A DNA stretch of 64,000 bases, taken from contig OX419760.1 of assembly GCA_948567375.1 (NCBI GenBank), positions 63,484,911-63,548,910 of the forward strand. Direction: 5' to 3'. This DNA comes from Lunularia cruciata. Lineage: Eukaryota; Streptophyta; Marchantiopsida; Lunulariales; Lunulariaceae. Position 1 is the first letter of the stretch, and every line of letters starts with the position of its first letter. The position numbers were made by a program, and so were the translations under genes. Positions 1 to 64,000 of the stretch are shown one piece after another. The notes under the pieces are model-generated. The model did no database searches. It was not told the DNA's origin and saw only the letters and a list, made by a program, of their open reading frames with translations.

Positions 1-319
1 TGGGTACTAATTACATGGTGGGACTCACCATCACTTGCACCATTTGCACCGTCGGATGTGCATCAGCAGGACCGTTATGGTTGGAGACCAAGGGGTATGC
101 TTTTGAAGTGTAGCTCTAGAGAGCTTACTTCTTTGATATCGAGCCTTCAAATTCTTGGTTATGATGGACAGAGGCTGGCAAGTGTCACCTGGATTCTCTT
201 AGTTAGAATGGGTGTGGCTTGACTATAATTAGTGTCTAGTTGTTGGTAGATTATTGAGTGATAGATCAAGTACTGATCTGATTGAGTGTGATTCATGTTG
301 TGTAAAAAACCTGATTACA
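1..319 (+). repeat. 3' part of the 5' LTR of element Z
   Basis: This stretch aligns with about 23768-24088, the end of the 3' LTR. Shared blocks include the tract around the CACCATCACTTGCACCATTTG motif and the GACTATAAT tract near its end. It closes with CTGATTACA at 311-319. The LTR start lies before the window. Position 320 onward is the element leader; no standard primer-binding site was recognised there. Confidence 0.8.
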
Positions 320-555
320 TTAGAGAAGTGCAAGGGGAAATCGGGTGCAAAAATTGAGGGTGTTGGAGGTATCTTCAAGCCTTGCTAATCATTGGTAGCT
401 CGATCAAGGTTCAGATTTTCCCTTGGAGTGATTGTGTGCAGAAGGTCTTCAAACTGATGTAGATTTGGCAATGAGGTAGACAGCGTGCAGAAGCTTGGCC
501 AATTTTCCTTGAGAAGATAGTCAATTTTGAGTAGTGGTGTTTGTTTTGAGCTCAA
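320..555 (+). other. Leader of element Z upstream of the duplicated unit
   Basis: This is unique leader sequence between the 5' LTR and the first duplicated unit. No open frame or known motif is visible. Confidence 0.5.
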
Positions 556-1479
556 GAGGTGAAAGTAAGACCAATTTGGTGCAAATTGAGCTCAAAGGGC
601 AAAATTGAAAGTAGAGTTGGGAACCTATCCCCATGAATTTGTGATTTGGATAACCCTATCTTTTCAATTTGGTTCAAGTGGAAAGTTAGTGGAAGATTTG
701 GTTGTCAGTCAACTTTAGGGATTTATGTCAGATTTACATCAGATTTTGGTTGGAGTTTATGTCAAATTTACATCAGATTTTGGCTTGAGTTGGAGGAACT
801 TTGCCAGATTTGGAGAGGCTTTGAGGGATAGGGTTGTGGGCTATGAGAGGCTAATAAGGCCTAAAAAGGCCAGCAAGCCAACTTGCTGGTGTGAGGGTAG
901 CTAGTTTAGAGTAGTTTTTGGTCATTGCTTGGCAAAATCTGCCCACCTTGCTAGATTGTGTGCAATAGGGTTTGACACCTAGATCTATGGTTCCTAGATT
1001 GGTGCCGTAGCCAATTGGTCCACCCTCACTTGTTGTCCTAATGATTGTTCCATTGTTATCTATACACTTGTACCTTTGGCTAAGAAAGATAAATTGATCA
1101 CATTCTTGGTGAACTTGGTAGCTTAGGAAGTAGATAACTCCTATGTCAAATGCCAAATGGTGACAAAGTCAGTCCAGTGTTGATTTATGAGATGGATTGT
1201 TTTCTTTTAGATTTCTTGTGATTGGACCTCTTCCATTCTCTACTTCTTGTTGTGCACCATGTTTGTATGAGGTGCACTAACTTTAGAGCGTTGGTGCTTT
1301 GTGTGCTTTCAATAGTGAGGTTGAAGTGATGACCAATCAGACTACATATTTTCGCTTTGATGAGGCAGGAAGTGATGACCGATAGACTATGAGAGTGCAT
1401 GTTGTGATTGTAGGTTATAGGTTGCTATTTCCTCTAGTGTAGTTGTTGTAGTTAGAGCTCCATTAGTGGGTGACATTGG

Positions 1480-3345
1480 TTGGTATGTTTGCATTTGGTG
1501 GTGCAATTACGGTGGTTACCGTTACGGGTTGCACTTTTTGGTTACTTTGTAATGATAGAGTTCATTTTGGATTCTAGAGGAGATAGCATTGCAATAAATA
1601 ATGGGTTTGCTCTAATTGGCACTTGGTATCAACTTGTATCTCAAGTCTTAGTGAGAGAGGAAATTTGTTTTGAGTTGGAGTTTGACATATGAGCTGATTT
1701 GATTGAGAGTGCACTTGGTATGTCCGTACTATTGTTGTAGGACATGGACAAGATTTATGGCATTTCCAAAGACCTCAAGCATTACTCTGGTACAATGGGT
1801 ACCATTGAGTTGAATAACTTCATCCAAGAGTTTGATAGTTGGTGTGATATGTAGTAGATGCAAAACCCAACTTTGTTCACACCCTTCATGGCATAGAAAG
1901 GGTTGTTTTAGCACTAAGAGGGTCCATTGATGGATGACTACCATGACTTCAAGAGAGCTCATTTGGAGGAGATTGAGCTATGGAGACAATATTGATCTCC
2001 AAACTATATCTCCATCACTTTAGGCTCAATTTTTAGGGGTAGATTGACTATACCACAAGTTCTAGCTCTAGTAGCATTGGTGGATATTTTGGAGATGGTG
2101 CTATTATGAGTGGAGGCACTACTACAAGAGGTGGTGTAGTATTGGGGTTTAACCCCATGGTGGAGTTTTTCCAATGTTTGAGACAAAACTACCAAGGAGT
2201 GTGGATTGACAAGTTGAGGAGCTTGCAAGAGTTCCAGCAAAAGTTGGAGAGAGAGCCTACGTGAGTCATACACTTGCATGAGATGGCTAATCAATTTTAC
2301 TCAGGAAGTTACTAAGGCCCAAGCAATCTAGTTTTGGTATGGGATATTGGACAAGGAGTTGTGATGTAGAGTCTGTGATGCTACATTGTTACATGCTACT
2401 TTGCCTACTTTGGTAGTAGTCTTTGGTTTGGCTGAGTGTATTGAGCTTAATATGGTAGAGGAGAGAATGGTGACATCTGCATTTGGTAGGGAGACTTCAT
2501 CAATAGATGTTATTTCTTCCAAAGTGCACCATGCCATGTTGGTTTTTGAAGATATGGTGGACAGCCTAGATCCTATGGAGTGAGTGGAGGGCTAGTGTAG
2601 CTAGACCGTTACCTTCCTTTTTGAGTCAGCAATAGCCAGTGAGTGGTGGTTTTGCATGTTTGACTTGTGGTGGACCTAACCATAGGAGAGAGTGCACTTA
2701 AGGTAGAGGACCTGCGGACCTTATACCTTTGGTGCGTCACAACCAGCATAGAGACAATCTGAGCATTGCCATAGATTTGGTCACAATAGTGATCAATACT
2801 TTGACCTACATCCGGAGTTATGGAGTGGTAGGGCTGCTATGGCAGGTGGTAAAGGAGCTCCAGGTCATGGAGGGAGAGGATGCACACTTGGTAGGGGTGC
2901 AATACCTGCACTTACTTTTGACACAACTGTGACTACTCGGATTGAGTAGTTGAAGTAGAGATTGGCTAGCATGGCCATCGCTCAAAGGAGATCAGATTCG
3001 GGTATTGAGGCTTCCACCTCATATGTTGGTGATAGAGACATTTTGGACTTCATGTGCGGAGTAACACAAGTGGATGCATCTTCCCTAATGATTAGGAGTG
3101 TAGTACATGCTCTAGAGCCTAGAGGAGCATCAATGGAGTTGGACCCATAGAGAGGAGAGGTTGGTAGACAGGTCAAACTTCCCTAGTCTTTTACACTCTT
3201 TGAGGCACTACAGATAACATCCATAGCTCCTATATATACTAGTGGAGGTGTGGTAGGTGGTGATGGGGTGAATGATGGACTACCTACTAGTCAACCACCT
3301 ACTACTGTATCGATTGAGTCTAGCTCAATGTTGGGGGTGGCTTAG
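1480..3345 (+). pseudogene. gag pseudogene of element Z, unit A
   Basis: This is the Gypsy nucleocapsid/capsid precursor, which would form the virus-like particle. The reading is broken by many stops and frame changes. Recognisable parts are the capsid-like stretch at about 2270-2580 (tryptophan- and leucine-rich, ending LAECIELNMVEE) and a CCHC zinc knuckle at 2657-2695 (CLTCGGPNHRREC). A second knuckle at about 2755-2800 has lost two of its cysteines. The equivalent second knuckle of unit B is intact, which confirms the family. No start codon is credible. The downstream region to 3345 is a proline- and glycine-rich linker towards the protease. Confidence 0.65.
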
Positions 3346-3840
3346 TTGTTTATGCACTTTCCATTATTCTCAACTAGTGACCTATATACATTGGAAGTTG
3401 ACCCAACCCCAATGATCCGGTTGGCTACCACACTTTGTGAAAGTAGGGATGATGTGGTCCTTACTACTAGAGCAAAGGTGGTTGATAGTGGAGCTAACTT
3501 GGTTGAGGAGCATAGGATCCGCTTAGCGATCAATGGTTTATAGTAGGTAGCAATGGCTAGATTAGAAGAGATACTAACTAGACTAGCCTTTGAGCAAGCA
3601 CGGTTTACACTTGGAGAGTTTTCCTATTGGATAACCAGAGAGGGACTTTTTGTTTGGTGGGACCTTTAGGGAAATTCTATACACTATAGAGGGTCTTACT
3701 AGACACTACTACGTAGTCTTGTGTTGGAGAAGGTTGTAGTTGTCGGTCTGGAATTACGGAAGACTGATATGGAGAGGTGTCTATTTCAGATCTAGAGATC
3801 TTTAGGGGTGGTTCTACATTGTACATCACATGTGGAGAGC
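3346..3840 (+). pseudogene. Protease N-terminal fragment, unit A
   Basis: A 65-codon open stretch (3346-3543) precedes a retropepsin-like segment at about 3690-3800. There an LDTTT motif stands where an aspartic protease has its D-T/S-G-A active site, followed by a GLELRKTD segment that is also present in unit B at 18290-18330. The fragment stops at the duplication join near 3840, so the C-terminal half of the protease is absent here. The family assignment rests on position and on the single-copy half at 18400-18870. Confidence 0.5.
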
Positions 3841-4190
3841 TTTAGGAGGTGAAAGTAGGATCAATTTGTTGCAAGCTGAGCTCAAAAAGTAAAAATTGAA
3901 GGTGGAGTTGGAAATTCATCCTTGTGAATTTGTGATTTGGAGAAACTCATCTTTTCAATTTGGCTCGAGTGAAGAGTTAGCAAAGGATTTGGTATTCAAC
4001 CATTTATAGGGATTTATGTCAAATTTTACATCAGATTTTGTGAAGGGTTTATGTCAGATTTTGGCAAGAAGAACTTTGATCCCATTCTCAATGATCTTCA
4101 TAGCTCAAGAAGTAAATAAGTACTCCAATTATGTTCAAATGCCAAATGGTGACAAAGTCAGTCCAGTATTGATTTATGAGATGAAGGGTT

Positions 4191-4735
4191 TTTGTTTAGC
4201 CTTCTTGTGATTGGGATCCCTCCATTCTATACTTCCTGTTTGTGCACCATGTTTGTGTGAGGTGCCTTGAATTTAGAGCGTTGGTGCTTTGGTATGCTCT
4301 CGGTAGTGAGGCTAGAGTGATGACCAATCAAACTACCTATGTTTCTCTTTGGTGAGGTAGGAAGTGATGACCTATAGATTGTGAGAGTGCGTGTTGTGAT
4401 GGCAAGTTACAGGTTGCACTCTCCCCTAGTGTAGTTGTAATTAGAGCTACATATGGAGATGGACGGTTTTTTTTAGCCTTCTTGTGATTGGACCCCCTCC
4501 ATTCTATACTTCCTATTTGTGCACCATGTTTGTGTGAGGTGCCTTGAAGTTAGAACGTTGGTGCTTTGGTGTGCTCTCGGTAGTGAGGCTAGAGTGATGA
4601 CAAGTCAAACTACCTATGTTTCTCTATGGTGAGGTAGGAAGTGATGACCTACAGACTATGAGAGTGCATGTTGTGATGGCAGGTTACAGGTTGCTCTTTC
4701 CTAGTGTAGTTGTTAGAGCTACATTAGTCGGTGAC
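4191..4735 (+). repeat. Minor tandem duplication of about 283 bp inside unit B
   Basis: The segment from about 4191 (TTTTGTTTAGCCTTCTTGTG) to about 4450 is repeated from about 4474 (TTTTTTTTAGCCTTCTTGTG) to about 4730. The block is single in unit A (about 1200-1465). It is therefore a later, local duplication in noncoding leader sequence. Confidence 0.7.
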
Positions 4736-4757
4736 ATTTAGTTAGTGGTGTTGGCAC

Positions 4758-6249
4758 TTGGTGGGGTACTTGTGGAGGTTACAATTGTGGGTTGCAATTT
4801 TTGGTTACTTTGTCATGATAGAGTTCTTTGGGGATTCCAAAGGAGATAGCAATGTAGTAGATAGTGGATTTACTTGGAGTGGTGCTCATTATCAGCATGT
4901 GTCTCAAGTCCTAGTGAGAGAGGAGATTGACTTTAAGTCAAAGTTTGACACACGAGTTGATTCAATCAAGAGTGCACTTGGTGTATCTGCATTGTTATTG
5001 TGGGACATGGACAAGATTTATGGAGCCTCCAAAGGCCCCAAGTGTTACTCTAGTATGATGGGTACCATTGAGTTGGATGACTTCATATAGGAGTTTGATA
5101 GTTGGTATGATCTATAGTGCAGAATCCTCCTTTGTTCACACCTTTCATGGCGTGGAAGGGGTTATTTTGGCACTTGAAGGGTCCACCAATGGATAACTAC
5201 CATGAGTTCAGGGGAGCTTACTAGGAGGATATTGAGCTTTGGAGACAGTATTGATCTCCAAACTATGCCTCCATTACTTCAAGCTTGGTTTCTAAAGGTA
5301 GGTCAACAATACCCACTAGTTCTAGCTCTAGTAATGTTGGTAGATCTCTTGGAGATGGTGCTACTATGAGTGGAGATACTACTACAAGAGGTAATGTGGT
5401 ATTGTGGTTTAACCCCATGTTGGTTTTCTTCTAGTGTTTGAGGCAACCTACTAGGGAGTATGGATTGACAAGTTGAGGAGCTTGCAAGAGTTCCAATGGA
5501 AGGCTGGAGAGAGCTTATACACTCGCATGAGACAACTAATCAGTTTTACTTAGGGAGTTATTGAGGCCCAAGCAATCCAGTTTTGGTATGGGATAATAGA
5601 CAAGGAGTTGTGATGTAGAGTCCATGATGCTTTGTTGTTACAAGCTACTTCACGTACTTTGGCAATGGTCTTTGATTTGGTTGAGCGTATTAAGCTCAAC
5701 ATGGTGGAGGAGAGAGAAGTGACATCTGGATTTGGTAGAGAGACCTCATCCATAGTAGTTACTTCTTCCAACGTGCAGTAAAGTGCACCATGCTATGTTG
5801 GTTTTTGAGGACAAGGTGGACAACCTAGGTCCTATGGAGTGAGTGGAGGGCCTAGTTTGGCTAGATCCTTGCCTTCATTTTTGGGTTAGCAGCAACCAAT
5901 GAGTGGTGGTGTTGCTTATTGGACTTATGGTGGACCTCATCATAGGAGAGAGTGCACTCAAGGCAGCAGATCTGATACCTCTGATGCATCATAGCCAACA
6001 TAAAGACAATGTAAGCATTGCTATAGGTTTGGTCACACTAGTGACCGGTGCTTTGACCTACACCCGGAGTTACGGAGTGGTAGGGCTACTATGGCAGGTA
6101 GTAGAGGAGTTCCAAGTCATGGAGGACAAGATGGTAGAGGTGGTGGTAAAAGATCCACACCTAGTAGAGGTGTTATACCTTCCCTTACTTCTGATATAGC
6201 CATGGCTACTTGCATTAAGCACTTGGAGCATAGATTGGCTAGCATGGCC
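4758..6249 (+). pseudogene. gag pseudogene of element Z, unit B (5' part)
   Basis: This is the duplicate of the unit A gag. The first 110 codons (4758-5090) are open and match 1480-1850. The second CCHC knuckle at 6010-6051 is intact (CKHCYRFGHTSDRC), while the first knuckle at about 5915-5955 has lost two cysteines. The two units are thus damaged in opposite knuckles. The gag is cut at 6249 by family A copy 1 and resumes at 14022. Confidence 0.65.
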
Positions 6250-6938
6250 TGTGAGCCGGCCTATCTCTCACTCAAGATGAACCTCTGATGGCTATTATAG
6301 TAGCGCACCATGGACTAAGAAGGCAAGGAACCCGAACTCCATCATACTCCTCCAAGGCTAACATTCCAAGACTCAAGACATTGATCACTAGAGAACTCAA
6401 TGAGAGAGAGATAGTTGCAAATGAAAGGATGATGAGTACCTCCTCACCCCTTGTTTATATACTTGTGAAATAGTTACGTACCAAAGTTACTAATTACCGC
6501 AGTAACTCAAGTTACTAGACTAAAAGTCAAGTAAAGTCAAAAAGTAGAAAGGAATATCCATTCACATGGGCATATTCCCCTAAGCATGTGGTCTTATCTT
6601 GACCCAACCACTAAGTCAAGGATTCCTTCACATGGGCTATCCTTGGACTATAGAAGAATCCAAAACAAAAAGGCTTGCGGGCCCAAGAGTTCTCAACTCT
6701 TTCCTCAAAGCCAAATACCTAGGAATAATACCAAGTCAACACACTAAAATCCAAAATAGTGGTGCTCATCTTTTCTACTTCCTCTAAAGTAAGGTCCCCT
6801 CTATCTTAGCTATGACTAAATTTAGCTAACCATGACTAATATAGAACCATCCTTTATCTCTAAATAATATCTCTTTAAGTACTTGTAATACCAAGCTAAA
6901 TATCACAATACCACACACATGCACAAATGGGTGTTACA
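6250..6938 (-). repeat. 3' LTR of family A copy 1
   Basis: This 689-bp LTR is bounded by TG and CA on the minus strand. It is nearly identical to 13336-14021 and to 36761-37452. Short frames inside the LTR are shared by all three LTRs but look like noncoding shadows. Confidence 0.95.
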
Positions 6939-6952
6939 TTTACCCCCGGACT
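6939..6952 (-). other. Polypurine tract of family A copy 1
   Basis: Read on the minus strand the bases are AGTCCGGGGGTAAA, directly before the LTR start TGTAACACCC. A purine run in this place is the usual primer for plus-strand DNA synthesis. Confidence 0.75.
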
Positions 6953-6986
6953 AAGTTTTCACTTTGTCCTCAAAGTGAAGGTCTCT

Positions 6987-7544
6987 CTACCTTCTATGGT
7001 ACATCTTCAACTTATCATGGTTAATCCTATCAAAGTGTCTTCCTCCCAACTCCTTGAGATCATAGGTGTAATTGCCCCACACCTTCTCCACTATGAAAGG
7101 TCCAAAGTACTTAGGCAAAAACTTCTTTTGCACTCTCTTGAATTGAATGGAATCAAACAACATTACCCAATCACCTTCTTTGAAAGTCTCCACTTTCTTC
7201 TTGCCTTGCCTCTTGTGATAGCTCTCCTTTTGTTTCCTTTGGGCTTGCTCCACTCAAACCATAGCAACTGCTCTTGCCTCTTCCAACTCCATGAGTTGAT
7301 CCTTCCTTAACTTCTCTGCATCACTTCCTTGTGCTTTCTTCAATCTCCTATGAATGCTTTGGAAGGTAGGAAGATCAAAGTGAATAGGTAAGGTAGACTC
7401 AATACCATACACCAATTGAAATGGAGAATATCCAGTGGAATTCTTCATGGTTGTCATATACTTCCACAAAACTGCATGAATCCTCTTGTCCCAATGATGT
7501 TTAGCCCCCTCCATTTCTGCATCTTTGGCCAACATCATGCACAA
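6987..7544 (-). pseudogene. Integrase core and C-terminal domain, family A copy 1
   Basis: Two abutting frames (7544-7254 and 7253-6987) continue the integrase. The first matches the post-DDE-Glu part, with a VYGIE-type tract. The second has the basic linker and the GPF/Y module (YFGPFIVEKV), ending near the PPT. The lesions at 7545-7645 and 7253 are stops or frame changes relative to copy 2, where the core is open at 42726-43580. No chromodomain follows, so the protein ends with the GPF/Y module. Confidence 0.85.
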
Positions 7545-7645
7545 GGTCTGATTGGTTCTCTCTGCAAGCCATTGGAATTTGGTTTATAGGATGTAGTTAC
7601 TCTATGTGTGATAGAGAAATGTTGTAGCATGGCTGTAATAATGCT

Positions 7646-9715
7646 TCATGTAAACTCTCCTCCTCTATCAGAAACCAACTCCAAAGGGCATCCAAACCTA
7701 GTGATAATGCGTTCATAAAGAAATCTACCCACTTCATCTTCATTCTTGTCCCTCAATGGTCTAGCCTCAACCCACTTGGTAAGGTAATCAGTAACTACCA
7801 CAATGTACCGATTGTTCCTTGGGGTTCTATTGAGAGGACCTACAAAATCAATTCCCCACTTCTCAAAAGGTCCTAGCAATGGAATTGATCTAAGTGGTGG
7901 AGTGGATGTAGACTTCCTAGCAAAAGCTTGAAAAACATGACAAGTTTTGCAATAACCAAGAAAATCCTTGAAAATCCCTCTCCAATGGTAACCTGCATCT
8001 AGAATCTCGAAAGCAGTCACATTTCCTGCAAAGTGTCCTCCACATACTAAAACTTCATGAAACTCCTTTATGAGGAGGATAGACTCTTCCTTACCCACTG
8101 CTCTTTGAAGTAGACCATCTGGTCCTTGGTGAAAAATAATATCCTCCACCATTGTGTAAGGTCTAGATCTTGCTACAAGGGCCTTCCTCTCCCTAGCATG
8201 CATCCCTTCTGGATAGTTACCTCTTGTCACAAAATCCACAATCTCCTTGTACTCCATTGGAACCTCTTGAGTGAATGAGATTGTCATGAGCTCCTCATCT
8301 GGGAAGGAATCATCCATTGGCTCATCTCCATCATGATCATAGGCTGTAGATAACAAATCAGCATTTGCATGTTTCTTTCCTGGCCTATCTTCAATGATGT
8401 AGTCATACTCAGACAAGAGTATCATCCACCTTGCTAGTCTCCCTTCAACATTAGGCTTGTTGAAGATGTACTTCAAAGCCTTGTGATCCATGACAATGGT
8501 GGCTTTCCCTCCAATCAAGTAGTGTCTAAACTTCTTGAGACCAAAGATCCATGCCAACCCTTCTCTCTCTGTGACAGAGTAGTTCTTCTCTGCTGAAACT
8601 ATCTGCCTACTAGCATAAGCTATTGGATGATCATGCCCATCTTGGTCTAATTGACTAAGAGTGCATCCTATAGCTACATTAGAAGCACCAGTGTAGAGGA
8701 CAAAAGGCTTACTCCAATCAGGTTTAGCAAGAATTGGAGCTACAACAAGGGATTGCTTGAGTTCCTCAAAAGCTTTGAGAGCCTCCTTGTCTTCCAAAAT
8801 CACCATGTAATCTACACCCTTCTTCATGTAGATGGTCAATGCATAAGCCTTGTTGGAAAATGAGAAGATGAACTTCCTATAGTACCCAACCATCCCCAAG
8901 AATTGGCATAACTTTGTCAAGCTTGAAGGGAATGGAAGGTCTGAGATTTTCCTCACCTTCTCAAGATCAACTGCTATTCCATCCTTGGAGATGATGTGCC
9001 CCAAAAGTAGACCTTCTTCACATCCAAAAATGCACTTCTCTGGGTTGAGTGATGCATTTGCCTCATCCAAGCGTTGCAAGACTTTGATTAGATGCTCAAA
9101 GTGCTCCTCCTTGCTCCCATAGACACAAAAGTCATCAATGGAGTCTCTCACAAATTTCCCAATGAAAGGTGTAAATACCTTGTTCATGAACCGTTGGAAT
9201 GTGGCTGGAGCATTGCAAAGCCCAAAAGGCATGACCTTGAAAGCGTAATTTCCCCAAGGTGTGGTGAATGTGGTGAGTTGTTGATGCTCTGGTGCAATCT
9301 TGATTTGGTTGTATCCACTATAACCATCTCCAAAACTGTACCTCTCATGACCTGCAACCTCCTCCAAGATCTCATCAATGAATGGCAATGGGTAGTAGTC
9401 CTTCTTGGTAACAACATTAAGCTTCTTGTAATCCACACATACCTGAAGCTTGCCATTCTTTTTCTTCACAATGACAATTGGAGACACCCATTCTGAATTC
9501 TCCACCTCAAAGATAAATCCAGCCTCCTTGAGCTTATCAATCTCCTCCTTCACAACCAAAGATATTGGTGGGCTAATGCGACGTTGCTTTTGGCAGATTG
9601 GTCTTGCATGTGACTCCACCTCTATCTTGTGCTCCTCCAAGGTGACTTCCTTCAAATCCTTGTAACTAAAAGCAAGCACATGGATGAACTTGTGGAAAAT
9701 CTCCTCAAATCTCAC
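7646..9715 (-). pseudogene. pol: reverse transcriptase, RNase H, integrase N-terminal part, family A copy 1
   Basis: This 689-codon open frame copies RNA into DNA and inserts it. RT occupies about residues 20-200, with KLNVVTKKDYYPLP, PFGLCNAPATFQRFM and the catalytic SIDDFCVYG. RNase H occupies about residues 330-450; the first acidic position reads YTGAS where copy 2 has YTDAS, a probable loss of the catalytic Asp. The integrase HHCC region is at about residues 545-600. The core carries both early aspartates (GIDFVGPL and SDRGGEFT). The frame ends inside the core before the glutamate. The likely true start is upstream, fused to gag-protease. Confidence 0.9.
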
Positions 9716-10192
9716 TTTCTCCTCCTTGGTAACATTTGGGCCATACTTGAGGGTAGCTAACCTCTCTCTACCTCCTCAAGTGTCAATGGTGATTTGTCTG
9801 GGTCCTTCAAAACCTCAAGCTTAGGTGCAAAATCCATAGCACACAAGGGATACACATCTGAATCAGATTCAGATTCATCCTCCTCCGTGAAAGTCTCCTC
9901 CTCCATGCTTGTGTCCACACCTGAAGCTCCTTCTTCAAAATCTGATTCCCAATAATCAAAAGATGGTGTATCTAAATGTGAAGTGTTGGTGGTGTTAGTC
10001 ACAGGAACAGTGACTCTATGGTTTGATAGCCCAATCCTCAAGTACCCTTTGTGCCATCGATCAGTTGTGCGTGCTGCTCAACCATGGCCTCCCAAGAAGT
10101 AAGTCATAGCTTGAATCCTTCAAGACTTGGAAAGTCATGAGATTTTGAACTCCCATAACTGAAACTACCACCTTATCCATCACTCCTACTGG
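9716..10192 (-). pseudogene. Protease-RT linker, family A copy 1
   Basis: An open stretch (10041-9757) is acidic (EEETFTEEDESESDSD) and joins the protease to RT. It corresponds to 40823-41068 in copy 2. The adjoining bases carry the end of the protease, with a GRPWL-like motif in copy 2. Stops separate it from both neighbours. Confidence 0.7.
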
Positions 10193-11808
10193 TCAAACTT
10201 GTTGCTTGTTTGCCATGCTCACCACAAATGTTGAAGGTCTTGAGGGTATCATACCCAACTTCTTCATCAACCTTTTTGATATGGCATTCACTGCTGATCC
10301 TCCATCAACCAATGCATCCTTGATGTTGTGACCATTCACTCTCACATCAATCTTGGAGGCATATTCACAAGCCTCCCATGGTGCTGGCTTGGCATCCACC
10401 ACCCCCATTGATATTGGAACTTTTGCCTTCTTCTTCTTCTTGCTCCTTGTAGAACTCAAACCACCTCTAAGCTCCTTTCTCAAGGTAGGATTCAAAGCAA
10501 TCAATTGGCCCACTGTGATGTTAGCCTTGTGACTACCAACATCCTCCAACACAATGTAGTTCCACTGTTGTTTTGAGATCAAGAAGTCCTCCATCCCCAA
10601 CTTCTTTCTTGGAGTCTTTGTTGTTGATGGTGTTGAGGTGCAAGTGCTCCTAGTAGACATAGGAGTATCCTTGCTTGAAGTAAATCCTTGAGAAGAGTGA
10701 ACATCCTCTGCAAAATGAGCTCTCTTCTTCTCTTGTGCCAAAAGCTCCAAATTAAGACCCTTGGAGTTTGAGCACTCTCCCTTCTCATACTTTCTCTCAA
10801 CCACATCTATGGATGCTATCCCCTTACCTTTGCTGGGATTAGGAGCCACTTGGGTTTCACTACCTCCCTCTTTCCCTCTATTGGCTCCCTCATAACCCTT
10901 TCCTCCATGGTAAGTGGAATTTGGGCAATTCCTTTGGATATGGCCTCTTCCTCCACAACCAAAACAATTTCTATCATTGAAATTGTTGGCTGGTTGGCCT
11001 CCTCTATATGGATAGTTTCCATAACTCCTAGGCCCTCTCCCTACATTCTGATCCACCTCTCTCTTCTCCCATAGTTGCACCACATTGATCTTGAGATCTG
11101 CAAGTTGTTCTATGATGGTTTGAAGTGGATCTTTTGGTGGAGGTGCAAGAACTGGAGCAACCACTACTTGTGGTGCAACCCTTACCACCAAACTATCAGA
11201 AGTTCCACCATACTTGTAGCCTTGAGGAGGATGCACAACCTCCTTCACCACCAAATCACTCTCATCCCCTTCCAAACTCTCCTCCATATGAATTGTGATC
11301 TTGATAGCTTCAACCTTGGAAGAAGGTTTCTCATATCTCACCTTGCTTCTAATTTGTGGTCTCAACCCTCCCACAAAATTCTTGTGAGCATGGCCCCTAT
11401 GCCAATCATTGTAGTCTCCACATCATCCCCACCCTTCCTCAACACTATGCAAAATCTGGACTTTAACTTTTCCACTCTTTCCACATAGACTCTCACTTTC
11501 TCTCCTTCTCCTTGCTTGAGAAATGTGACCTCACTCATCAATCTCTCATAACTCTCATCAGGAAGAAAGTTCTCAATGAGTGCTGAAATCAAAGTCTCCC
11601 AAGACTCCTCTTCCCCATCTCTCCTCTCTCTCTTTTGGTATTCTGACTCATACCATGTAAGTGCTGCATCCTCAAAGAAATCAGGTAATAATGAGGCCCA
11701 CTCATTCTTCCTCCTCTCATTGTTTCCTATGCAAGCTCTCTTGAAGTCTCTCACAAAGGCCTCCACATCTTCTCCATCCTTGCTAAAGAAAACCGGAAGT
11801 TTTCCCAT
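10193..11808 (-). pseudogene. gag-protease, family A copy 1 (frameshifted)
   Basis: Capsid is encoded at 11808-11362, then the frame shifts near 11370 and continues at 11374-10193. Copy 2 keeps this part as one frame (39019-40650), so the break is copy-specific. A CCHC knuckle lies at 10925-10966 (CFGCGGRGHIQRNC). The retropepsin active site reads LVDGGSAVN near the end. The start at 11808 is chosen because copy 2 begins at the same place with a similar N-terminus. Confidence 0.88.
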
Positions 11809-12085
11809 CTTAACCCCTCACTATCTTTCTTTTCTCTCAAATTTTTTTTTCTTTTCTCTCACTCTATTACTAATAGAGTATATACATGACTAACACCATC
11901 TGAGAATAATCCACTCTAGGGAACACAAAAGGTTCAGGTTGCTCCAAGATTTCTATAACAACATCAAATCCTAGAGTGCATATTAATCTAACTCTCATGG
12001 ATAGTTTATCCATGAGTTGAAAGATTATCTCCATCACTAATCTTGAGAACTAGTTGATGAAGGTGGTAGTATTTCTGTAGCTCTA

Positions 12086-12511
12086 CTAAGACTCTCTCCA
12101 AAATCTTTCACCAAAGTTTCCCAAAAGTGCTTTTACTCCACTACACTCATGTCCTTTTGGAAGTCCTTCCATTCCACAAACCTCACACAACTCCTTGGTC
12201 TTAGATCTTCTCCCTCCTAATCTTGGTGAAGAAGGTCCAACATGCAAACCCAAGTCAAGTAAGCCTCTCCTTTCCCTCAATCTCTTGCTCTCAAAGGTCA
12301 ATGGACATGAACTTGCCTTATGTCCCTTCTCTCCACACAGAAAGCACTTAGACTCACTCTTTCCTCCAAGTGGTGTAGGTTTCTGGATCCTCTCAACACT
12401 CTCTTCAAATTCTATTGTAAACTCTCTTTTCCTCAAATCCACCCCTACAATCACCTCAAACCCTTGGGAAACCTTGCATAATCTCAATTTCCACTCTTGA
12501 TGACCCTCCAT
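12086..12511 (-). CDS. Extra zinc-knuckle ORF upstream of gag, family A copy 1
   Basis: This 141-codon ORF lies between the leader and gag, where most Gypsy elements have no gene. It holds a perfect CCHC knuckle at 12305-12346 (CFLCGEKGHKASSC) and a second Cys/His cluster near the C-terminus (CEVCGMEGLPKGHEC). The middle is basic. Copy 2 has the same ORF (38311-38724) with few changes, mostly conservative. Function is unknown. RNA or DNA binding is plausible from the knuckle. It could be an accessory Tat/Ogre-like ORF1 or a detached nucleocapsid module. Confidence 0.75.
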   Translation of the reverse strand: MEGHQEWKLRLCKVSQGFEVIVGVDLRKREFTIEFEESVERIQKPTPLGGKSESKCFLCGEKGHKASSCPLTFESKRLRERRGLLDLGLHVGPSSPRLGGRRSKTKELCEVCGMEGLPKGHECSGVKALLGNFGERFWRES

Positions 12512-13312
12512 GTTCCCAAGATGAATCTAAACACTCAAACATGTTTTTTGTTGATCTCAAACTCCTCATGCATGAGATCTCCACTCTGCAGAATTGACCC
12601 TTCCCTAGAATTTGACACACTTGATCACAACTCTAGGGCATCCATCCCTGCAAAATTTCAGATCTTTTCATCAAGCCATTTGGCCTAGACACCTTTCTAT
12701 TTAGCACATAAATTTCAGATTTGGTCTGAAAACCACCCCCTTCACTTCAAAAACTCATTACTCCCTGCGCAAGAACGATCTCTCTCTAATTTTTGTGGCA
12801 GCAGGTAGGATACAATGCACTAAATTTTCTTATAAATTTTCAGAACAATTCACTGAAAAGTGAAGAAATGGCAGACTCTGTACAATTTTCCAAAGATCAT
12901 GCAGTTGCGGCAACACTTTACCCTATCAACTTTCAAAAATTCTAGCCCAGTGCGCATAGAAGCTCTCACAATAGTTTCAAGTGTTCTAACTGAAAGATAA
13001 CCCAAGCTATCATGTGTAGAAATCTCAAGTCTAGATCTCAAACTTGAGATTTTGCCCAAAATCACCTTAATCCTCAAAATCTGCAATCCACCTCACACAA
13101 TCTTTCCAATTCCTCTCATGTGTACAAGATGTACAAAATCACCTCAAAGATATCATAATGAACTACAAATACAAATGGTATACAAATGGATCTTGGTTCT
13201 CTAACATAAGTTCAACCATCTCTTCTCCTAATGTTCTCTCCAAGTGAGCTCTCATAGCTTCCTTCTGCCTAATGTAGAATTGAATGCGGAACATTATCTT
13301 GCCTTCTAGAGA
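12512..13312 (-). other. 5' leader of family A copy 1
   Basis: Untranslated leader between the PBS and the extra ORF, collinear with 37476-38310 in copy 2. A short frame beginning at about 13293 on the minus strand is similar in both copies but is broken here. Confidence 0.6.
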
Positions 13313-13331
13313 GGTCCGGGCAACGGAACCA
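13313..13331 (-). other. Primer-binding site of family A copy 1
   Basis: Read on the minus strand the site is TGGTTCCGTTGCCCGGACC, four bases after the LTR end. Copy 2 has the same site at 37457-37475 with one change. It resembles plant Gypsy PBS sequences of the TGG-CGCCGTTGCCGGGG class. The exact tRNA was not matched. Confidence 0.65.
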
Positions 13332-13335
13332 AAAA

Positions 13336-14021
13336 TGTGAGCCGGCCTGTCGCACTCAGGATGAACCTCTGATGGCTATTATAGTAGCACACCATGGACT
13401 AAGAAGGCAAGGAACCCCAACTCCATCATACTACTCCAAGGCTAACATTCCAAGACTCAAGACATTGATCACTAGAGAACTCAATGAGAGAGAGATAGTT
13501 GCAAATGAAAGGATGATGAGTACCTCCTCACCCCTTGTTTATATACTTATGAAATAGTTACGTACCAAAGTTACTAATTACCGCAGTAACTCAAGTTACT
13601 AGACTAAAAGTCAAGTAAAGTCAAAAAGTAGAAAGGAATATCCATTCACATGGGCATATTCACCTAAGCATGTGGTCTTATCTTGACCCAACCACTAAGT
13701 CAAGGATTCCTTCACATGGGCTATCCTTGGACTATAGAAGAATCCAAAACAAAAAGGCTTGCGGGCCCAAGAGTTCTCAACTCTTTCCTCAAAGCCAAAC
13801 ACCTAGGAATAATACCAAGTCAACACACTAAAATCCAAAATAGTGGTGCTCATCTTTTCTACTTCCTCTAAAGTAAGGTCCCCTCTATCTTAGCTATGAC
13901 TAACTTTAGCTAACCATGACTAATATAGAACCATCCTTTATCTCTAAATAATATCTCTTAAATACTTGTAATACCAAGCTAAATATCACAATACCACACA
14001 CATGCACAAATGGGTGTTACA
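13336..14021 (-). repeat. 5' LTR of family A copy 1
   Basis: This 686-bp LTR is nearly identical to 6250-6938. It is followed at 14022 by the GGCC target duplication and by resumed element Z sequence. Confidence 0.95.
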
Positions 14022-14449
14022 GGCCATAGCTTAGAGGAGATCAGATTTGCATGTTGAGACTTCCACCTCATATGCTAGTGATAGAGACACCTTGGATTTC
14101 ATGTGCAAAGAAACACAGGTGGATGCATCTACTGTAGTGACTAGGAATGCAATACATGCTCCATAGCATTAGTGGAGTTGGACCCACAAAGAGGAGAGGT
14201 TGGTAGACAAGTCAGACTTCCCCAATCTTTTACACTCTTTGGGACACTACAAATGATATCCATGGCTCCTAGACATCCTAGTGCAGGTGTGGTAGGTGGT
14301 GATGAGGTGCATGATGGACTATATACTAGTCGGCCACCTACTACTACACAAACTAAGTCTAGCACAATGTTAGGGGTGGCTTAGCTGATTATGCACTTTC
14401 CATTATTCTCAACTAATGATGTTTATATTAGGAGTTGACCCAACCTCAA
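14022..14449 (+). pseudogene. Element Z, unit B gag-protease linker (resumed)
   Basis: Collinear with about 2976-3405 of unit A after the family A insertion. It contains the same linker ending in a TTMLGVA-like tract. Broken by stops, with no independent function. Confidence 0.7.
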
Positions 14450-14924
14450 TGTTTTGGTGTCATGGGGATCATATGGTCTTGAGAATGCTTCGGGACCTAG
14501 CTGCTTGCACCTAGGCTTTACAATTCAAGATGGTACAAGTGGCATGCATTAACTCTAATGGATGGGTTGTGAATTGTCAATGAGTACCAAACCTATACAA
14601 AGAACCTACTATTGGGTTTCCTTTATTTCTTCTTGATTGTGGCAACTGATGCCATGTGCTCCAATTTCATTATCAAAGCTATCATTTGTAAAGCAATGTG
14701 CATGTTGAAGGTTTCCAAATTCTTCCTTCTTACCCTTATGCCTTGACTTGACGGTATTTTTGTCACATGATACAATGTTCTATGCTTTAGACATACCAAA
14801 CTTTCAGAAGTTTGTGCTCTTTGATCTCAAGGAGCACAAACTTCTCTGTGTCATTGTCAAGAATTATAATTGAAAGCATGAATACACTTTGTTTGACGAT
14901 GACACAATAGAATAAGTAAAGGAA

Positions 14925-15188
14925 TTGATAGTAGTTAGACCCGAAGTAAGAGAGATAGGAGTGCATGTGTCTTTGGATTTGACATTTGACACTTTAGAGA
15001 AGAGTGGGTTGGGAGATAGAGATTTAGAAGGCTTAATTATGATAGGAATTGCAGATCAAGAAGGAGAAGTGTTAGAATTAGTGGATGAATTGGGAGTTGT
15101 GAAACCCGATGACAGAATATTAGGAAGTAAAGTTACTTCGGGTTTGGGTTTGAAAGCCGATGACAAGGTAGACATCAGATCGGAGTAG
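14925..15188 (+). pseudogene. C-terminal piece of the family C LTR-borne ORF
   Basis: Eighty-seven open codons, acidic, with the conserved tracts FDTLEKSG and VKP followed by an acidic tail. The homologue at 59499-59741 is very similar, and more distant versions end the ORFs at about 52158 (plus) and about 35640 (minus). No known domain is recognised. The real start lies upstream and is missing from this fragment. Confidence 0.55.
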
Positions 15189-15302
15189 TAACAATTTTGA
15201 GATTTGAAGAGGCAGATCTGAAGAGGTGCATTGTCATTTCGGATCTGCAGGTTAGAAGAGTTGTTGTAGAACGGTATAGTTGTTAGAACTATCGATTTGT
15301 TC

Positions 15303-15313
15303 ACTATTTAAGA
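15303..15313 (+). promoter_or_regulatory. TATA-like element of the family C LTR
   Basis: CTATTTAAGAG is conserved here and at 59931-59941. It lies after the LTR-borne ORF, which places that ORF in U3. Promoter function is inference. Confidence 0.5.
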
Positions 15314-15985
15314 GTGGCATTTGTAGGAAATTGTTGTTTAATGCTCATAATTTTTGAGAATAGATAAAGCGAAGTGTTGTGAAGCAGTGCTCGTCACTTG
15401 AGCTTGATTCCGAGTATCAACTTTGTGTTTGTGTTTGTGTTTGTGAGTGTTTGGAGAAATTCAAAGTGCAAGTCAGTGTGTTTGTTGGATGTTGGATTCC
15501 ACAACCTTGATCTTCATTCTGTGTATTTGATCCTGAGTGAAGTGCAATCAAAGCAATGCCTTGACAGATCGGAGAGGAATTGTAGTGTTGGTAGTATTTT
15601 GCATTTGAGAGTGCAGTGCAAAGTTGATGTGAAGCAATTTCGATCAAGGAAGTTGTGCCTTCAGTGGAGGGGTGGAACACAATTCTGAGGCAAAGTAGTT
15701 TTATAGTGAAGTGCCATTTTTGGGAGAGCCTGAATCATCACAATCAAGATTGTTTGGAAAGATTTGATGGAGTTGTGATTATGGAGTGTTAATTTGTGAC
15801 AAGACTACAAATCAGTGCTTGTTATTCTCTTTTGGGTGTGGTTTCTACCTGAGAGATTAAAGACGCAACCACAAAGAACTAAATTGTTACTTTGACTTTG
15901 TATTTGACCAATTCTGACTCATATCTCTACGGGAACAAACTTTACTTACCCGATTACCACAAAAGTGATATTTGCCTGGTTGTCA

Positions 15986-16209
15986 TAGTATTTCATAGTT
16001 CTCTCTTGCAAACTCACATACCATTCATTGCAATGCAAAGGAAGAAAAGCACTTGCAAAAGCTCAAGAATGGATCAAAATAAGAATTCAGTTCACAATAA
16101 GGCCTATCAACCAATTTTCCTCAAACATCGGTTCCAACAAATCAAGATTCACTCATGCCATCTCTTCACTTCTCAATTCTTTGGTTTCAAGCCTCATTAG
16201 AATTTGCTC
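15986..16209. other. Unassigned block of the mosaic insertion
   Basis: Follows the family C LTR end. Short open frames occur, but no domain or homology within the window was recognised. Confidence 0.3.
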
Positions 16210-17460
16210 AGACTAATATTGATCTCTTAGTTTGTCTCTTCATATCATCCCTGACTATTCTTTTGATTACTTTCCTTTCACTATCAAAGATTCCTGAACT
16301 CTCCTTGATCTTTTCCTATCTCTAAAACCCTTTGATACTTCCCTTGTCACTCCAAACTCCTTTTGATCCTTTCTTGACTTTTCTTTTCCTTCTCGATCCT
16401 TCACTGTTCTCTTCTCTTTTCAATCCTTCACTCTTTCACTAAAACTCCTCTCGATCCTTCTCCTCTCTATCTCAATCTTTCCAGTCAATCCCTTCACTAT
16501 TACTTCCTAAAGAGTCTTCTTGCCAATTCCTTCAAGGTCACTTCCCAAAGAGCCTTCTTGCCAATTCCTTTCACTGTCATTTCCCAAAGATTATTCCATT
16601 CGATACTTGTCACTCCAAAACCCTTGATTCCTATTCTCTCCCAAAAACTCATTGATCATTCCCTCGTTACCTCTCTATCCTTCCAAACCTCCTTCAATAC
16701 TTCTTTCTTCTTGCAAAGACCTTTCCTGATTCTTTCTCTTTGTTCAATGCCTATAGACTCTTGAACTCCTTTTGATCTTTCTCTTCTTCAATACTTTTTT
16801 GTCATTCAAACTCTTTTGATACTGCTCTGCCTTTCCAAAATCCTTTTGATACTTCTCTCCTTCACTATCTTCTCTCTTCCTCAATATCCCTTCCTACCAA
16901 CGCTCTCCTGAATTCTCTTCCTACCAAATCCTTGATATCTCACTATCCTACAAAACCCCAAACCTCTTGATACTTCACTTCCTATCCAACCTTCTTTGAG
17001 AGTTCACTGTTCTAGCCAAGACTCCTTCCTTTCAATATTTCTTGCTGTCTTGCAAAACCCCAAACCTCTTGATACTTCACTTCTTGTCCACCCAACTCTC
17101 TTGATTTCCTCTTGTCGATCCTTCTCTCTCATGCACTCTCTTGATTCCTCAAAACTCCTGCTTTTGTTCCTATCAATTCCTTTCTCCTTCTTTCCCCTAT
17201 TGCTGCTACATTCTTGTCACTCATTTTCTCTTGATACTTTGATTCCCTTGTCACCAAAACTCCCTTCAATCTTTCAGTGTCATCCCAAACTCTCTTTTGA
17301 TTCTTCTCTCCCTTGTTACTTCTTTTTCTTGTTCAACCGCTTCTCCTTTGAATCCTCAAAACCCTCTCTTTTTGTTGAATTCCCTTTGATCCTCTCTCAT
17401 TCCCATTTGTCTCAATGATTTTCTATCATTCCCCTTTTGCTTCAGCTCATCATGCCTTCT
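16210..17460. repeat. CT-rich degenerate repeat tract
   Basis: About 1.25 kb of strongly pyrimidine-biased plus strand. It is built from irregular repeats around the phrases CTTTTGATACTTC, CCTTTCAATCC and CTCTTGATTCC. Units are about 25-50 bp and degenerate. Serine- and leucine-rich frames in the tract are a consequence of composition and are not called as genes. Confidence 0.7.
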
Positions 17461-17990
17461 TGTCCTATACAGATTGCTAACACTGAATCTCTTGAAGACC
17501 TTGACCTTGTGGTTGCTAAGTCTTGTTTGTCATTGTCTACCTTTTCTGCACTAAGTTGCCTGTTTTCTAGTTGATCTTTTTCTTCCTTCTTTCTTCTCCT
17601 TGTCTTTCTTTTCTTCTCCACTCTTGAGAACTTTCTCCTTCTTCTCCTTTATAATAACACAACAAAACTCCCACAACACATCCAACTCAGAAACATTACA
17701 GCCCTTGCCTCAAATATTTTACATGCTCCAAATTTGCTACCACTACTCTTTTATCAACTCCCAAAATTCTTGGTATAGTCTAGCAAAAGCGGCTATCTAC
17801 AACATATAGCAAACCCCACTATTTTGGCAACTATCAAAATTAAAGTTCATGCAAATACTAAAATTTACTATTGGAATCCAAAAGTATTTTCTACAACTAG
17901 CACTTTTACTAATTCTAAATAATTTTCTCCTAGTTTACCTACCATACTAAATAGTACTAATCTAGCATATAGATTATTTTCCCATCAACA
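17461..17990 (-). repeat. LTR-like end of the mosaic insertion
   Basis: AT-rich stretch whose minus-strand reading starts TGTTGATGGG at 17990. A TATA-like TTATTATAAAG is near 17650. No second copy is in the window, so LTR status is a guess. Confidence 0.35.
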
Positions 17991-18867
17991 ACAGTTGGCT
18001 GCCATGCTTTGGGAGAGTAGGGATGATGTGGGCCCTACTACTAGAGTAAAGGTGGTTGATAGTGAAGCTAATTTGGTTGAGGAGCAGGTGATCCACTTAG
18101 CGACCAGTGGTTTATGGCAAGCAATAGCATCTAGATTGGAGGAGCTACCAACTAGACCAGCCTTTGATTGAGCAAGGTTTACACTTGAGGTAAATAACTA
18201 GAGGGGGATTTCTTGGTTGGTTGGACCTTAAGGGAAGGTTTATATACCATAGAGGGTCTTATTAGACTTTAGTGCATAGCCCCTTATGTTGGGGAAGGCT
18301 GTAGTTGTTGGTCTGGAGTTACGAAAGACTGATGTAGAGATGTGTCCATTTTAGATCCAAATATCTCTAGGTGGTGGTTCTACATAGTACATCACATGTG
18401 GAGATTTGGTTGTTCAAATTCAGCCCAGTCATCTGACTGATAGTTCTATGGTGAGAGCTCAGGCCATTGCAACCATAGTTGAGTTGTATGATGTGTTAGT
18501 TGGGGGAGTAGTGTTGTACCCCATGGGTTTCAATATTGACTATGGGGAGGAGATAGCATCTTATAGACCAAGTTGGCTGTCTGATGAGAGACAAGTATGT
18601 CGTCTACTAGTACGCTTCAGTAGTGGTAGTCTTGGCTCACTACAATCCGAGACCATGGCGGCTTCAATTTCTGCTTTCAATGGTTTTGTTACTTGGTCTG
18701 GTCATTTATTAGAGGGGAACATCCATACAAAGGATACTCCAATACTAGAGGAGATCACTTGGATTTGGAGTATGAGTGAGATTGTTCCATCCACCTTGGA
18801 TGTTCCATTATGGAGTTCAAAGGAAGGATTGCAGCAACATGCAGATCAATTGGTGCAACATGCTTAG
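17991..18867 (+). pseudogene. Retropepsin-like protease region of element Z
   Basis: Element Z resumes here. An LDFSA motif at about 18264-18280 lies in the place of the D-T/S-G-A active site. The 153-codon open frame 18406-18867 continues it, with the YDVLVGG and LYPMGF motifs typical of the C-terminal half of Gypsy proteases and then an IASYRPSW segment. The role would be polyprotein cleavage. The active site is decayed. The tail (residues about 70-150) leads into the methyltransferase and is repeated at 24205-24480 in Z2. Confidence 0.6.
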
Positions 18868-18879
18868 AGTGGAGCCTTT

Positions 18880-19960
18880 GTACCACTATGTGACCAGTGT
18901 GAGGATGAGCCTCCAGAGTTGATTACCTTGACACCTCTTGATACCACACTCATTGCTTGGCAATATCCAATAGAGGGAGTATGTTTATTGCAGTTGCTTG
19001 GTAGGATTAGCATTGGACTAGTTGTGGTACTACATCTAGGTATACGAGTATAGAGATACTTGTATGTGGATAGAGATGAGATTGTTAGGTGAGTCCCTCT
19101 ACACCATATGGCACACTTGGCTTACTGATATCCTAAATTATTATTGATGTCAACAATCAGAATTACCAAAAGGCCCTACTAGCAAACATTTCCTTACTTG
19201 GTGCACATGATCTGGAGAGACACGAGCCTATTCATTTGGTGATTTCTGGATGGCCATGTCAAGGACATACACATGCTAGCCAAGGTTTGGGTCTTCAAGA
19301 TGCCCATTCTAGTGTGTTTTGGGAGATATTACATATACTACGACATCTCTAGGTCATCAATTTGTTTCTCTAGCTTACATTTTGGAGAATGCTCCTTTGA
19401 TGGGTGATTCTTGCACCCAGGTGGTGGTGAGTACACATCAAGTCCATTCTTGGATGGGACCTACCATGTTGTTAGATGCAACCAGAGTGGGATCACAAGC
19501 TCATCATCTTCATTTATGGTAGATGAACTTCTTACCTAGAGAGATTCTATAGCGTGCTTATGATAGGATTCAATGACTAGACCACATCATTATCGATGAC
19601 ATCTTGGATGTTGGGTGCTAGTCTCAAACGGTGGTAGTGGTTGATAGGTCACTTATGGTAGTGGTAAACCTAGTTGGACAGCCCAGAGCCGATTTTCCCA
19701 CACTTATGTGTTTCCTATGCTCCCATGCTTTTTGAGAGGGAGGTCTTGGACTGGTTTGGGACTCACAATTACAATAGTTGGTGGAGTCCAACACCAATGA
19801 GCAAGAGCAGGCAATTGGTTTTTGCACTAGTATTACTATTGTTCCAATAGTGTTAAAAGCATCCAAGTGTTAGGTGTTAGGTCAGGCTATAGACTTGAAT
19901 TATTTGACATGAGCCTTGGTTTGGTAGAGCAATATAAGATGTGCTTGATAGACATCACCA
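18880..19960 (+). pseudogene. C5-cytosine DNA methyltransferase domain of element Z
   Basis: The domain would methylate cytosine in DNA using S-adenosylmethionine. Motifs appear in the canonical order, sometimes after frame changes or stops. Motif I is decayed at about 18985-19020 (LLQLLGRISIGL, compare LFGGISTGL in Z2). Motif IV is at 19247-19285 (GWPCQGHTHASQGLGL), with the catalytic Cys codon at 19256-19258 intact. Motif VI, LENAP, is at about 19381-19395. The TRVGSQAHHLHLW stretch at about 19480-19520 stands at motif VIII. The motif IX-X region includes QPRADFPTLM and VLGQAIDLN, ending near 19905. It sits between protease and RT. Stops make it inactive here. Confidence 0.82.
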
Positions 19961-20289
19961 CTTGGACACTTGTGAGCTCTGTGCCTATTGAGATGATTCA
20001 AGCACATGTTAGGGGTGATGGACTGAGTAGGTATGGTATTCTTGGGACACAACTAGTGGCTACTAGGAAGAATGATCTACTTGGAGTCCATCTAGGTGAG
20101 CGTAGTCTACTTAGATTACACCCTTGGTCTACTTGGGATGCAACTAGAGCTACTTGGGAGCTTGCAACCATATGAGAGAGAGTTTTTCACACTAAGGTTG
20201 GGACCTTCAGTGCTTGGGGGCATGACACTACTGCTCCCAAGGTCCCAATGTAGTAGCCAATCAATATGTCTTCCACTCTTACAATAATT
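19961..20289 (+). pseudogene. Linker between methyltransferase and RT of element Z
   Basis: The open frame 19867-20175 spans the end of the methyltransferase and a linker with short internal repeats (LLGVHLG, LLRLHPW). It is repeated at 25502-25777 in Z2. No domain was recognised. Confidence 0.5.
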
Positions 20290-21720
20290 ACAGAGGATAT
20301 TTGGGAGCTAGATCTTGGACCCAAGCTTACAAGAGAGGAAAGACAGAGAGTTTAGAGGTTCTTGAGGAGGTACACAAGTTGTTTTGCCTTTAGTATGAAG
20401 GATTTGGTGATCTAAAAAGATTTGGTATTTGGATTGAGCTTACTAGCAATACACCAATTTTTCAATGTCCCTACAAATATAGTGACATGGAATGAGCATT
20501 GATTTAGACCCAAAGTAGTGAACTTTTTGAAGCTGGTTTGGTGGAGATTTCACATGGAGAGTATACATTAGCTATAGTGATGTCAGTCAAGAAGGATATG
20601 CATGGCAACTACACAAATAAGCAGATGTGTGGAGATTACCATCCTATCAACCAACATACTAGGGTTGATCAGTATGCCATGCCTACACCGGAGGAGATCT
20701 TTGATGCAATTGGGCATGCAAAGGTCTTTAGTACTTTGGATCTTCAAGTAGGATATCATTAGTTGCCAATCAGAGAGGAAGATAAGTCCAAGACAACATT
20801 TTGGGCTATTGATCCTCATAGTAGGGATGTGTTATATCACTAGAGGTTCTTACCATTTGGGTTAAAGAATAGTTTTGCTGAGTTCCAAACGGTCATGGAT
20901 AGGATCCTATTTGGATTAGATTTTGCTTGGTGTTGTATAATGACATTTGAGTCTATAGCACTATTGTGGAGGAGCATGAGAGACATTTGTTGGAGGTGTT
21001 TGAGAGATTTAGATCTCATGGACTCAAATTACATCTTGGGAAGTGTAGGTTTTTCCACAAGCAGGTTGAGTATTTGGGTCACACTATCTACTCTGGAGGA
21101 CTTGGTGTCAAATAGACCAAGGTGGAGGCTATTGCATGTATTCCTTGGCCTACGGCTGTGAGTAGAGTGCAAGCATTCCTTGGGTTGGCAAAATTCTATT
21201 GTTGCTATGTTAGAGGATTTAGTGCCATTCCCAAGGCCTTGACAAAGCTGACCAAGCTTACACAAGAGTGGCGTTGGGGAGATGAGTAAAAGAGAGCTTT
21301 TGTAGAGCTCAAGGAGAGGTTGACATCTGCTCCTATTTTGAGGAGACTGAGTAGAGGACAACCATTTTAGGTTCACATTGATTGGAGTATGTTGGGGCTT
21401 GGAGTAGTGCTCACCCAACATGATGATGAGGAGAAGGAGTTTATGGTGGCCTATGCTAGTTGCTCCAACAATTCAGCAGAGACAAATTATAATTCATATG
21501 AGAGAGAGTGCTTGGTAATAGTATGGGCAATAGCACATTTCTGATGTGACTTATCTGGTAACCCTTTTACTCTCACTCACTGATCATTAGCTATTGAAGT
21601 GGTTGATGGAGTCCGACAAGCTTTCAAGGAGCTTGCACAATGGGCTCTAATTTTATAAGAGTATGATTTCACAATATTTATAGACCTAGAGTGGTGAACC
21701 GTGATGCAAATGGGTTCAGT
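20290..21720 (+). pseudogene. Reverse transcriptase and RNase H of element Z
   Basis: RT begins near LGPKLTREERQ (about 20310). Open piece 20538-20762 has the motifs MCGDYHPIN, AMPTPEEIFDAIG and FSTLDLQVGY. PFGLKN follows at about 20856. The catalytic YxDD region (about 20930-20960) is broken by a one-base frameshift: the bases ATGACATT remain, but the reading gives CCIMTF. The connection and RNase H follow (about 21360-21600, with LGLGVVLTQ and VAYASCS). Z2 lacks the RT core but keeps a better RNase H. Confidence 0.85.
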
Positions 21721-22019
21721 AGAAACCCATGTCTTAGCAGCAAGATGAAACTGGAGCACATTGGCATGGTGAGACAGATGAGGAGATAATGCCAAGTTGG
21801 CACACATCTGCCTTTCTTTGTATATTTTTTGAGGCTTTGGTGGTATCTCTCTCAATGCATATAGGAGGAGTTATTGAGGTCATAGATCTGGAGAGTGGAG
21901 ATAGTGGTCAATTTAACAAGACATTCATGATGACGTCTTAGTGATGGACTATCTTCTCACTGGTGTTGTGGGTGGTACAATTGGAGCCAAAGAGAGAGAT
22001 TATGTCCTTCAACAATCCT

Positions 22020-23215
22020 TCAACAATCCTTCAGTTTAGATTGGAAAGCAATCCTTCTTCGTGTAGAGGAGGATGGTAGAGTGAGAGTAGTAGCACTTCT
22101 ATCTTGGAGACCACAATTGGTCCATCATGCTCATGAGGAGCTAGGACATTTTGGAGTAAACCGTACATATATTTTACTTTAGAGTCATTATTGGTGGCAC
22201 GGTATGCAAACCAATGTAGAGCAGTTTGTTGCCATATTTATGGTTTGTGACCGAGTTAGAGCATCATTTAATGCTCCTACACTATAGTTACACCCATTAC
22301 CTATCATTGGATTGGATTACCGCTAGAGTTTGGACTTTGTTGGACCTTTACCATTGACTATGAGACATCATTCAATACATTTTGGTGATGGTGGAGCACC
22401 TCTCTAAGTGGATTGAGTTTGTGGCACTTCATGACAAGTGAAGGGACAACCTACTTATTCCTAGATTGGGTTCTTAGTCATTTTGGTGCACCAACTGAGG
22501 TTTTGACTGATCAAGGTACAAAGTTCTTGGAGGAGTTTCAGGTCTTGTGTGACAAGGTTTTGATTGATCATCATACTACCTCTCAAGATCACCCTAAGGC
22601 AGATGGCTTAGCAAAGAGAGTGGTTCAGACAATGAAGAGAGGATTGCAAAAGGATGGTTTGCAGAGAGGCCACTTGGGAGATTAGGATCTCTTGTTACCT
22701 TGGTTGGCCATGGGCTATTGGTTCAGCCGGCAAGCCTCCTTAGCATCCTTCACTCCTTACTTTCTACTCAATGGACAAGATCTAGATGTACCTATAGCCA
22801 TTTATCAAGATGCTATTGTTGTTTTGGACTTGGATGATCCAGATGTATGGATGAGCGCATGTTCTCAACAAGAAAAGATCTTTTGGAGAGTGATGTTGAT
22901 GGCCTTTGAGACTTTGGCAATTCCTCAACATAAGGATACCTTATGTTATGCTACCATTTATGGAAGAGGTTATAGATCCTTGATCTGTCAATTTCATCTA
23001 GGTGACTATGTTTATCTATAGCAGACAACACTGATGACACTTGATGTTTCTATAGGCCACTCTATCTTGAGAGTGCATGAGGTTTGCCATCTTGAGTCCT
23101 TGTGTTGGAAGGACATGATGGTATTTTTTGGAAGGATCATGTGTGCAATTGTGTGTTGTACTACCTCCCAAACATTGATAATACTATGGACCCAAGCTTG
23201 GCACTGGTACATGTA
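22020..23215 (+). pseudogene. Integrase of element Z
   Basis: The HHCC region is at about 22120-22270 (HAHEELGHFG, then MVCDRV; one Cys appears lost). The core has FVGPLPLT at about 22340 and VLTDQGTKF at about 22500. The glutamate position reads ADGLAKRVVQT, so the catalytic Glu is replaced by Lys (about 22610). A long open run 22413-22685 and 22692-23021 holds the rest of the core and the C-terminal domain. The protein then continues into the PHD finger through the segment around ILRVHEV (23070) and LEGHDG (23103). Confidence 0.85.
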
Positions 23216-23224
23216 GGCTTGCGG

Positions 23225-23359
23225 TGTATGTTATGTGGCTCTTCTAGTGGAGTTGCTACTATGTTAATGTGTAATAGCTATTTGAGAAGATGGCATATAG
23301 CATGTATGACTCCTCCCTTCATGGTGGTTCCTCAGGGACAATAGTTATGTCCTAGATGT
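23225..23359 (+). pseudogene. PHD finger at the integrase C-terminus of element Z
   Basis: A C4HC3 zinc finger of the type that reads histone H3 tails. The visible ligands are CMLC (23225-23236), then C at MLMC, the fourth ligand changed to Tyr (MCNSY), HIAC, and LCPRC at the end (Cys codons 23348-23350 and 23357-23359). The usual Trp two residues before the seventh ligand is a TAG stop here, one base from TGG. The spacing C-x2-C-x11-C-x2-(C)-x4-H-x2-C-x14-C-x2-C fits the family. Z2 keeps the fourth Cys, so the two copies support each other. It occupies the place of the chromodomain in chromoviruses. Confidence 0.82.
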
Positions 23360-23531
23360 ACTTAACCTATAGCTAGTTCATCCTTTATATGGTATAGATT
23401 GCAGGCAAGCAACTAACGATGGGGCTCAATAACACTCAACCTCATGATCTTTTTTCCACCATAGGGTATACTATATATTTGGAATAGATGGATATTTGGA
23501 GTTAAGAGGGACATAACCACCAGCTAGGAGG
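23360..23531 (+). other. 3' untranslated region and polypurine tract of element Z
   Basis: Noncoding stretch after the PHD finger. It ends with AGCTAGGAGG directly before the LTR start TGATTGTGGC; the matching place in Z2 reads AGCTAGGGGGG. Confidence 0.65.
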
Positions 23532-24088
23532 TGATTGTGGCACTTTAGAATTCACGTATCACTTATGTGTGAGTTGTGCTTCTATAGTGTATGATGCTAA
23601 CAATGATGTATGTTGTATAGCAATGTATATATACACAAAAAATATCATGCCATTTGTAGCGTCGCATCTAGATTGCTTGGACATTGGAGTAGCAATGATA
23701 GTAGTTAGAGGTATTTTGGCAGTTACCCATAGATTACTTTCTAACGGTCAGATTTTGTGTTTAGGGTATTGACTACATGGTAGGACCCACCATCACTTGC
23801 ACCATTTGTACCATTGGGTGTGCCGTCAATGGGGCACTGGGGTGAGACCTAGGTCAAATTCAGGAGTATACCTTGAGAACAGAGAAGTGGGCTCCAAAGA
23901 GCTCACTTCTCTATTGTTGAGTTCCTAGTTAGAGGGGACAAAAAGCCGGCGAGCGTTCACTTGGAGTCTCTTACCTAGAGTGGATGTGACTTGACTATAA
24001 TCAATGCCCAATTGTTAGCATATTACTGAATGACAAATTAAGTATTGATCTATTGAGTGTGGTTTGAGTTGTGTAAGTAAACTGATTA
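23532..24088 (+). repeat. 3' LTR of element Z
   Basis: Starts TGATTGTGGCACTTTAG (23532; TGTGG at 23536 is the alternative start) and ends in CTGATTA at 24088. Its second half matches 1-319. A second LTR start follows directly at 24090. Confidence 0.8.
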
Positions 24089-24188
24089 TTGTGGCACTTT
24101 AGAGTTCATTTATGACTTATATGTGAGTTGTGCTTCTATAGTGTATGATGTTGATAGCAATGTATGTTGTATAGCAATGTTTATATGC

Positions 24189-24479
24189 ATGATAGGTGAG
24201 GGAAAAGTATGTCACCTACTAGTACACTTCAATAGTGGTAGTCTTGGTTCACTACAATTTGGGACCATGGTGGCATCAATTTAAGCTTTTAGTGGTTTTG
24301 TTACTTGGCTTGGTGACTTATTGGAGGGGAATGCCCATGTAGAGGATACTCCAATACCAAAAGAGATCACTCAGATTTTGAGTACAAGAGGGATTGTTCC
24401 ATCCACCTTGGTTGTTCCATTGTGGAGTTCATAAGAGGCATTGCAGTAGCATGCGGATCACTTGGTGCAACAAGCTTGG
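24189..24479 (+). pseudogene. Protease tail, Z2
   Basis: Collinear with 18596-18880 of Z, containing a VCHLLVHFNSGSLGS-like tract. Several stops. Confidence 0.55.
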
Positions 24480-25580
24480 AGTGGAACCTTTGTACCACCA
24501 AGAGACCAATGTGAGGATGAGCCTCTAGAGTTGATTACTTTGATACCTCTGGATACCACACTCATTGCTTGGCAGTATCCAATAGAGGGAGTATACCTAT
24601 TGGAGTTATTTGGTGGGATTAGCACTGGACTAGTTGTGGTACTACAAGCAAGTATACAAGTACAGAGGTACTTGTATGTGGAGAGAGATGAGACTACTTA
24701 GTGAGTCTCTCTACATCATGTGGCACACTTGGCCTATTGTTATCTTGAGTCATTACCAATGTTAGTAGTCAAGGGTTACCAAAAGAACCTATCAACAAAC
24801 ATTTCCTTGCTAAGGGTGCAAGATTTGGAGAGACATGGTCCCATTCATTTGGTGATTTTTGTATTGCCATGTTAGGGACATACACACATTGGCTGAGGTC
24901 TAGATCTTGAAGATCCCTATTTTGGTGTGTTTTGGGAGATGTTATGGATACTACGACATCTCTTGGTTCATTAGTCCGTTTCTCTAGCTTACATTTTGGA
25001 GAATGTCCCTTTGATGGGTGATTCTTGCACCTAGGTGGTGGCAAGTACACATCAAGTCCATTCTTGGATAGGACATACCATGTTATTAGATGTAGCTTGA
25101 GTGGGATCATAGAGTATCATCTTTGTTTTTGGTTAACAAACCTCTTACTTAGAGAGGTTCTACAACATGCTTATGATAGGATTAAGCGACTTGACTACCT
25201 TATTGTTGACGAGATTTTGGATGTTGGACACTAGTCTCAAACAATGGTAGTGGCTGATAGGTCACCTATGGCAGTGGTGAACCTAGTTGGAGAGCCCCAA
25301 GTTGTTTTTTCCACACTTATGAGTTTCCCAAGCTCTCAAGCTTTTCAAGAGGGAGGTCCGGGACTTGTTTGGAACTCATAGTTATAGTAGTTGGTGGAGC
25401 CCAATGTCAATGAGAGAGAGCGGGCAATGGATTTTTGCATCGGTATTATGGCTATTCCAGCAGTGTTAGAGGCATCAAAGCATTGGGTGTTGGGTTAGGC
25501 TATGGATTTGAACTATTTGACTAGGATTGTGAGCCTTGGCTTGGTAGAGCAACATAGGATGTGCTTGATAGGCATCACCA
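24480..25580 (+). pseudogene. C5-cytosine DNA methyltransferase domain, Z2
   Basis: Second copy of the Z methyltransferase. Motif I is better preserved here (LLELFGGISTGL, about 24598-24633). Motif IV keeps the catalytic Pro-Cys at 24867-24872, but the following Gln codon is a stop. Motif VI is the canonical ENV (24999-25007) in YILENVPLMGDS. The region after motif VIII is open at 25025-25234 in one frame. The late part shows VVNLVGEPQV, STLMSFPSS, EGGPGLVW, NERERAMDF and AMDLNYLTR, matching motifs IX-X. Reading the two copies together leaves little doubt about the family, although each is dead. Confidence 0.85.
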
Positions 25581-26182
25581 CTCAAACACCTATAAGCTTT
25601 GTGCATATCAAGACAATTCAAGTACATGTTGGAGGTGATGGACCAAGTGGACAAGGTATTCTTGGGACACAAACAATGGCTACTAGGGAGAGTGGTCTAC
25701 TTGGAGTCCATCCAAGTGAGCATGGTCTACTTGGATTACACCTTGGTCTACTTGGGATGCAACAAGTGCATGTATGAAGCTTGTAGCTAGATTAGAGGGA
25801 GTTTTTCACACAAAGGTTGGGACTTCTAGTGGTTGCAAGCATGGTACTACTGCTCCCAAGGGCCTAATGTAGCAATCAATATATCTTCCACTCCTTTGAT
25901 AGTTACAGAGGATACTTGGGAGCCAGATCTTGGACCTCAGCTTACAAGAGGAGAAAGATGAAGAGTTTGGAGGTTCTTGAGGAGCTACATGAGTTGCTTT
26001 TCCTTCAGTATGAAGGATTTAGGTGCTCTAAACGGACTTGGTATTAAGATTGAGTTGACTAGCAATACATCAATTTTCTAACGTCCCTATCAATATAATG
26101 ACATGGAGAGAGCACTAATTTAGAGCTGAAGTAGAGACCTTTTTGAGGTTGGTTTGGTAGAGATTTCACATGGAGAGTATGC
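25581..26182 (+). pseudogene. Linker and N-terminal RT fragment, Z2
   Basis: Collinear with 19960-20570 of Z. It stops after the HGEY motif at about 26180, where a deletion joins it to the post-catalytic RT region equal to 21036 of Z. The RT active site is absent. Confidence 0.7.
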
Positions 26183-26960
26183 ATCTTGGGAGTGTAGGTT
26201 ATTCCACAAGTAGGCTGAGTATTTGGGTCACACTATCTACCTTGGAAGACTTGGTGTTCAATAGACCAAGGTAGAGGCTATTGCACATATTCCTCAGCTC
26301 ATGAATGTGAGCAAAGTATGAGCATTCCTTGGGTAGGTGAACTTCTATTACCAATATGTTAGAGGATTTAGTGTCATTACCAAGGCCTTGACAAAGCTGA
26401 CCAAGATTACACATGAGTGGTGTTGGGGAGATGATTAAAAGAGAGCTTTTGTAGAGCTCAAGGAGAGGTTGACAGTTGCTCCTATTTTGAGAAGACCAAT
26501 AAAAGGATGACCGTTTCAAGTTCACACTGATTGGAGTATGTTGGGGCTTGGAGTAGTGCTCACCCAACTTGATGATGAGGGGAAAGAGTTTGTGGTGGCC
26601 TATGCTAGTTGCTCCAAGAATTCAGCAGAGGGGAAGTATAATTCATATGAGGGAGAGTGCTTGGCAGCAATACAAGCAATAGCACATTTCCAATGTGACT
26701 TATTTGGTAACTCCTTTACTCTCATCAATGATCATCAACTATTGAAGTGGTTGATGGAGTTTGACAAGCTTTAGAGGAAGCTTGCACAATGGGCTCTGAT
26801 TTTAAAAGAGTATGATTTCATGTTTATTCATTGACATGGAGTGGTGAATCATGATGCAAATGGGTTGAGTAGAAACCCATGTCCCAGCCAGCATGATCAG
26901 ACCAAAGCATGTTGGCATGGTGAGACAAATGAGAAGATGGTGCCAGGTTGGCATGCATCT
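26183..26960 (+). pseudogene. RT connection and RNase H, Z2
   Basis: The connection subdomain (EYLGHTIY-like) is followed by an open RNase H piece (26538-26774) with LGLGVVLTQLDDEGKEF, VAYASCSKNSAEGKYNSYE and NDHQLLKWLM. The catalytic acidic pattern is partly visible. A stop separates it from the C-terminal HDANGLSRNP motif that closes Gypsy RNase H. Confidence 0.8.
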
Positions 26961-27099
26961 ACCTTTTATGCATATTTTCTAAGGCTTTAGTGGTATCTCT
27001 CTCATATAGGAGGAGTTATTGGAGTCATAGATCCAAAGAGTGAAGATAATGGTGTAGCTTAGTGAGACATTCATGATGATGTCTTAATGATGGACTATT

Positions 27100-27760
27100 T
27101 TTGCATTGGTGTTGTGGTGCCACAATATGCAGATTGATGTACAATAGTTTGTTGCCAAATGTGTGGTTCATCATATCATGTTCAATGATATGATGAGTGG
27201 TTTGCAGAGAGGCCACTTGGGAGATTGGGATCTCCAATTACCTTGGTTGGCCATGAGATATTGGTTGAGCTGGCAAGTCTTCTTAGCATCCTTCTCTCCT
27301 TGCTTTCTACTCTATGGACAAGATCCAGATTCACTTATAATCATTTGTAAAGATGCTATTGTAGTTTTGGACTTTGATGATCCACATGTATGGATGAGCA
27401 CATGTCCTCAATGAGGAGAGATCTTTCGGAAAGTGATGCTGATGGCCTTTGAGAACTTGGTAATTTCTCAACATAGGGATACCTTATGCTATGCTACCAT
27501 TTATGGAAGAGGTTATAGACCCTCGATCCATTGATTTCATCTAGGTGGCTATGTATATCTATAGCAGATAGCACCCATGACACTTGATGTGTCTATAGGC
27601 CGTACTATTTTGAGAGTGCATGAGGTTTTTCTATTTGGAGTCCTTGTATTGGAAGGACATGATGGTGTTGTTTGGAAGGATGATGTACGCAATTGTGCAC
27701 CATGCCACCTTCCAAATATTGATGGTACTATGGACCCAAGCTTGGCACTTGTATTGTAGG
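27100..27760 (+). pseudogene. Integrase remnant, Z2
   Basis: The HHCC region and the catalytic core are mostly deleted; the join lies at about 27120-27195. The open piece 27163-27414 matches the last third of the core and the C-terminal domain (SGLQRGHLGDWDLQLPWLAM). The frame 27577-27759 leads to the PHD finger with LEGHDGVVWKDDVRNCAPCH. Confidence 0.75.
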
Positions 27761-27767
27761 CTTGTGG

Positions 27768-27901
27768 TGTATGTTATGTAGCTCTTTTGATGGACATGCT
27801 ATTATGTTAGTGTGTGATAGTTGTTTGAGAGGATAGCATTGGCATGTATGACTCCTCTCCTTATAGTGGTTCCTCAAGGATAGTAATTATGTCCTAAATG
27901 T
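27768..27901 (+). pseudogene. PHD finger, Z2
   Basis: Ligands seen are CMLC (27768-27779) and LVCDSCLRG with both Cys present, including the one changed to Tyr in Z. After a stop and a small frame change come HWHV and the final Cys pair near 27890-27901. This supports the PHD call in Z. Confidence 0.7.
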
Positions 27902-28059
27902 ACTTGACCTATAGCTATTTCATCCCCTATAAGATATAAATTCTAGATATGCAACTAATAATGAGGCTCAATAATACCTAACCTCTTGATCTTTAGCCCA
28001 ACATAGGGTATACCATATACTTGGAGTAGATGGCTATATGGAGTTAGAGGGACCTAATG

Positions 28060-28190
28060 GCCAGCTAGGGGGGTGATTGTGGCACTTTAGAATCCATGTA
28101 TGACTTATGTGTGAGTTGTGCTTCTATAGTGTGTGATGTTGACAACAATGTATGTTGTGCAATGAGGTATATATGCAAAAAAATGTCTCA
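28060..28190 (+). repeat. PPT and truncated 3' LTR of Z2
   Basis: AGCTAGGGGGG is followed by TGATTGTGGCACTTTAG at 28074. LTR similarity ends near 28190, where Copia sequence on the other strand begins. Confidence 0.75.
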
Positions 28191-28338
28191 AAAAACTCTC
28201 CAAAGAAATCACTTTGGTAAAAGCATCAACATGATTGAGTTTACTATCAATCTTGACTAGCTCAATCATTTTTTCAAATACAACTTGTTTGAGAAAATGA
28301 TACTTGATGTCAATGTGCTTCACTCTACTATCCATCAT
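28170..28338 (-). pseudogene. Copia RNase H C-terminal fragment
   Basis: On the minus strand the frame reads RVKHIDIKYHFLKQVV and, further on, HVDAFTK, which are the closing motifs of Ty1/Copia polyproteins (HIDxRYHF and NxADxLTK). Only this tail is present. It is not contiguous with the Copia copy at 53931-62633. Confidence 0.75.
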
Positions 28339-28859
28339 CTAATTTATAGCTAGATATAGAACACTCTAATATCACAATGAAGATTTAAAATAGGGGGTTT
28401 CAAGAATAGTTCTACAAAGCCTTGTATATCTTCATATAGATTATTATGAAGTGTTGACTAAAAAGGTAGAAAGTGCAGGCCAGAGGAAGAAAAGGTACTA
28501 TTACATAGTTCCGGTGAAGTTCCTTATTATTAGCAACTCCATATGAGGTAGTTCATAGGAAATAAGGGAGATGGATTTTTTGTTATTACATTGTAACACA
28601 TTAATTACACTTTAGGGTTAACAAAGTGCCTCATTTAGGTTAGGATGAATGTGATGGCCACTGATTGGGATGATGTACAAGAACACAAATGAACCACTTG
28701 AGATGGAAAAATGAATAGAAGGAGGACAAGAACAAGAACAAGACAAGAACCAAGGAGTGGGAAGATTTGAGTATGGGCTGTGTGAAGGTTGGAAGGAGGA
28801 GTGACAACTAGTACAAGTTGCAAAATGAAATTCTTATCTTGTTTTCTTGTTCAATGTGT
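28339..28859. other. Unassigned spacer
   Basis: AT-rich, with a short AAGAACAAG-type simple repeat near 28725-28750. No gene or element edge recognised. Confidence 0.3.
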
Positions 28860-28869
28860 AAAGAATAAA

Positions 28870-29010
28870 GATTGAAGTGAGAAGTGTAGAGCATGTTGAG
28901 TATAGGTTATCTTTGGTGATTCAAAAATAGATAATAGAGATTCAAGTGGAAAGTGTAGAGCATGCCAAGCAGGTGTTATCTTTGGTGATTCAAGAATTGA
29001 GTCGAGTAGA
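28870..29010 (+). repeat. Two-unit tandem repeat of about 67 bp
   Basis: The block AAGTGTAGAGCATG...TTATCTTTGGTGATTCAA occurs at about 28880-28926 and again at about 28958-28993. It overlaps the start of the transposase reading frame. Confidence 0.6.
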
Positions 29011-30332
29011 ACATGCCAGAGGGAGCACTTGTATAGAAGTAATTAGAAATATTAGAAAATGTATACAATGGATTACTTGTTTAGATTTGGAGATTTTGCT
29101 GCAAAGATTAGAAGATGAAGCTCAAGACAAAGAAGTAGAAGGAGATTTAGATATGCTAGATTTATTGATTATTGGGTAGGAATATGTATATACAAATTGA
29201 TACCTAGAACCCCAAGTTACTTATCCTTGTTGTCAAGAATTTGTGATAAAGTATTTTAGAAACCTAGATGTGAAGAACTTTTGCTAGCTTACTAGAATGA
29301 AATTTGATTCTTTTTCAACATTATTAGATTTGATTAAAACATACACTATTTTGGAAAAATACTACCAAAGGGAGTGAATAACAATGTGGATCCAAGTAGC
29401 TCTAGCTCTGAATAGATTTGGGCATCACTAGCATGGAGCTTGTGTTGCATGGGGGTTAAATATTTGGGGCATTAGTGCAGGCTCAACAATTGCTTTTACA
29501 TATAGAGTTATGACTGCCATATTAGACTTGATGAGGAGTCAAGTTGCATGGCCTGAGCACAAGGAGAAGAAGAGGATATCACTATTTTTGCACAAAAAGT
29601 TTTCCTTGGTTGTGTTGGTCTGGTAGATGGAACATTGTTTCCTCTTGTTGCTTGACCCACAATGGATAGAAATATATTCAGCCAAAAGGGTTCATATTCC
29701 TAAAATGGCCAAGTGATTTGTGATGATAAGAAGAGAATTATAATTTTATTGGAGGAAAGTTCTATATTTTGTTTTTTCTTTTGTTCAATGTATTGGTGCT
29801 CTTCTTTGTACATTTGCATGATTTTATTAAAGTTATGATTTGATTTGTTTATTTCTAGGAATGCTAGGGTTATGTCAAGACATGACTTGTTTGAAAAAAT
29901 CATCACTATGGAATAATTTGAACTAGAGAGGGAGGAATGTCATAGTTTTGAGGAAAAAGAGCACCTTTAAGGTGATTTTGGTTATGTACCCATGCATCGC
30001 CTACTCTCAACTTTCAAGTAGGCCCCATCAGGGACAAGCAAGAGGTCAACAAATATTTGGCAAAGGCAAGGATGATAAATGAGCAGTGTATAAGAGCATT
30101 GAAAGCTAGATGGCATTCTCTTCATGAGCTAAGAGTGCAACTTAAAGACAATACTAGAAATGAATATTTTTTTAAGTGGGTTTTAGTGTGTATTATTTTA
30201 CATATCTTTTTAATCAATAGGTCAGATGTTTGGTTAGAAGGCTGGCGGATTTACAAAGGAAATTCACATAGATTCAAAAATATCTTGGTAATGGAATGGA
30301 ACTTGGTAGAGAAGAAAGTAGGTCAAGGGTGA
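28946..30332 (+). pseudogene. PIF/Harbinger-type transposase (DDE) pseudogene
   Basis: Cut-and-paste transposase of the DDE_Tnp_4 class. The N-terminal part is open at 28946-29179. The middle shows IWASLARFGH and ISAGSTIAFTYRVMTAI. The catalytic residues are visible: first Asp at 29626-29628 (GLVDGTLFPL), second Asp at 29974-29976 (GDFGYVPMHRL) and Glu at 30081-30083 (INEQCIRALKARW, in the open frame 30057-30332). The stretch 29759-29858 has GT and TTTCTAG ends and may be a small intron, because similarity resumes right after it. Several stops make it inactive. No terminal inverted repeats were found. Confidence 0.75.
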
Positions 30333-31436
30333 TACAATAATGCCTTGCTCATCCCCTTGATGATATGCTCAAATGATTTTCTCTATAATAATAGTTCATT
30401 CTTCAATTCTTCATATCTTGTAATGTTTTGTGTATTTTATCCCATTTTTATACATATATCCTTGGACAAACAACAAGTTTACAAAAATGTATGTTGCTCC
30501 CTTGAGCATGACATGATAGCTTGGAGACACCCAATGTATATTTGTAGGCACCAAGTGTTGCCCAATTTACACTTGAAGTTGTTGGATGGTGCTCGGTCTT
30601 GCCCAATATGAACTAGAAGTCATTGGATGGCACAGAGTGATGCCCAATGTGTGTTGGAAGACCATCTTTATATTGGTTGGTAAGAGTGGCATTGGCTGAC
30701 ACTCACTTGTAGATGCTGGCCAGCGTAAGGAGCCACCTACCAGCATGTTTAAATTTGGTTGGCACCCATCGGCACTTGATAGTACCACGTGATGGTACTT
30801 GGAGGCACTCTTTCTTTAAAGTAGCAGTCAAGTGCATAGATTGGTGATATGGTGTGTTGTATGTTGCCATTGGTTGCCGCTTATGATTCTAGTTTTTCCT
30901 CCCCAAATTTGGGTTCTTTTCACTTAGATACAAATTTAGTTAGTGGGAGATATACATATATTTTATCATGTGGGAGCTATATAAACCCTCCTCTTGCATA
31001 GATGTTTCATATTTTTGGAATTGGGCCATTTTGAGGAGTTATCAAGAAATGACCTATTTGCTCTTGAGCTTCAAGTGTTTGAAAGAAAAGGGTGTCGTTT
31101 GAAAGAGTTGAGCATTTTGGGGTTTCAAAGAGTGTACATGTTTGATTTCAAGTGTTGTTTGAGTTTCTAGGTAGAACAAGGAGTTTGAGTGGTGGGGTTC
31201 AAGAAAGAAGGCGACCGCGTAGAAAAAAAAGGATGGGTTCAAGAAAGATTTGCATTTGAAGACAAGATTGCAGGATTTTCATTTTGGGACCAGAATTCAA
31301 AATTGAGAAGGAGAGGAGAATTCAAAATTGGTAAGGAGAGGAGAGGGTCCGAGAGTAGTTTCTAAACAGAAGTGAGAAGGAAGAGGAGAGCAAGAAATCA
31401 AATTTCCTCCCAATTCCTACATTTCCTATAGTATCC
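30333..31436. other. Spacer with a minisatellite-like field
   Basis: From about 30520 to 30680 a phrase of the type GTTGCCCAATnTnnACTTGAAG / TTGGATGGTGCTC recurs about four times at 40-50 bp spacing. The rest is unassigned. From about 31260 the sequence is GA-rich and resembles a plant 5' UTR leading to the ATG at 31437. Confidence 0.45.
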
Positions 31437-31682
31437 ATGGCAGAAATATGGGGTTATGAGAAGATTGTTGATGGTCTAGACATGAAGAATACTCAAGAAG
31501 GAGATTGGCTGATTGGATTTCATACCATTCAACACCCAGTGAACTTCATCAAATGGTGTTGGATGGATAAACATCAGATTCAAACTGCTATAGCTAGAAT
31601 CAAGGAGGTCAATCTTGATGTAATCAGCCTCAAATTTATCCTTCAGTACCCATGTCCAAAGGTATTATTCTGGCTTTCTTAA
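31437..31682 (+). CDS. Possible first exon of an unknown gene or transposon ORF
   Basis: An ATG after a GA-rich leader opens an 81-codon frame with a normal, non-repetitive composition (many W, I and K). A GT follows CCAAAG at about 31662, and a polypyrimidine run ending in AG occurs near 31752, so a spliced first exon of about 75 codons is possible. No domain recognised. It could be a second ORF of the nearby Harbinger element, a host gene fragment or chance. Confidence 0.25.
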   Translation: MAEIWGYEKIVDGLDMKNTQEGDWLIGFHTIQHPVNFIKWCWMDKHQIQTAIARIKEVNLDVISLKFILQYPCPKVLFWLS

Positions 31683-33099
31683 GTTATTTTTTTCCATTTC
31701 ACTTTAGTTTGGAAAAGTTCAATCTTTATTTATGTATTTCTTGAACTTTTAGGAGTTGCAATTATCAGCACCTATGAACATCACCCAACATCAACTGTGT
31801 CTATCTTGTAGCACCATCATGTACCTTCTTGTGTTGCCCAACATTGCTGAGCATCATCCACACTTAAAACCCTAAACCCTTTTGTTCCATAATGCCGACA
31901 AGCATTGCCCGGCACCATCAAAATGTTCTTTGAATTAAACCCTATCCAGCAGTAGTACCCAGCACAGCTGTGCCTTGTTGGCAGCACCAGTGGCCATCCA
32001 TGCTTGGCCTTGGGCATTGCCCCATGCTTTGTATCACCACATCTCATGCTTGGCACCATGGAAACTATCTGCCAATGTTGGTGAGCACCATCCTGTGATA
32101 ATCTCTCCTAAAAACCCTATCCCATGGTGGCAACAAGTGGCTTCCTGCTGCATCCATCCATTTTTTTCTATCTAGGAGTCCCACTGAGTGGAGACTAGCA
32201 TCTTTATGTATGAGGATTAAGGTTTAAGTTTTTTTTCTTGGTGGTTTTTGTAGGTTCTTCCATGTATTAAGTTTGTGAGTTCTTGGAACAAGAATTCTTG
32301 CACAGGTTTGGTCAAAGGGAAGCAATTTCAATTGACAGTGGACATATAGAGATGCACTTGCCATGCCAAGGGGGAGAACACCAAAATGGAGGACTGTTCC
32401 TTACACAATTGTTTCAGATTGGTTTCCACAAAGAGACAGGGTTGCAAAGAGGTATCTTGCAAGGCAATGTGTGTATCTTGCTTTTAGGGCTTTCTACTAG
32501 TTGATGGGTGCACTTGTGGCACCAACTATTTGGCCCAAGATTGTACATGGGCATTCGGTTCTCAATACCAAGATGAAGTTGAGGAGTTTTAGTGTGAAGG
32601 ATTATCATTGGGGAGAGTTAGCATTTTGAGCTATCGTTGTTGAGGTGGAGAGTTTGCAAAGCCAATTGAGGAGACCTAAGGGGCATAGGTTTACAGTTAC
32701 CTTCCTTGGGTAGATATTCACTCATCTATTCATGGAGAGAGGTTTTGTTCTTGAGGAGGAAGTGATGTACTTGAGTGATGGAGAGGAGGAGATTATATGT
32801 GAGGAAGAGATAGATAATGATCATGAGGATGCAAATAGCTTGGACAAGGATGAAAGGAGGATGAGGGAGGAGATGAGGATGGTGAGTGATTGATTAGATT
32901 TGAGTTTTGATATATATTTGTATTTTTTAATTGTTTGAAAACATACAAAGCTCTATTGTATATACCATTACTAGATTTAATAAATGAGCTAATTTAACAT
33001 GCCTTAATCAATGAACTTGAGTATTACTTGATTCAAAAGTGACTTTTACTTGATGGATGACTCAATGTACCACTTGTAAACAGGTATTCAATAGATTTG
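31683..33099. other. Unassigned region with decayed frames
   Basis: 31790-32130 holds short phrases such as TTGCCCAACATTGCTGAGCA that echo the 30.5 kb field in the opposite orientation, and one CCCTAAACCC. From about 32500 a plus-strand frame (WPKIVHGHSVL and, later, acidic EEEIDNDHEDAN) is interrupted by stops. No family was recognised. Confidence 0.3.
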
Positions 33100-33223
33100 T
33101 GTTGAAACATATGCCTTACTAGTAGTGAGGTTAGATTGTGATAGTTTTTGAGAGAGAGTTCCTTCTCCATCTTCATCCTTTGAGATAACTCCTTCTCCCT
33201 CTTCTCCCTCTTCCCCCCTTTCT

Positions 33224-33794
33224 TTGTCTATGGAGGGGGAAAGACATTTGGTTGAGCGGGAGAGGCAATTGGAGAGTGTAGAGGAGCAAGAGATATTAGT
33301 GCTTGAGCACGAGAGTAGATTAGAGAGCACAGAGGAGCAAGAGAGATTAGTGCTTGAGCATGAGAGTAGATTGGAGAGCTTTGAGAAGCATGGTATATTG
33401 TTAGTAGAGAGAGAGAGTCCTTTGTGAGTAAGAGGATACTCTTGTTGCAAAGGAGGAGAGGCATTTGACCTTTATTACTTATGAGATAGAGAGAGAGCAA
33501 AGATTAGTTGACTTGGACTTGGACAACCTAGGTGCCGCTGCCATGGCTGAGGGTTATAGGGTCCAGTTACAAAATCAGGCATGAGAATTAGCATTTGCTA
33601 TGGAGAGGTGTGAGAATGTACATGTTCAAGTAGAGGAGAGTGAGAGTAGTCTAGCTGAGGTGAGGGCTTACCTTGGACCAAGACTACATAGTCTTGCTTG
33701 CCAGACCAATACTTACAATGAGATGCAGACCCAGACCAATGCCACTCCCATGATAGATGCCACCCATGTGTTATCCCACAATGTTGTGACTTGA
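33224..33794 (+). pseudogene. Coiled-coil frame with 51-bp tandem repeats
   Basis: The frame 33224-33427 is built from 17-residue units (LESxEEQExLVLEHESR) repeated about two and a half times from 33271. A second open piece (33600-33794) is also acidic and helix-prone. This is the pattern of a long coiled coil. No start-to-end gene was found and the family is unknown. It lies just left of the family C gag, in the opposite orientation. Confidence 0.45.
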
Positions 33795-33799
33795 GAGAC

Positions 33800-34971
33800 T
33801 AAATTTGCCTCCCATTCCTTACCTCATAGTGTGGAGACTCAAGGAACTCAAATCAAATCTCTACAAATCTCTGAGGACAATCTGCCAATGAACCAGGTGA
33901 TGGCTTGGGAATTGGAGTAACCCACCACACCGGATTGCTTCAAAACTTGGTTCAATAAGGCCTTGAACTGCTCAAACTAGTCTCTCAACTTCTCTTTCTT
34001 CCCTCTATCCAAATCATTGAGTGCCGCAAAGACACTTGTGTTGTAATCAACTTCCCAAATTGCTCCAAGAAATTGTTTCTCAAATCTGCTTAGTCCGCTA
34101 GTTTGAACCCCTTTTGGGTTTCATGCGTGTACCAAATCTGAGCTTCCTTTTGGAGGGGACTTGGGAAGATCCATAGTTGGTCAGCAGAGTCATGCTCCAT
34201 ATTGGCAAAGAAGATGACTTCAAATTCTTTGATGAATTCATTAGGGTCTTTGTCTTGTTCAATTCCCTTGAACTTTTGGTAAGCCTGTCAGGTAATGGGT
34301 AACAAAGTCATACATTATCTTTGAAAAATAGGCTGTGGTAATGTAGGGCTTGATGCACCTGAGGTACTAGTTGGTGTTTGTGCATCAAATTCTGCCCCGG
34401 GGTTCACCAAGTTCAAGATGGAGTCTTTGTTGACCAATTGCTCTTCTATTGGTAAGTCAACTTCAACTTGAGTTGGAGACAAAGGTTCAACTTCTTCAGT
34501 TGTCTCTTTCATATCCCTTCAAACAAGTTGAGGAATCATATGGAGAAGATATTAATACTCTTCTTCTGTCAAGATTTGTGTTTTCTTTTCAAAAATGAAT
34601 TCTTTTATGAAATTGGCTTCCTTGATAGCTCTTGTGGGAGTTGGTGTATTGGGTTGTAGCAAATTTTTTTGTCTACTCATGTCTTTCTTCTTCTTGGGAT
34701 CAAGAGAGACAAAGTAACCTCACCACCCAATCTCTTGCTTCTTTTGCTTGAGGTCTTTCAAGGCTTCTTGAACTTTGTGAAGAAGGTGCAACGCCTCTTT
34801 CTCAGCTTTGTCAACGGTGATATGGCTCTTTTGGCATTCTTCTTCTTCATGGTGCAAAGTTTTCTTTCAAATTCTCTCTTCCCATTGTTCTCTCAATGCA
34901 GACATTCATATTGGTTGGACACCCAATTTCAAATTTGGCTTCATATTCTTCTACTCCAAGATTTGTATCCT
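33800..34971 (-). pseudogene. gag pseudogene of the minus-strand family C element
   Basis: Read leftward from the LTR end. A capsid-like stretch (DPNEFIKEFEVIFFANMEHD, about 34260-34195) is followed by QLWIFPSPLQKEAQIWY. The frame 34512-34315 is an acidic, proline-rich N-terminal part. Stops and frame changes are present. The element is lost at about 33800. Its place after the LTR end shows that 34999-44403 acts as the 5' LTR of this element. Confidence 0.65.
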
Positions 34972-35639
34972 TGACAACCCAACAATGCCAAAATCATGTG
35001 ACAACCCAACAAGTATCAATTTTATGGTAATCAGGTAAATAAGGTTTGTTCCCATAGAGATACAAGTTAGAACTGGTCAAATACAAAGTAAAATAGTAAC
35101 ACTTTAGTTCTTCTTGGTTGCATCTTTAATCTCTCAAGTAGAAACCACACCCAAAAGAGAGTAACAAGCACTAACTCGCAGTCTTGTCACAAATTAACAC
35201 TCCATAATCACAACTCCATCAAATATTTCTAAACAATCTTGATTGTGATGATTTGGATTTTCTTGAAGAAGGCTACTTTACTATAAAATGACTTTGCTTT
35301 AGAATGTGTTCCACCCCTCCACTAAAGGCACAACTTCCTTTCATCAAAATTTCTTTGCATCAATCCTACCTTGTGCTCACAAATGCAAAATAGTACCAAC
35401 ACTACAATTCCCTCTAAGATCTGTCAAGGCATTACTTTGATTACACTTCACTTAGGATCAAACACACAGAATGAAGATCAATACTATGGAATCCAACATC
35501 CAACCAATACATTGACTTGCACTTCAAAATTCTCCAAACACTCACAAACACACACACAAGATTGATACTTGGAATTAAGCTCAAATGATGAGCACTACAA
35601 TATCCAAAATGACAATGCACCTCTTCACATTTGCCTCTT

Positions 35640-36750
35640 CAAATCCCAAATCTATTTCTAATCCAATTTGATGTCAACCTAGACTTTAGCTTCCAAACCC
35701 AATGATCCTCCTATCACTTTTGCTTCTTCTTCAGGTCTCTCTAATACTACTCCTACATCAACTACTTCTACTATCTCTTCACTTTGAACTATAATTGCAC
35801 TCATATCTAATCTATCTACATCTTTATCTTTTGTTCCCTCTTCTCTAATGTCTCAAGTAACTCACCCAAAGACACCTACACTCCCAACTTTGTAACTTTG
35901 GACTCTGTAACTTTGTAACTTCTTCTCCTTCATCTCATTATGAAGTCTATCTAAATTTGATCTTACTAAATCTAATCTAAGACTCACATTATCTCCTACC
36001 TCTAACATCTTCCTCTCAACTCAATCTCTCAAACAAATCAAAAGATTGTCCAATTTAGTGTCCTTTGCCTTCTTCTTTCAAGTTTCTTGCACAAGCAACT
36101 TCAATTCATGAAGCCTTGCTTCTTCCAATTTAATCTTGGCTTCAGTATTTAGCATTGCTTTCAACTCCTTCACTATTGCTCCTACTACAGCTGACTCCAC
36201 ACTTGGAATACCTTCTCCTTACTTCTCTCCACTTCCAATTCATTTCAATACATCATCAACTCATCCTCAAACTCAGCCTTTAGTGCTTCCTTCTCTTGTC
36301 TACACAAGACTAATTGATCCTCAGCTCCTCTAAGCAATCCCCGCAATTGTTCCTCCTCTCAACTACGCTCTATTAATTCTTGTTGCCAGGCTTGGTCCTT
36401 CTCTGCTGCACTCTTCTTTAAACTTGCTAACTCTTGCTCCATCATTGCTGCACTTGCCTTTGAATGTATAACCTACTTGTGCATTAGCAACTTCACTTTT
36501 CATTATCTTGACCAACACAATCTTCTCCTTCAATTCATTATTGCACTTCACAAAGTTCTCCTTCAAGGCATCCAACCTTTTAGTCCAAAGAATTGCTTCT
36601 GCTTAAATTTCATTGGCTTCCTTCTCTCCTTGAGTTAGCTTACTCCTCAACTTGACAATTTCCTCTCTCCATTTTTTTACAACCACCAGCCCATCCCTCA
36701 CTTCCGGATGATGACTCTTAATCTTTGCTTTCTTCTGCTATAGAAGCACC
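35640..36750 (-). pseudogene. LTR-borne coiled-coil ORF, minus-strand family C LTR
   Basis: Helix-prone, charged sequence (open piece 36575-36363, LDALKENFVKCNNELKEKIV). It continues through a segment with LHELKLLVQET and DNLLICLRD that matches 51718-51810 of the plus-strand LTR, and ends in an acidic tail. Stops occur. The N-terminal part lies at 43894-43580. Confidence 0.6.
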
Positions 36751-36760
36751 AACAAAGGAC

Positions 36761-37452
36761 TGTAACACCCATTTGTGCATGTGTGTGGTATTGTGATATT
36801 TAGCTTGGTATTACAAGTATTTAAGAGATATTATTTATATAGAGATAAAGGATGGTTCTATGTTAGTCATGGTTAGCTAAATTTAGTCATAGCTAAGATA
36901 GAGGGGACCTTACTTTAGAGGAAGTAGAAAAGATGAGCACCACTATTTTGGATTTTAGTGTGTTGACTTGGTATTATTCCTAGGTGTTTGGCTTTGAGGA
37001 AAGAGTTGAGAACTCTTGGGCCCGCAAGCCTTTTTGTTTTGGATTCTTCTTTAGTCCAAGGATAGTCCATGTGAAGGAATCCTTGACTTAGTGGTTGGGT
37101 CAAGATAAGACCACATGCTTAGGGGAATATATCTATGTGAATGGATATTCCTTTCTACTTTTTGACTTTACTTGACTTTTAGTCTAGTAACTTGAGTTAC
37201 TACGGTAATTGGTAACTTTGGTACGTAACTATTTCACAAGTATATAAACAAGGGGTGAGGAGGTACTCATCATCCTTTCATTTGCAACTATCTCTCTCTC
37301 ATTGAGTTCTCTAGTGAGCAATGTCTTGAGTCTTGGAATGTTAGCCTTGGAGGAGTATGATGGAGTTCGGGTTCCTTGCCTTCTTAGTCCATGGTGCGCT
37401 ACCATAATAGCCATCAAAGGTTCATCTTGAGTGAAAGATAGGCCAGCTCACA
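36761..37452 (+). repeat. 5' LTR of family A copy 2
   Basis: A 692-bp LTR, TGTAACACCC to AGCTCACA, near-identical to both LTRs of copy 1. A PBS (TGGTTCCGTTGCTGGGACC) follows at 37457-37475. Confidence 0.95.
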
Positions 37453-37475
37453 TTTTTGGTTCCGTTGCTGGGACC

Positions 37476-38310
37476 TCTCTAGAAGGCAAGATAATGTTCC
37501 GCGTTCAATTCTACACTAGGCAGAAGGAGGCTATGAGAGCTCACTTGGAGAGAACATTAGGAGAGGAGAGGGCTGAACTTATGTTAGAGAACTTAGATCC
37601 ATTTGTATACCCTGTAATTCATTATGATGTCTTTGAGGTGATTTTGTACATCTTCTACACATGAGAAGAATTGGAGAGATTGTGTGAGGTGGATTGCAGA
37701 TTTTGGGGATTAAGGTGATTTTGGGCAAAATCTCAAGTTTGAGATCTAGACTTGAAATTTCTACACATGATAGCTTGGGTTATCTTTCAGTTATCACATT
37801 TAAAATTATTATGAGAGCTATTATGCTCACTGGGCTAGAATTTTTGAAAGTTGATAGGGTAAAGTGCTCCCGCAATTGCATGCTCTCTGGAAAATTGTAC
37901 AGAGTCTGCCATTTCTTCAATTTTCAGTGAATTGTCCTGAAAATTTCTAAGAAAATAAAATGCATTGTATTCTACCTTCTGCCACAAACATTAGAGAGAA
38001 ATCGTTTTTGTGCAGAGCGTTATGAGTTTTTTAAGGAAGGGGGGTTGTTTTCAGACCAAATCTGAAATTTGTGTGCTGAATAGAAAGGTGTCTAGGCCAA
38101 ATGGCTTGATGAAAAGATCTGAATTTTTCAGAGAGGGATATCCTAGAGTTGTGATCAAGTCTACAAAATTTCAAAAGATTGTGACATACTGCTTGGGCGA
38201 TTTGAGTGACATTGTGAGGAAGGGTCAATTCTGCAGAGTGGAGATCTCATGCATGAGGAGTTTGAGATCAACAAAAAACATGTTTGAGTGTTTAGATTCA
38301 TCTTGGGAAC
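37476..38310 (+). other. 5' leader of family A copy 2
   Basis: Collinear with the copy 1 leader. A frame starting in the LTR end (37431-37664) is open here but broken in copy 1. Coding status is doubtful. Confidence 0.5.
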
Positions 38311-38724
38311 ATGGAGGGTCATCAAGAGTGGAAATTGAGATTATGCAAGGTTCCTAAAGGGTTTGAGGTGATTGTAGGGGTGGATTTGAGGAAAAGAGAG
38401 TTTACAATAGAATTTGAAGAGAGTGTTGAATGGATCCAGAAACCTACACCACTTGGAGGAAAGAGTGAGTCTAAGTGCTTTTTGTGTGGAGAGAAGGGAC
38501 ATAAGGCAAGTTCATGTCCATTAACCTTTGAGAGCAAGAGATTGAGGGAAAGGAGAGGCTTACTTGACTTGGGTTTGCATGTTGGACCTTCTTCACCAAG
38601 ATTAGGAGGGAGAAGATCTAAGACCAAGGAGTTGTGTGAGGTTTGTCGAGTTGAAGGACTTCCAAAAGGACATGAGTGTAGTGGAGTAAAATCACTTTTG
38701 GAGACTTTGGTGAAGGATCTTTGA
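38311..38724 (+). CDS. Extra zinc-knuckle ORF upstream of gag, family A copy 2
   Basis: A 137-codon ORF starting MEGHQEWK, with the same start as copy 1. The CCHC knuckle is at 38476-38517 and the second Cys/His cluster (CEVCRVEGLPKGHEC) is near the end. The two copies differ at few residues, and the C-termini diverge after GVK. It lies about 295 bp before gag, in the same orientation. Conservation in two copies argues that it is a real element gene of unknown function. Confidence 0.78.
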   Translation: MEGHQEWKLRLCKVPKGFEVIVGVDLRKREFTIEFEESVEWIQKPTPLGGKSESKCFLCGEKGHKASSCPLTFESKRLRERRGLLDLGLHVGPSSPRLGGRRSKTKELCEVCRVEGLPKGHECSGVKSLLETLVKDL

Positions 38725-39018
38725 GAGAATCTTAGTACAACTATAGAAATACTACCACCTTCATCAGCTAGTTCTCAAGATTAGTGATGGAGATAATCTT
38801 TCAACTTATGGATAAACTATCCATGAGAGTTCGATTAATATGCACTCTAGGATTTGATGTTACTATAGAAATCTTGGAGCAACCTGAACCTTTTGTGTTC
38901 CCTAGGGTGGATTATTCTCAAATGGTGTTAGTCATGTATATACTCTATTAGTTATAGAGAGAGAAAAGAAAAGAGAAAAAGAAAAATTGAGAGAAAAGAA
39001 AGATAGTGAGAGGTTAAG

Positions 39019-40650
39019 ATGAGGAAACTTTCGGTTTTCTTTGGCAAGGATGGAGAAGATGTGGAGGCCTTTGTGAGAGACTTCAAGAGAGCTTGCAAAG
39101 GAAACACTGAGAGGAGTAAGAATGAGTGGGCCTCATTATTACCAGATTTCTTTGAGGATGCAGCACTTACATGGTATGAGTCAGAATACCAAAAGAGAGA
39201 GAGGAGAGATGGGGAAGAGGAGTCTTGGGAGACTTTGACTTCAGCACTCATTGAGAACTTTCTTCCTGATGAGAGTTATGAGAGATTGATGAGTGAGGTT
39301 ACAATTCTCAAGCAAGGAGATGGAGAGAAAGTGAGAGTCTATGTGGAAAGAGTGGAAAAGTTGGAGTCCAGATTTTGCATAGTGTTGAGGAAGGGTGGGG
39401 ATGATGTGGAGACTACAATGATTGGCATAGGAGCCACGCTCACCAAGAATTTTGTGGCAGGGTTGAGACCACAAATTAGAAGCAAGGTGAGATATGAGAA
39501 ACCTTCTTCCAAGGTTGAAGCTATCAAGATCGCAATTCGTATGGAGGAGAGTTTGGAAGGGGATGCGAGTGATTTGGTGGTGAAGGAGGTTGTGCATCCT
39601 CTTCAAGGCTACAAGTATGGTGGAAATTTTGATACTTTGGTGAAAAGGGTTGCACCACAAGTAGTAGTTGCTCCAGTTCTTGCACCTCCACCAAAAGATC
39701 CACTTCAAACCATCACAGAACAACTTGCGGATCTCAAGATCAATGTGGTGCAACTATGGGAGAAGAGAGAGGTGGATCAGAATGTAGGGAGAGGGCCTAG
39801 GAGTTATGGAAACTATCCATATAGAGGAGGCCAACCAGCCAACAATTTTAATGATAGAAATTGTTTTGGTTGTGGAGGAAGAGGCCATATCCAAAGGAAT
39901 TGCCCAAATTCCACTTACCATGGAGGAAGGGGTTATGAGGGAGCCAATAGAGGGAAAGAGGGAGGTAGGGAAACCCAAGTGGCTCCTAATCCCAACAAAG
40001 GTGGGATAGCATCCATAGATGTGGTTGAGAGCAAGTATGAGAAGGGAGAGTGCTCAAACTCCAAGGGTCTTAATTTGGAGCTTTTGGCACAAGAGAAGAA
40101 GAGAGCTTGTTTTGCAGAGGATGTTCACTCTTCTCAAGGATTTACTTCAAGCAAGGATACTCCTATGTCTACTAGGAGCACTCGCACCTCAACACCATCA
40201 ACAACAAAGACTCCAAGGAAGAAGTTGGGGATGGAGGATTTCTTGATTTCAAAGCAACAATGGAACTACAATGTGTTGGAGGATGTTGGTAGTCACAAGG
40301 CTAACATCACAATGGGCCAATTGATTGCTTTGAACCCTACCTTGAGAAAGGAGCTTAGAGATGGTTTGAGTTCTACAAGGAGCAACAAGAAGAAGAAGGC
40401 AAAAGTTCCAATATCAATGGGGGTGGTAGATGCCAAGCCAGCACCATGGGAGGCTTGTGAATATGCCTCCAAGATTGATGTGAGAGTGAATGGTCACAAC
40501 ATCAAGGATACATTGGTTGATGGGATCAGCAGTGAATGCCATGTTAGAAAGGTTGATGAAGAAGTTGGGTATGATACCCTCAAGACCTTCAACATTTGTG
40601 GTGAGCATGACAAACAAGCAACAAGTTTGACCAATAGGAGTGATGGATAA
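39019..40650 (+). pseudogene. gag-protease, family A copy 2
   Basis: A 543-codon frame. Capsid occupies the first 200 residues. A CCHC knuckle is at 39862-39903, followed by a Ser/Thr/Lys-rich linker. The frame enters the protease but shifts at its active site: copy 1 reads LVDGGSAVN, whereas here a 2-base deletion at about 40520 gives LVDGISSE. Gag is therefore intact, while protease and pol are out of frame. Confidence 0.88.
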
Positions 40651-41109
40651 GGTGGTAGTTTCAGTTATGGGAGTTCAAAATCTCATGACTTTCCAAGTCT
40701 TGAAGGATTCAAGCTTTGACTTACTTCTTGGGAGGCCATGGTTGAGAGCAGCACGCACAACTGATCGATGGCACAAAGGGTACTTGAGGATTGGGCCATA
40801 AAACCATAGAGTCACTGTTCCTGTGACTAACACCACCAACACTTCACATTTAGATACACCATCTTCTGATTATTGGGAATCAGATTCTGAAGAAGGAGCT
40901 TTAGGTGTGGACACAAGCATGGAGGAGGAGACTTTCACGGAGGAGGATGAATCTAAATCTGATTCAGATGTGTATCCCTTGTGTGCTATGGATTTTGCAC
41001 CTAAGCCTGAGGTTTTGAAGGACCTAGACAAATCACCATTGACACTTGAGGAGGTAGAGAGAGGTTAGCTACCCTCAAGTATGGCCCAAATGTTACCAAG
41101 GAGGAGAAG
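40651..41109 (+). pseudogene. Protease tail and protease-RT linker, family A copy 2
   Basis: Holds the LLGRPW-type protease end (about 40720) and the acidic linker 40823-41068, as in copy 1. Confidence 0.7.
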
Positions 41110-42720
41110 GTGAGATTTGAGGAGATTTTCCGCAAGTTCATCCATGTGCTTGCTTTTAGTTACAAGGATTTGAAGGAAGTCACCTTGGAGGAGCACAAGA
41201 TAGAGGTGGAGTCACATGCAAGACCAATCCGCCAAAAGCAACGTCGCATTAGCCCACCAATATCTTTGGTTGTGAAGGAGGAGATTGATAAGCTCAAGGA
41301 GGCTGGATTTATCTTTGAGGTGGAGAATTCATAATGGGTGTCTCCAATTTTCATTGTGAAGAAAAAGAATGGCAAGCTTCAGGTATGTGTGGATTACAAG
41401 AAACTTAATGTTGTTACCAAGAAGGACTACTACCCATTGCCATTCATTGATGAGATCTTGGAGGAGGTTGCAGGTCATGAGAGGTACAGTTTTGGAGATG
41501 GTTATAGTGGATACAACCAAATCAAGATTACACCAGAGCATCAACAACTCACCACATTCACCACACCTTGGGGAAATTATGCTTTCAAGGTCATGCCTTT
41601 TGGGCTTTGCAATGCTCCAGCCACATTCCAACGGTTCATGAACAAGGTATTTACACCTTTCATTGGGAAATTTGTGAGAGACTTCATTGATGACTTTTGT
41701 GTCTATGGGAGCAAGGAGGAGCACTTTGAGCACCTAATCAAAGTCTTGTAACGCTTGGATGAGGCAAATGCATCACTCAATCCAGAGAAGTGCATTTTTG
41801 GATGTGAAGAAGGTCTACTTTTGGGGCACATCATCTCCAAGGATGGAATAGCAGTTGATCCTGAGAAGGTGAGGAAAATCTCAGACCTTCCATTCCCTTC
41901 AAGCTTGACAAAGTTATGCCAATTCTTGGGGATGGTTGGGTACTATAGGAGGTTCATCTTCTCATTTTCCAACAAGGCTTATGCATTGACCATCTACATG
42001 AAGAAAGGTGTAGATTACATGGTGATTTTGGAAGACAAGGAGGCTCTCAAAGCTTTTGAGGAGCTCAAGCAATCCCTTGTGTAGCTCCAATTCTTGCTAA
42101 ACCTGATTGGAGTAAGCCTTTCATCCTCTACACTGATGCTTCTAATGTAGCTATAGGATGCACTCTTAGTCAATTAGACCAAGATGGGCATGATCATCCA
42201 ATAGCTTATGCTAGTAGGCAGATGGTTTCAGCAGAGAAGAACTACTCTATCATGGAGAGAGAAGGGTTGGTAGTGATCTTTGGTCTCAAGAAGTTTAGAC
42301 ACTACTTGATTGGAGGGAAAGCCACCATTGTCACGGATCACAAGGCTTTGAAGTACATCTTCAACAAGCCTAATGTTGAAGGGAGACTAGCAAGGTGGAT
42401 GATACTCTTGTCTGAATATGACTACACCATTGAGGATAGGCCAGGAAAGAAACATGCAAATGCTGATTTTTTATCTAGAGCCTATGATCATGATGGAGAT
42501 GAGCCAATGGATGATTCCTTCCCGGATGAGGAGCTCATGACAATCTCAATCACTCAAGAGGTTCCACTGGAGTACAAGGAGATTGTGGATTTTGTGACAA
42601 GAGGTAACTATCCAGAAGGGATGCATGCTAGGGAGAGGAAGGCCCTTGCAGCAAGATCTAGACCTTACACAATGGTGGAGGATATTCTTTTTCACCAAGG
42701 AGCAGATGGTCTACTTTGAA
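41110..42720 (+). pseudogene. RT and RNase H, family A copy 2
   Basis: Four open pieces (41110-41334, 41338-41751, 41755-42084, 42222-42719) together cover RT and RNase H. The RT active site reads FIDDFCVYG. Lesions relative to copy 1 are a stop at 41332-41334, a Gln-to-stop change at about 41749, a small deletion near 42082 and a TGA at about 42717. RNase H has YTDAS (about 42130) and HANADFLSRAY at its end. The order and spacing equal copy 1. Confidence 0.88.
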
Positions 42721-42725
42721 GGGCA

Positions 42726-43580
42726 GTGTGTAAGGAAGAGTATATCCTACTCATAAAGGAGTTTCATGAAGGTTTAGTATGTGGAGGACACTTTGCAAGA
42801 AAGGTGACTGCTTTCAAGATTCTAGATGCAGGTTACCATTGGAGAGGGATTTTCAAGGATTGTCTTGATTATTGCAAAACTTGTCATGTTTGTCAAGCTT
42901 TTGCTAGAAAGTCTACATCCACTCCACCACTTAGATCAATTCCATTACTAGGACCTTTTGAGAAGTGGGGAATTGATTTTGTAGGTCCTCTCAATAGAAC
43001 CCCAAGGAACAATTGGTACATTGTAGTAGTTACTAATTACCTTACCAAGTGGGTTGAGGCTAGACCATTGAGGGACAAGAATGAAGATGAAGTGGGTAGA
43101 TTTCTTTATGAACGCATTATCACTAGGTTTGGATGCCCTTTGGAGTTGGTTTCTGATAGAGGAGGAGAATTTACAAGAAGCATTACTACAGCCATGCTAC
43201 AACATTTCTCTATCACACATAAAGTAATTGCATCCTATAAACCAAATTCTAATGGCTTGGCAGAGAGAACCAATCAGACCTTGTGCATGATGTTGGCCAA
43301 AGATGCAGAAATGGAGGGGGCTAAACATCATTGGGACAAGAGGATTCATGCAATTTTGTGGGAGTATAGGACAACCATGAAGACTTCCACCAAATATTCT
43401 CCATTTCAATTGGTGTATGGTATTGAGTCTACCTTACTTATTCACTTTGATCTTCCTACCTTCCAAAGCATTCATAGGAGATTGAAGAAAGCACAAGGAG
43501 GTGATGCAGAGAAGTCAAGGAAGGATCAACTCATGGAATTGGAAGAGGCAAGAGCAGTTGCTATGGTTCGAGTGGAGCAA
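42726..43580 (+). pseudogene. Integrase, family A copy 2 (3' truncated)
   Basis: The HHCC region (EFHEGLVCGGHF to CKTCHVCQ) and the full D,D-35-E core are open: GIDFVGPL, SDRGGEFT and NGLAERTNQT. The element-derived sequence stops at about 43580 (VRVEQ). The frame then runs on by chance into family C LTR sequence to 43790. The GPF/Y module is lost. Confidence 0.88.
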
Positions 43581-44403
43581 CCTGCTTCTCTCCCCAAGAC
43601 CAACTTCCAATCCGACTCAGTCCATGGAGCCGGATTCCCTCTCTTCCCCTCCACTTTGGGACCCTCCTCACAATTACTGGCAGCGATTTTTGCCATTACT
43701 CCCGAGAAACTGAAATTCCAATTCCAGGCTAAAAAGGTGATACGAAGTTTCACCAAGACTTCGATCCTTGCTACTACATCTACCCTTTGAATTGCAAAAC
43801 CTCTCACTACCAGCGCGTTGGCCACCTTCTTTGCCATGATTTGTTCTCTTGTTCTACGCTGTTGGAAGATCAGCCTCTCTCCTGGACGAGACACTCTAAC
43901 TCCCTCAGGGTTTCAGAAAATTTCACTCTCGACGGGCTTTCAAACACGCATTCCTACAGGATGACTACTCAAAGGAATTGGAAATTTACTCAGCAAATTC
44001 AACTTCCCCCTGTGCATTTGCAATTTTATATTGCCCCTAATTGCAATCATTCTTCAGTCAATTTTGTATGTGAGTTTCTCTCTTCTGCATGCTCTCCCGG
44101 TCACTATCAAGACATGCTTCTTCTGCCCCCGCCATTTCTTGAAATGTACTTTCTTGCCACGTACCGAGGTTGTTAAACGGTCTTCATCATTCCTACATTT
44201 TCCAACCCGAAGACGATGATCTTTGGCCTGCTTCCGGCGTACTCCTCTTCCGAGTACCTCCATCATCGGATCCGATGTCAGCTTCTTTGGCTTTCTTCCG
44301 AAGTTACTTCCACCTCTTCTTTGTTTGCAATTCGTCTTTTCCGTGCTTACTTTGTCTCTTAAACACTACGAACCATAAAAAAACAAAAAATGTGGGTACC
44401 ACA
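43581..44403 (-). repeat. Start of the family C LTR, minus strand
   Basis: Begins TGTGGTACCCACATTTTTTG at 44403. The frame 43894-about 43585 (NCEEGPKVEGKRGN, WKLVLGREA) matches 49794-49945 on the plus strand (NCEEGLEAKGKRGN, WRLVLGREA) in the same order and at a similar distance from the LTR start. Confidence 0.8.
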
Positions 44404-45600
44404 TTGAGACACACTCAAGAAAGAAGAAGAGTGATCCTAAAGAAGTGAGTACTACTTCTTCATCTTCACAAAAGGCAAAGAGGCTACATCCAAAGGCAAT
44501 TCTTTTTACAAAGGAAGAGAAGATTCTAGCAAAAGCCAAAGCCAAAGCCAAGGCCTTGCAAAAGGAAATTCAAGAGGCCGTACAAAGAACTTGGGAGAAG
44601 AGTTGGAGGAGGATACAAAGATGAAGCTTCTAGTTTTTCTGGTGGACATCAGATCCAAAGTCAAGGATCTGATCCAAGCTGAGGTGAGTAGACCCAAAGA
44701 ACCTTGGGTCAAGACCACCAATACTCTAGTCACCATCATGAAGGGCCTTGGAGTCCAATTTGAACAAGAAGAGACTTCAAACCCAAAGATGAAGGCAAAA
44801 GTGGGAGGAGTACCCCAATATGATATTATGGTAGACTTAGTATCCACAAAGGCAAATGTCACATTCAAGCAATTGTGGGAGGACAATAAGTTGTACAAGA
44901 AATAGATAAGTTCAGCCCTCAAGAAAGTAAGGGCAATGATCAAGAAAGACTTGCCTACAATTTATTGTATTGAATAAGAAGATTTGGGATCTCCCAAAGT
45001 AGATGCAAAGATCACAAGCTGCATGATCACATCAATACCCATTGATTTGGGTTTCGGTCTGAATGTCATGACCAAAGACACCACAAAGTGGTTGGGGTAC
45101 CATATGTTTGAGCCAACACCCCAAATTTTGAAGTTTGAGGATCAAACTATGAGACTGTCTTTTTGGCATGCTATCAAACATAACTATGATCAATAGAGGG
45201 TTGCCCTTCAAGTTGAATTACATTGTGTTGAGACTAGTAACCAAAATTGGTTACCCATTATTGATTGGAAGATCCTAGTTGTATAGTGCCCAAGTTGCTA
45301 TGGATTAGCACCAGCAGAAGTTGAGGTTCAAGGATATCTTGTCCAAAGATCAAAAGTTGGTGATGGTGAGTTGGACAAAGGTTCCACACCTTGGGGAAAC
45401 AACTTTGTTAGAAGATGAAGATGAATCCAAAGATTGATCATCTTTGTCGTTTGAAGACTCCAAAGATGAAGTCCAAGTCAATTACTTGGAATACTACGAG
45501 GTAGAGGTCAAAGATGAAGACCCATATGACATTGCCTCAGGTGAAATCAATTTGGAGGAAGAAGCTTTGACTGCAGTTTGACTTGGGTTGAGCTGAGTCA
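44404..45600 (+). pseudogene. gag C-terminus and protease, plus-strand family C
   Basis: A basic tract with KAKAKAKA (about 44530) is followed by the frame 44591-44905, with YDIMVDLVSTKANVTFKQL, a stretch common before the protease in this Gypsy group. The frame 44984-45196 has IPIDLGFGLNVMTKDT, which aligns with protease sites of the D-G-G-S-G-V-N-V-M kind; here D-L-G-F-G replaces D-G-G-S-G. Stops follow. Confidence 0.65.
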
Positions 45601-45839
45601 GTTATGTTGAAGGAGTCATCAAACCCAATGACTGTCAAGATGTTGTCTTGTTCAAAGGAAAATTTTGAAAATTTTGAAGACAATCACTTTGGAGGAGTTT
45701 GCAGGATACATTTCCTTGTTCATAGAGTACCAAGATATATTTGATTGGTCTATTGATCAAATGCCAGGTATTCCACACCAATTTGGAGAACATTGGATTG
45801 ATCTTGTTGAAGGTGCAGTTTTGTTTTGTTAGCAAGAGT

Positions 45840-46867
45840 ATTGACTGAACCCAAAGTACTTCCTCTTAGTAAAAGATGAGATTGACAAGTACTTAGGGGC
45901 CAAAATAATATTTTATGTCTTGAGTAGTGAGTGGGTTTCCCTCATTATCATTGTTCCAAAGAAGAAGAAGATTCAAGTGTGCCAAGACTTTCACAAGTTG
46001 AATGCAATCATGAGGAAGGATGATCATCCCTTACCTTTTATTGATACAATTTTGGACCAAGTAGTTGGTCATCCTTGCTATAGTTTTCTTGATGGATTTT
46101 TAGGCTATAATCAAGTATCCATCCGAGAAGAAGACAAGGATAAAACCACATTTACCACCAATTGGGGCACTTTTGCTTATAATCAAATGCCCTTTGGGTT
46201 CTATAATGCTCCCACTACTTTTCAGTGGATGATGAATGCAATCTTTGGATGATGAATGCAATCTTCAAAGACTTTTTGTGAAAATTTGTGGAAGTCTTCA
46301 TTGATGATTTTTGTGTGTTTGGGCAAATAAAAGTGCATTTGGATTACCTTCACCAAACTTTTGAAAAGTGTTGATTTTCCAGCTTGTTATTACACCCAAA
46401 GAAATTCTTCTTTACAATGAAGGAAGGTATTCTTCTGGGGCATCGAGTCTCAAGCCAAGGTATTGAAGTTGATGTCAAGAAGGTGGAAGTAATCTCAGCT
46501 TTGGAATCCCCTAAAAACATTTGAGAGTTGAGGGCCTTCTTGGGACATGTTGGATATTACAGACACTTTGTATCAAACTATGTGGTGCTTGCTACACCCC
46601 TAACAAAGCTCTTGAAGAAGTCCAAAGACTACTTGTGGGAAGTAGAACAAGAAGAAGCTTTCAAAGTGCTGAAGAAGAAATTGGTTGAAGCACCAATTAT
46701 GAGAGCCCTGAATTGGGATGCACCTTTTCATGTGTATGTGGAAAATTTTTCCATAGAAATTGGATTCATCTTAAGTTAGATAGACAAGAAGAGGAAAGAC
46801 TACCTGATTTACTATACCAACTGACAACTTTCACTTGTAAAAAAGAACCATTCAACGACTAAAAGAG
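45840..46867 (+). pseudogene. RT and RNase H start, plus-strand family C
   Basis: The RT fingers and palm are open at 45920-46252. A 20-bp duplication (46228-46247 repeated at 46248-46267) shifts the frame within NAIF. The active site FIDDFCVFG follows at about 46300, then the connection (46528-46779, FLGHVGYYRHFV). RNase H begins and is cut at 46867 by the solo LTR. Confidence 0.85.
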
Positions 46868-47446
46868 TGTAATACAAGCAGTTAGATATATTATCTAAAG
46901 GCAAAAATTGGCTTGGTAATATCTAGAAGGATGTTATGTAGAATGTGCTAGGTAGACTAGAGAAAGGTGTCACCAAAAGAATAGTTCTACTAATAGAGCA
47001 GAAGCCAAAAATAACTTGAAAACTTAAGAGCAAATTTTGGAGGCCTAAACGAATGAATTAGGCCTTGAAATGGAAAGATTCCTTCCTCTCAAGACCAAAA
47101 GAGCTTGCCTTCCTCCCTATTATTTGTCTTGTCAAGAGCTTTCCAATGATACCTCACCCATGCAATTTTGAGCTCCCTATAGGAAGATTCCCTAAAGATT
47201 CCCTTTGGTCAAACCTATTTTATCAACTAGATAGGACAAGGACTAACATGTCATCCCATCCAAACAACTAATCCAAGGATGGAGCTCATTGACATGTCAT
47301 CAATCCATGTACTTGATCCAAGGGTGGAGCTTTCTTTGAGGAGAAAGAGAAGGTGCTTCTTTGGGACATCGGAAGATTGAGTGTGAAACCTGTGTTTTCT
47401 CTCTTGTATCTCACTTGGAGAGTTCTCTTGTCCTTGGAGTATTACA
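46868..47446. mobile_element. Solo LTR inserted in RNase H
   Basis: A 579-bp block with inverted ends TGTAATAC and GTATTACA, flanked by AAGAG on both sides (46863-46867 and 47447-47451). The RNase H frame before it and after it would join exactly if the block and one AAGAG were absent. No internal region, so it is a solo LTR of a family not otherwise seen in the window. Confidence 0.9.
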
Positions 47447-49083
47447 AAGAGAAGCACTCAAAATGGTGTATGCTTGCAAGAAGTTTCCACACTATTTGTT
47501 GGGATATGAGTTTGTCTTCTATGTGGACCATTATGCTCTACAACAGTTGGTCAAGAAGGCAAATTTGTCACAAAAAATTGCAAGATGGATCTTGTTATTA
47601 CAAGAATTCACATACACATATACAAATAAGGAAGGGAGCTTTGCATTTAAATGTGGACTTCCTATCCAGGTTGGAAATTCAAGACCAAGACATGAAAATC
47701 AATGATTGATTCCTGATGAAGAGCTACATCATTTAATGGCAATGCAAAGTACAAAGTATGCAGCTGAATATCACTATTTGCATACTTGCCATGTCTTGAG
47801 GGATTGGACCTAAAGCAGAGAGCAGTATTCCTCAAGAAGATGGAACCTTACTAGCTAAAACACAACATCTTATTTAAAATGGGCAAAAATGAAGTACTTT
47901 GGAGATGCTTGGAGGCATACAAAGTCAGAGAAGTAATCAAGTCCTTACACTCAAAAACATTAGGAGGACACTATGCCCTAAAGAATATTGTAAAGAAGAT
48001 TCTTTCATCAAGGTATTGGTGGCCTACAGTATATAAGGACACTCATGCCCATATTCATAGTTGCAATGCTTGTCAATGAATAGGAAAGCCGACGGCTACT
48101 TTCCAATAGCCTTTGAGACCAATTTTGCCATTGGCTCCATTTGAGAAATGGAGAATTGATTTTGTGGGTCCAATTCAACCGGTGACCTGATTCATGAGGA
48201 ACTGGTACATCTTGGTGTGCATCAATTATGCTACCAAGATGGTTGAAGCTGAGGCAACTCAGAAAGATGATGCGGAAACAATCATAGAATTTTTCTTCCA
48301 AAACATCATTTCATGTTATGGATGTCCTCTGGATATGGTTAGTGATTAGAGGACCCATTTTCTGAACCCTATGGTGTCAATGTTAACCAAGTACTTCCAG
48401 ATTAAATATTGGAAGACAACTCCTTACAACACCAAAGTGAATGGACTAATGGAGAAGGCCAATGGATTATTGTGTGAAATGTTGAACAACGTGATGGTCA
48501 ATTATGCCTATGATTGGGACACAAAGTTACTAGAAGCTTTGTGGGCATATCAAACAACTAAAAAGATTACCACCAAACAAACTCCATATTTCTTGACATA
48601 TGGCTTGTATTCCATGCTACCAATTGAATTTGAAGTACCTACTTCAAATTGGATTTAAATTGGATACTTCAAATTGGATTGCATCATATTCAAGGAATGA
48701 TTGTTGGAGGAAGAAAGTCAGGATCTTAGGATCTATCAACTGATTTGGTTAGAAGAGAAAAGAGATGATGCAATGCAAACTACAAAAGAAGTACAAGAGC
48801 AGCAAAAATTCAGGCTCAATATGGAAATTAAGCCTATTGCTATTTAGGAGGGCGATTTGGTGTTGTTCTATGATAATTGCCAAATAATTTTCCAAGCAAG
48901 CTACACTTAAGGTGGATGGGGCATACCGTGCAATGCACATTTATGGAAGTGGCTCTATTCCACTTGCATGGATGACAATCCCTTTGCCACTCAAGTGAAC
49001 GGGTGGAGAGTTTGAAAATACTGGACCGTGGACTTGGACTTGTACAAAGAACCCAAAGTCGGTGTTCACAAGGACGCTTACAT
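47447..49083 (+). pseudogene. RNase H end and integrase, plus-strand family C
   Basis: RNase H resumes (REALKMVYACKKFPHYLLGYE). The integrase HHCC region is at 47930-48077 (HSKTLGGHY to CNACQ). The core carries RIDFVGPIQ (about 48150), MVSD followed by a stop (about 48340) and NGLMEKANGLL (about 48445, catalytic Glu present). A 25-bp duplication near 48635-48680 and several stops break the frame. The C-terminal part ends NPFATQVNGWRV (about 48975). Confidence 0.85.
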
Positions 49084-49097
49084 TTGAGGAGGGAGTA
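49084..49097 (+). other. Polypurine tract of plus-strand family C
   Basis: TTGAGGAGGGAGTA lies directly before the LTR start TGTGGTACCC. This fixes the left edge of the LTR. Confidence 0.8.
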
Positions 49098-52000
49098 TGT
49101 GGTACCCATATTTTTTGGTTTTGTGATAATTTGAAGAAGAATTGTATAGTAGAAGTTGGATTGCCCTCTTATGGCAACAAAAGAAGAAGAATTGTGTCTT
49201 TGAATCAAACCCAAAGTAATTTACTTCATGTTAGGAAATGAAGAACTCAAATTGGAATTTCACTAGAGAAACCCAAAGTAAGAAGACTTCACCTCAAGGT
49301 GATCAACCCGGTGCAAAGATAGCATAACAAATTTTCTTTGGGTTTTCCAGCCTAGAAATATAATCAAGAAAATGGCTAAGGCATGAGCCAGATAAAATTG
49401 ATAGTGAGGGGAGGAATGCATGCAGAAGGAGTGATTATCAAATGAAGAGTGATTGAAGAATGACCGCATAGCAAAGAAACATAAAATCAAGATGTCATCA
49501 TGGGCCTTTTGAAATGTCACACAAGTATCCTAAGCCACTAAGTAGTTGACCTACAATAGTGTCTATTATGAAGCGAGCCAAGAGTTTGACGTTCAAGAAT
49601 CCTAAGGGAGTTAGAATTTCATGCCCAAGAGACAGAATAATTATCTTCCAGCTTCTACTACAAGTGAGAGATCACATGATGCCAATGAGAGGAGGAAAGA
49701 AGAGTCCCTCACTCATTGTGAAAAATCTTGCAATTTGGAGGTTAGATGTCATAGCAAGGATCAAAGTGTTGAGTAAACTTTGGATCACTTCTTTTGGCTT
49801 GGAACTGGAACTTGAGTTTTCCAAGTTTCATGGCAAAATTAGTGGCAAGTAATTGTGAGGAGGGTCTAGAGGCAAAAGGAAAGAGAGGCAATTTGGCTCG
49901 ATGGATAGAGTTTGATTGGAGGTTGGTCTTGGGAAGAGAGGCTAGTGAGGAAATCAGAGCTACATTCCTCAAGAAGGGAGAGTCTACAAAAGAAACCACA
50001 AAAATCCACAATTCCTTTAGTACTCCGTGTACAAAGAATGAGTATAAAGTGGATACTTATCTAGACCAGGTAAGGCAAAGTATTGTTGGGGCAATGATGG
50101 CAATTTTCAAGCCAAAGCAAACCACTTATGTCATGAAGCACCAAGCCATGTTCTTTCACCAAATGTTTGCAAGAGAATTGGTGAATTGGGTGAAGTGTTT
50201 TCACCAACAAACAAGGCAAATGGTCTAGAATTGGAGAGATCAATTGCCGCATCACTACTTAGTGTTGTTTGTAGTGCACTTTTACCTTAGGTTGAATTTG
50301 TTGAGTGTAGAAGAGAGGCACAAGATGGTGTTGCACTTCCATCCAGGCCTGAGAGAAGTGGATATAGAAGAGCAATAGTACATGTGCCAAATCTGAAGTA
50401 GCAATGAGCACTTTGCCAAGACGGGCCAGCACAAGAGAGTGGAGGTGAAGATCCCAAAGACAAAGAAGCAAAGTCAATCCAAGGAGATGGTTTCCCTAAT
50501 ACAACCAAGAAAGACAAGAAGGCTGGTGTTGAGGCACAAGTTCATCATAAGAGATCAGTTGTCAGGAGAAGAATCAGAAGGCAAACTAAGGACAAGTTAG
50601 AGGACTTGGTGGGAGAAGAAGAAGCAAAACTCACACTATAGAGTGAGTAGTTGAGCGGTGGGAGTGATGGAGAACCCAAGGTGCAGCAGCTGTTGGAGGA
50701 AGTGGCTTAGGAGGAAGATCAAGAGTTCCATGAGGAAATCCATTGGATGGAAGGAAGCAACATGCCATGTTTGGAGTTGCCTGCAAAGGACATGGAAGAT
50801 CATAGAGATGAAGAGCCAAGGGTGGCATTTCCTCAAGGAATCAAAACAAAGAAGAGTAGGCAATCTGCCTTAGCAGGACCAAATAATGCACCAGAGGAAG
50901 ATACCAGCTTGAAGGAAGTTACTTTGAAGGTAAGAAGATCGAGACTTTGGAGTAAGGCACCAATTGAGGACACACCAATGCAAGTTGTGAGCAAAGGTGA
51001 AGACAATGTAGAAGAAGAAGATTTTGGTGAAGTAGCATACTTAGCTAAGATTGTCTATTGCTTGCTAAGGATGTTGAAGAAGAAGAAGGAAGAGCTAAAG
51101 AGAGATCATCTAGAGGTCAAGAATGAACCTCAAGTGGTGAAGTATTTAAGCAAAGAGCTAGTATAGTTAAATAATAAGTTACTCAAAGTAAGAAGCAAGT
51201 TGAGGAGCTTTGTGTTGACAAAGTCCTGAGATAGAAGAGAGTTGTGAACTTGCAAGAGGCTTTCAAGAAGCAAGGAGTTGAGCTTGAAATGCAGGCTGAA
51301 GAATTGAGGAAGCAAAAGACAGTCTGGGAGAAGTTGAAAGAAGAGGGTGATGAAGCGTGCATTGAGGTTATACCTTCAAAGGCAATTGTTCTTGTGATGT
51401 AGTAGGAGTTGGAGAGTTTGAAGACAATGGCAACACAGAAGGATGAAGCCTAGCAGCAAGAGTAAGCAGGAAGAAATAAAGAAGAAGAAGAGCATTTGCA
51501 AGGGCTAATCATTAATGTGGAAGCCCAACTTGCTCAATACATGGAGTAGAAGGAAGCATTTAAGGCCAAGTTCAAGGATGCAATAAAGATGTTTTGTGAT
51601 GAAATGAAAGTGGAGAGAGTTTGAGATCATACATTGGAGCAAGTGGGAGGAGTAGAGAAACTCGATATAATGTTGAAAGTTGAAGTTGAAGTAAAGGTAG
51701 AAGAAGTTTGCATGTATGAGTTAAATTTGTTGGTGCAAGAGACAAGGAAGAGAAAGGCAAAGGCAAAGGATACATATCTGAACAATCTTTTGATTTGCCT
51801 AAGAGATAGAGTAGATAGAAAAATTAGTGAAGTAGGAGACAATGTTTGTCTTAGATTAGATTTAGTGAAATTTGAGTTAGAGCAAATTTGAAGTAGTGTG
51901 AAGTTAGGAACCCAAGGTGAAGTAGGAGAGGTAGGAGTGCAAGTGACCTTGGATTAGTTTTCTGAGCACTTAGGAGTGAGTGGGTCAGAAGATAAGAAGA

Positions 52001-52926
52001 TAGATACAATGCTCATGAGTTCAATTGTAGTTCAGATTGAAGAAGTGATAGAGATAGCAAAAGATATGGAAGTTGATAGAGCTGAAGTAAAGGAGTCAAA
52101 GGAAGTTACATTAGGTTTGGAAGAAGAGGAAGAAGTAGACATCATATTGGATTCATAACCATTGACATTTGAATTGATAGATATGATGACTTGCAATTTT
52201 GGATCTAGAGATTGTTAGGGAATGGTATATTAGTAATATAATTGTCAAAGTGCTCAGCTTATTTGAAGGAAGCATTTGTAGTTTGTTGTTGTTTAGTATT
52301 TGTATTTTTGAAGTTGAGTAAAGCAAAGTGTTGTATCTCAATCCTCACAATTTAGCTTAATTCAGAGTATCAATCATGTGTGTGTGTTTATGAGTGTTTG
52401 GAGAATTTTGAAGTGCAAGTTAGAGTGTTGGATGTTGGATTCCATGGTTCTGATTTTATTTTGTGTGTTTGATCTTGATTGGATAGCAATCAAAGCAATG
52501 CCTTGACAAATCCATGAGGAATTGTACTATTGGTAGTATTCTACATTTGTGAGTGCACAAGGTTGATGCAAAGCAATTTTGATCAAGGAAGTTGTGCTTT
52601 TAGTGGAGGGGTGGAACATAATTTTGAGGTAAAGTTGTTTTGTAGTGAAGTAGCTTGCTTTGAAAGAATTTGAATCATCATAATCAAAGTCGGTTTGGAA
52701 AGATTTGATGGTATTGTGATTATGGAGTGTTAATTTGTGACAAGACCGCAAGTTAGTGCTTGTTACACTCTTTTGGGTGTGGTTTCTACCTAAGAGATTA
52801 AAGATGCAACCAAGAAGAACTACATTGTTATATTTTACTTTGTATTTGACCATTTTTGACTCGTAACTCTATGGGAATAAACTTTACTGACTAATTACCG
52901 TAAAAGTGATACTTGTCAGGTTGTCA
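49098..52926 (+). repeat. Family C 3' LTR, 3.8 kb, with an internal ORF
   Basis: Starts TGTGGTACCC after the PPT and ends GGTTGTCA at 52926. Related pieces are 14880-15985 (plus), 34999-36760 with 43581-44403 (minus) and 58726-60351 (plus). The last 700 bp are the best conserved between copies and include the R/U5-like part. Confidence 0.78.
49559..52158 (+). pseudogene. LTR-borne long coiled-coil ORF, plus-strand family C
   Basis: A decayed frame of roughly 850 codons inside U3. The N-terminal part (49559-50228) is open in two overlapping frames, with WRLVLGREA and a helical, Met- and Phe-rich stretch. The middle (50747-51166) is basic and acidic by turns. From about 51240 it is a heptad-like coiled coil (EAFKKQGVELEMQAEELRKQ), then NLLVQETRKRKAKAKDTYLNN and an acidic end. 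Several stops. No known domain recognised. It is not gag, because the gag of the family lies after the LTR end in the minus-strand copy. Confidence 0.6.
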
Positions 52927-53930
52927 TAAGAGCTCTCCTCTACACCTTCATGGATCTCCTCTAAGCCAACCTCACTCAAATTGGGATTTAAATCTCCCAA
53001 ACTTAGCATAGTAGGGAGACTAAAGCTTGGTTTGTTCTCAAACATGGCTTCCATTCTAGCAAAACATAGGCACATTCCATTCAATTTATGTTCTATAGTT
53101 CTCCACCCTTTGCCACATCCTCTATGAGACCTTCTCTAGTAGACTTGTTCTTCAGCTCTTGAGTTTCTTTGTATTATTTCATGTACCTCAACCATTTCTT
53201 GTAATGCCTATCATCTATCATAGAAAAGGAAATCCTTGCTCCTCTTGTATCAAAAATGTTGCCATGAAACTAAAAGCAATGGATTTCTGAATAGACTTTT
53301 TGCAATTCCTACCATGAATCTGTGAAAAATGCTCTAGGTCCTCCAAATAATTTAGTATTGGCCATAATGGTGCATAGTCATGTGGAAACTTTCATCCTAT
53401 TTTGATTTGCCATGCACAAAAGAAGCCATCCTCACCAATTCTCCAAATTTCCCTAATCATTGTTCAGGTTGCAAATCCAAATATGAGTTTGTAGGTCTTG
53501 GATCTACATCCAAAATTGAGCTTCCTACACTAAAAAAAGGTACTTGATCTCCCATTGCTAAATTTTTGTTGCCCTTTTGGAGTAAAATTCCTTGATCCCC
53601 CATCAATTTCTTGGTTGTTGTGGGGCGGAGCGTATCATTTTCCATAACTTGTGCTATCCTTTGCCATACTAATCTATGGAAATGAACCACCACACCAATG
53701 TGAAACTACAAAGTTTCCATTTAGATGATTGACAAAAGGAAAATTTGCATTGAGGATGGTGAATTTGAGTTGAGAATTCAAATTTTCAAGAGCAAGTATT
53801 TTGGATCCACCAAAAAAATTTTAAATCTCATTCCAAAACCCACCCACCAAACCATGTGGCCACTCTCTCAACAAACCACATCAACTCTTTTGACAATCAT
53901 TATTTCAATATGGCACTCCTAAAAATCCAT
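52927..53930. other. Unassigned block right of family C
   Basis: Minus-strand frames (53693-53457 and 53084-52884) are open for 60-80 codons and could be a decayed transposon gene. No family motif was recognised. Confidence 0.3.
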
Positions 53931-54099
53931 AACATAACACTTGATTCTTATAGATGAATGCAACTTGGACGGAATACCCCATACTACAATTTGTGGTGCC
54001 TTCATTTATTACTATCTCATATTGTTATAGAGTTCACTAAAAATAGTTACAAATTTTGTTATTTATCCTATAGACATCCATCAAAAATATTTGTGAAAC

Positions 54100-55822
54100 C
54101 TCTTAATGTCATGTGTTGATCCCATCTCTATGACAAGCCTGTCCAACCAAATTGCTTCCTTTGCTACTTGTGCTTTTGCTACATACTTAGCTTCTATAGT
54201 ACTCATTTTTGCAATGTAGATCTTCAACTTATGCATCCACCTCCAAGTATGAACATATACCCAATTGTGGATTTTCTCCCATCTAGATCTTATCCATATT
54301 TAGCATCTACATAGCCAATAAGTGATTTGGCATTATATAATTTAGCATCAAACACAAGGCCAAAATCCAACATACCCTTGAGATATCTGAAGACCCACTT
54401 CATAGCTTCCCAATGTATCCTACCTAGATTTGACATGTATCTACTAGTCTTGCCCATAGCTAGAGCAATCTCAGGCCTAGTGCAAATCATCAAAAACATG
54501 AGACTTCACATTGCCTTGTCATAGGGAATCTTGGACATCAAACCTTTCTCTATGGTATTTGTTGGACAAAGAGTTGATGAAAGCTTGAAGTGAGGAGCTA
54601 AAGGAGAACTCACAGCCTTGCAATTCTCCATGTTAAATCTTGCGAGTACCTTTCTAGCATACTTCCCTTGAGTTAACCATAGCTTCCCATCCCCCAAGTT
54701 TCTTTGGATCTCCATCTCCAAAATCCTCCTTGTTGTACCAAGATCTTTTATCTAAACTCAGAACTCAAGAGAGCTTTGAGCTTATCAACATCAGATCTAT
54801 TCCTAGCTGCACTAAGTATATCATCTACATAGAGTACCAGAATAATGAAGCCAAAGACTTCATTACTCACCTTTTTCATGTATATATACAAGGATCAAAC
54901 ACACTATTTATTTCCTTGTGACCTCATGAAATCATTGAACTGCTTTTTCTACTGTCTAGGGGCTTGCTTCAATCCATACAAGGATTTTAGAAACATGAAA
55001 ACCATATCCTCTTGGATTTTCTTCACAAAGCCCATAAGCTATCTCATGAAGATCACCACATCAAAATTTCTATAGAGGAAAGTAATGCAACATCCATTTA
55101 ATCTAAGATAAGACCAAACAAAAGTCACACAATAGTGGCATACTTAGCAACTAGAGAATAGACCTCATTGTAATCCACATCTTTCCCTTGTGTGATTTCC
55201 TTGGCCACCAAGCTGGCCTTGTAGATCTTCTTTCAATTAGTGGGACCATCTTTGAATTTGTAGACCCATTTAGTATCCAGTAATTGTTGATTTTTTAGAA
55301 GCTTCATTAATTCCCAAGTCTTATTGTCAATCAATTATTGCATCCCCCTCTACATTGCTACATTCCACTCAAGCTTTTCCATTGAAGCTTGAGCCTCATT
55401 ATATGAAGAAGGTTCCTCTTCTTCCAAGATCAAAGCCATACCATCATCATCATCAAGAGAGATATCATCATCTCCTAATTGTGTGGAATTAGCCTTTTTT
55501 CCAAATCATTCAAGAGCAAAAATAGAGCATCCAAACATCTTCCTTGTTAATGACTCTACTTGATCTTCTTGTGTTGGCATGTGTTGAGGTTCACTTGTCT
55601 CCTCACACTCTTCTAATTCTTCAATATGGGGAACTTTCTCCTTTGTGGGAGCACCTCCTTGTGCCTCATCATGAAAACCATCATAATTAATCTCCCCCTC
55701 AACAATATTTAGAGGATATTTTTCCTTGTCAACATGAGGAGCTTGAGCTTCCTTCCCCTTGGTCAATGATCAATGATCAATTTAAATTTGAAGAGATCCC
55801 ACAACCTACACCTCTTCACACT
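54100..55822 (-). pseudogene. Copia RT and RNase H
   Basis: Reading leftward: an acidic linker (55766-55506), then KWVYKFK (about 55268), KDVDYNEVY and the RT catalytic YVDD (54820-54831, intact). Next come WLTQGKYARKVL (54721-54506) and, in 54499-54290, MFLMICTRPEIALAMG, HWEAMKWVFRYLKG and VGYVDAKYG-like RNase H. The end (about 54100-54280) is frame-shifted. The frame is broken at several points. Confidence 0.85.
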
Positions 55823-56306
55823 TGTAAAGGACCAAAGAGAGAAATAAGAGAATGGAAAATTGGAATGAAAGATCATATTGGGACTCTCGAATGAGAAAAA
55901 CTCCAAGTGCCTAGCATGAGCTTGGACTATGGTATTTATAGGGAATATACAAGACTCTTAGGAAACTTCCTAAAAGTTACCTTCTTTGAATACAAGCCAA
56001 GTTAACACAAAAGCTTCTTGAGAAGCTTCCTTCTAGAAGTTCTCTACTTGGCATGCAAGCTAAGCTAGTTAGGAAGCTTCCCAAGAAACCTTCCTTCTAG
56101 AAGCCACCTACTTGGCATGCAAGCTAAGCTAGCCAAGAAGCTTCCTCCTAGAAGTGACCACTTGGCATGCACATTACTCAATACTTGAAAGGTACCAAAT
56201 AGCTTCCTAGATGCTTCTAGAATATTTTTATAATTCTTGGGTAATTTGGCCTCTTTACTACTTTGTTAGTCTAGACTAACTCATCTATAAACTCTATATT
56301 GTTACA
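55823..56306 (-). repeat. 3' LTR of D1
   Basis: Starts TGTAACAATATAGAG on the minus strand, about 484 bp. Contains several AGAAGCTTCC-type palindromic repeats. The left edge at TGTAAAGG is inferred from the target duplication. A PPT (GCAATGGGGGAATA, 56307-56320) adjoins it. Confidence 0.85.
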
Positions 56307-56344
56307 TATTCCCCCATTGCTAGTTGGTGACATCCTTGTCGCCA

Positions 56345-56527
56345 TGGAAGCTTCAAACTCTTGGATAGCCATTTGTGCATTTTGGAGATGAGAAAGAGGT
56401 TCCAAAGTGGTATCATGAAGGGGATACCCTTTCCAAAGAACTTTGCACTCAATCTGTTGTTGGTGGCTATGTTAAACTTGACGATGTGCAAGGATACAAT
56501 CAACTTGATACTCCTCATGATCATTGA
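56345..56527 (-). pseudogene. Chromodomain of D1 integrase
   Basis: On the minus strand: INDHEEYQVDCILAHR, then VLWKGYPLHDTTLEPLSHLQNA and QMAIQEFEAS, the three-strand plus helix layout of a chromodomain (binds methylated histone tails). One stop lies between the first two parts. It follows the integrase GPY region, which ends IFHVSKLK. This makes D1 a chromovirus. Confidence 0.85.
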
Positions 56528-56599
56528 TAGTGACAAGGAGAGGAAGAGGAGATTAGACATAAGAAGAAAAGGAAGATGGATTAGAAACAAAGGGTTTTA

Positions 56600-57660
56600 A
56601 CTTGGAAACATGAAAGATAAAATAGATTTGCATATGCCAAGGCAAGGCAAGGCAAGTCAATAAGCAAATGAAGAAATGATTTGGGTGACATTAAATATGG
56701 TTATCCAATTAGGAGTAAGTTTACAAACTTGGTATCAAGTGGGAGGGGTAGGTTACTAGAAGAAAGCATGATCTTCTCATTGAGTTGAAAGGTGAGATCA
56801 TGACAATGTTGGTCCGTGTATTGTTTTTGACAATTTTGAGCAACAAGGAGATGAGATTTGGCTTTTTGTAGGGATTTTGATATTGTGGTCAAGAAGGTGG
56901 AAGTATGAGAGACATGAGATGGAGGAAGAGCAAGAAAGGAATCTAGAACAAGTGTCTCTTGGCCAAAATTAAGGAAGAAAGGAGAGAACCCAATGCTTGC
57001 ATGTTTGGACTTATTGTAGGTAACTCAATAATTGCAAGGTATTCATCCCAATTGGTATGGTGAATTTTGATAAAGGCATATAGCATATCCTCCAAGGTGT
57101 AATTTGTATGTTTGGTTTGTCAATCAGTTTGAATATGATAGGTCTTTGGCAAAGTAACCTTGGTGCGGAGCATCTAGAAGAGTTTTTGCCAAAATTTTCC
57201 GGTGAATCAAGGATCATGGTCAAAGATGAGTACATGAGGCATCCATGATGTTTGAAGACATTTTCAAAGTAGATTTCGGCCAATGTTAGAGCATCCACTA
57301 TATCAAAGGTTGGTGTCACATGGATTTGTTTACTAAGCTTATCTTTCTACACCACAATTGTTGTATGACCTTTCTTTGTCTTAGGCAAGGAGGTGATGAG
57401 TCTAAGCTCATGTGTTACCATCAAGCAAATAGGATGGGAAGTATTTGAAGGAGGCCATTTGGTTTCTAGTTGTTGGCCTTGTTGCATTTGTAGCTCTCAC
57501 AAGATTAGACAAACTCTTGAACATCTCATGCCATGTTGGACAAACACCATTGGTGTTGTAGGGTACCCAAGATCTTGTCCACACTCATGTGACCAATGAT
57601 TTGTAAGTCATGAGCTTCTTGAAGGTGCATAAGTCATAGATCACTGCAAGAACATAGATT
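56600..57660 (-). pseudogene. Integrase of D1
   Basis: An HHCC-like part (HDLQIIGHMSVDKIL, about 57620-57570) is followed by core remnants. The frame 57319-57011 aligns with the chromovirus core (FDIVDALTLAEIYFENVFKHHG). Several small indels and stops. The C-terminal part (about 56760-56620) has LPWHMQIYFIFHVSKLK before the chromodomain. Confidence 0.75.
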
Positions 57661-58060
57661 CAATTGTATTCCTTGTTGTATGCTACAAGATAACCTTGTA
57701 CCATCTAAAAGAAGTGGTCTTGTTGTAAGGCGGCCCTAAATTTGATTTGGACTTTTAAACCAATTGACATTGTAGTAATTGTCACCAAAATGAGAGGAAA
57801 ACTCTTTAAATCAGGTCATCATGATAAGGCATCAAGGGTGACAGAAAACCTACCAAGTTTTTACTCAATTTTGATGTCAAATAGCTATAGTTGTTCCTCT
57901 CACAAATGATGTTGACTCTTCATGTGCTCCAAATGCAAACAACAAGGGTTTGTGCTTGGTTTACATGATCACTTGTTTCCCCAAGCAATAATGCCTCTAT
58001 ACCTTAGTGAGATATACTATTCTTAGTTATTCTTGATCTCAAGTAGAGTAATTCCTTTCT
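57661..58060 (-). pseudogene. RNase H remnant of D1
   Basis: Expected position of RNase H between RT and integrase. Only short, frame-broken similarity is visible (for example a LKSNLGP-like end), so the domain is largely lost. Confidence 0.4.
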
Positions 58061-58645
58061 ATAGTATTTAATTGGTGAGATACAAAAGCAATGGGGTGTA
58101 ACACATTTGGAAATTTTTCCTATGAAATAGCTCTAATGGCAAAGTTAGAAGCATCAAATTCAACCACACCAGGTAGTTGAGGATCATATGGTTGAAGAAT
58201 GGTACTTCTAAGACTTCTTGCACATGGCTTGCATGTTCTACCTCCATCTTTCTATAGACTAAAATATTATCCAAGAACACCACCACGTACTAATCCATAG
58301 CACATCCAACATCTAATGCATCTAATTCATGAAGACTATTGGAGCATTAAGAAGCCTAAAAGGTAGAACTATTCACTCAAAATGCACATACCTTGTGCAA
58401 AAAATAATCTTTTGCACATCCTCTCTATCAATGAGAATTTGCAAATAGCCACTTTGGAGATCCAACTTGGAGAAGTATGGTGCTCCACTCAACTCATCTA
58501 GCAAGTAATTAATTTGAGGTAGTGAATATGCATTCTTCACTATCTGTTTATTGAGGCTATGATAATCAATACAAAAGCAAAGTCCTCCATCCTTCTTTGG
58601 CACAAATAGTACTGATGCTCCTCAAGGAGATATACTATATCATAT
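58061..58645 (-). pseudogene. Reverse transcriptase of D1 (N-terminally truncated)
   Basis: The open piece 58603-58373 has PKKDGGLCFCIDYHSLNK, LPQINYLLDELSGA and FSKLDLQSGY. The next piece (58286-58068) carries VVFLDNILVYRKMEVEH, in which the second Asp of the catalytic pair is Asn. RT similarity begins at the palindrome; everything upstream is replaced by the family C LTR. Confidence 0.85.
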
Positions 58646-58725
58646 GGAGAAGGATTTCATATGATGTAGTATATCTCTTTGAGGAACATCAATACTATTT
58701 GTGCCAAAGAAGGATGGAGGACTTT
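58579..58725. repeat. Long inverted repeat in the RT of D1
   Basis: Arms 58579-58646 and 58658-58725, 68 bp each, with about five mismatches, and an 11-base loop (GAGAAGGATTT). The right arm abuts the family C LTR start at 58726. The left arm is the native RT sequence; the right arm is its inverted copy. Confidence 0.93.
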
Positions 58726-60351
58726 TGTGGTACCCACATTTTTCATTTTGGACGAGTTTTGAAGAAGAAATGTCTTGCTGAAACCAAATGGAGAAGAAAT
58801 GAGTGCAAACCTGTGTTTTGATCAGACCCGAAGAAATCGACTTCATTTAAGAGGAAGAATGACTCAGACTGGATCAAACCCAAAGAAGTTTACTTCGTGT
58901 CAGAGGTGGAAAAACTCAAATCAGACGTCGAAGGAGGAAGGGAGGTTACAGGTCAGGATTCTTGCGGGGACCATATCTTAGTGATGAAAATTTCAAATCA
59001 AGCGTGATATATCTTGTTGGAAGCGTCTTGTTCAGGGCTTTCCATTACCACCAAAATCGCAAAGTTTAGAGGTTTGTAGAAGAAGTTACAAGCATTTGAA
59101 GTTTTGAGAGTAGATGTACTTCGGGTTGAGGTTCTTCGGGTCAATGTGACTTCGTACTTCGGACTTCGGACTATGGACTTCGGGTTTACATGACTTTGGG
59201 TCTAAAGACTTTGCTTCAAGATGACTAAATCCAAGGTAACCAGACCTCATAGTGCAATGAATGTGACTTTGGGAGTTTTGCGGGAGGGATCAGAGGAAGT
59301 TAGAGTAGAGAAAGAAGATAGTTAGAATACCCATGACTTCAATTTTAGTTCTAATTGAAGATGGAATATGAATTGAAGGAGAAGTAGTAGTAATGAATAA
59401 ACCCAAAGTGCAGGATCAGATAGTAAGTGTCTTTGGGTTAGTAACATGAGTGATTAGGGGAAAGTGGGTTACAAATTGAAGGTGTAGATAGTGTACCCAT
59501 GCTTTCAATTACAATTCTTGATGATGACACAATAGAATTAGTAAAGGAATTGATAGTAGTTAAACCCGAGGTAAGAGAGATAGGAGTGCAGGTGTCTTCG
59601 GATTTGACATTTGACACTTTAGAGAAGAGTGGGTCGGGAGATAGAGATTTAGAAGACTTAACTGTGATAGGAATTTCATATCAGGAAGGAGAAATGTTAG
59701 AATTAGTGGGGGAATTAGGAGTTATGAAACCCGAGGACTGAATATTAGGAAGTAAAGTTACTTTGGGTTTGGGTTTGAAAGCCGAGGACGAAGTAGACAT
59801 TGGATCGGAGTAGAAACCGATTTGAGATTTGAAGAGACAGATATGAAAGGTTGCATTGTCATATGAGATCTGCAGGTTTGTAGAGTTGTTAGGAAGAGGT
59901 ACATTAGGAAGATAACTGTCGATTGATTCACTATTTAAGAGTGGCATTCACAGTTAGATGTTGTTCAGTGCTCATTATTTCTGAGAATAGATAAAGCGAA
60001 GTGCTATGAAGCAGTGCTCGTCGCTTGAGCTTGATTCCGAGTATCAACTTTGTGATTGAATTTGTGAGTGTTTGGAGAAATTTGAGTGCAAGTCAGTGTG
60101 TTTGTTGGATGTTGGATTCCACAGCCTTGATCTTCATTTTGTGTGTTTGATCCTGAGTGAAGTGCAATCGGAGCAATGCCTTGACAGATCTGGGAGGAAT
60201 TGTAGTGTTGGTAGTATTCTGCATTTGTGAGTGCAGCGCAAAGTCGATGTGAAGCAATTTTGATTGAGGAAGTTGTGCCTTCAATGGAGGGGTGGAACAC
60301 AATTCTGAGGCAAAGTCGTTTTGCAGTGAAGTGCCATTTTTGGGAGAGCTA
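58726..60351 (+). mobile_element. Family C LTR fragment inside D1
   Basis: Starts TGTGGTACCCACATTTTTC. It holds an internally deleted U3, the acidic end of the LTR-borne ORF (59499-59741), the TATA-like CTATTTAAGAG (59931-59941) and part of R/U5. It stops at GGGAGAGC (60351) before the LTR end. No target duplication, so this is a truncated or rearranged insertion. Confidence 0.8.
59499..59741 (+). pseudogene. C-terminal piece of the LTR-borne ORF, D1-nested copy
   Basis: Eighty codons, very similar to 14925-15188 (KPEVREIGV, FDTLEKSGSGDRDLED). A TGA after KPED ends it, where the other copy reads through. Shared conservation between two truncated copies suggests coding constraint or recent common origin. 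Confidence 0.55.
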
Positions 60352-61250
60352 TTAGAACTAATCAAGTTCTCAATAGGTGGCTTGAGTTCCCCTCTTGTGA
60401 TTCTTTGTTTCCTTGATCATCACACTCCACAAACTCCATTTGGGCAATTTATCAAGGTCATCTATTCTTGAGAGTACATTTAGCAATGTGATACTCAATT
60501 TGGCAATAATAAAAGCAATTACCATTTTTTCTGCAATCTTTCCTATCTGTTTGGCCAAGTGGTTACTATTGGATGGCATCCATCTCATTGATTTTGGCTC
60601 CTATATTGTGTGTAGTGTGTGGGTAGGTTTTTTGAAGGTCAAGGTCAAGGTCAAGACCAAGTTATCACAACCAATGAATCAAATTGCTCAGCCAATTGCA
60701 TGATTTCCTCAAAGTGTTTGGGCTCCCTCATGATCACTTTCAATTTGGTGCATGACTTCAATCCCCTCACAAATCAATCCATAGCTTCACTTTCTAATAT
60801 ATTTATAATTTGCATTATGATGTTCTATAATTGAGTGATGTAGATTCTTACAAAACCAATCTGCTTCAATTTTGCCAACCTATTTTGTGTGCCTTATGTG
60901 GTATCTATTGCTGAAAATCACCAATTATTGCACTCTTGAATTCTTCCCATGTCAAGATTGGCACAAAAAACTACCATTTAGCTTGCTCTACTTGGAATCA
61001 TCACCATAGTTTTGCCACTCCTTCCAATTGGCTTGAAGCCAAGAGAATCTGTCTCCATTCATCGTGAAGATGTCTAAATAACATTCATAATCAAATACAA
61101 AATTCTCCACTATGCCAAGGAGGTTCTTGCCTTCAAATACCTTGGGCTTTGGAAATTGATTTGCTCTTCTCCTTCTCAAAATGGTGCTCTCTCAACATAT
61201 TATTGTCATTGATGATCTTATTCTTCCAACAATCAAGTAAGGTGCTTGAT
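60352..61250 (-). pseudogene. gag of D1
   Basis: On the minus strand: FPKPKVFEGKNLLGIVENFVFDYE (61150-61080), typical of chromovirus capsid. Then FVRGLKSCTKLKVIMREPKHFEEIMQLAEQFDS (about 60790-60690), and a tail to 60352. Broken by stops. Cut at 60351 by the family C LTR. Confidence 0.75.
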
Positions 61251-61552
61251 TTTTTCATAGCAATGATAACTTTGGGCATTGCCGCCATGGCTACTACTCT
61301 ATCAAACTACATATAGTTTATCTAACTTAACACGTCCACCATTCTCCATAAGTTACAATTGAAATTACCAAGGGTTCATTAGATAAGGTGATTACATTCA
61401 AAAAATTCTACCCAAAGCATGAGATGATGAACTACATGAAACGATACTTGGGTAATACATGGACATAAAAATCTTGATAGTTTAGCAAAAATGGATTTGG
61501 TGGTCTATAAATTCCATCCATCCCATTCTTGCTCTAAACTAACATAAAAAAT
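61251..61552 (-). other. 5' leader of D1
   Basis: Leader between the 5' LTR and gag. No clear PBS was recognised. Confidence 0.5.
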
Positions 61553-62035
61553 TGAGGAGAGAAATAGGAGAATGGAATATCAACGTGAAAGATTACATTT
61601 GGACTCTTGAATGAGACAAATTCTAAATGCTTAGCATGAGCTTGGGCTATGGTTATTATAGGAACATACAAGGCTCTTTAGAAGCTTCTTAGGAAGCTTC
61701 CTAAAAGCCATCTTCTTTGAGTACAAGCCAAGTTAATTGAGAAACTTATTGAGAAGCTTCCTTCTAGAAGTTGCCCACTTAGCATGCTAGCTAAGCTAGT
61801 CAAGAAGCTTCCTTCTAGAAGTCACCTACTTGGCATGCAAACTAAGCTAGCCAAAAAGCTTCCCAAAAAGCTTCCTCCTAGAAGTCACCACTTGGCATGC
61901 ACATTACTCAATACTTGGAAGGCACCAAGTAGCTTCCTAGATGCTTCTAGAAGATTCTTATAATTCTTAGCTAATTGGTCTATTTGCTACTTCATTAGTC
62001 TTGACTAACTCATTTGTAAACTCCATATTATTACA
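61553..62035 (-). repeat. 5' LTR of D1
   Basis: Matches 55823-56306, including the AAGCTT-rich repeats. The start TGTAATAATATGG at 62035 abuts Copia. The left edge (61553) is approximate. Confidence 0.82.
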
Positions 62036-62633
62036 ACACCACTTTGTTATCCAAGAAAAACACATTTCTTGGAAGTAAGATCCAGCTTAGATCTACTACC
62101 TTGGGGTATGAGAGAATATGAATCACATCCAAAGACTACTAAATGATTTTAATATGTAGGTCATCCTTATCTCATCTCAAATGGTGTCATGTCATTAATC
62201 ACACTAGAAGGAGAAAGATTTACCAAATAAGTTGTAATGTTGATAGCATCAACCCAAAATGCATGTGATAAACCTGATTGGCTCAACATACTCCTCATCT
62301 GCTCCAATAATGTTTGATTGAGCTGCTTAGCAACATCATTCTGCTACGGAGTATATATTGTAGTTAGATGGTGAGTTTGAGGTGTATTCTTGTTGAGAAT
62401 GCACCTCAAATTCTCAAGAAGTGTATTCCTTACCATTATTTGATCATAGAAATCTCACTCCCTTACCAATTTGAGTCTCAACTTGGGCTTTCCACTTCTT
62501 GAAAGTGACAAAGACCTAAGACTTCTAGTGTAGGAAACAAATCCATAAAAATCTTAAATAATCATTGATGAAAGATATATAGTACAACTTTCTAGAATGT
62601 GAGGTAGTAGGAGATGAACCCCACATGTCACTA
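62036..62633 (-). pseudogene. Copia integrase fragment
   Basis: The open piece from 62634 leftward shows LLLHSDMWGSSPTTSHSRKL and YYISFINDYLRFLWI, the Copia integrase core with its first Asp. Later, stop-broken parts run to the KCVFLGY motif at 62050. Confidence 0.82.
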
Positions 62634-63041
62634 TGTAGAAGGAGACTAACAAGAGAAATAGGAGAATGGAAGATCACATTGGGACACTTGAGTGTGTGAA
62701 ACTCTGAATGCCTAGCATGAGCTTTGGCTTTGGTATTTATAAGGAGCATACAAGGCTCTTGAGAAGCTTCTCAAGAAGCTTCCTTGAGCCGCTTTCTTGG
62801 AGTGCAAGCCAAGTTAACCGAGAAGCTTCTCAAGAAGTTTCCTTGTAAAAGCCGTCTATTGGGTATGCAATCTAAGCTAGTTGAAGGCTTCTAGAAGCTA
62901 CTTACTTGGAGTGCAAGCTAAGCTACCTGAGAAGCTCTCAAGAAGCTTCCTAGATACTTCTAAAATATTCTAGGCTAATTTGGCCTATTTTCTACTTTGT
63001 TAGTCCTAACTAACTTCATTGCTAAACTCCATATTGTTATA
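62634..63041 (-). repeat. 3' LTR of D2
   Basis: Aligns with the D1 LTRs with small deletions and the same AAGCTT-rich repeats. The LTR start reads TATAACAATATGG, so the terminal TG is mutated to TA. Confidence 0.8.
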
Positions 63042-63069
63042 TATTCTCCCACCACTAGTTGGTGACATC

Positions 63070-63259
63070 CTTGTTGCCATTGAAGCTTCAAACTCCTAGA
63101 TATCCATTTGTGCATTTTGGAGATGAGAAAGAGGTGTTCACGTGGCATCATGAAAGAGATACCCTTTCCAAAGGACCTTGTACTCCATATGTCGTTGAAA
63201 ACCTTGTTGAATATGGTGACATGTAAGGATACAATCAACTTTGTACTCCTCATGATCAT
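63070..63259 (-). pseudogene. Chromodomain of D2 integrase
   Basis: Minus strand: INDHEEYKVDCIL and YKVLWKGYLFHDAT, then PLSHLQNAQMDI and EFEASMATRM. Same layout as D1, with stops at different places. Confidence 0.82.
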
Positions 63260-64000
63260 TGATAGGGTGGGAGGAGGAGGAGGTTAGACACAAGAGGAAA
63301 AAGAAGATGGGTTAAGAACAAAGAAACAACTTAGAAACATGAAAGATAGGGTAGATGCACATATGACAAGGCAAGGTAAGTTGATAAGCAATATGAGAGA
63401 TGATTTGGGTGACATTGAAGGGTACTATCCAATTAGGGATGAGTTTAAAAACTTGGATATCAAGTGAGAGGGGTAGGTTACTAGAGGAGAGCATGACCTT
63501 ATCACCAATTTGAAAGGCGAGATCGTGATGATGGTGGTCCGCATATTATTTCTACCAATTCTAAGCAAAAAGGAGGTGAGATTGGGCTTGTTGGAGGGAT
63601 TGAGATATGGTGGTCAAGAAGGTTGAAGTATGAGGGACATGAGATGGAGGAGAAGCATGAAGGGAATCTGGAACAAGTGAATCTTGGCCAAAATTGAGGA
63701 AGAAAGGAGAGAATCCGGTGCTTGCCTATTTGGAATTATTGTATACAAACTCCACAATTGCAAGACATTCATCTCAATTGGTATGGTGGATGTTGACAAA
63801 GGCACAAATCATATCCTCCAAGATGCAATTTTCACATTCAATTTGTCCATCAATTGAGGATGATCGGCCATGGACAAAGCAAGCTTGGTGCCAAGTATTT
63901 GAAAGAGTGTTTACCAAAATTTCCCAATGAATTGAGAATCATGGTCAGAGATGAGTACATGAGGCATCCCATGATGCTTGAAGATAGTATCAAAGTATAT
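63260..64000 (-). pseudogene. Integrase C-terminal part of D2
   Basis: The frame 63494-63312 ends IFHVSKLF, the GPY-end motif before the chromodomain. The region to 64000 is collinear with about 56600-57260 of D1. The core continues past the window edge. Confidence 0.75.

What the first reader, a model, noticed from the sequence alone, without database searches (positions are those of the whole stretch)
18880..19960. Ty3/Gypsy element encoding a C5-cytosine DNA methyltransferase between protease and RT
Motif IV (GWPCQGHT, catalytic Cys intact at 19256-19258), a motif VI-like LENAP, motif I and late motifs occur in canonical order, flanked by retropepsin and RT of the same element. Retrotransposon-borne DNMTs have been reported for a few algae and dinoflagellates; I know of no standard land-plant Gypsy lineage that has one. 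A transposon that can methylate DNA could manage its own silencing or mark its copies.
Basis: partly seen in the sequence, partly recalled or inferred. Interest (0 to 1): 0.95.

Follow-up and report, generated by a model that had tools for sequence, protein, structure and literature searches.

The report
Liverwort jumping gene carrying DNA methyltransferase
The window holds two dead, nested copies of an abundant retrotransposon of a plant that is probably a liverwort; the element carries its own DNMT3-type DNA-methylating enzyme and a chromatin-reading finger, a kind of element reported so far from algae and here found in a land plant.

Summary
Window 18916-19909 is a decayed C5-cytosine methyltransferase (DNMT) inside a Ty3/Gypsy element, between protease and RT; 24528-25567 is a second one, from another copy. 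Both copies are dead. The genome (566 Mb, probably a liverwort) holds at least 110 copies with a near-complete DNMT, and a junction typical of the element occurs 2,036 times. Copies read gag-PR-DNMT-UAG-RT-RNaseH-IN-PHD finger. The DNMT is DNMT3-type, keeps its catalytic motifs, shows purifying selection, and groups with element DNMTs of Marchantia, Sphagnum, Closterium and Klebsormidium. The kind is known (KnitGypsy-Dnmt3, de Mendoza 2018); I found no report from land plants in the open library searched. Apparently new: a TMV-type leaky stop puts the DNMT on the abundant Gag side; the integrase ends in a PHD finger; and the repeats (A-coding-B-A-B) look like a two-LTR circle opened at an internal palindrome. 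Ends are TG..CA with 4-bp target duplications, and some A|B junctions carry nucleotides that follow A1, which suggests integrase-driven insertion from a circle. What the DNMT does (perhaps methylates new cDNA) is inferred. No structure model, expression or methylation data could be had.

The parts
2..3842 (+). 5' half of the outer copy (A1 part, gag, start of PR; element coordinates 95-4118)
   Evidence: blastn to element
3844..24195 (+). inner copy, inserted in the outer one and itself interrupted by two later insertions; 5' end lacks A1
   Evidence: the nesting is inferred from the order of element coordinates
6250..13951 (-). a Gypsy element without DNMT, inserted in the inner copy (not part of the element; used as outgroup)
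   Evidence: arms 6250-6867 and 13350-13951, ORFs
14454..17993 (.). further insertion into the inner copy
   Evidence: gap in the alignment
18220..18610 (+). protease region, inner copy (approximate; catalytic DSGA reads DFSA)
   Evidence: position projected; residues read by eye
18916..19909 (+). DNMT domain, inner copy (10 stops, two frame changes)
   Evidence: tblastn E=2.7e-126; PF00145
19257..19259 (+). catalytic Cys codon of motif IV (GWPCQGHT)
20251..20253 (+). UAG between DNMT and RT; here followed by TAGCCA (CAG decayed to TAG)
20540..21730 (+). RT and RNase H, decayed (approximate)
   Evidence: projection with domains
21880..22750 (+). integrase, decayed (approximate; rve match in 22389-22685, E=0.002, under the cut-off)
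23225..23320 (+). remnant of the PHD finger (E=0.009, under the cut-off)
   Evidence: PF00628 in 23096-23341
23534..23631 (+). repeat B1, preceded by a PPT-like CTAGGAGGTG
23645..24087 (+). repeat A2
24088..24195 (+). repeat B2, 3' end of the inner copy
24195..28177 (+). 3' half of the outer copy (element 4293-9355, with deletions)
24528..25567 (+). DNMT domain, outer copy (12 stops, one frame change)
   Evidence: tblastn E=6.2e-129
28076..28177 (+). repeat B1 of the outer copy

Best explanation
A high-copy Ty3/Gypsy retrotransposon of a plant, probably a liverwort, with its own DNMT3-type methyltransferase. Shown from sequence: gag, PR, DNMT, UAG, RT, RNaseH and IN in that order in 15 of 15 ten-kb copies, with a C-terminal PHD finger in the 14 that reach it; a leaky-stop signal (UAG CARYYA) between DNMT and RT; DNMT motifs kept and under purifying selection; one clade with algal and bryophyte element DNMTs; repeats A-coding-B-A-B with TG..CA ends and 4-bp target duplications. 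Inferred: (1) most ribosomes stop at the UAG, so Gag-PR-DNMT is the main product and the DNMT enters the particle at Gag level, while RT-IN-PHD is made by readthrough; (2) the LTR as synthesised is B-A (polypurine tract just before B1, A1 followed by the presumed primer site); the linear cDNA closes to a two-LTR circle at A|B, and integrase opens it at the other junction, the palindrome GACA-GC-TGTC between B and A, which gives A-coding-B-A-B; (3) the DNMT methylates the new cDNA or circle, so that the copy enters chromatin already marked, and the PHD finger holds integrase to nucleosomes; a pre-silenced insertion harms the host less, which would let copies pile up.
For: Architecture and domains. 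UAG in 19 of 19 copies, UAG-CARYYA in 18 of 19; CAR YYA is the known plant readthrough signal (PMC2754532, passage). Of 17 Marchantia-type proteins examined, 11 end after the DNMT without RT. DNMT3 type: PDB phmmer DNMT3A 8.6e-12 against DRM2 0.01, HhaI 0.02, DNMT2 0.04; profile 4e-23. 49 element DNMTs on one side of a branch, 100/100, against 14 DNMT3-like rows. Selection: variants shared by 3 or more of 39 copies 6 N:20 S, singletons 97 N:39 S, p=7e-6. TSD in 10 of 12 copies. Junctions: B|A has a 2-nt spacer in 100 of 100 listed of 639; A|B has an insert at 133 places, and of the 100 listed, 10 of the 11 inserts of 3 nt or more are exact prefixes (ACA, ACATC, ACATCA) of the sequence that follows A1.
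Against: No transcript, protein, circle or methylation data. Most A|B junctions in held copies are precise (12 of 13), so joining would have to be mostly exact; the genome-wide number of precise A|B junctions did not complete, so the share of scarred ones is unknown. T inserts (30 of 100) fit neither primer site nor polypurine tract, and recurrent inserts could be inherited. No TGG-type primer site follows A1, so the primer is unknown. Six of the 17 Marchantia-type proteins (P0004, P0006, P0009, P0011, P0016, P0022) are gene models that go on into RT or IN; whether they splice round a stop or lack it was not tested. The K. nitens element DNMT gave no activity in yeast, which its authors call inconclusive (PMC5890265). 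Closterium proteins that reach the integrase end (P0042, P0046, P0066, P0070) show no PHD finger. The decay spectrum points to CG and CHG methylation of copies, but not to the enzyme; within the DNMT region singletons alone show no CG excess (8 of 72 CG, 32 of 128 CHG, 48 of 338 CHH).
Confidence: 0.72

Rival explanations
1. The element captured a host DNMT3 independently in the liverwort line, so it is a new acquisition and not the lineage known from charophytes.
For: de Mendoza et al. describe independent acquisitions in dinoflagellates and charophytes.
Against: 49 element DNMTs, from a chlorophyte, charophytes, bryophytes and metagenomes, lie on one side of a branch (100/100) apart from 14 DNMT3-like rows that include this genome's own DNMT3. 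No animal, DRM or dinoflagellate sequence was in that tree.
Confidence: 0.07
2. The repeat order A-coding-B-A-B is made by linear reverse transcription from an RNA that runs into B2, without a circle; B2 is copied from the parent each time.
For: A|B is exact in 12 of 13 held copies; several inserts recur and could be inherited by subfamilies.
Against: Inserts of 3 nt or more are nearly all nucleotides that follow A1 (10 of 11 among 100 listed), while B|A does not vary in length (100 of 100 listed, 99 of them on one chromosome). The polypurine tract precedes B1, not A2. Copying from the parent does not explain this asymmetry.
Confidence: 0.25
3. The DNMT is a self-brake: it methylates the element's own chromosomal copies, lowers transposition and so spares the host.
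For: Singleton C->T changes are enriched at CG and CHG in the regions outside the DNMT, so copies seem to be methylated in the germ line; de Mendoza et al. raise the idea of a slowed transposition rate.
Against: Host enzymes would leave the same marks; other old sequence in the window is as poor in CpG (0.11); position at Gag level fits action in the particle better.
Confidence: 0.25
4. The DNMT matters for something other than DNA marking, such as RNA methylation or packaging, with its catalytic core kept for that use.
For: No activity on DNA was seen for the K. nitens domain in yeast.
Against: Nearest solved relatives are the DNA de novo enzymes DNMT3A/B, and the tRNA enzyme DNMT2 is far weaker.
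Confidence: 0.12
5. The signal is chance, or a separate insertion of a host DNMT gene into a Gypsy element.
For: Frames are broken and matches to PF00145 alone are weak.
Against: E=2.7e-126 against 0.37 in the best of 20 shuffled windows; DNMT beside PR and RT in 15 of 15 ten-kb copies fetched.
Confidence: 0.01

Closest known systems
KnitGypsy-Dnmt3 of Klebsormidium nitens (de Mendoza et al. 2018, PMC5890265)
   Same: DNMT3-type DNMT in the polyprotein of an LTR Gypsy element; order DNMT-RT-IN in P0077; DIRS-like repeat order according to the figure legend; purifying selection; same DNMT clade
   Different: K. nitens P0077 runs from DNMT into RT in one frame, without the stop seen here; no PHD in the partial K. 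nitens proteins; the authors speak of fewer copies there against a junction count of 2,036 here; charophyte against probable land plant
Marchantia polymorpha and Sphagnum fallax proteins (among P0001-P0022)
   Same: DNMT domains 59-72% (Marchantia) and 50% (Sphagnum) identical over the aligned part; same clade 100/100; most of those examined end before RT
   Different: called hypothetical proteins at NCBI; I saw no description of them as transposon DNMTs; their repeats and a PHD finger could not be tested here
SymbioDIRS-Dnmt3 of dinoflagellates (PMC5890265)
   Same: DNMT3 in a retroelement Pol; split repeats; domain active on CG in yeast
   Different: tyrosine recombinase in place of DDE integrase; separate origin according to the authors
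DIRS/PAT elements with split direct repeats (recalled)
   Same: A-coding-B-A-B order and an inferred circle
   Different: tyrosine recombinase; here a DDE integrase, TG..CA ends and 4-bp target duplications
Chromoviruses (recalled)
   Same: Ty3/Gypsy with a chromatin-reading module at the end of integrase
   Different: PHD finger in place of a chromodomain; no chromodomain hit

Membership tests
Ty3/Gypsy LTR retrotransposon | RT-RNaseH-IN order with RVT_1, RNaseH, H2C2 and rve domains | tested here: met
   on a relative; window fragments
Ty3/Gypsy LTR retrotransposon | TG..CA ends and a short target duplication | tested here: met
   4-bp duplication in 10 of 12 copies with both ends in hand
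Ty3/Gypsy LTR retrotransposon | complete LTR at both ends | tested here: not met
   A alone at the 5' end, B-A-B at the 3' end; an unusual member by its repeats
DNMT3 (DNA methyltransferase 3) | motifs I, IV (PCQ), VI (ENV), VIII, X in unrearranged order | tested here: met
   alignment to DNMT3A
DNMT3 (DNA methyltransferase 3) | nearer to DNMT3 than to other families | tested here: met
   E-values; but in the tree the element clade stands apart from 14 DNMT3-like rows, and no other DNMT family and no animal DNMT3 was included
DNMT3 (DNA methyltransferase 3) | de novo CG methylation activity | not testable with these tools
   needs expression
KnitGypsy-Dnmt3 kind | DNMT3 in the polyprotein of a Gypsy element | tested here: met
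KnitGypsy-Dnmt3 kind | DIRS-like repeat order | tested here: met
   compared with a figure legend only
KnitGypsy-Dnmt3 kind | DNMT of common descent with that of K. nitens | tested here: met
   the order among the main groups is open
KnitGypsy-Dnmt3 kind | RT of common descent with that of K. nitens | tested here: inconclusive
   the main groups recur, but only one Gypsy without DNMT was included and P0041 leaves the Klebsormidium-type rows
DIRS order | tyrosine recombinase | tested here: not met
   rve integrase, no Phage_integrase hit
Chromovirus | chromodomain after integrase | tested here: not met
   PHD PF00628 42.6 bits in its place

The most novel reading that the evidence does not exclude
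A Gypsy retrotransposon that inserts from a two-LTR circle: its DDE integrase cuts an internal palindromic LTR site, so that integrated copies are circularly permuted proviruses. It makes its own DNA methyltransferase at Gag level behind a leaky stop, so the circle or cDNA is methylated in the particle before integration, and a PHD finger on integrase guides the marked copy to chosen chromatin. Land plants would thus have kept, from algae to liverworts, a transposon that writes its own epigenetic state.
Probability: 0.4. Interest if true: 0.92.

Novelty: new variant of a known kind. Interest (0 to 1): 0.78.

Why it matters
[quoted passage not shown] Here one is abundant in a bryophyte-like genome, and relatives sit in Marchantia, a laboratory plant, so that what a transposon-borne methyltransferase does becomes testable. 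The repeat order with its junction scars also offers a sequence test of whether a DDE integrase can use a circle as substrate, an idea given up for retroviruses (recalled). A leaky stop that sets the DNMT at Gag level tells where to look: in the particle.

Tried and rejected
Rejected: chance match (20 shuffles); separate insertion of a DNMT gene; MET1, CMT or DNMT2 type (no chain named MET1, CMT or DNMT1 among the 54 hits, DNMT2 0.04); fresh capture from the host DNMT3; chromodomain at the integrase end. First idea of three copies in the window: replaced by an outer and an inner copy after the coordinates were put in order. Raw N/S of shared variants looked weak for DNMT (48:43); I put this down to recurrent CG/CHG deamination, and after leaving out CG/CHG transitions the contrast is clear. 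Per domain, five of the nine other regions have 0 to 2 shared variants and say nothing alone; the pooled seven give 4:25 against 95:65. Two of 12 copies show no target duplication (L013, L024).

Led nowhere: viral-contig scans (no relatives); Pfam on several short window pieces; tRNA primer (no match by eye); genome-wide count of exact A|B and of A|internal junctions (not completed); structure model (queue full, 13 tries).

Full report
What is in the window. The window is C10:63484911-63548910 of a 565.8-Mb genome in 74 contigs. Mapped to a well-kept relative, window 2-3842 and 24195-28177 give the two halves of an outer copy, and 3844-24195 an inner copy inserted into it, which itself carries an ordinary Gypsy (6250-13951, minus strand) and another insertion (14454-17993) (nesting inferred from coordinate order). 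The finding's stretch 18880-19960 is about element 4590-5675, inside one alignment that runs from protease to the 3' repeats. DNMT matches: 18916-19909 (E=2.7e-126) and 24528-25567 (E=6.2e-129), against 0.37 for the best of 20 shuffles. Both are pseudogenes, with 10 and 12 in-frame stops.

Genome copies. A Pfam PF00145 search of the genome scored 123 of 2161 candidates. A protein search scored 110 of 14,284 first-look candidates; all 110 span at least residues 4-371 of the 371-residue query at 95% identity or more, on nine contigs. The two lists overlap in 19, which leaves about 210 places, a few of them not shown to be the element. The B|A junction of the element, 27 nt with up to 3 mismatches, occurs 2,036 times, the backwards control 0 times; this counts junctions, also in broken copies, and says nothing about the DNMT in them. 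I read 15 stretches of about 10 kb. They were chosen, partly for long open frames, so they are better kept than average and all have a DNMT by choice.

Architecture. Two frames, in phase: gag with zinc knuckles, protease and DNMT (1428 codons, stop to stop, in several copies), then UAG, then RT, RNase H, integrase and a C-terminal PHD finger (1037 codons, stop to stop, in two of the copies listed). PHD: Pfam 42.6 bits; its best solved relatives are PHD fingers of CHD4 and KMT2D; all eight zinc ligands are kept in the 14 of 15 copies covered. UAG is kept in 19 of 19 copies and followed by CARYYA in 18 of 19, the signal known for plant readthrough (PMC2754532, passage). Of 17 Marchantia-type proteins examined (Marchantia, Sphagnum and metagenome), 11 end within about 145 aa of the DNMT without RT, two of these labelled partial, and 6 gene models go on into RT or IN. 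Closterium P0038 and P0066 and Klebsormidium P0077 run from DNMT to RT in one frame. In a metagenome group that also takes in the chlorophyte Monoraphidium the DNMT stands after RT; P0023 and P0037 read RT-RNaseH-DNMT-IN-PHD.

The enzyme. Against the PDB the domain hits DNMT3A (8.6e-12), then DNMT3B, far ahead of DRM2, HhaI and DNMT2; a 28-row profile gives DNMT3A 4e-23. Of 39 copies, all keep the Cys and the E and N of ENV, one with a stop right after the Cys; this is biased, since copies were found through this domain. Tree of 63 rows (43 of 81 element hits, those with near-complete domains, 6 host copies, 14 DNMT3-like rows): all 49 element DNMTs on one side of a branch, 100/100; host copies with Marchantia, Sphagnum and P0003 100/100; Closterium 100/99; the order among the main groups is open; four rows have long branches. 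The RT tree of 25 rows repeats the Closterium, bryophyte and metagenome groups, with P0041 apart from the other Klebsormidium-type rows; it holds one DNMT-free Gypsy only, so it does not test where the RT comes from. The genome also has its own canonical DNMT3 (L001, placed) and a DRM-like gene (L002, named by eye).

Selection and decay. After leaving out CG and CHG transitions, variants shared by 3 or more of 39 copies are 6 N:20 S, singletons 97 N:39 S (Fisher p=7e-6); pooled gag, PR, RT, RNase H, IN, IN C-terminus and PHD in 15 copies give 4:25 against 95:65 (p=4e-6). So the source lineage kept the DNMT, somewhat less strictly than gag-pol by these numbers, and copies decay freely after insertion. 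Summing over the nine non-DNMT regions, singleton transitions hit 96 of 302 CG, 132 of 528 CHG and 80 of 1785 CHH sites, which points to CG and CHG methylation of the copies; in the DNMT region, with 39 copies, singletons hit 8 of 72, 32 of 128 and 48 of 338, without a CG excess. CpG observed/expected is 0.48 in one well-kept copy, 0.13 and 0.09 in the window copies, 0.11 in other window DNA. A1/A2 differ at 89 of 4621 positions over 13 copies.

Repeats and a circle model. Thirteen of 15 copies show the whole order A1-coding-B1-A2-B2 (A about 447, B about 110 bases; A1 shortened in one); in the other two the 3' side is broken or outside the stretch; no copy has a B of its own beside A1. Ends are TG..CA, with 4-bp duplications in 10 of 12 copies having both ends in hand; a purine tract (CTAGGGGGGCG or one or two changes) stands right before B1 in 14 of 14 copies examined; the B1/A2 boundary is the palindrome GACAGCTGTC or a near form. 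This order is what a two-LTR circle (LTR = B-A) gives when opened between B and A. Scars agree: B|A has a 2-nt spacer in 100 of 100 listed of 639, while A|B has an insert at 133 places. Of the 100 listed inserts, 84 are single bases (A 36, T 30, G 15, C 3), 5 are of two bases, and 10 of the 11 of 3 nt or more are ACA, ACATC or ACATCA, the start of what follows A1. In held copies A|B is exact in 12 of 13, so most joins are precise; the genome-wide number is unknown. The circle is an inference.

Function. Shown: presence, order, conservation, selection, leaky-stop signal, termini. Inferred: readthrough, DNMT in the particle, circle, cDNA methylation, PHD targeting. De Mendoza et al. showed CG activity for dinoflagellate SymbioDIRS domains and none, inconclusively, for K. 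nitens (sections 9-11).

Comparison and novelty. The kind is known from K. nitens, whose figure legend also reports DIRS-like repeats with Gypsy domains; a 2025 paper speaks of LTR Copia and DIRS elements with DNMT3 in streptophytes and dinoflagellates (PMC12344493, passage). New in what I could see: land plants, PHD finger, leaky stop, integrase-type ends with junction scars, copy number. Print searches: (open-access library only). I saw listings, passages of PMC5890265, PMC6338049, PMC12344493, PMC2754532 and PMC9033089, and of PMC5890265 also the opening part and sections 9-11. None of the listed titles or abstract openings describes a land-plant DNMT retrotransposon; the Marchantia genome paper was not seen.

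Noticed in passing
6250-13951 and 36835-43580: Two copies in opposite orientation of a Gypsy element without DNMT, 91-98% alike in the pieces compared.
   Followed up: partly
14893-15729 and 59518-60349: A repeated sequence of about 0.85 kb, 86-93% alike, inside the insertion into the inner copy and again near the window's end.
   Followed up: no
56281-57018 and 63016-63743: Direct repeats 82-83% alike, 6.7 kb apart, possibly LTRs of another element.
   Followed up: no
16001-18000: Strong pyrimidine bias of the + strand (GC skew -0.56), with runs of TTCTTGTC-like sequence.
   Followed up: no
genome C10:35904669-35905821 (outside the window): Three A|B junctions 562 bases apart: a tandem row of A-B units.
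   Followed up: no
proteins P0023-P0037: Metagenome polyproteins in which the DNMT stands between RNase H and integrase (Pfam order checked for P0023 and P0037): the DNMT has moved within Pol, or was placed twice.
   Followed up: partly
protein P0078: A Gypsy polyprotein of the chlorophyte Monoraphidium neglectum carries a DNMT of the same clade.
   Followed up: partly
L033, 5' end: The copy begins 16 bases after the B end of another copy: insertion next to an older one.
   Followed up: no
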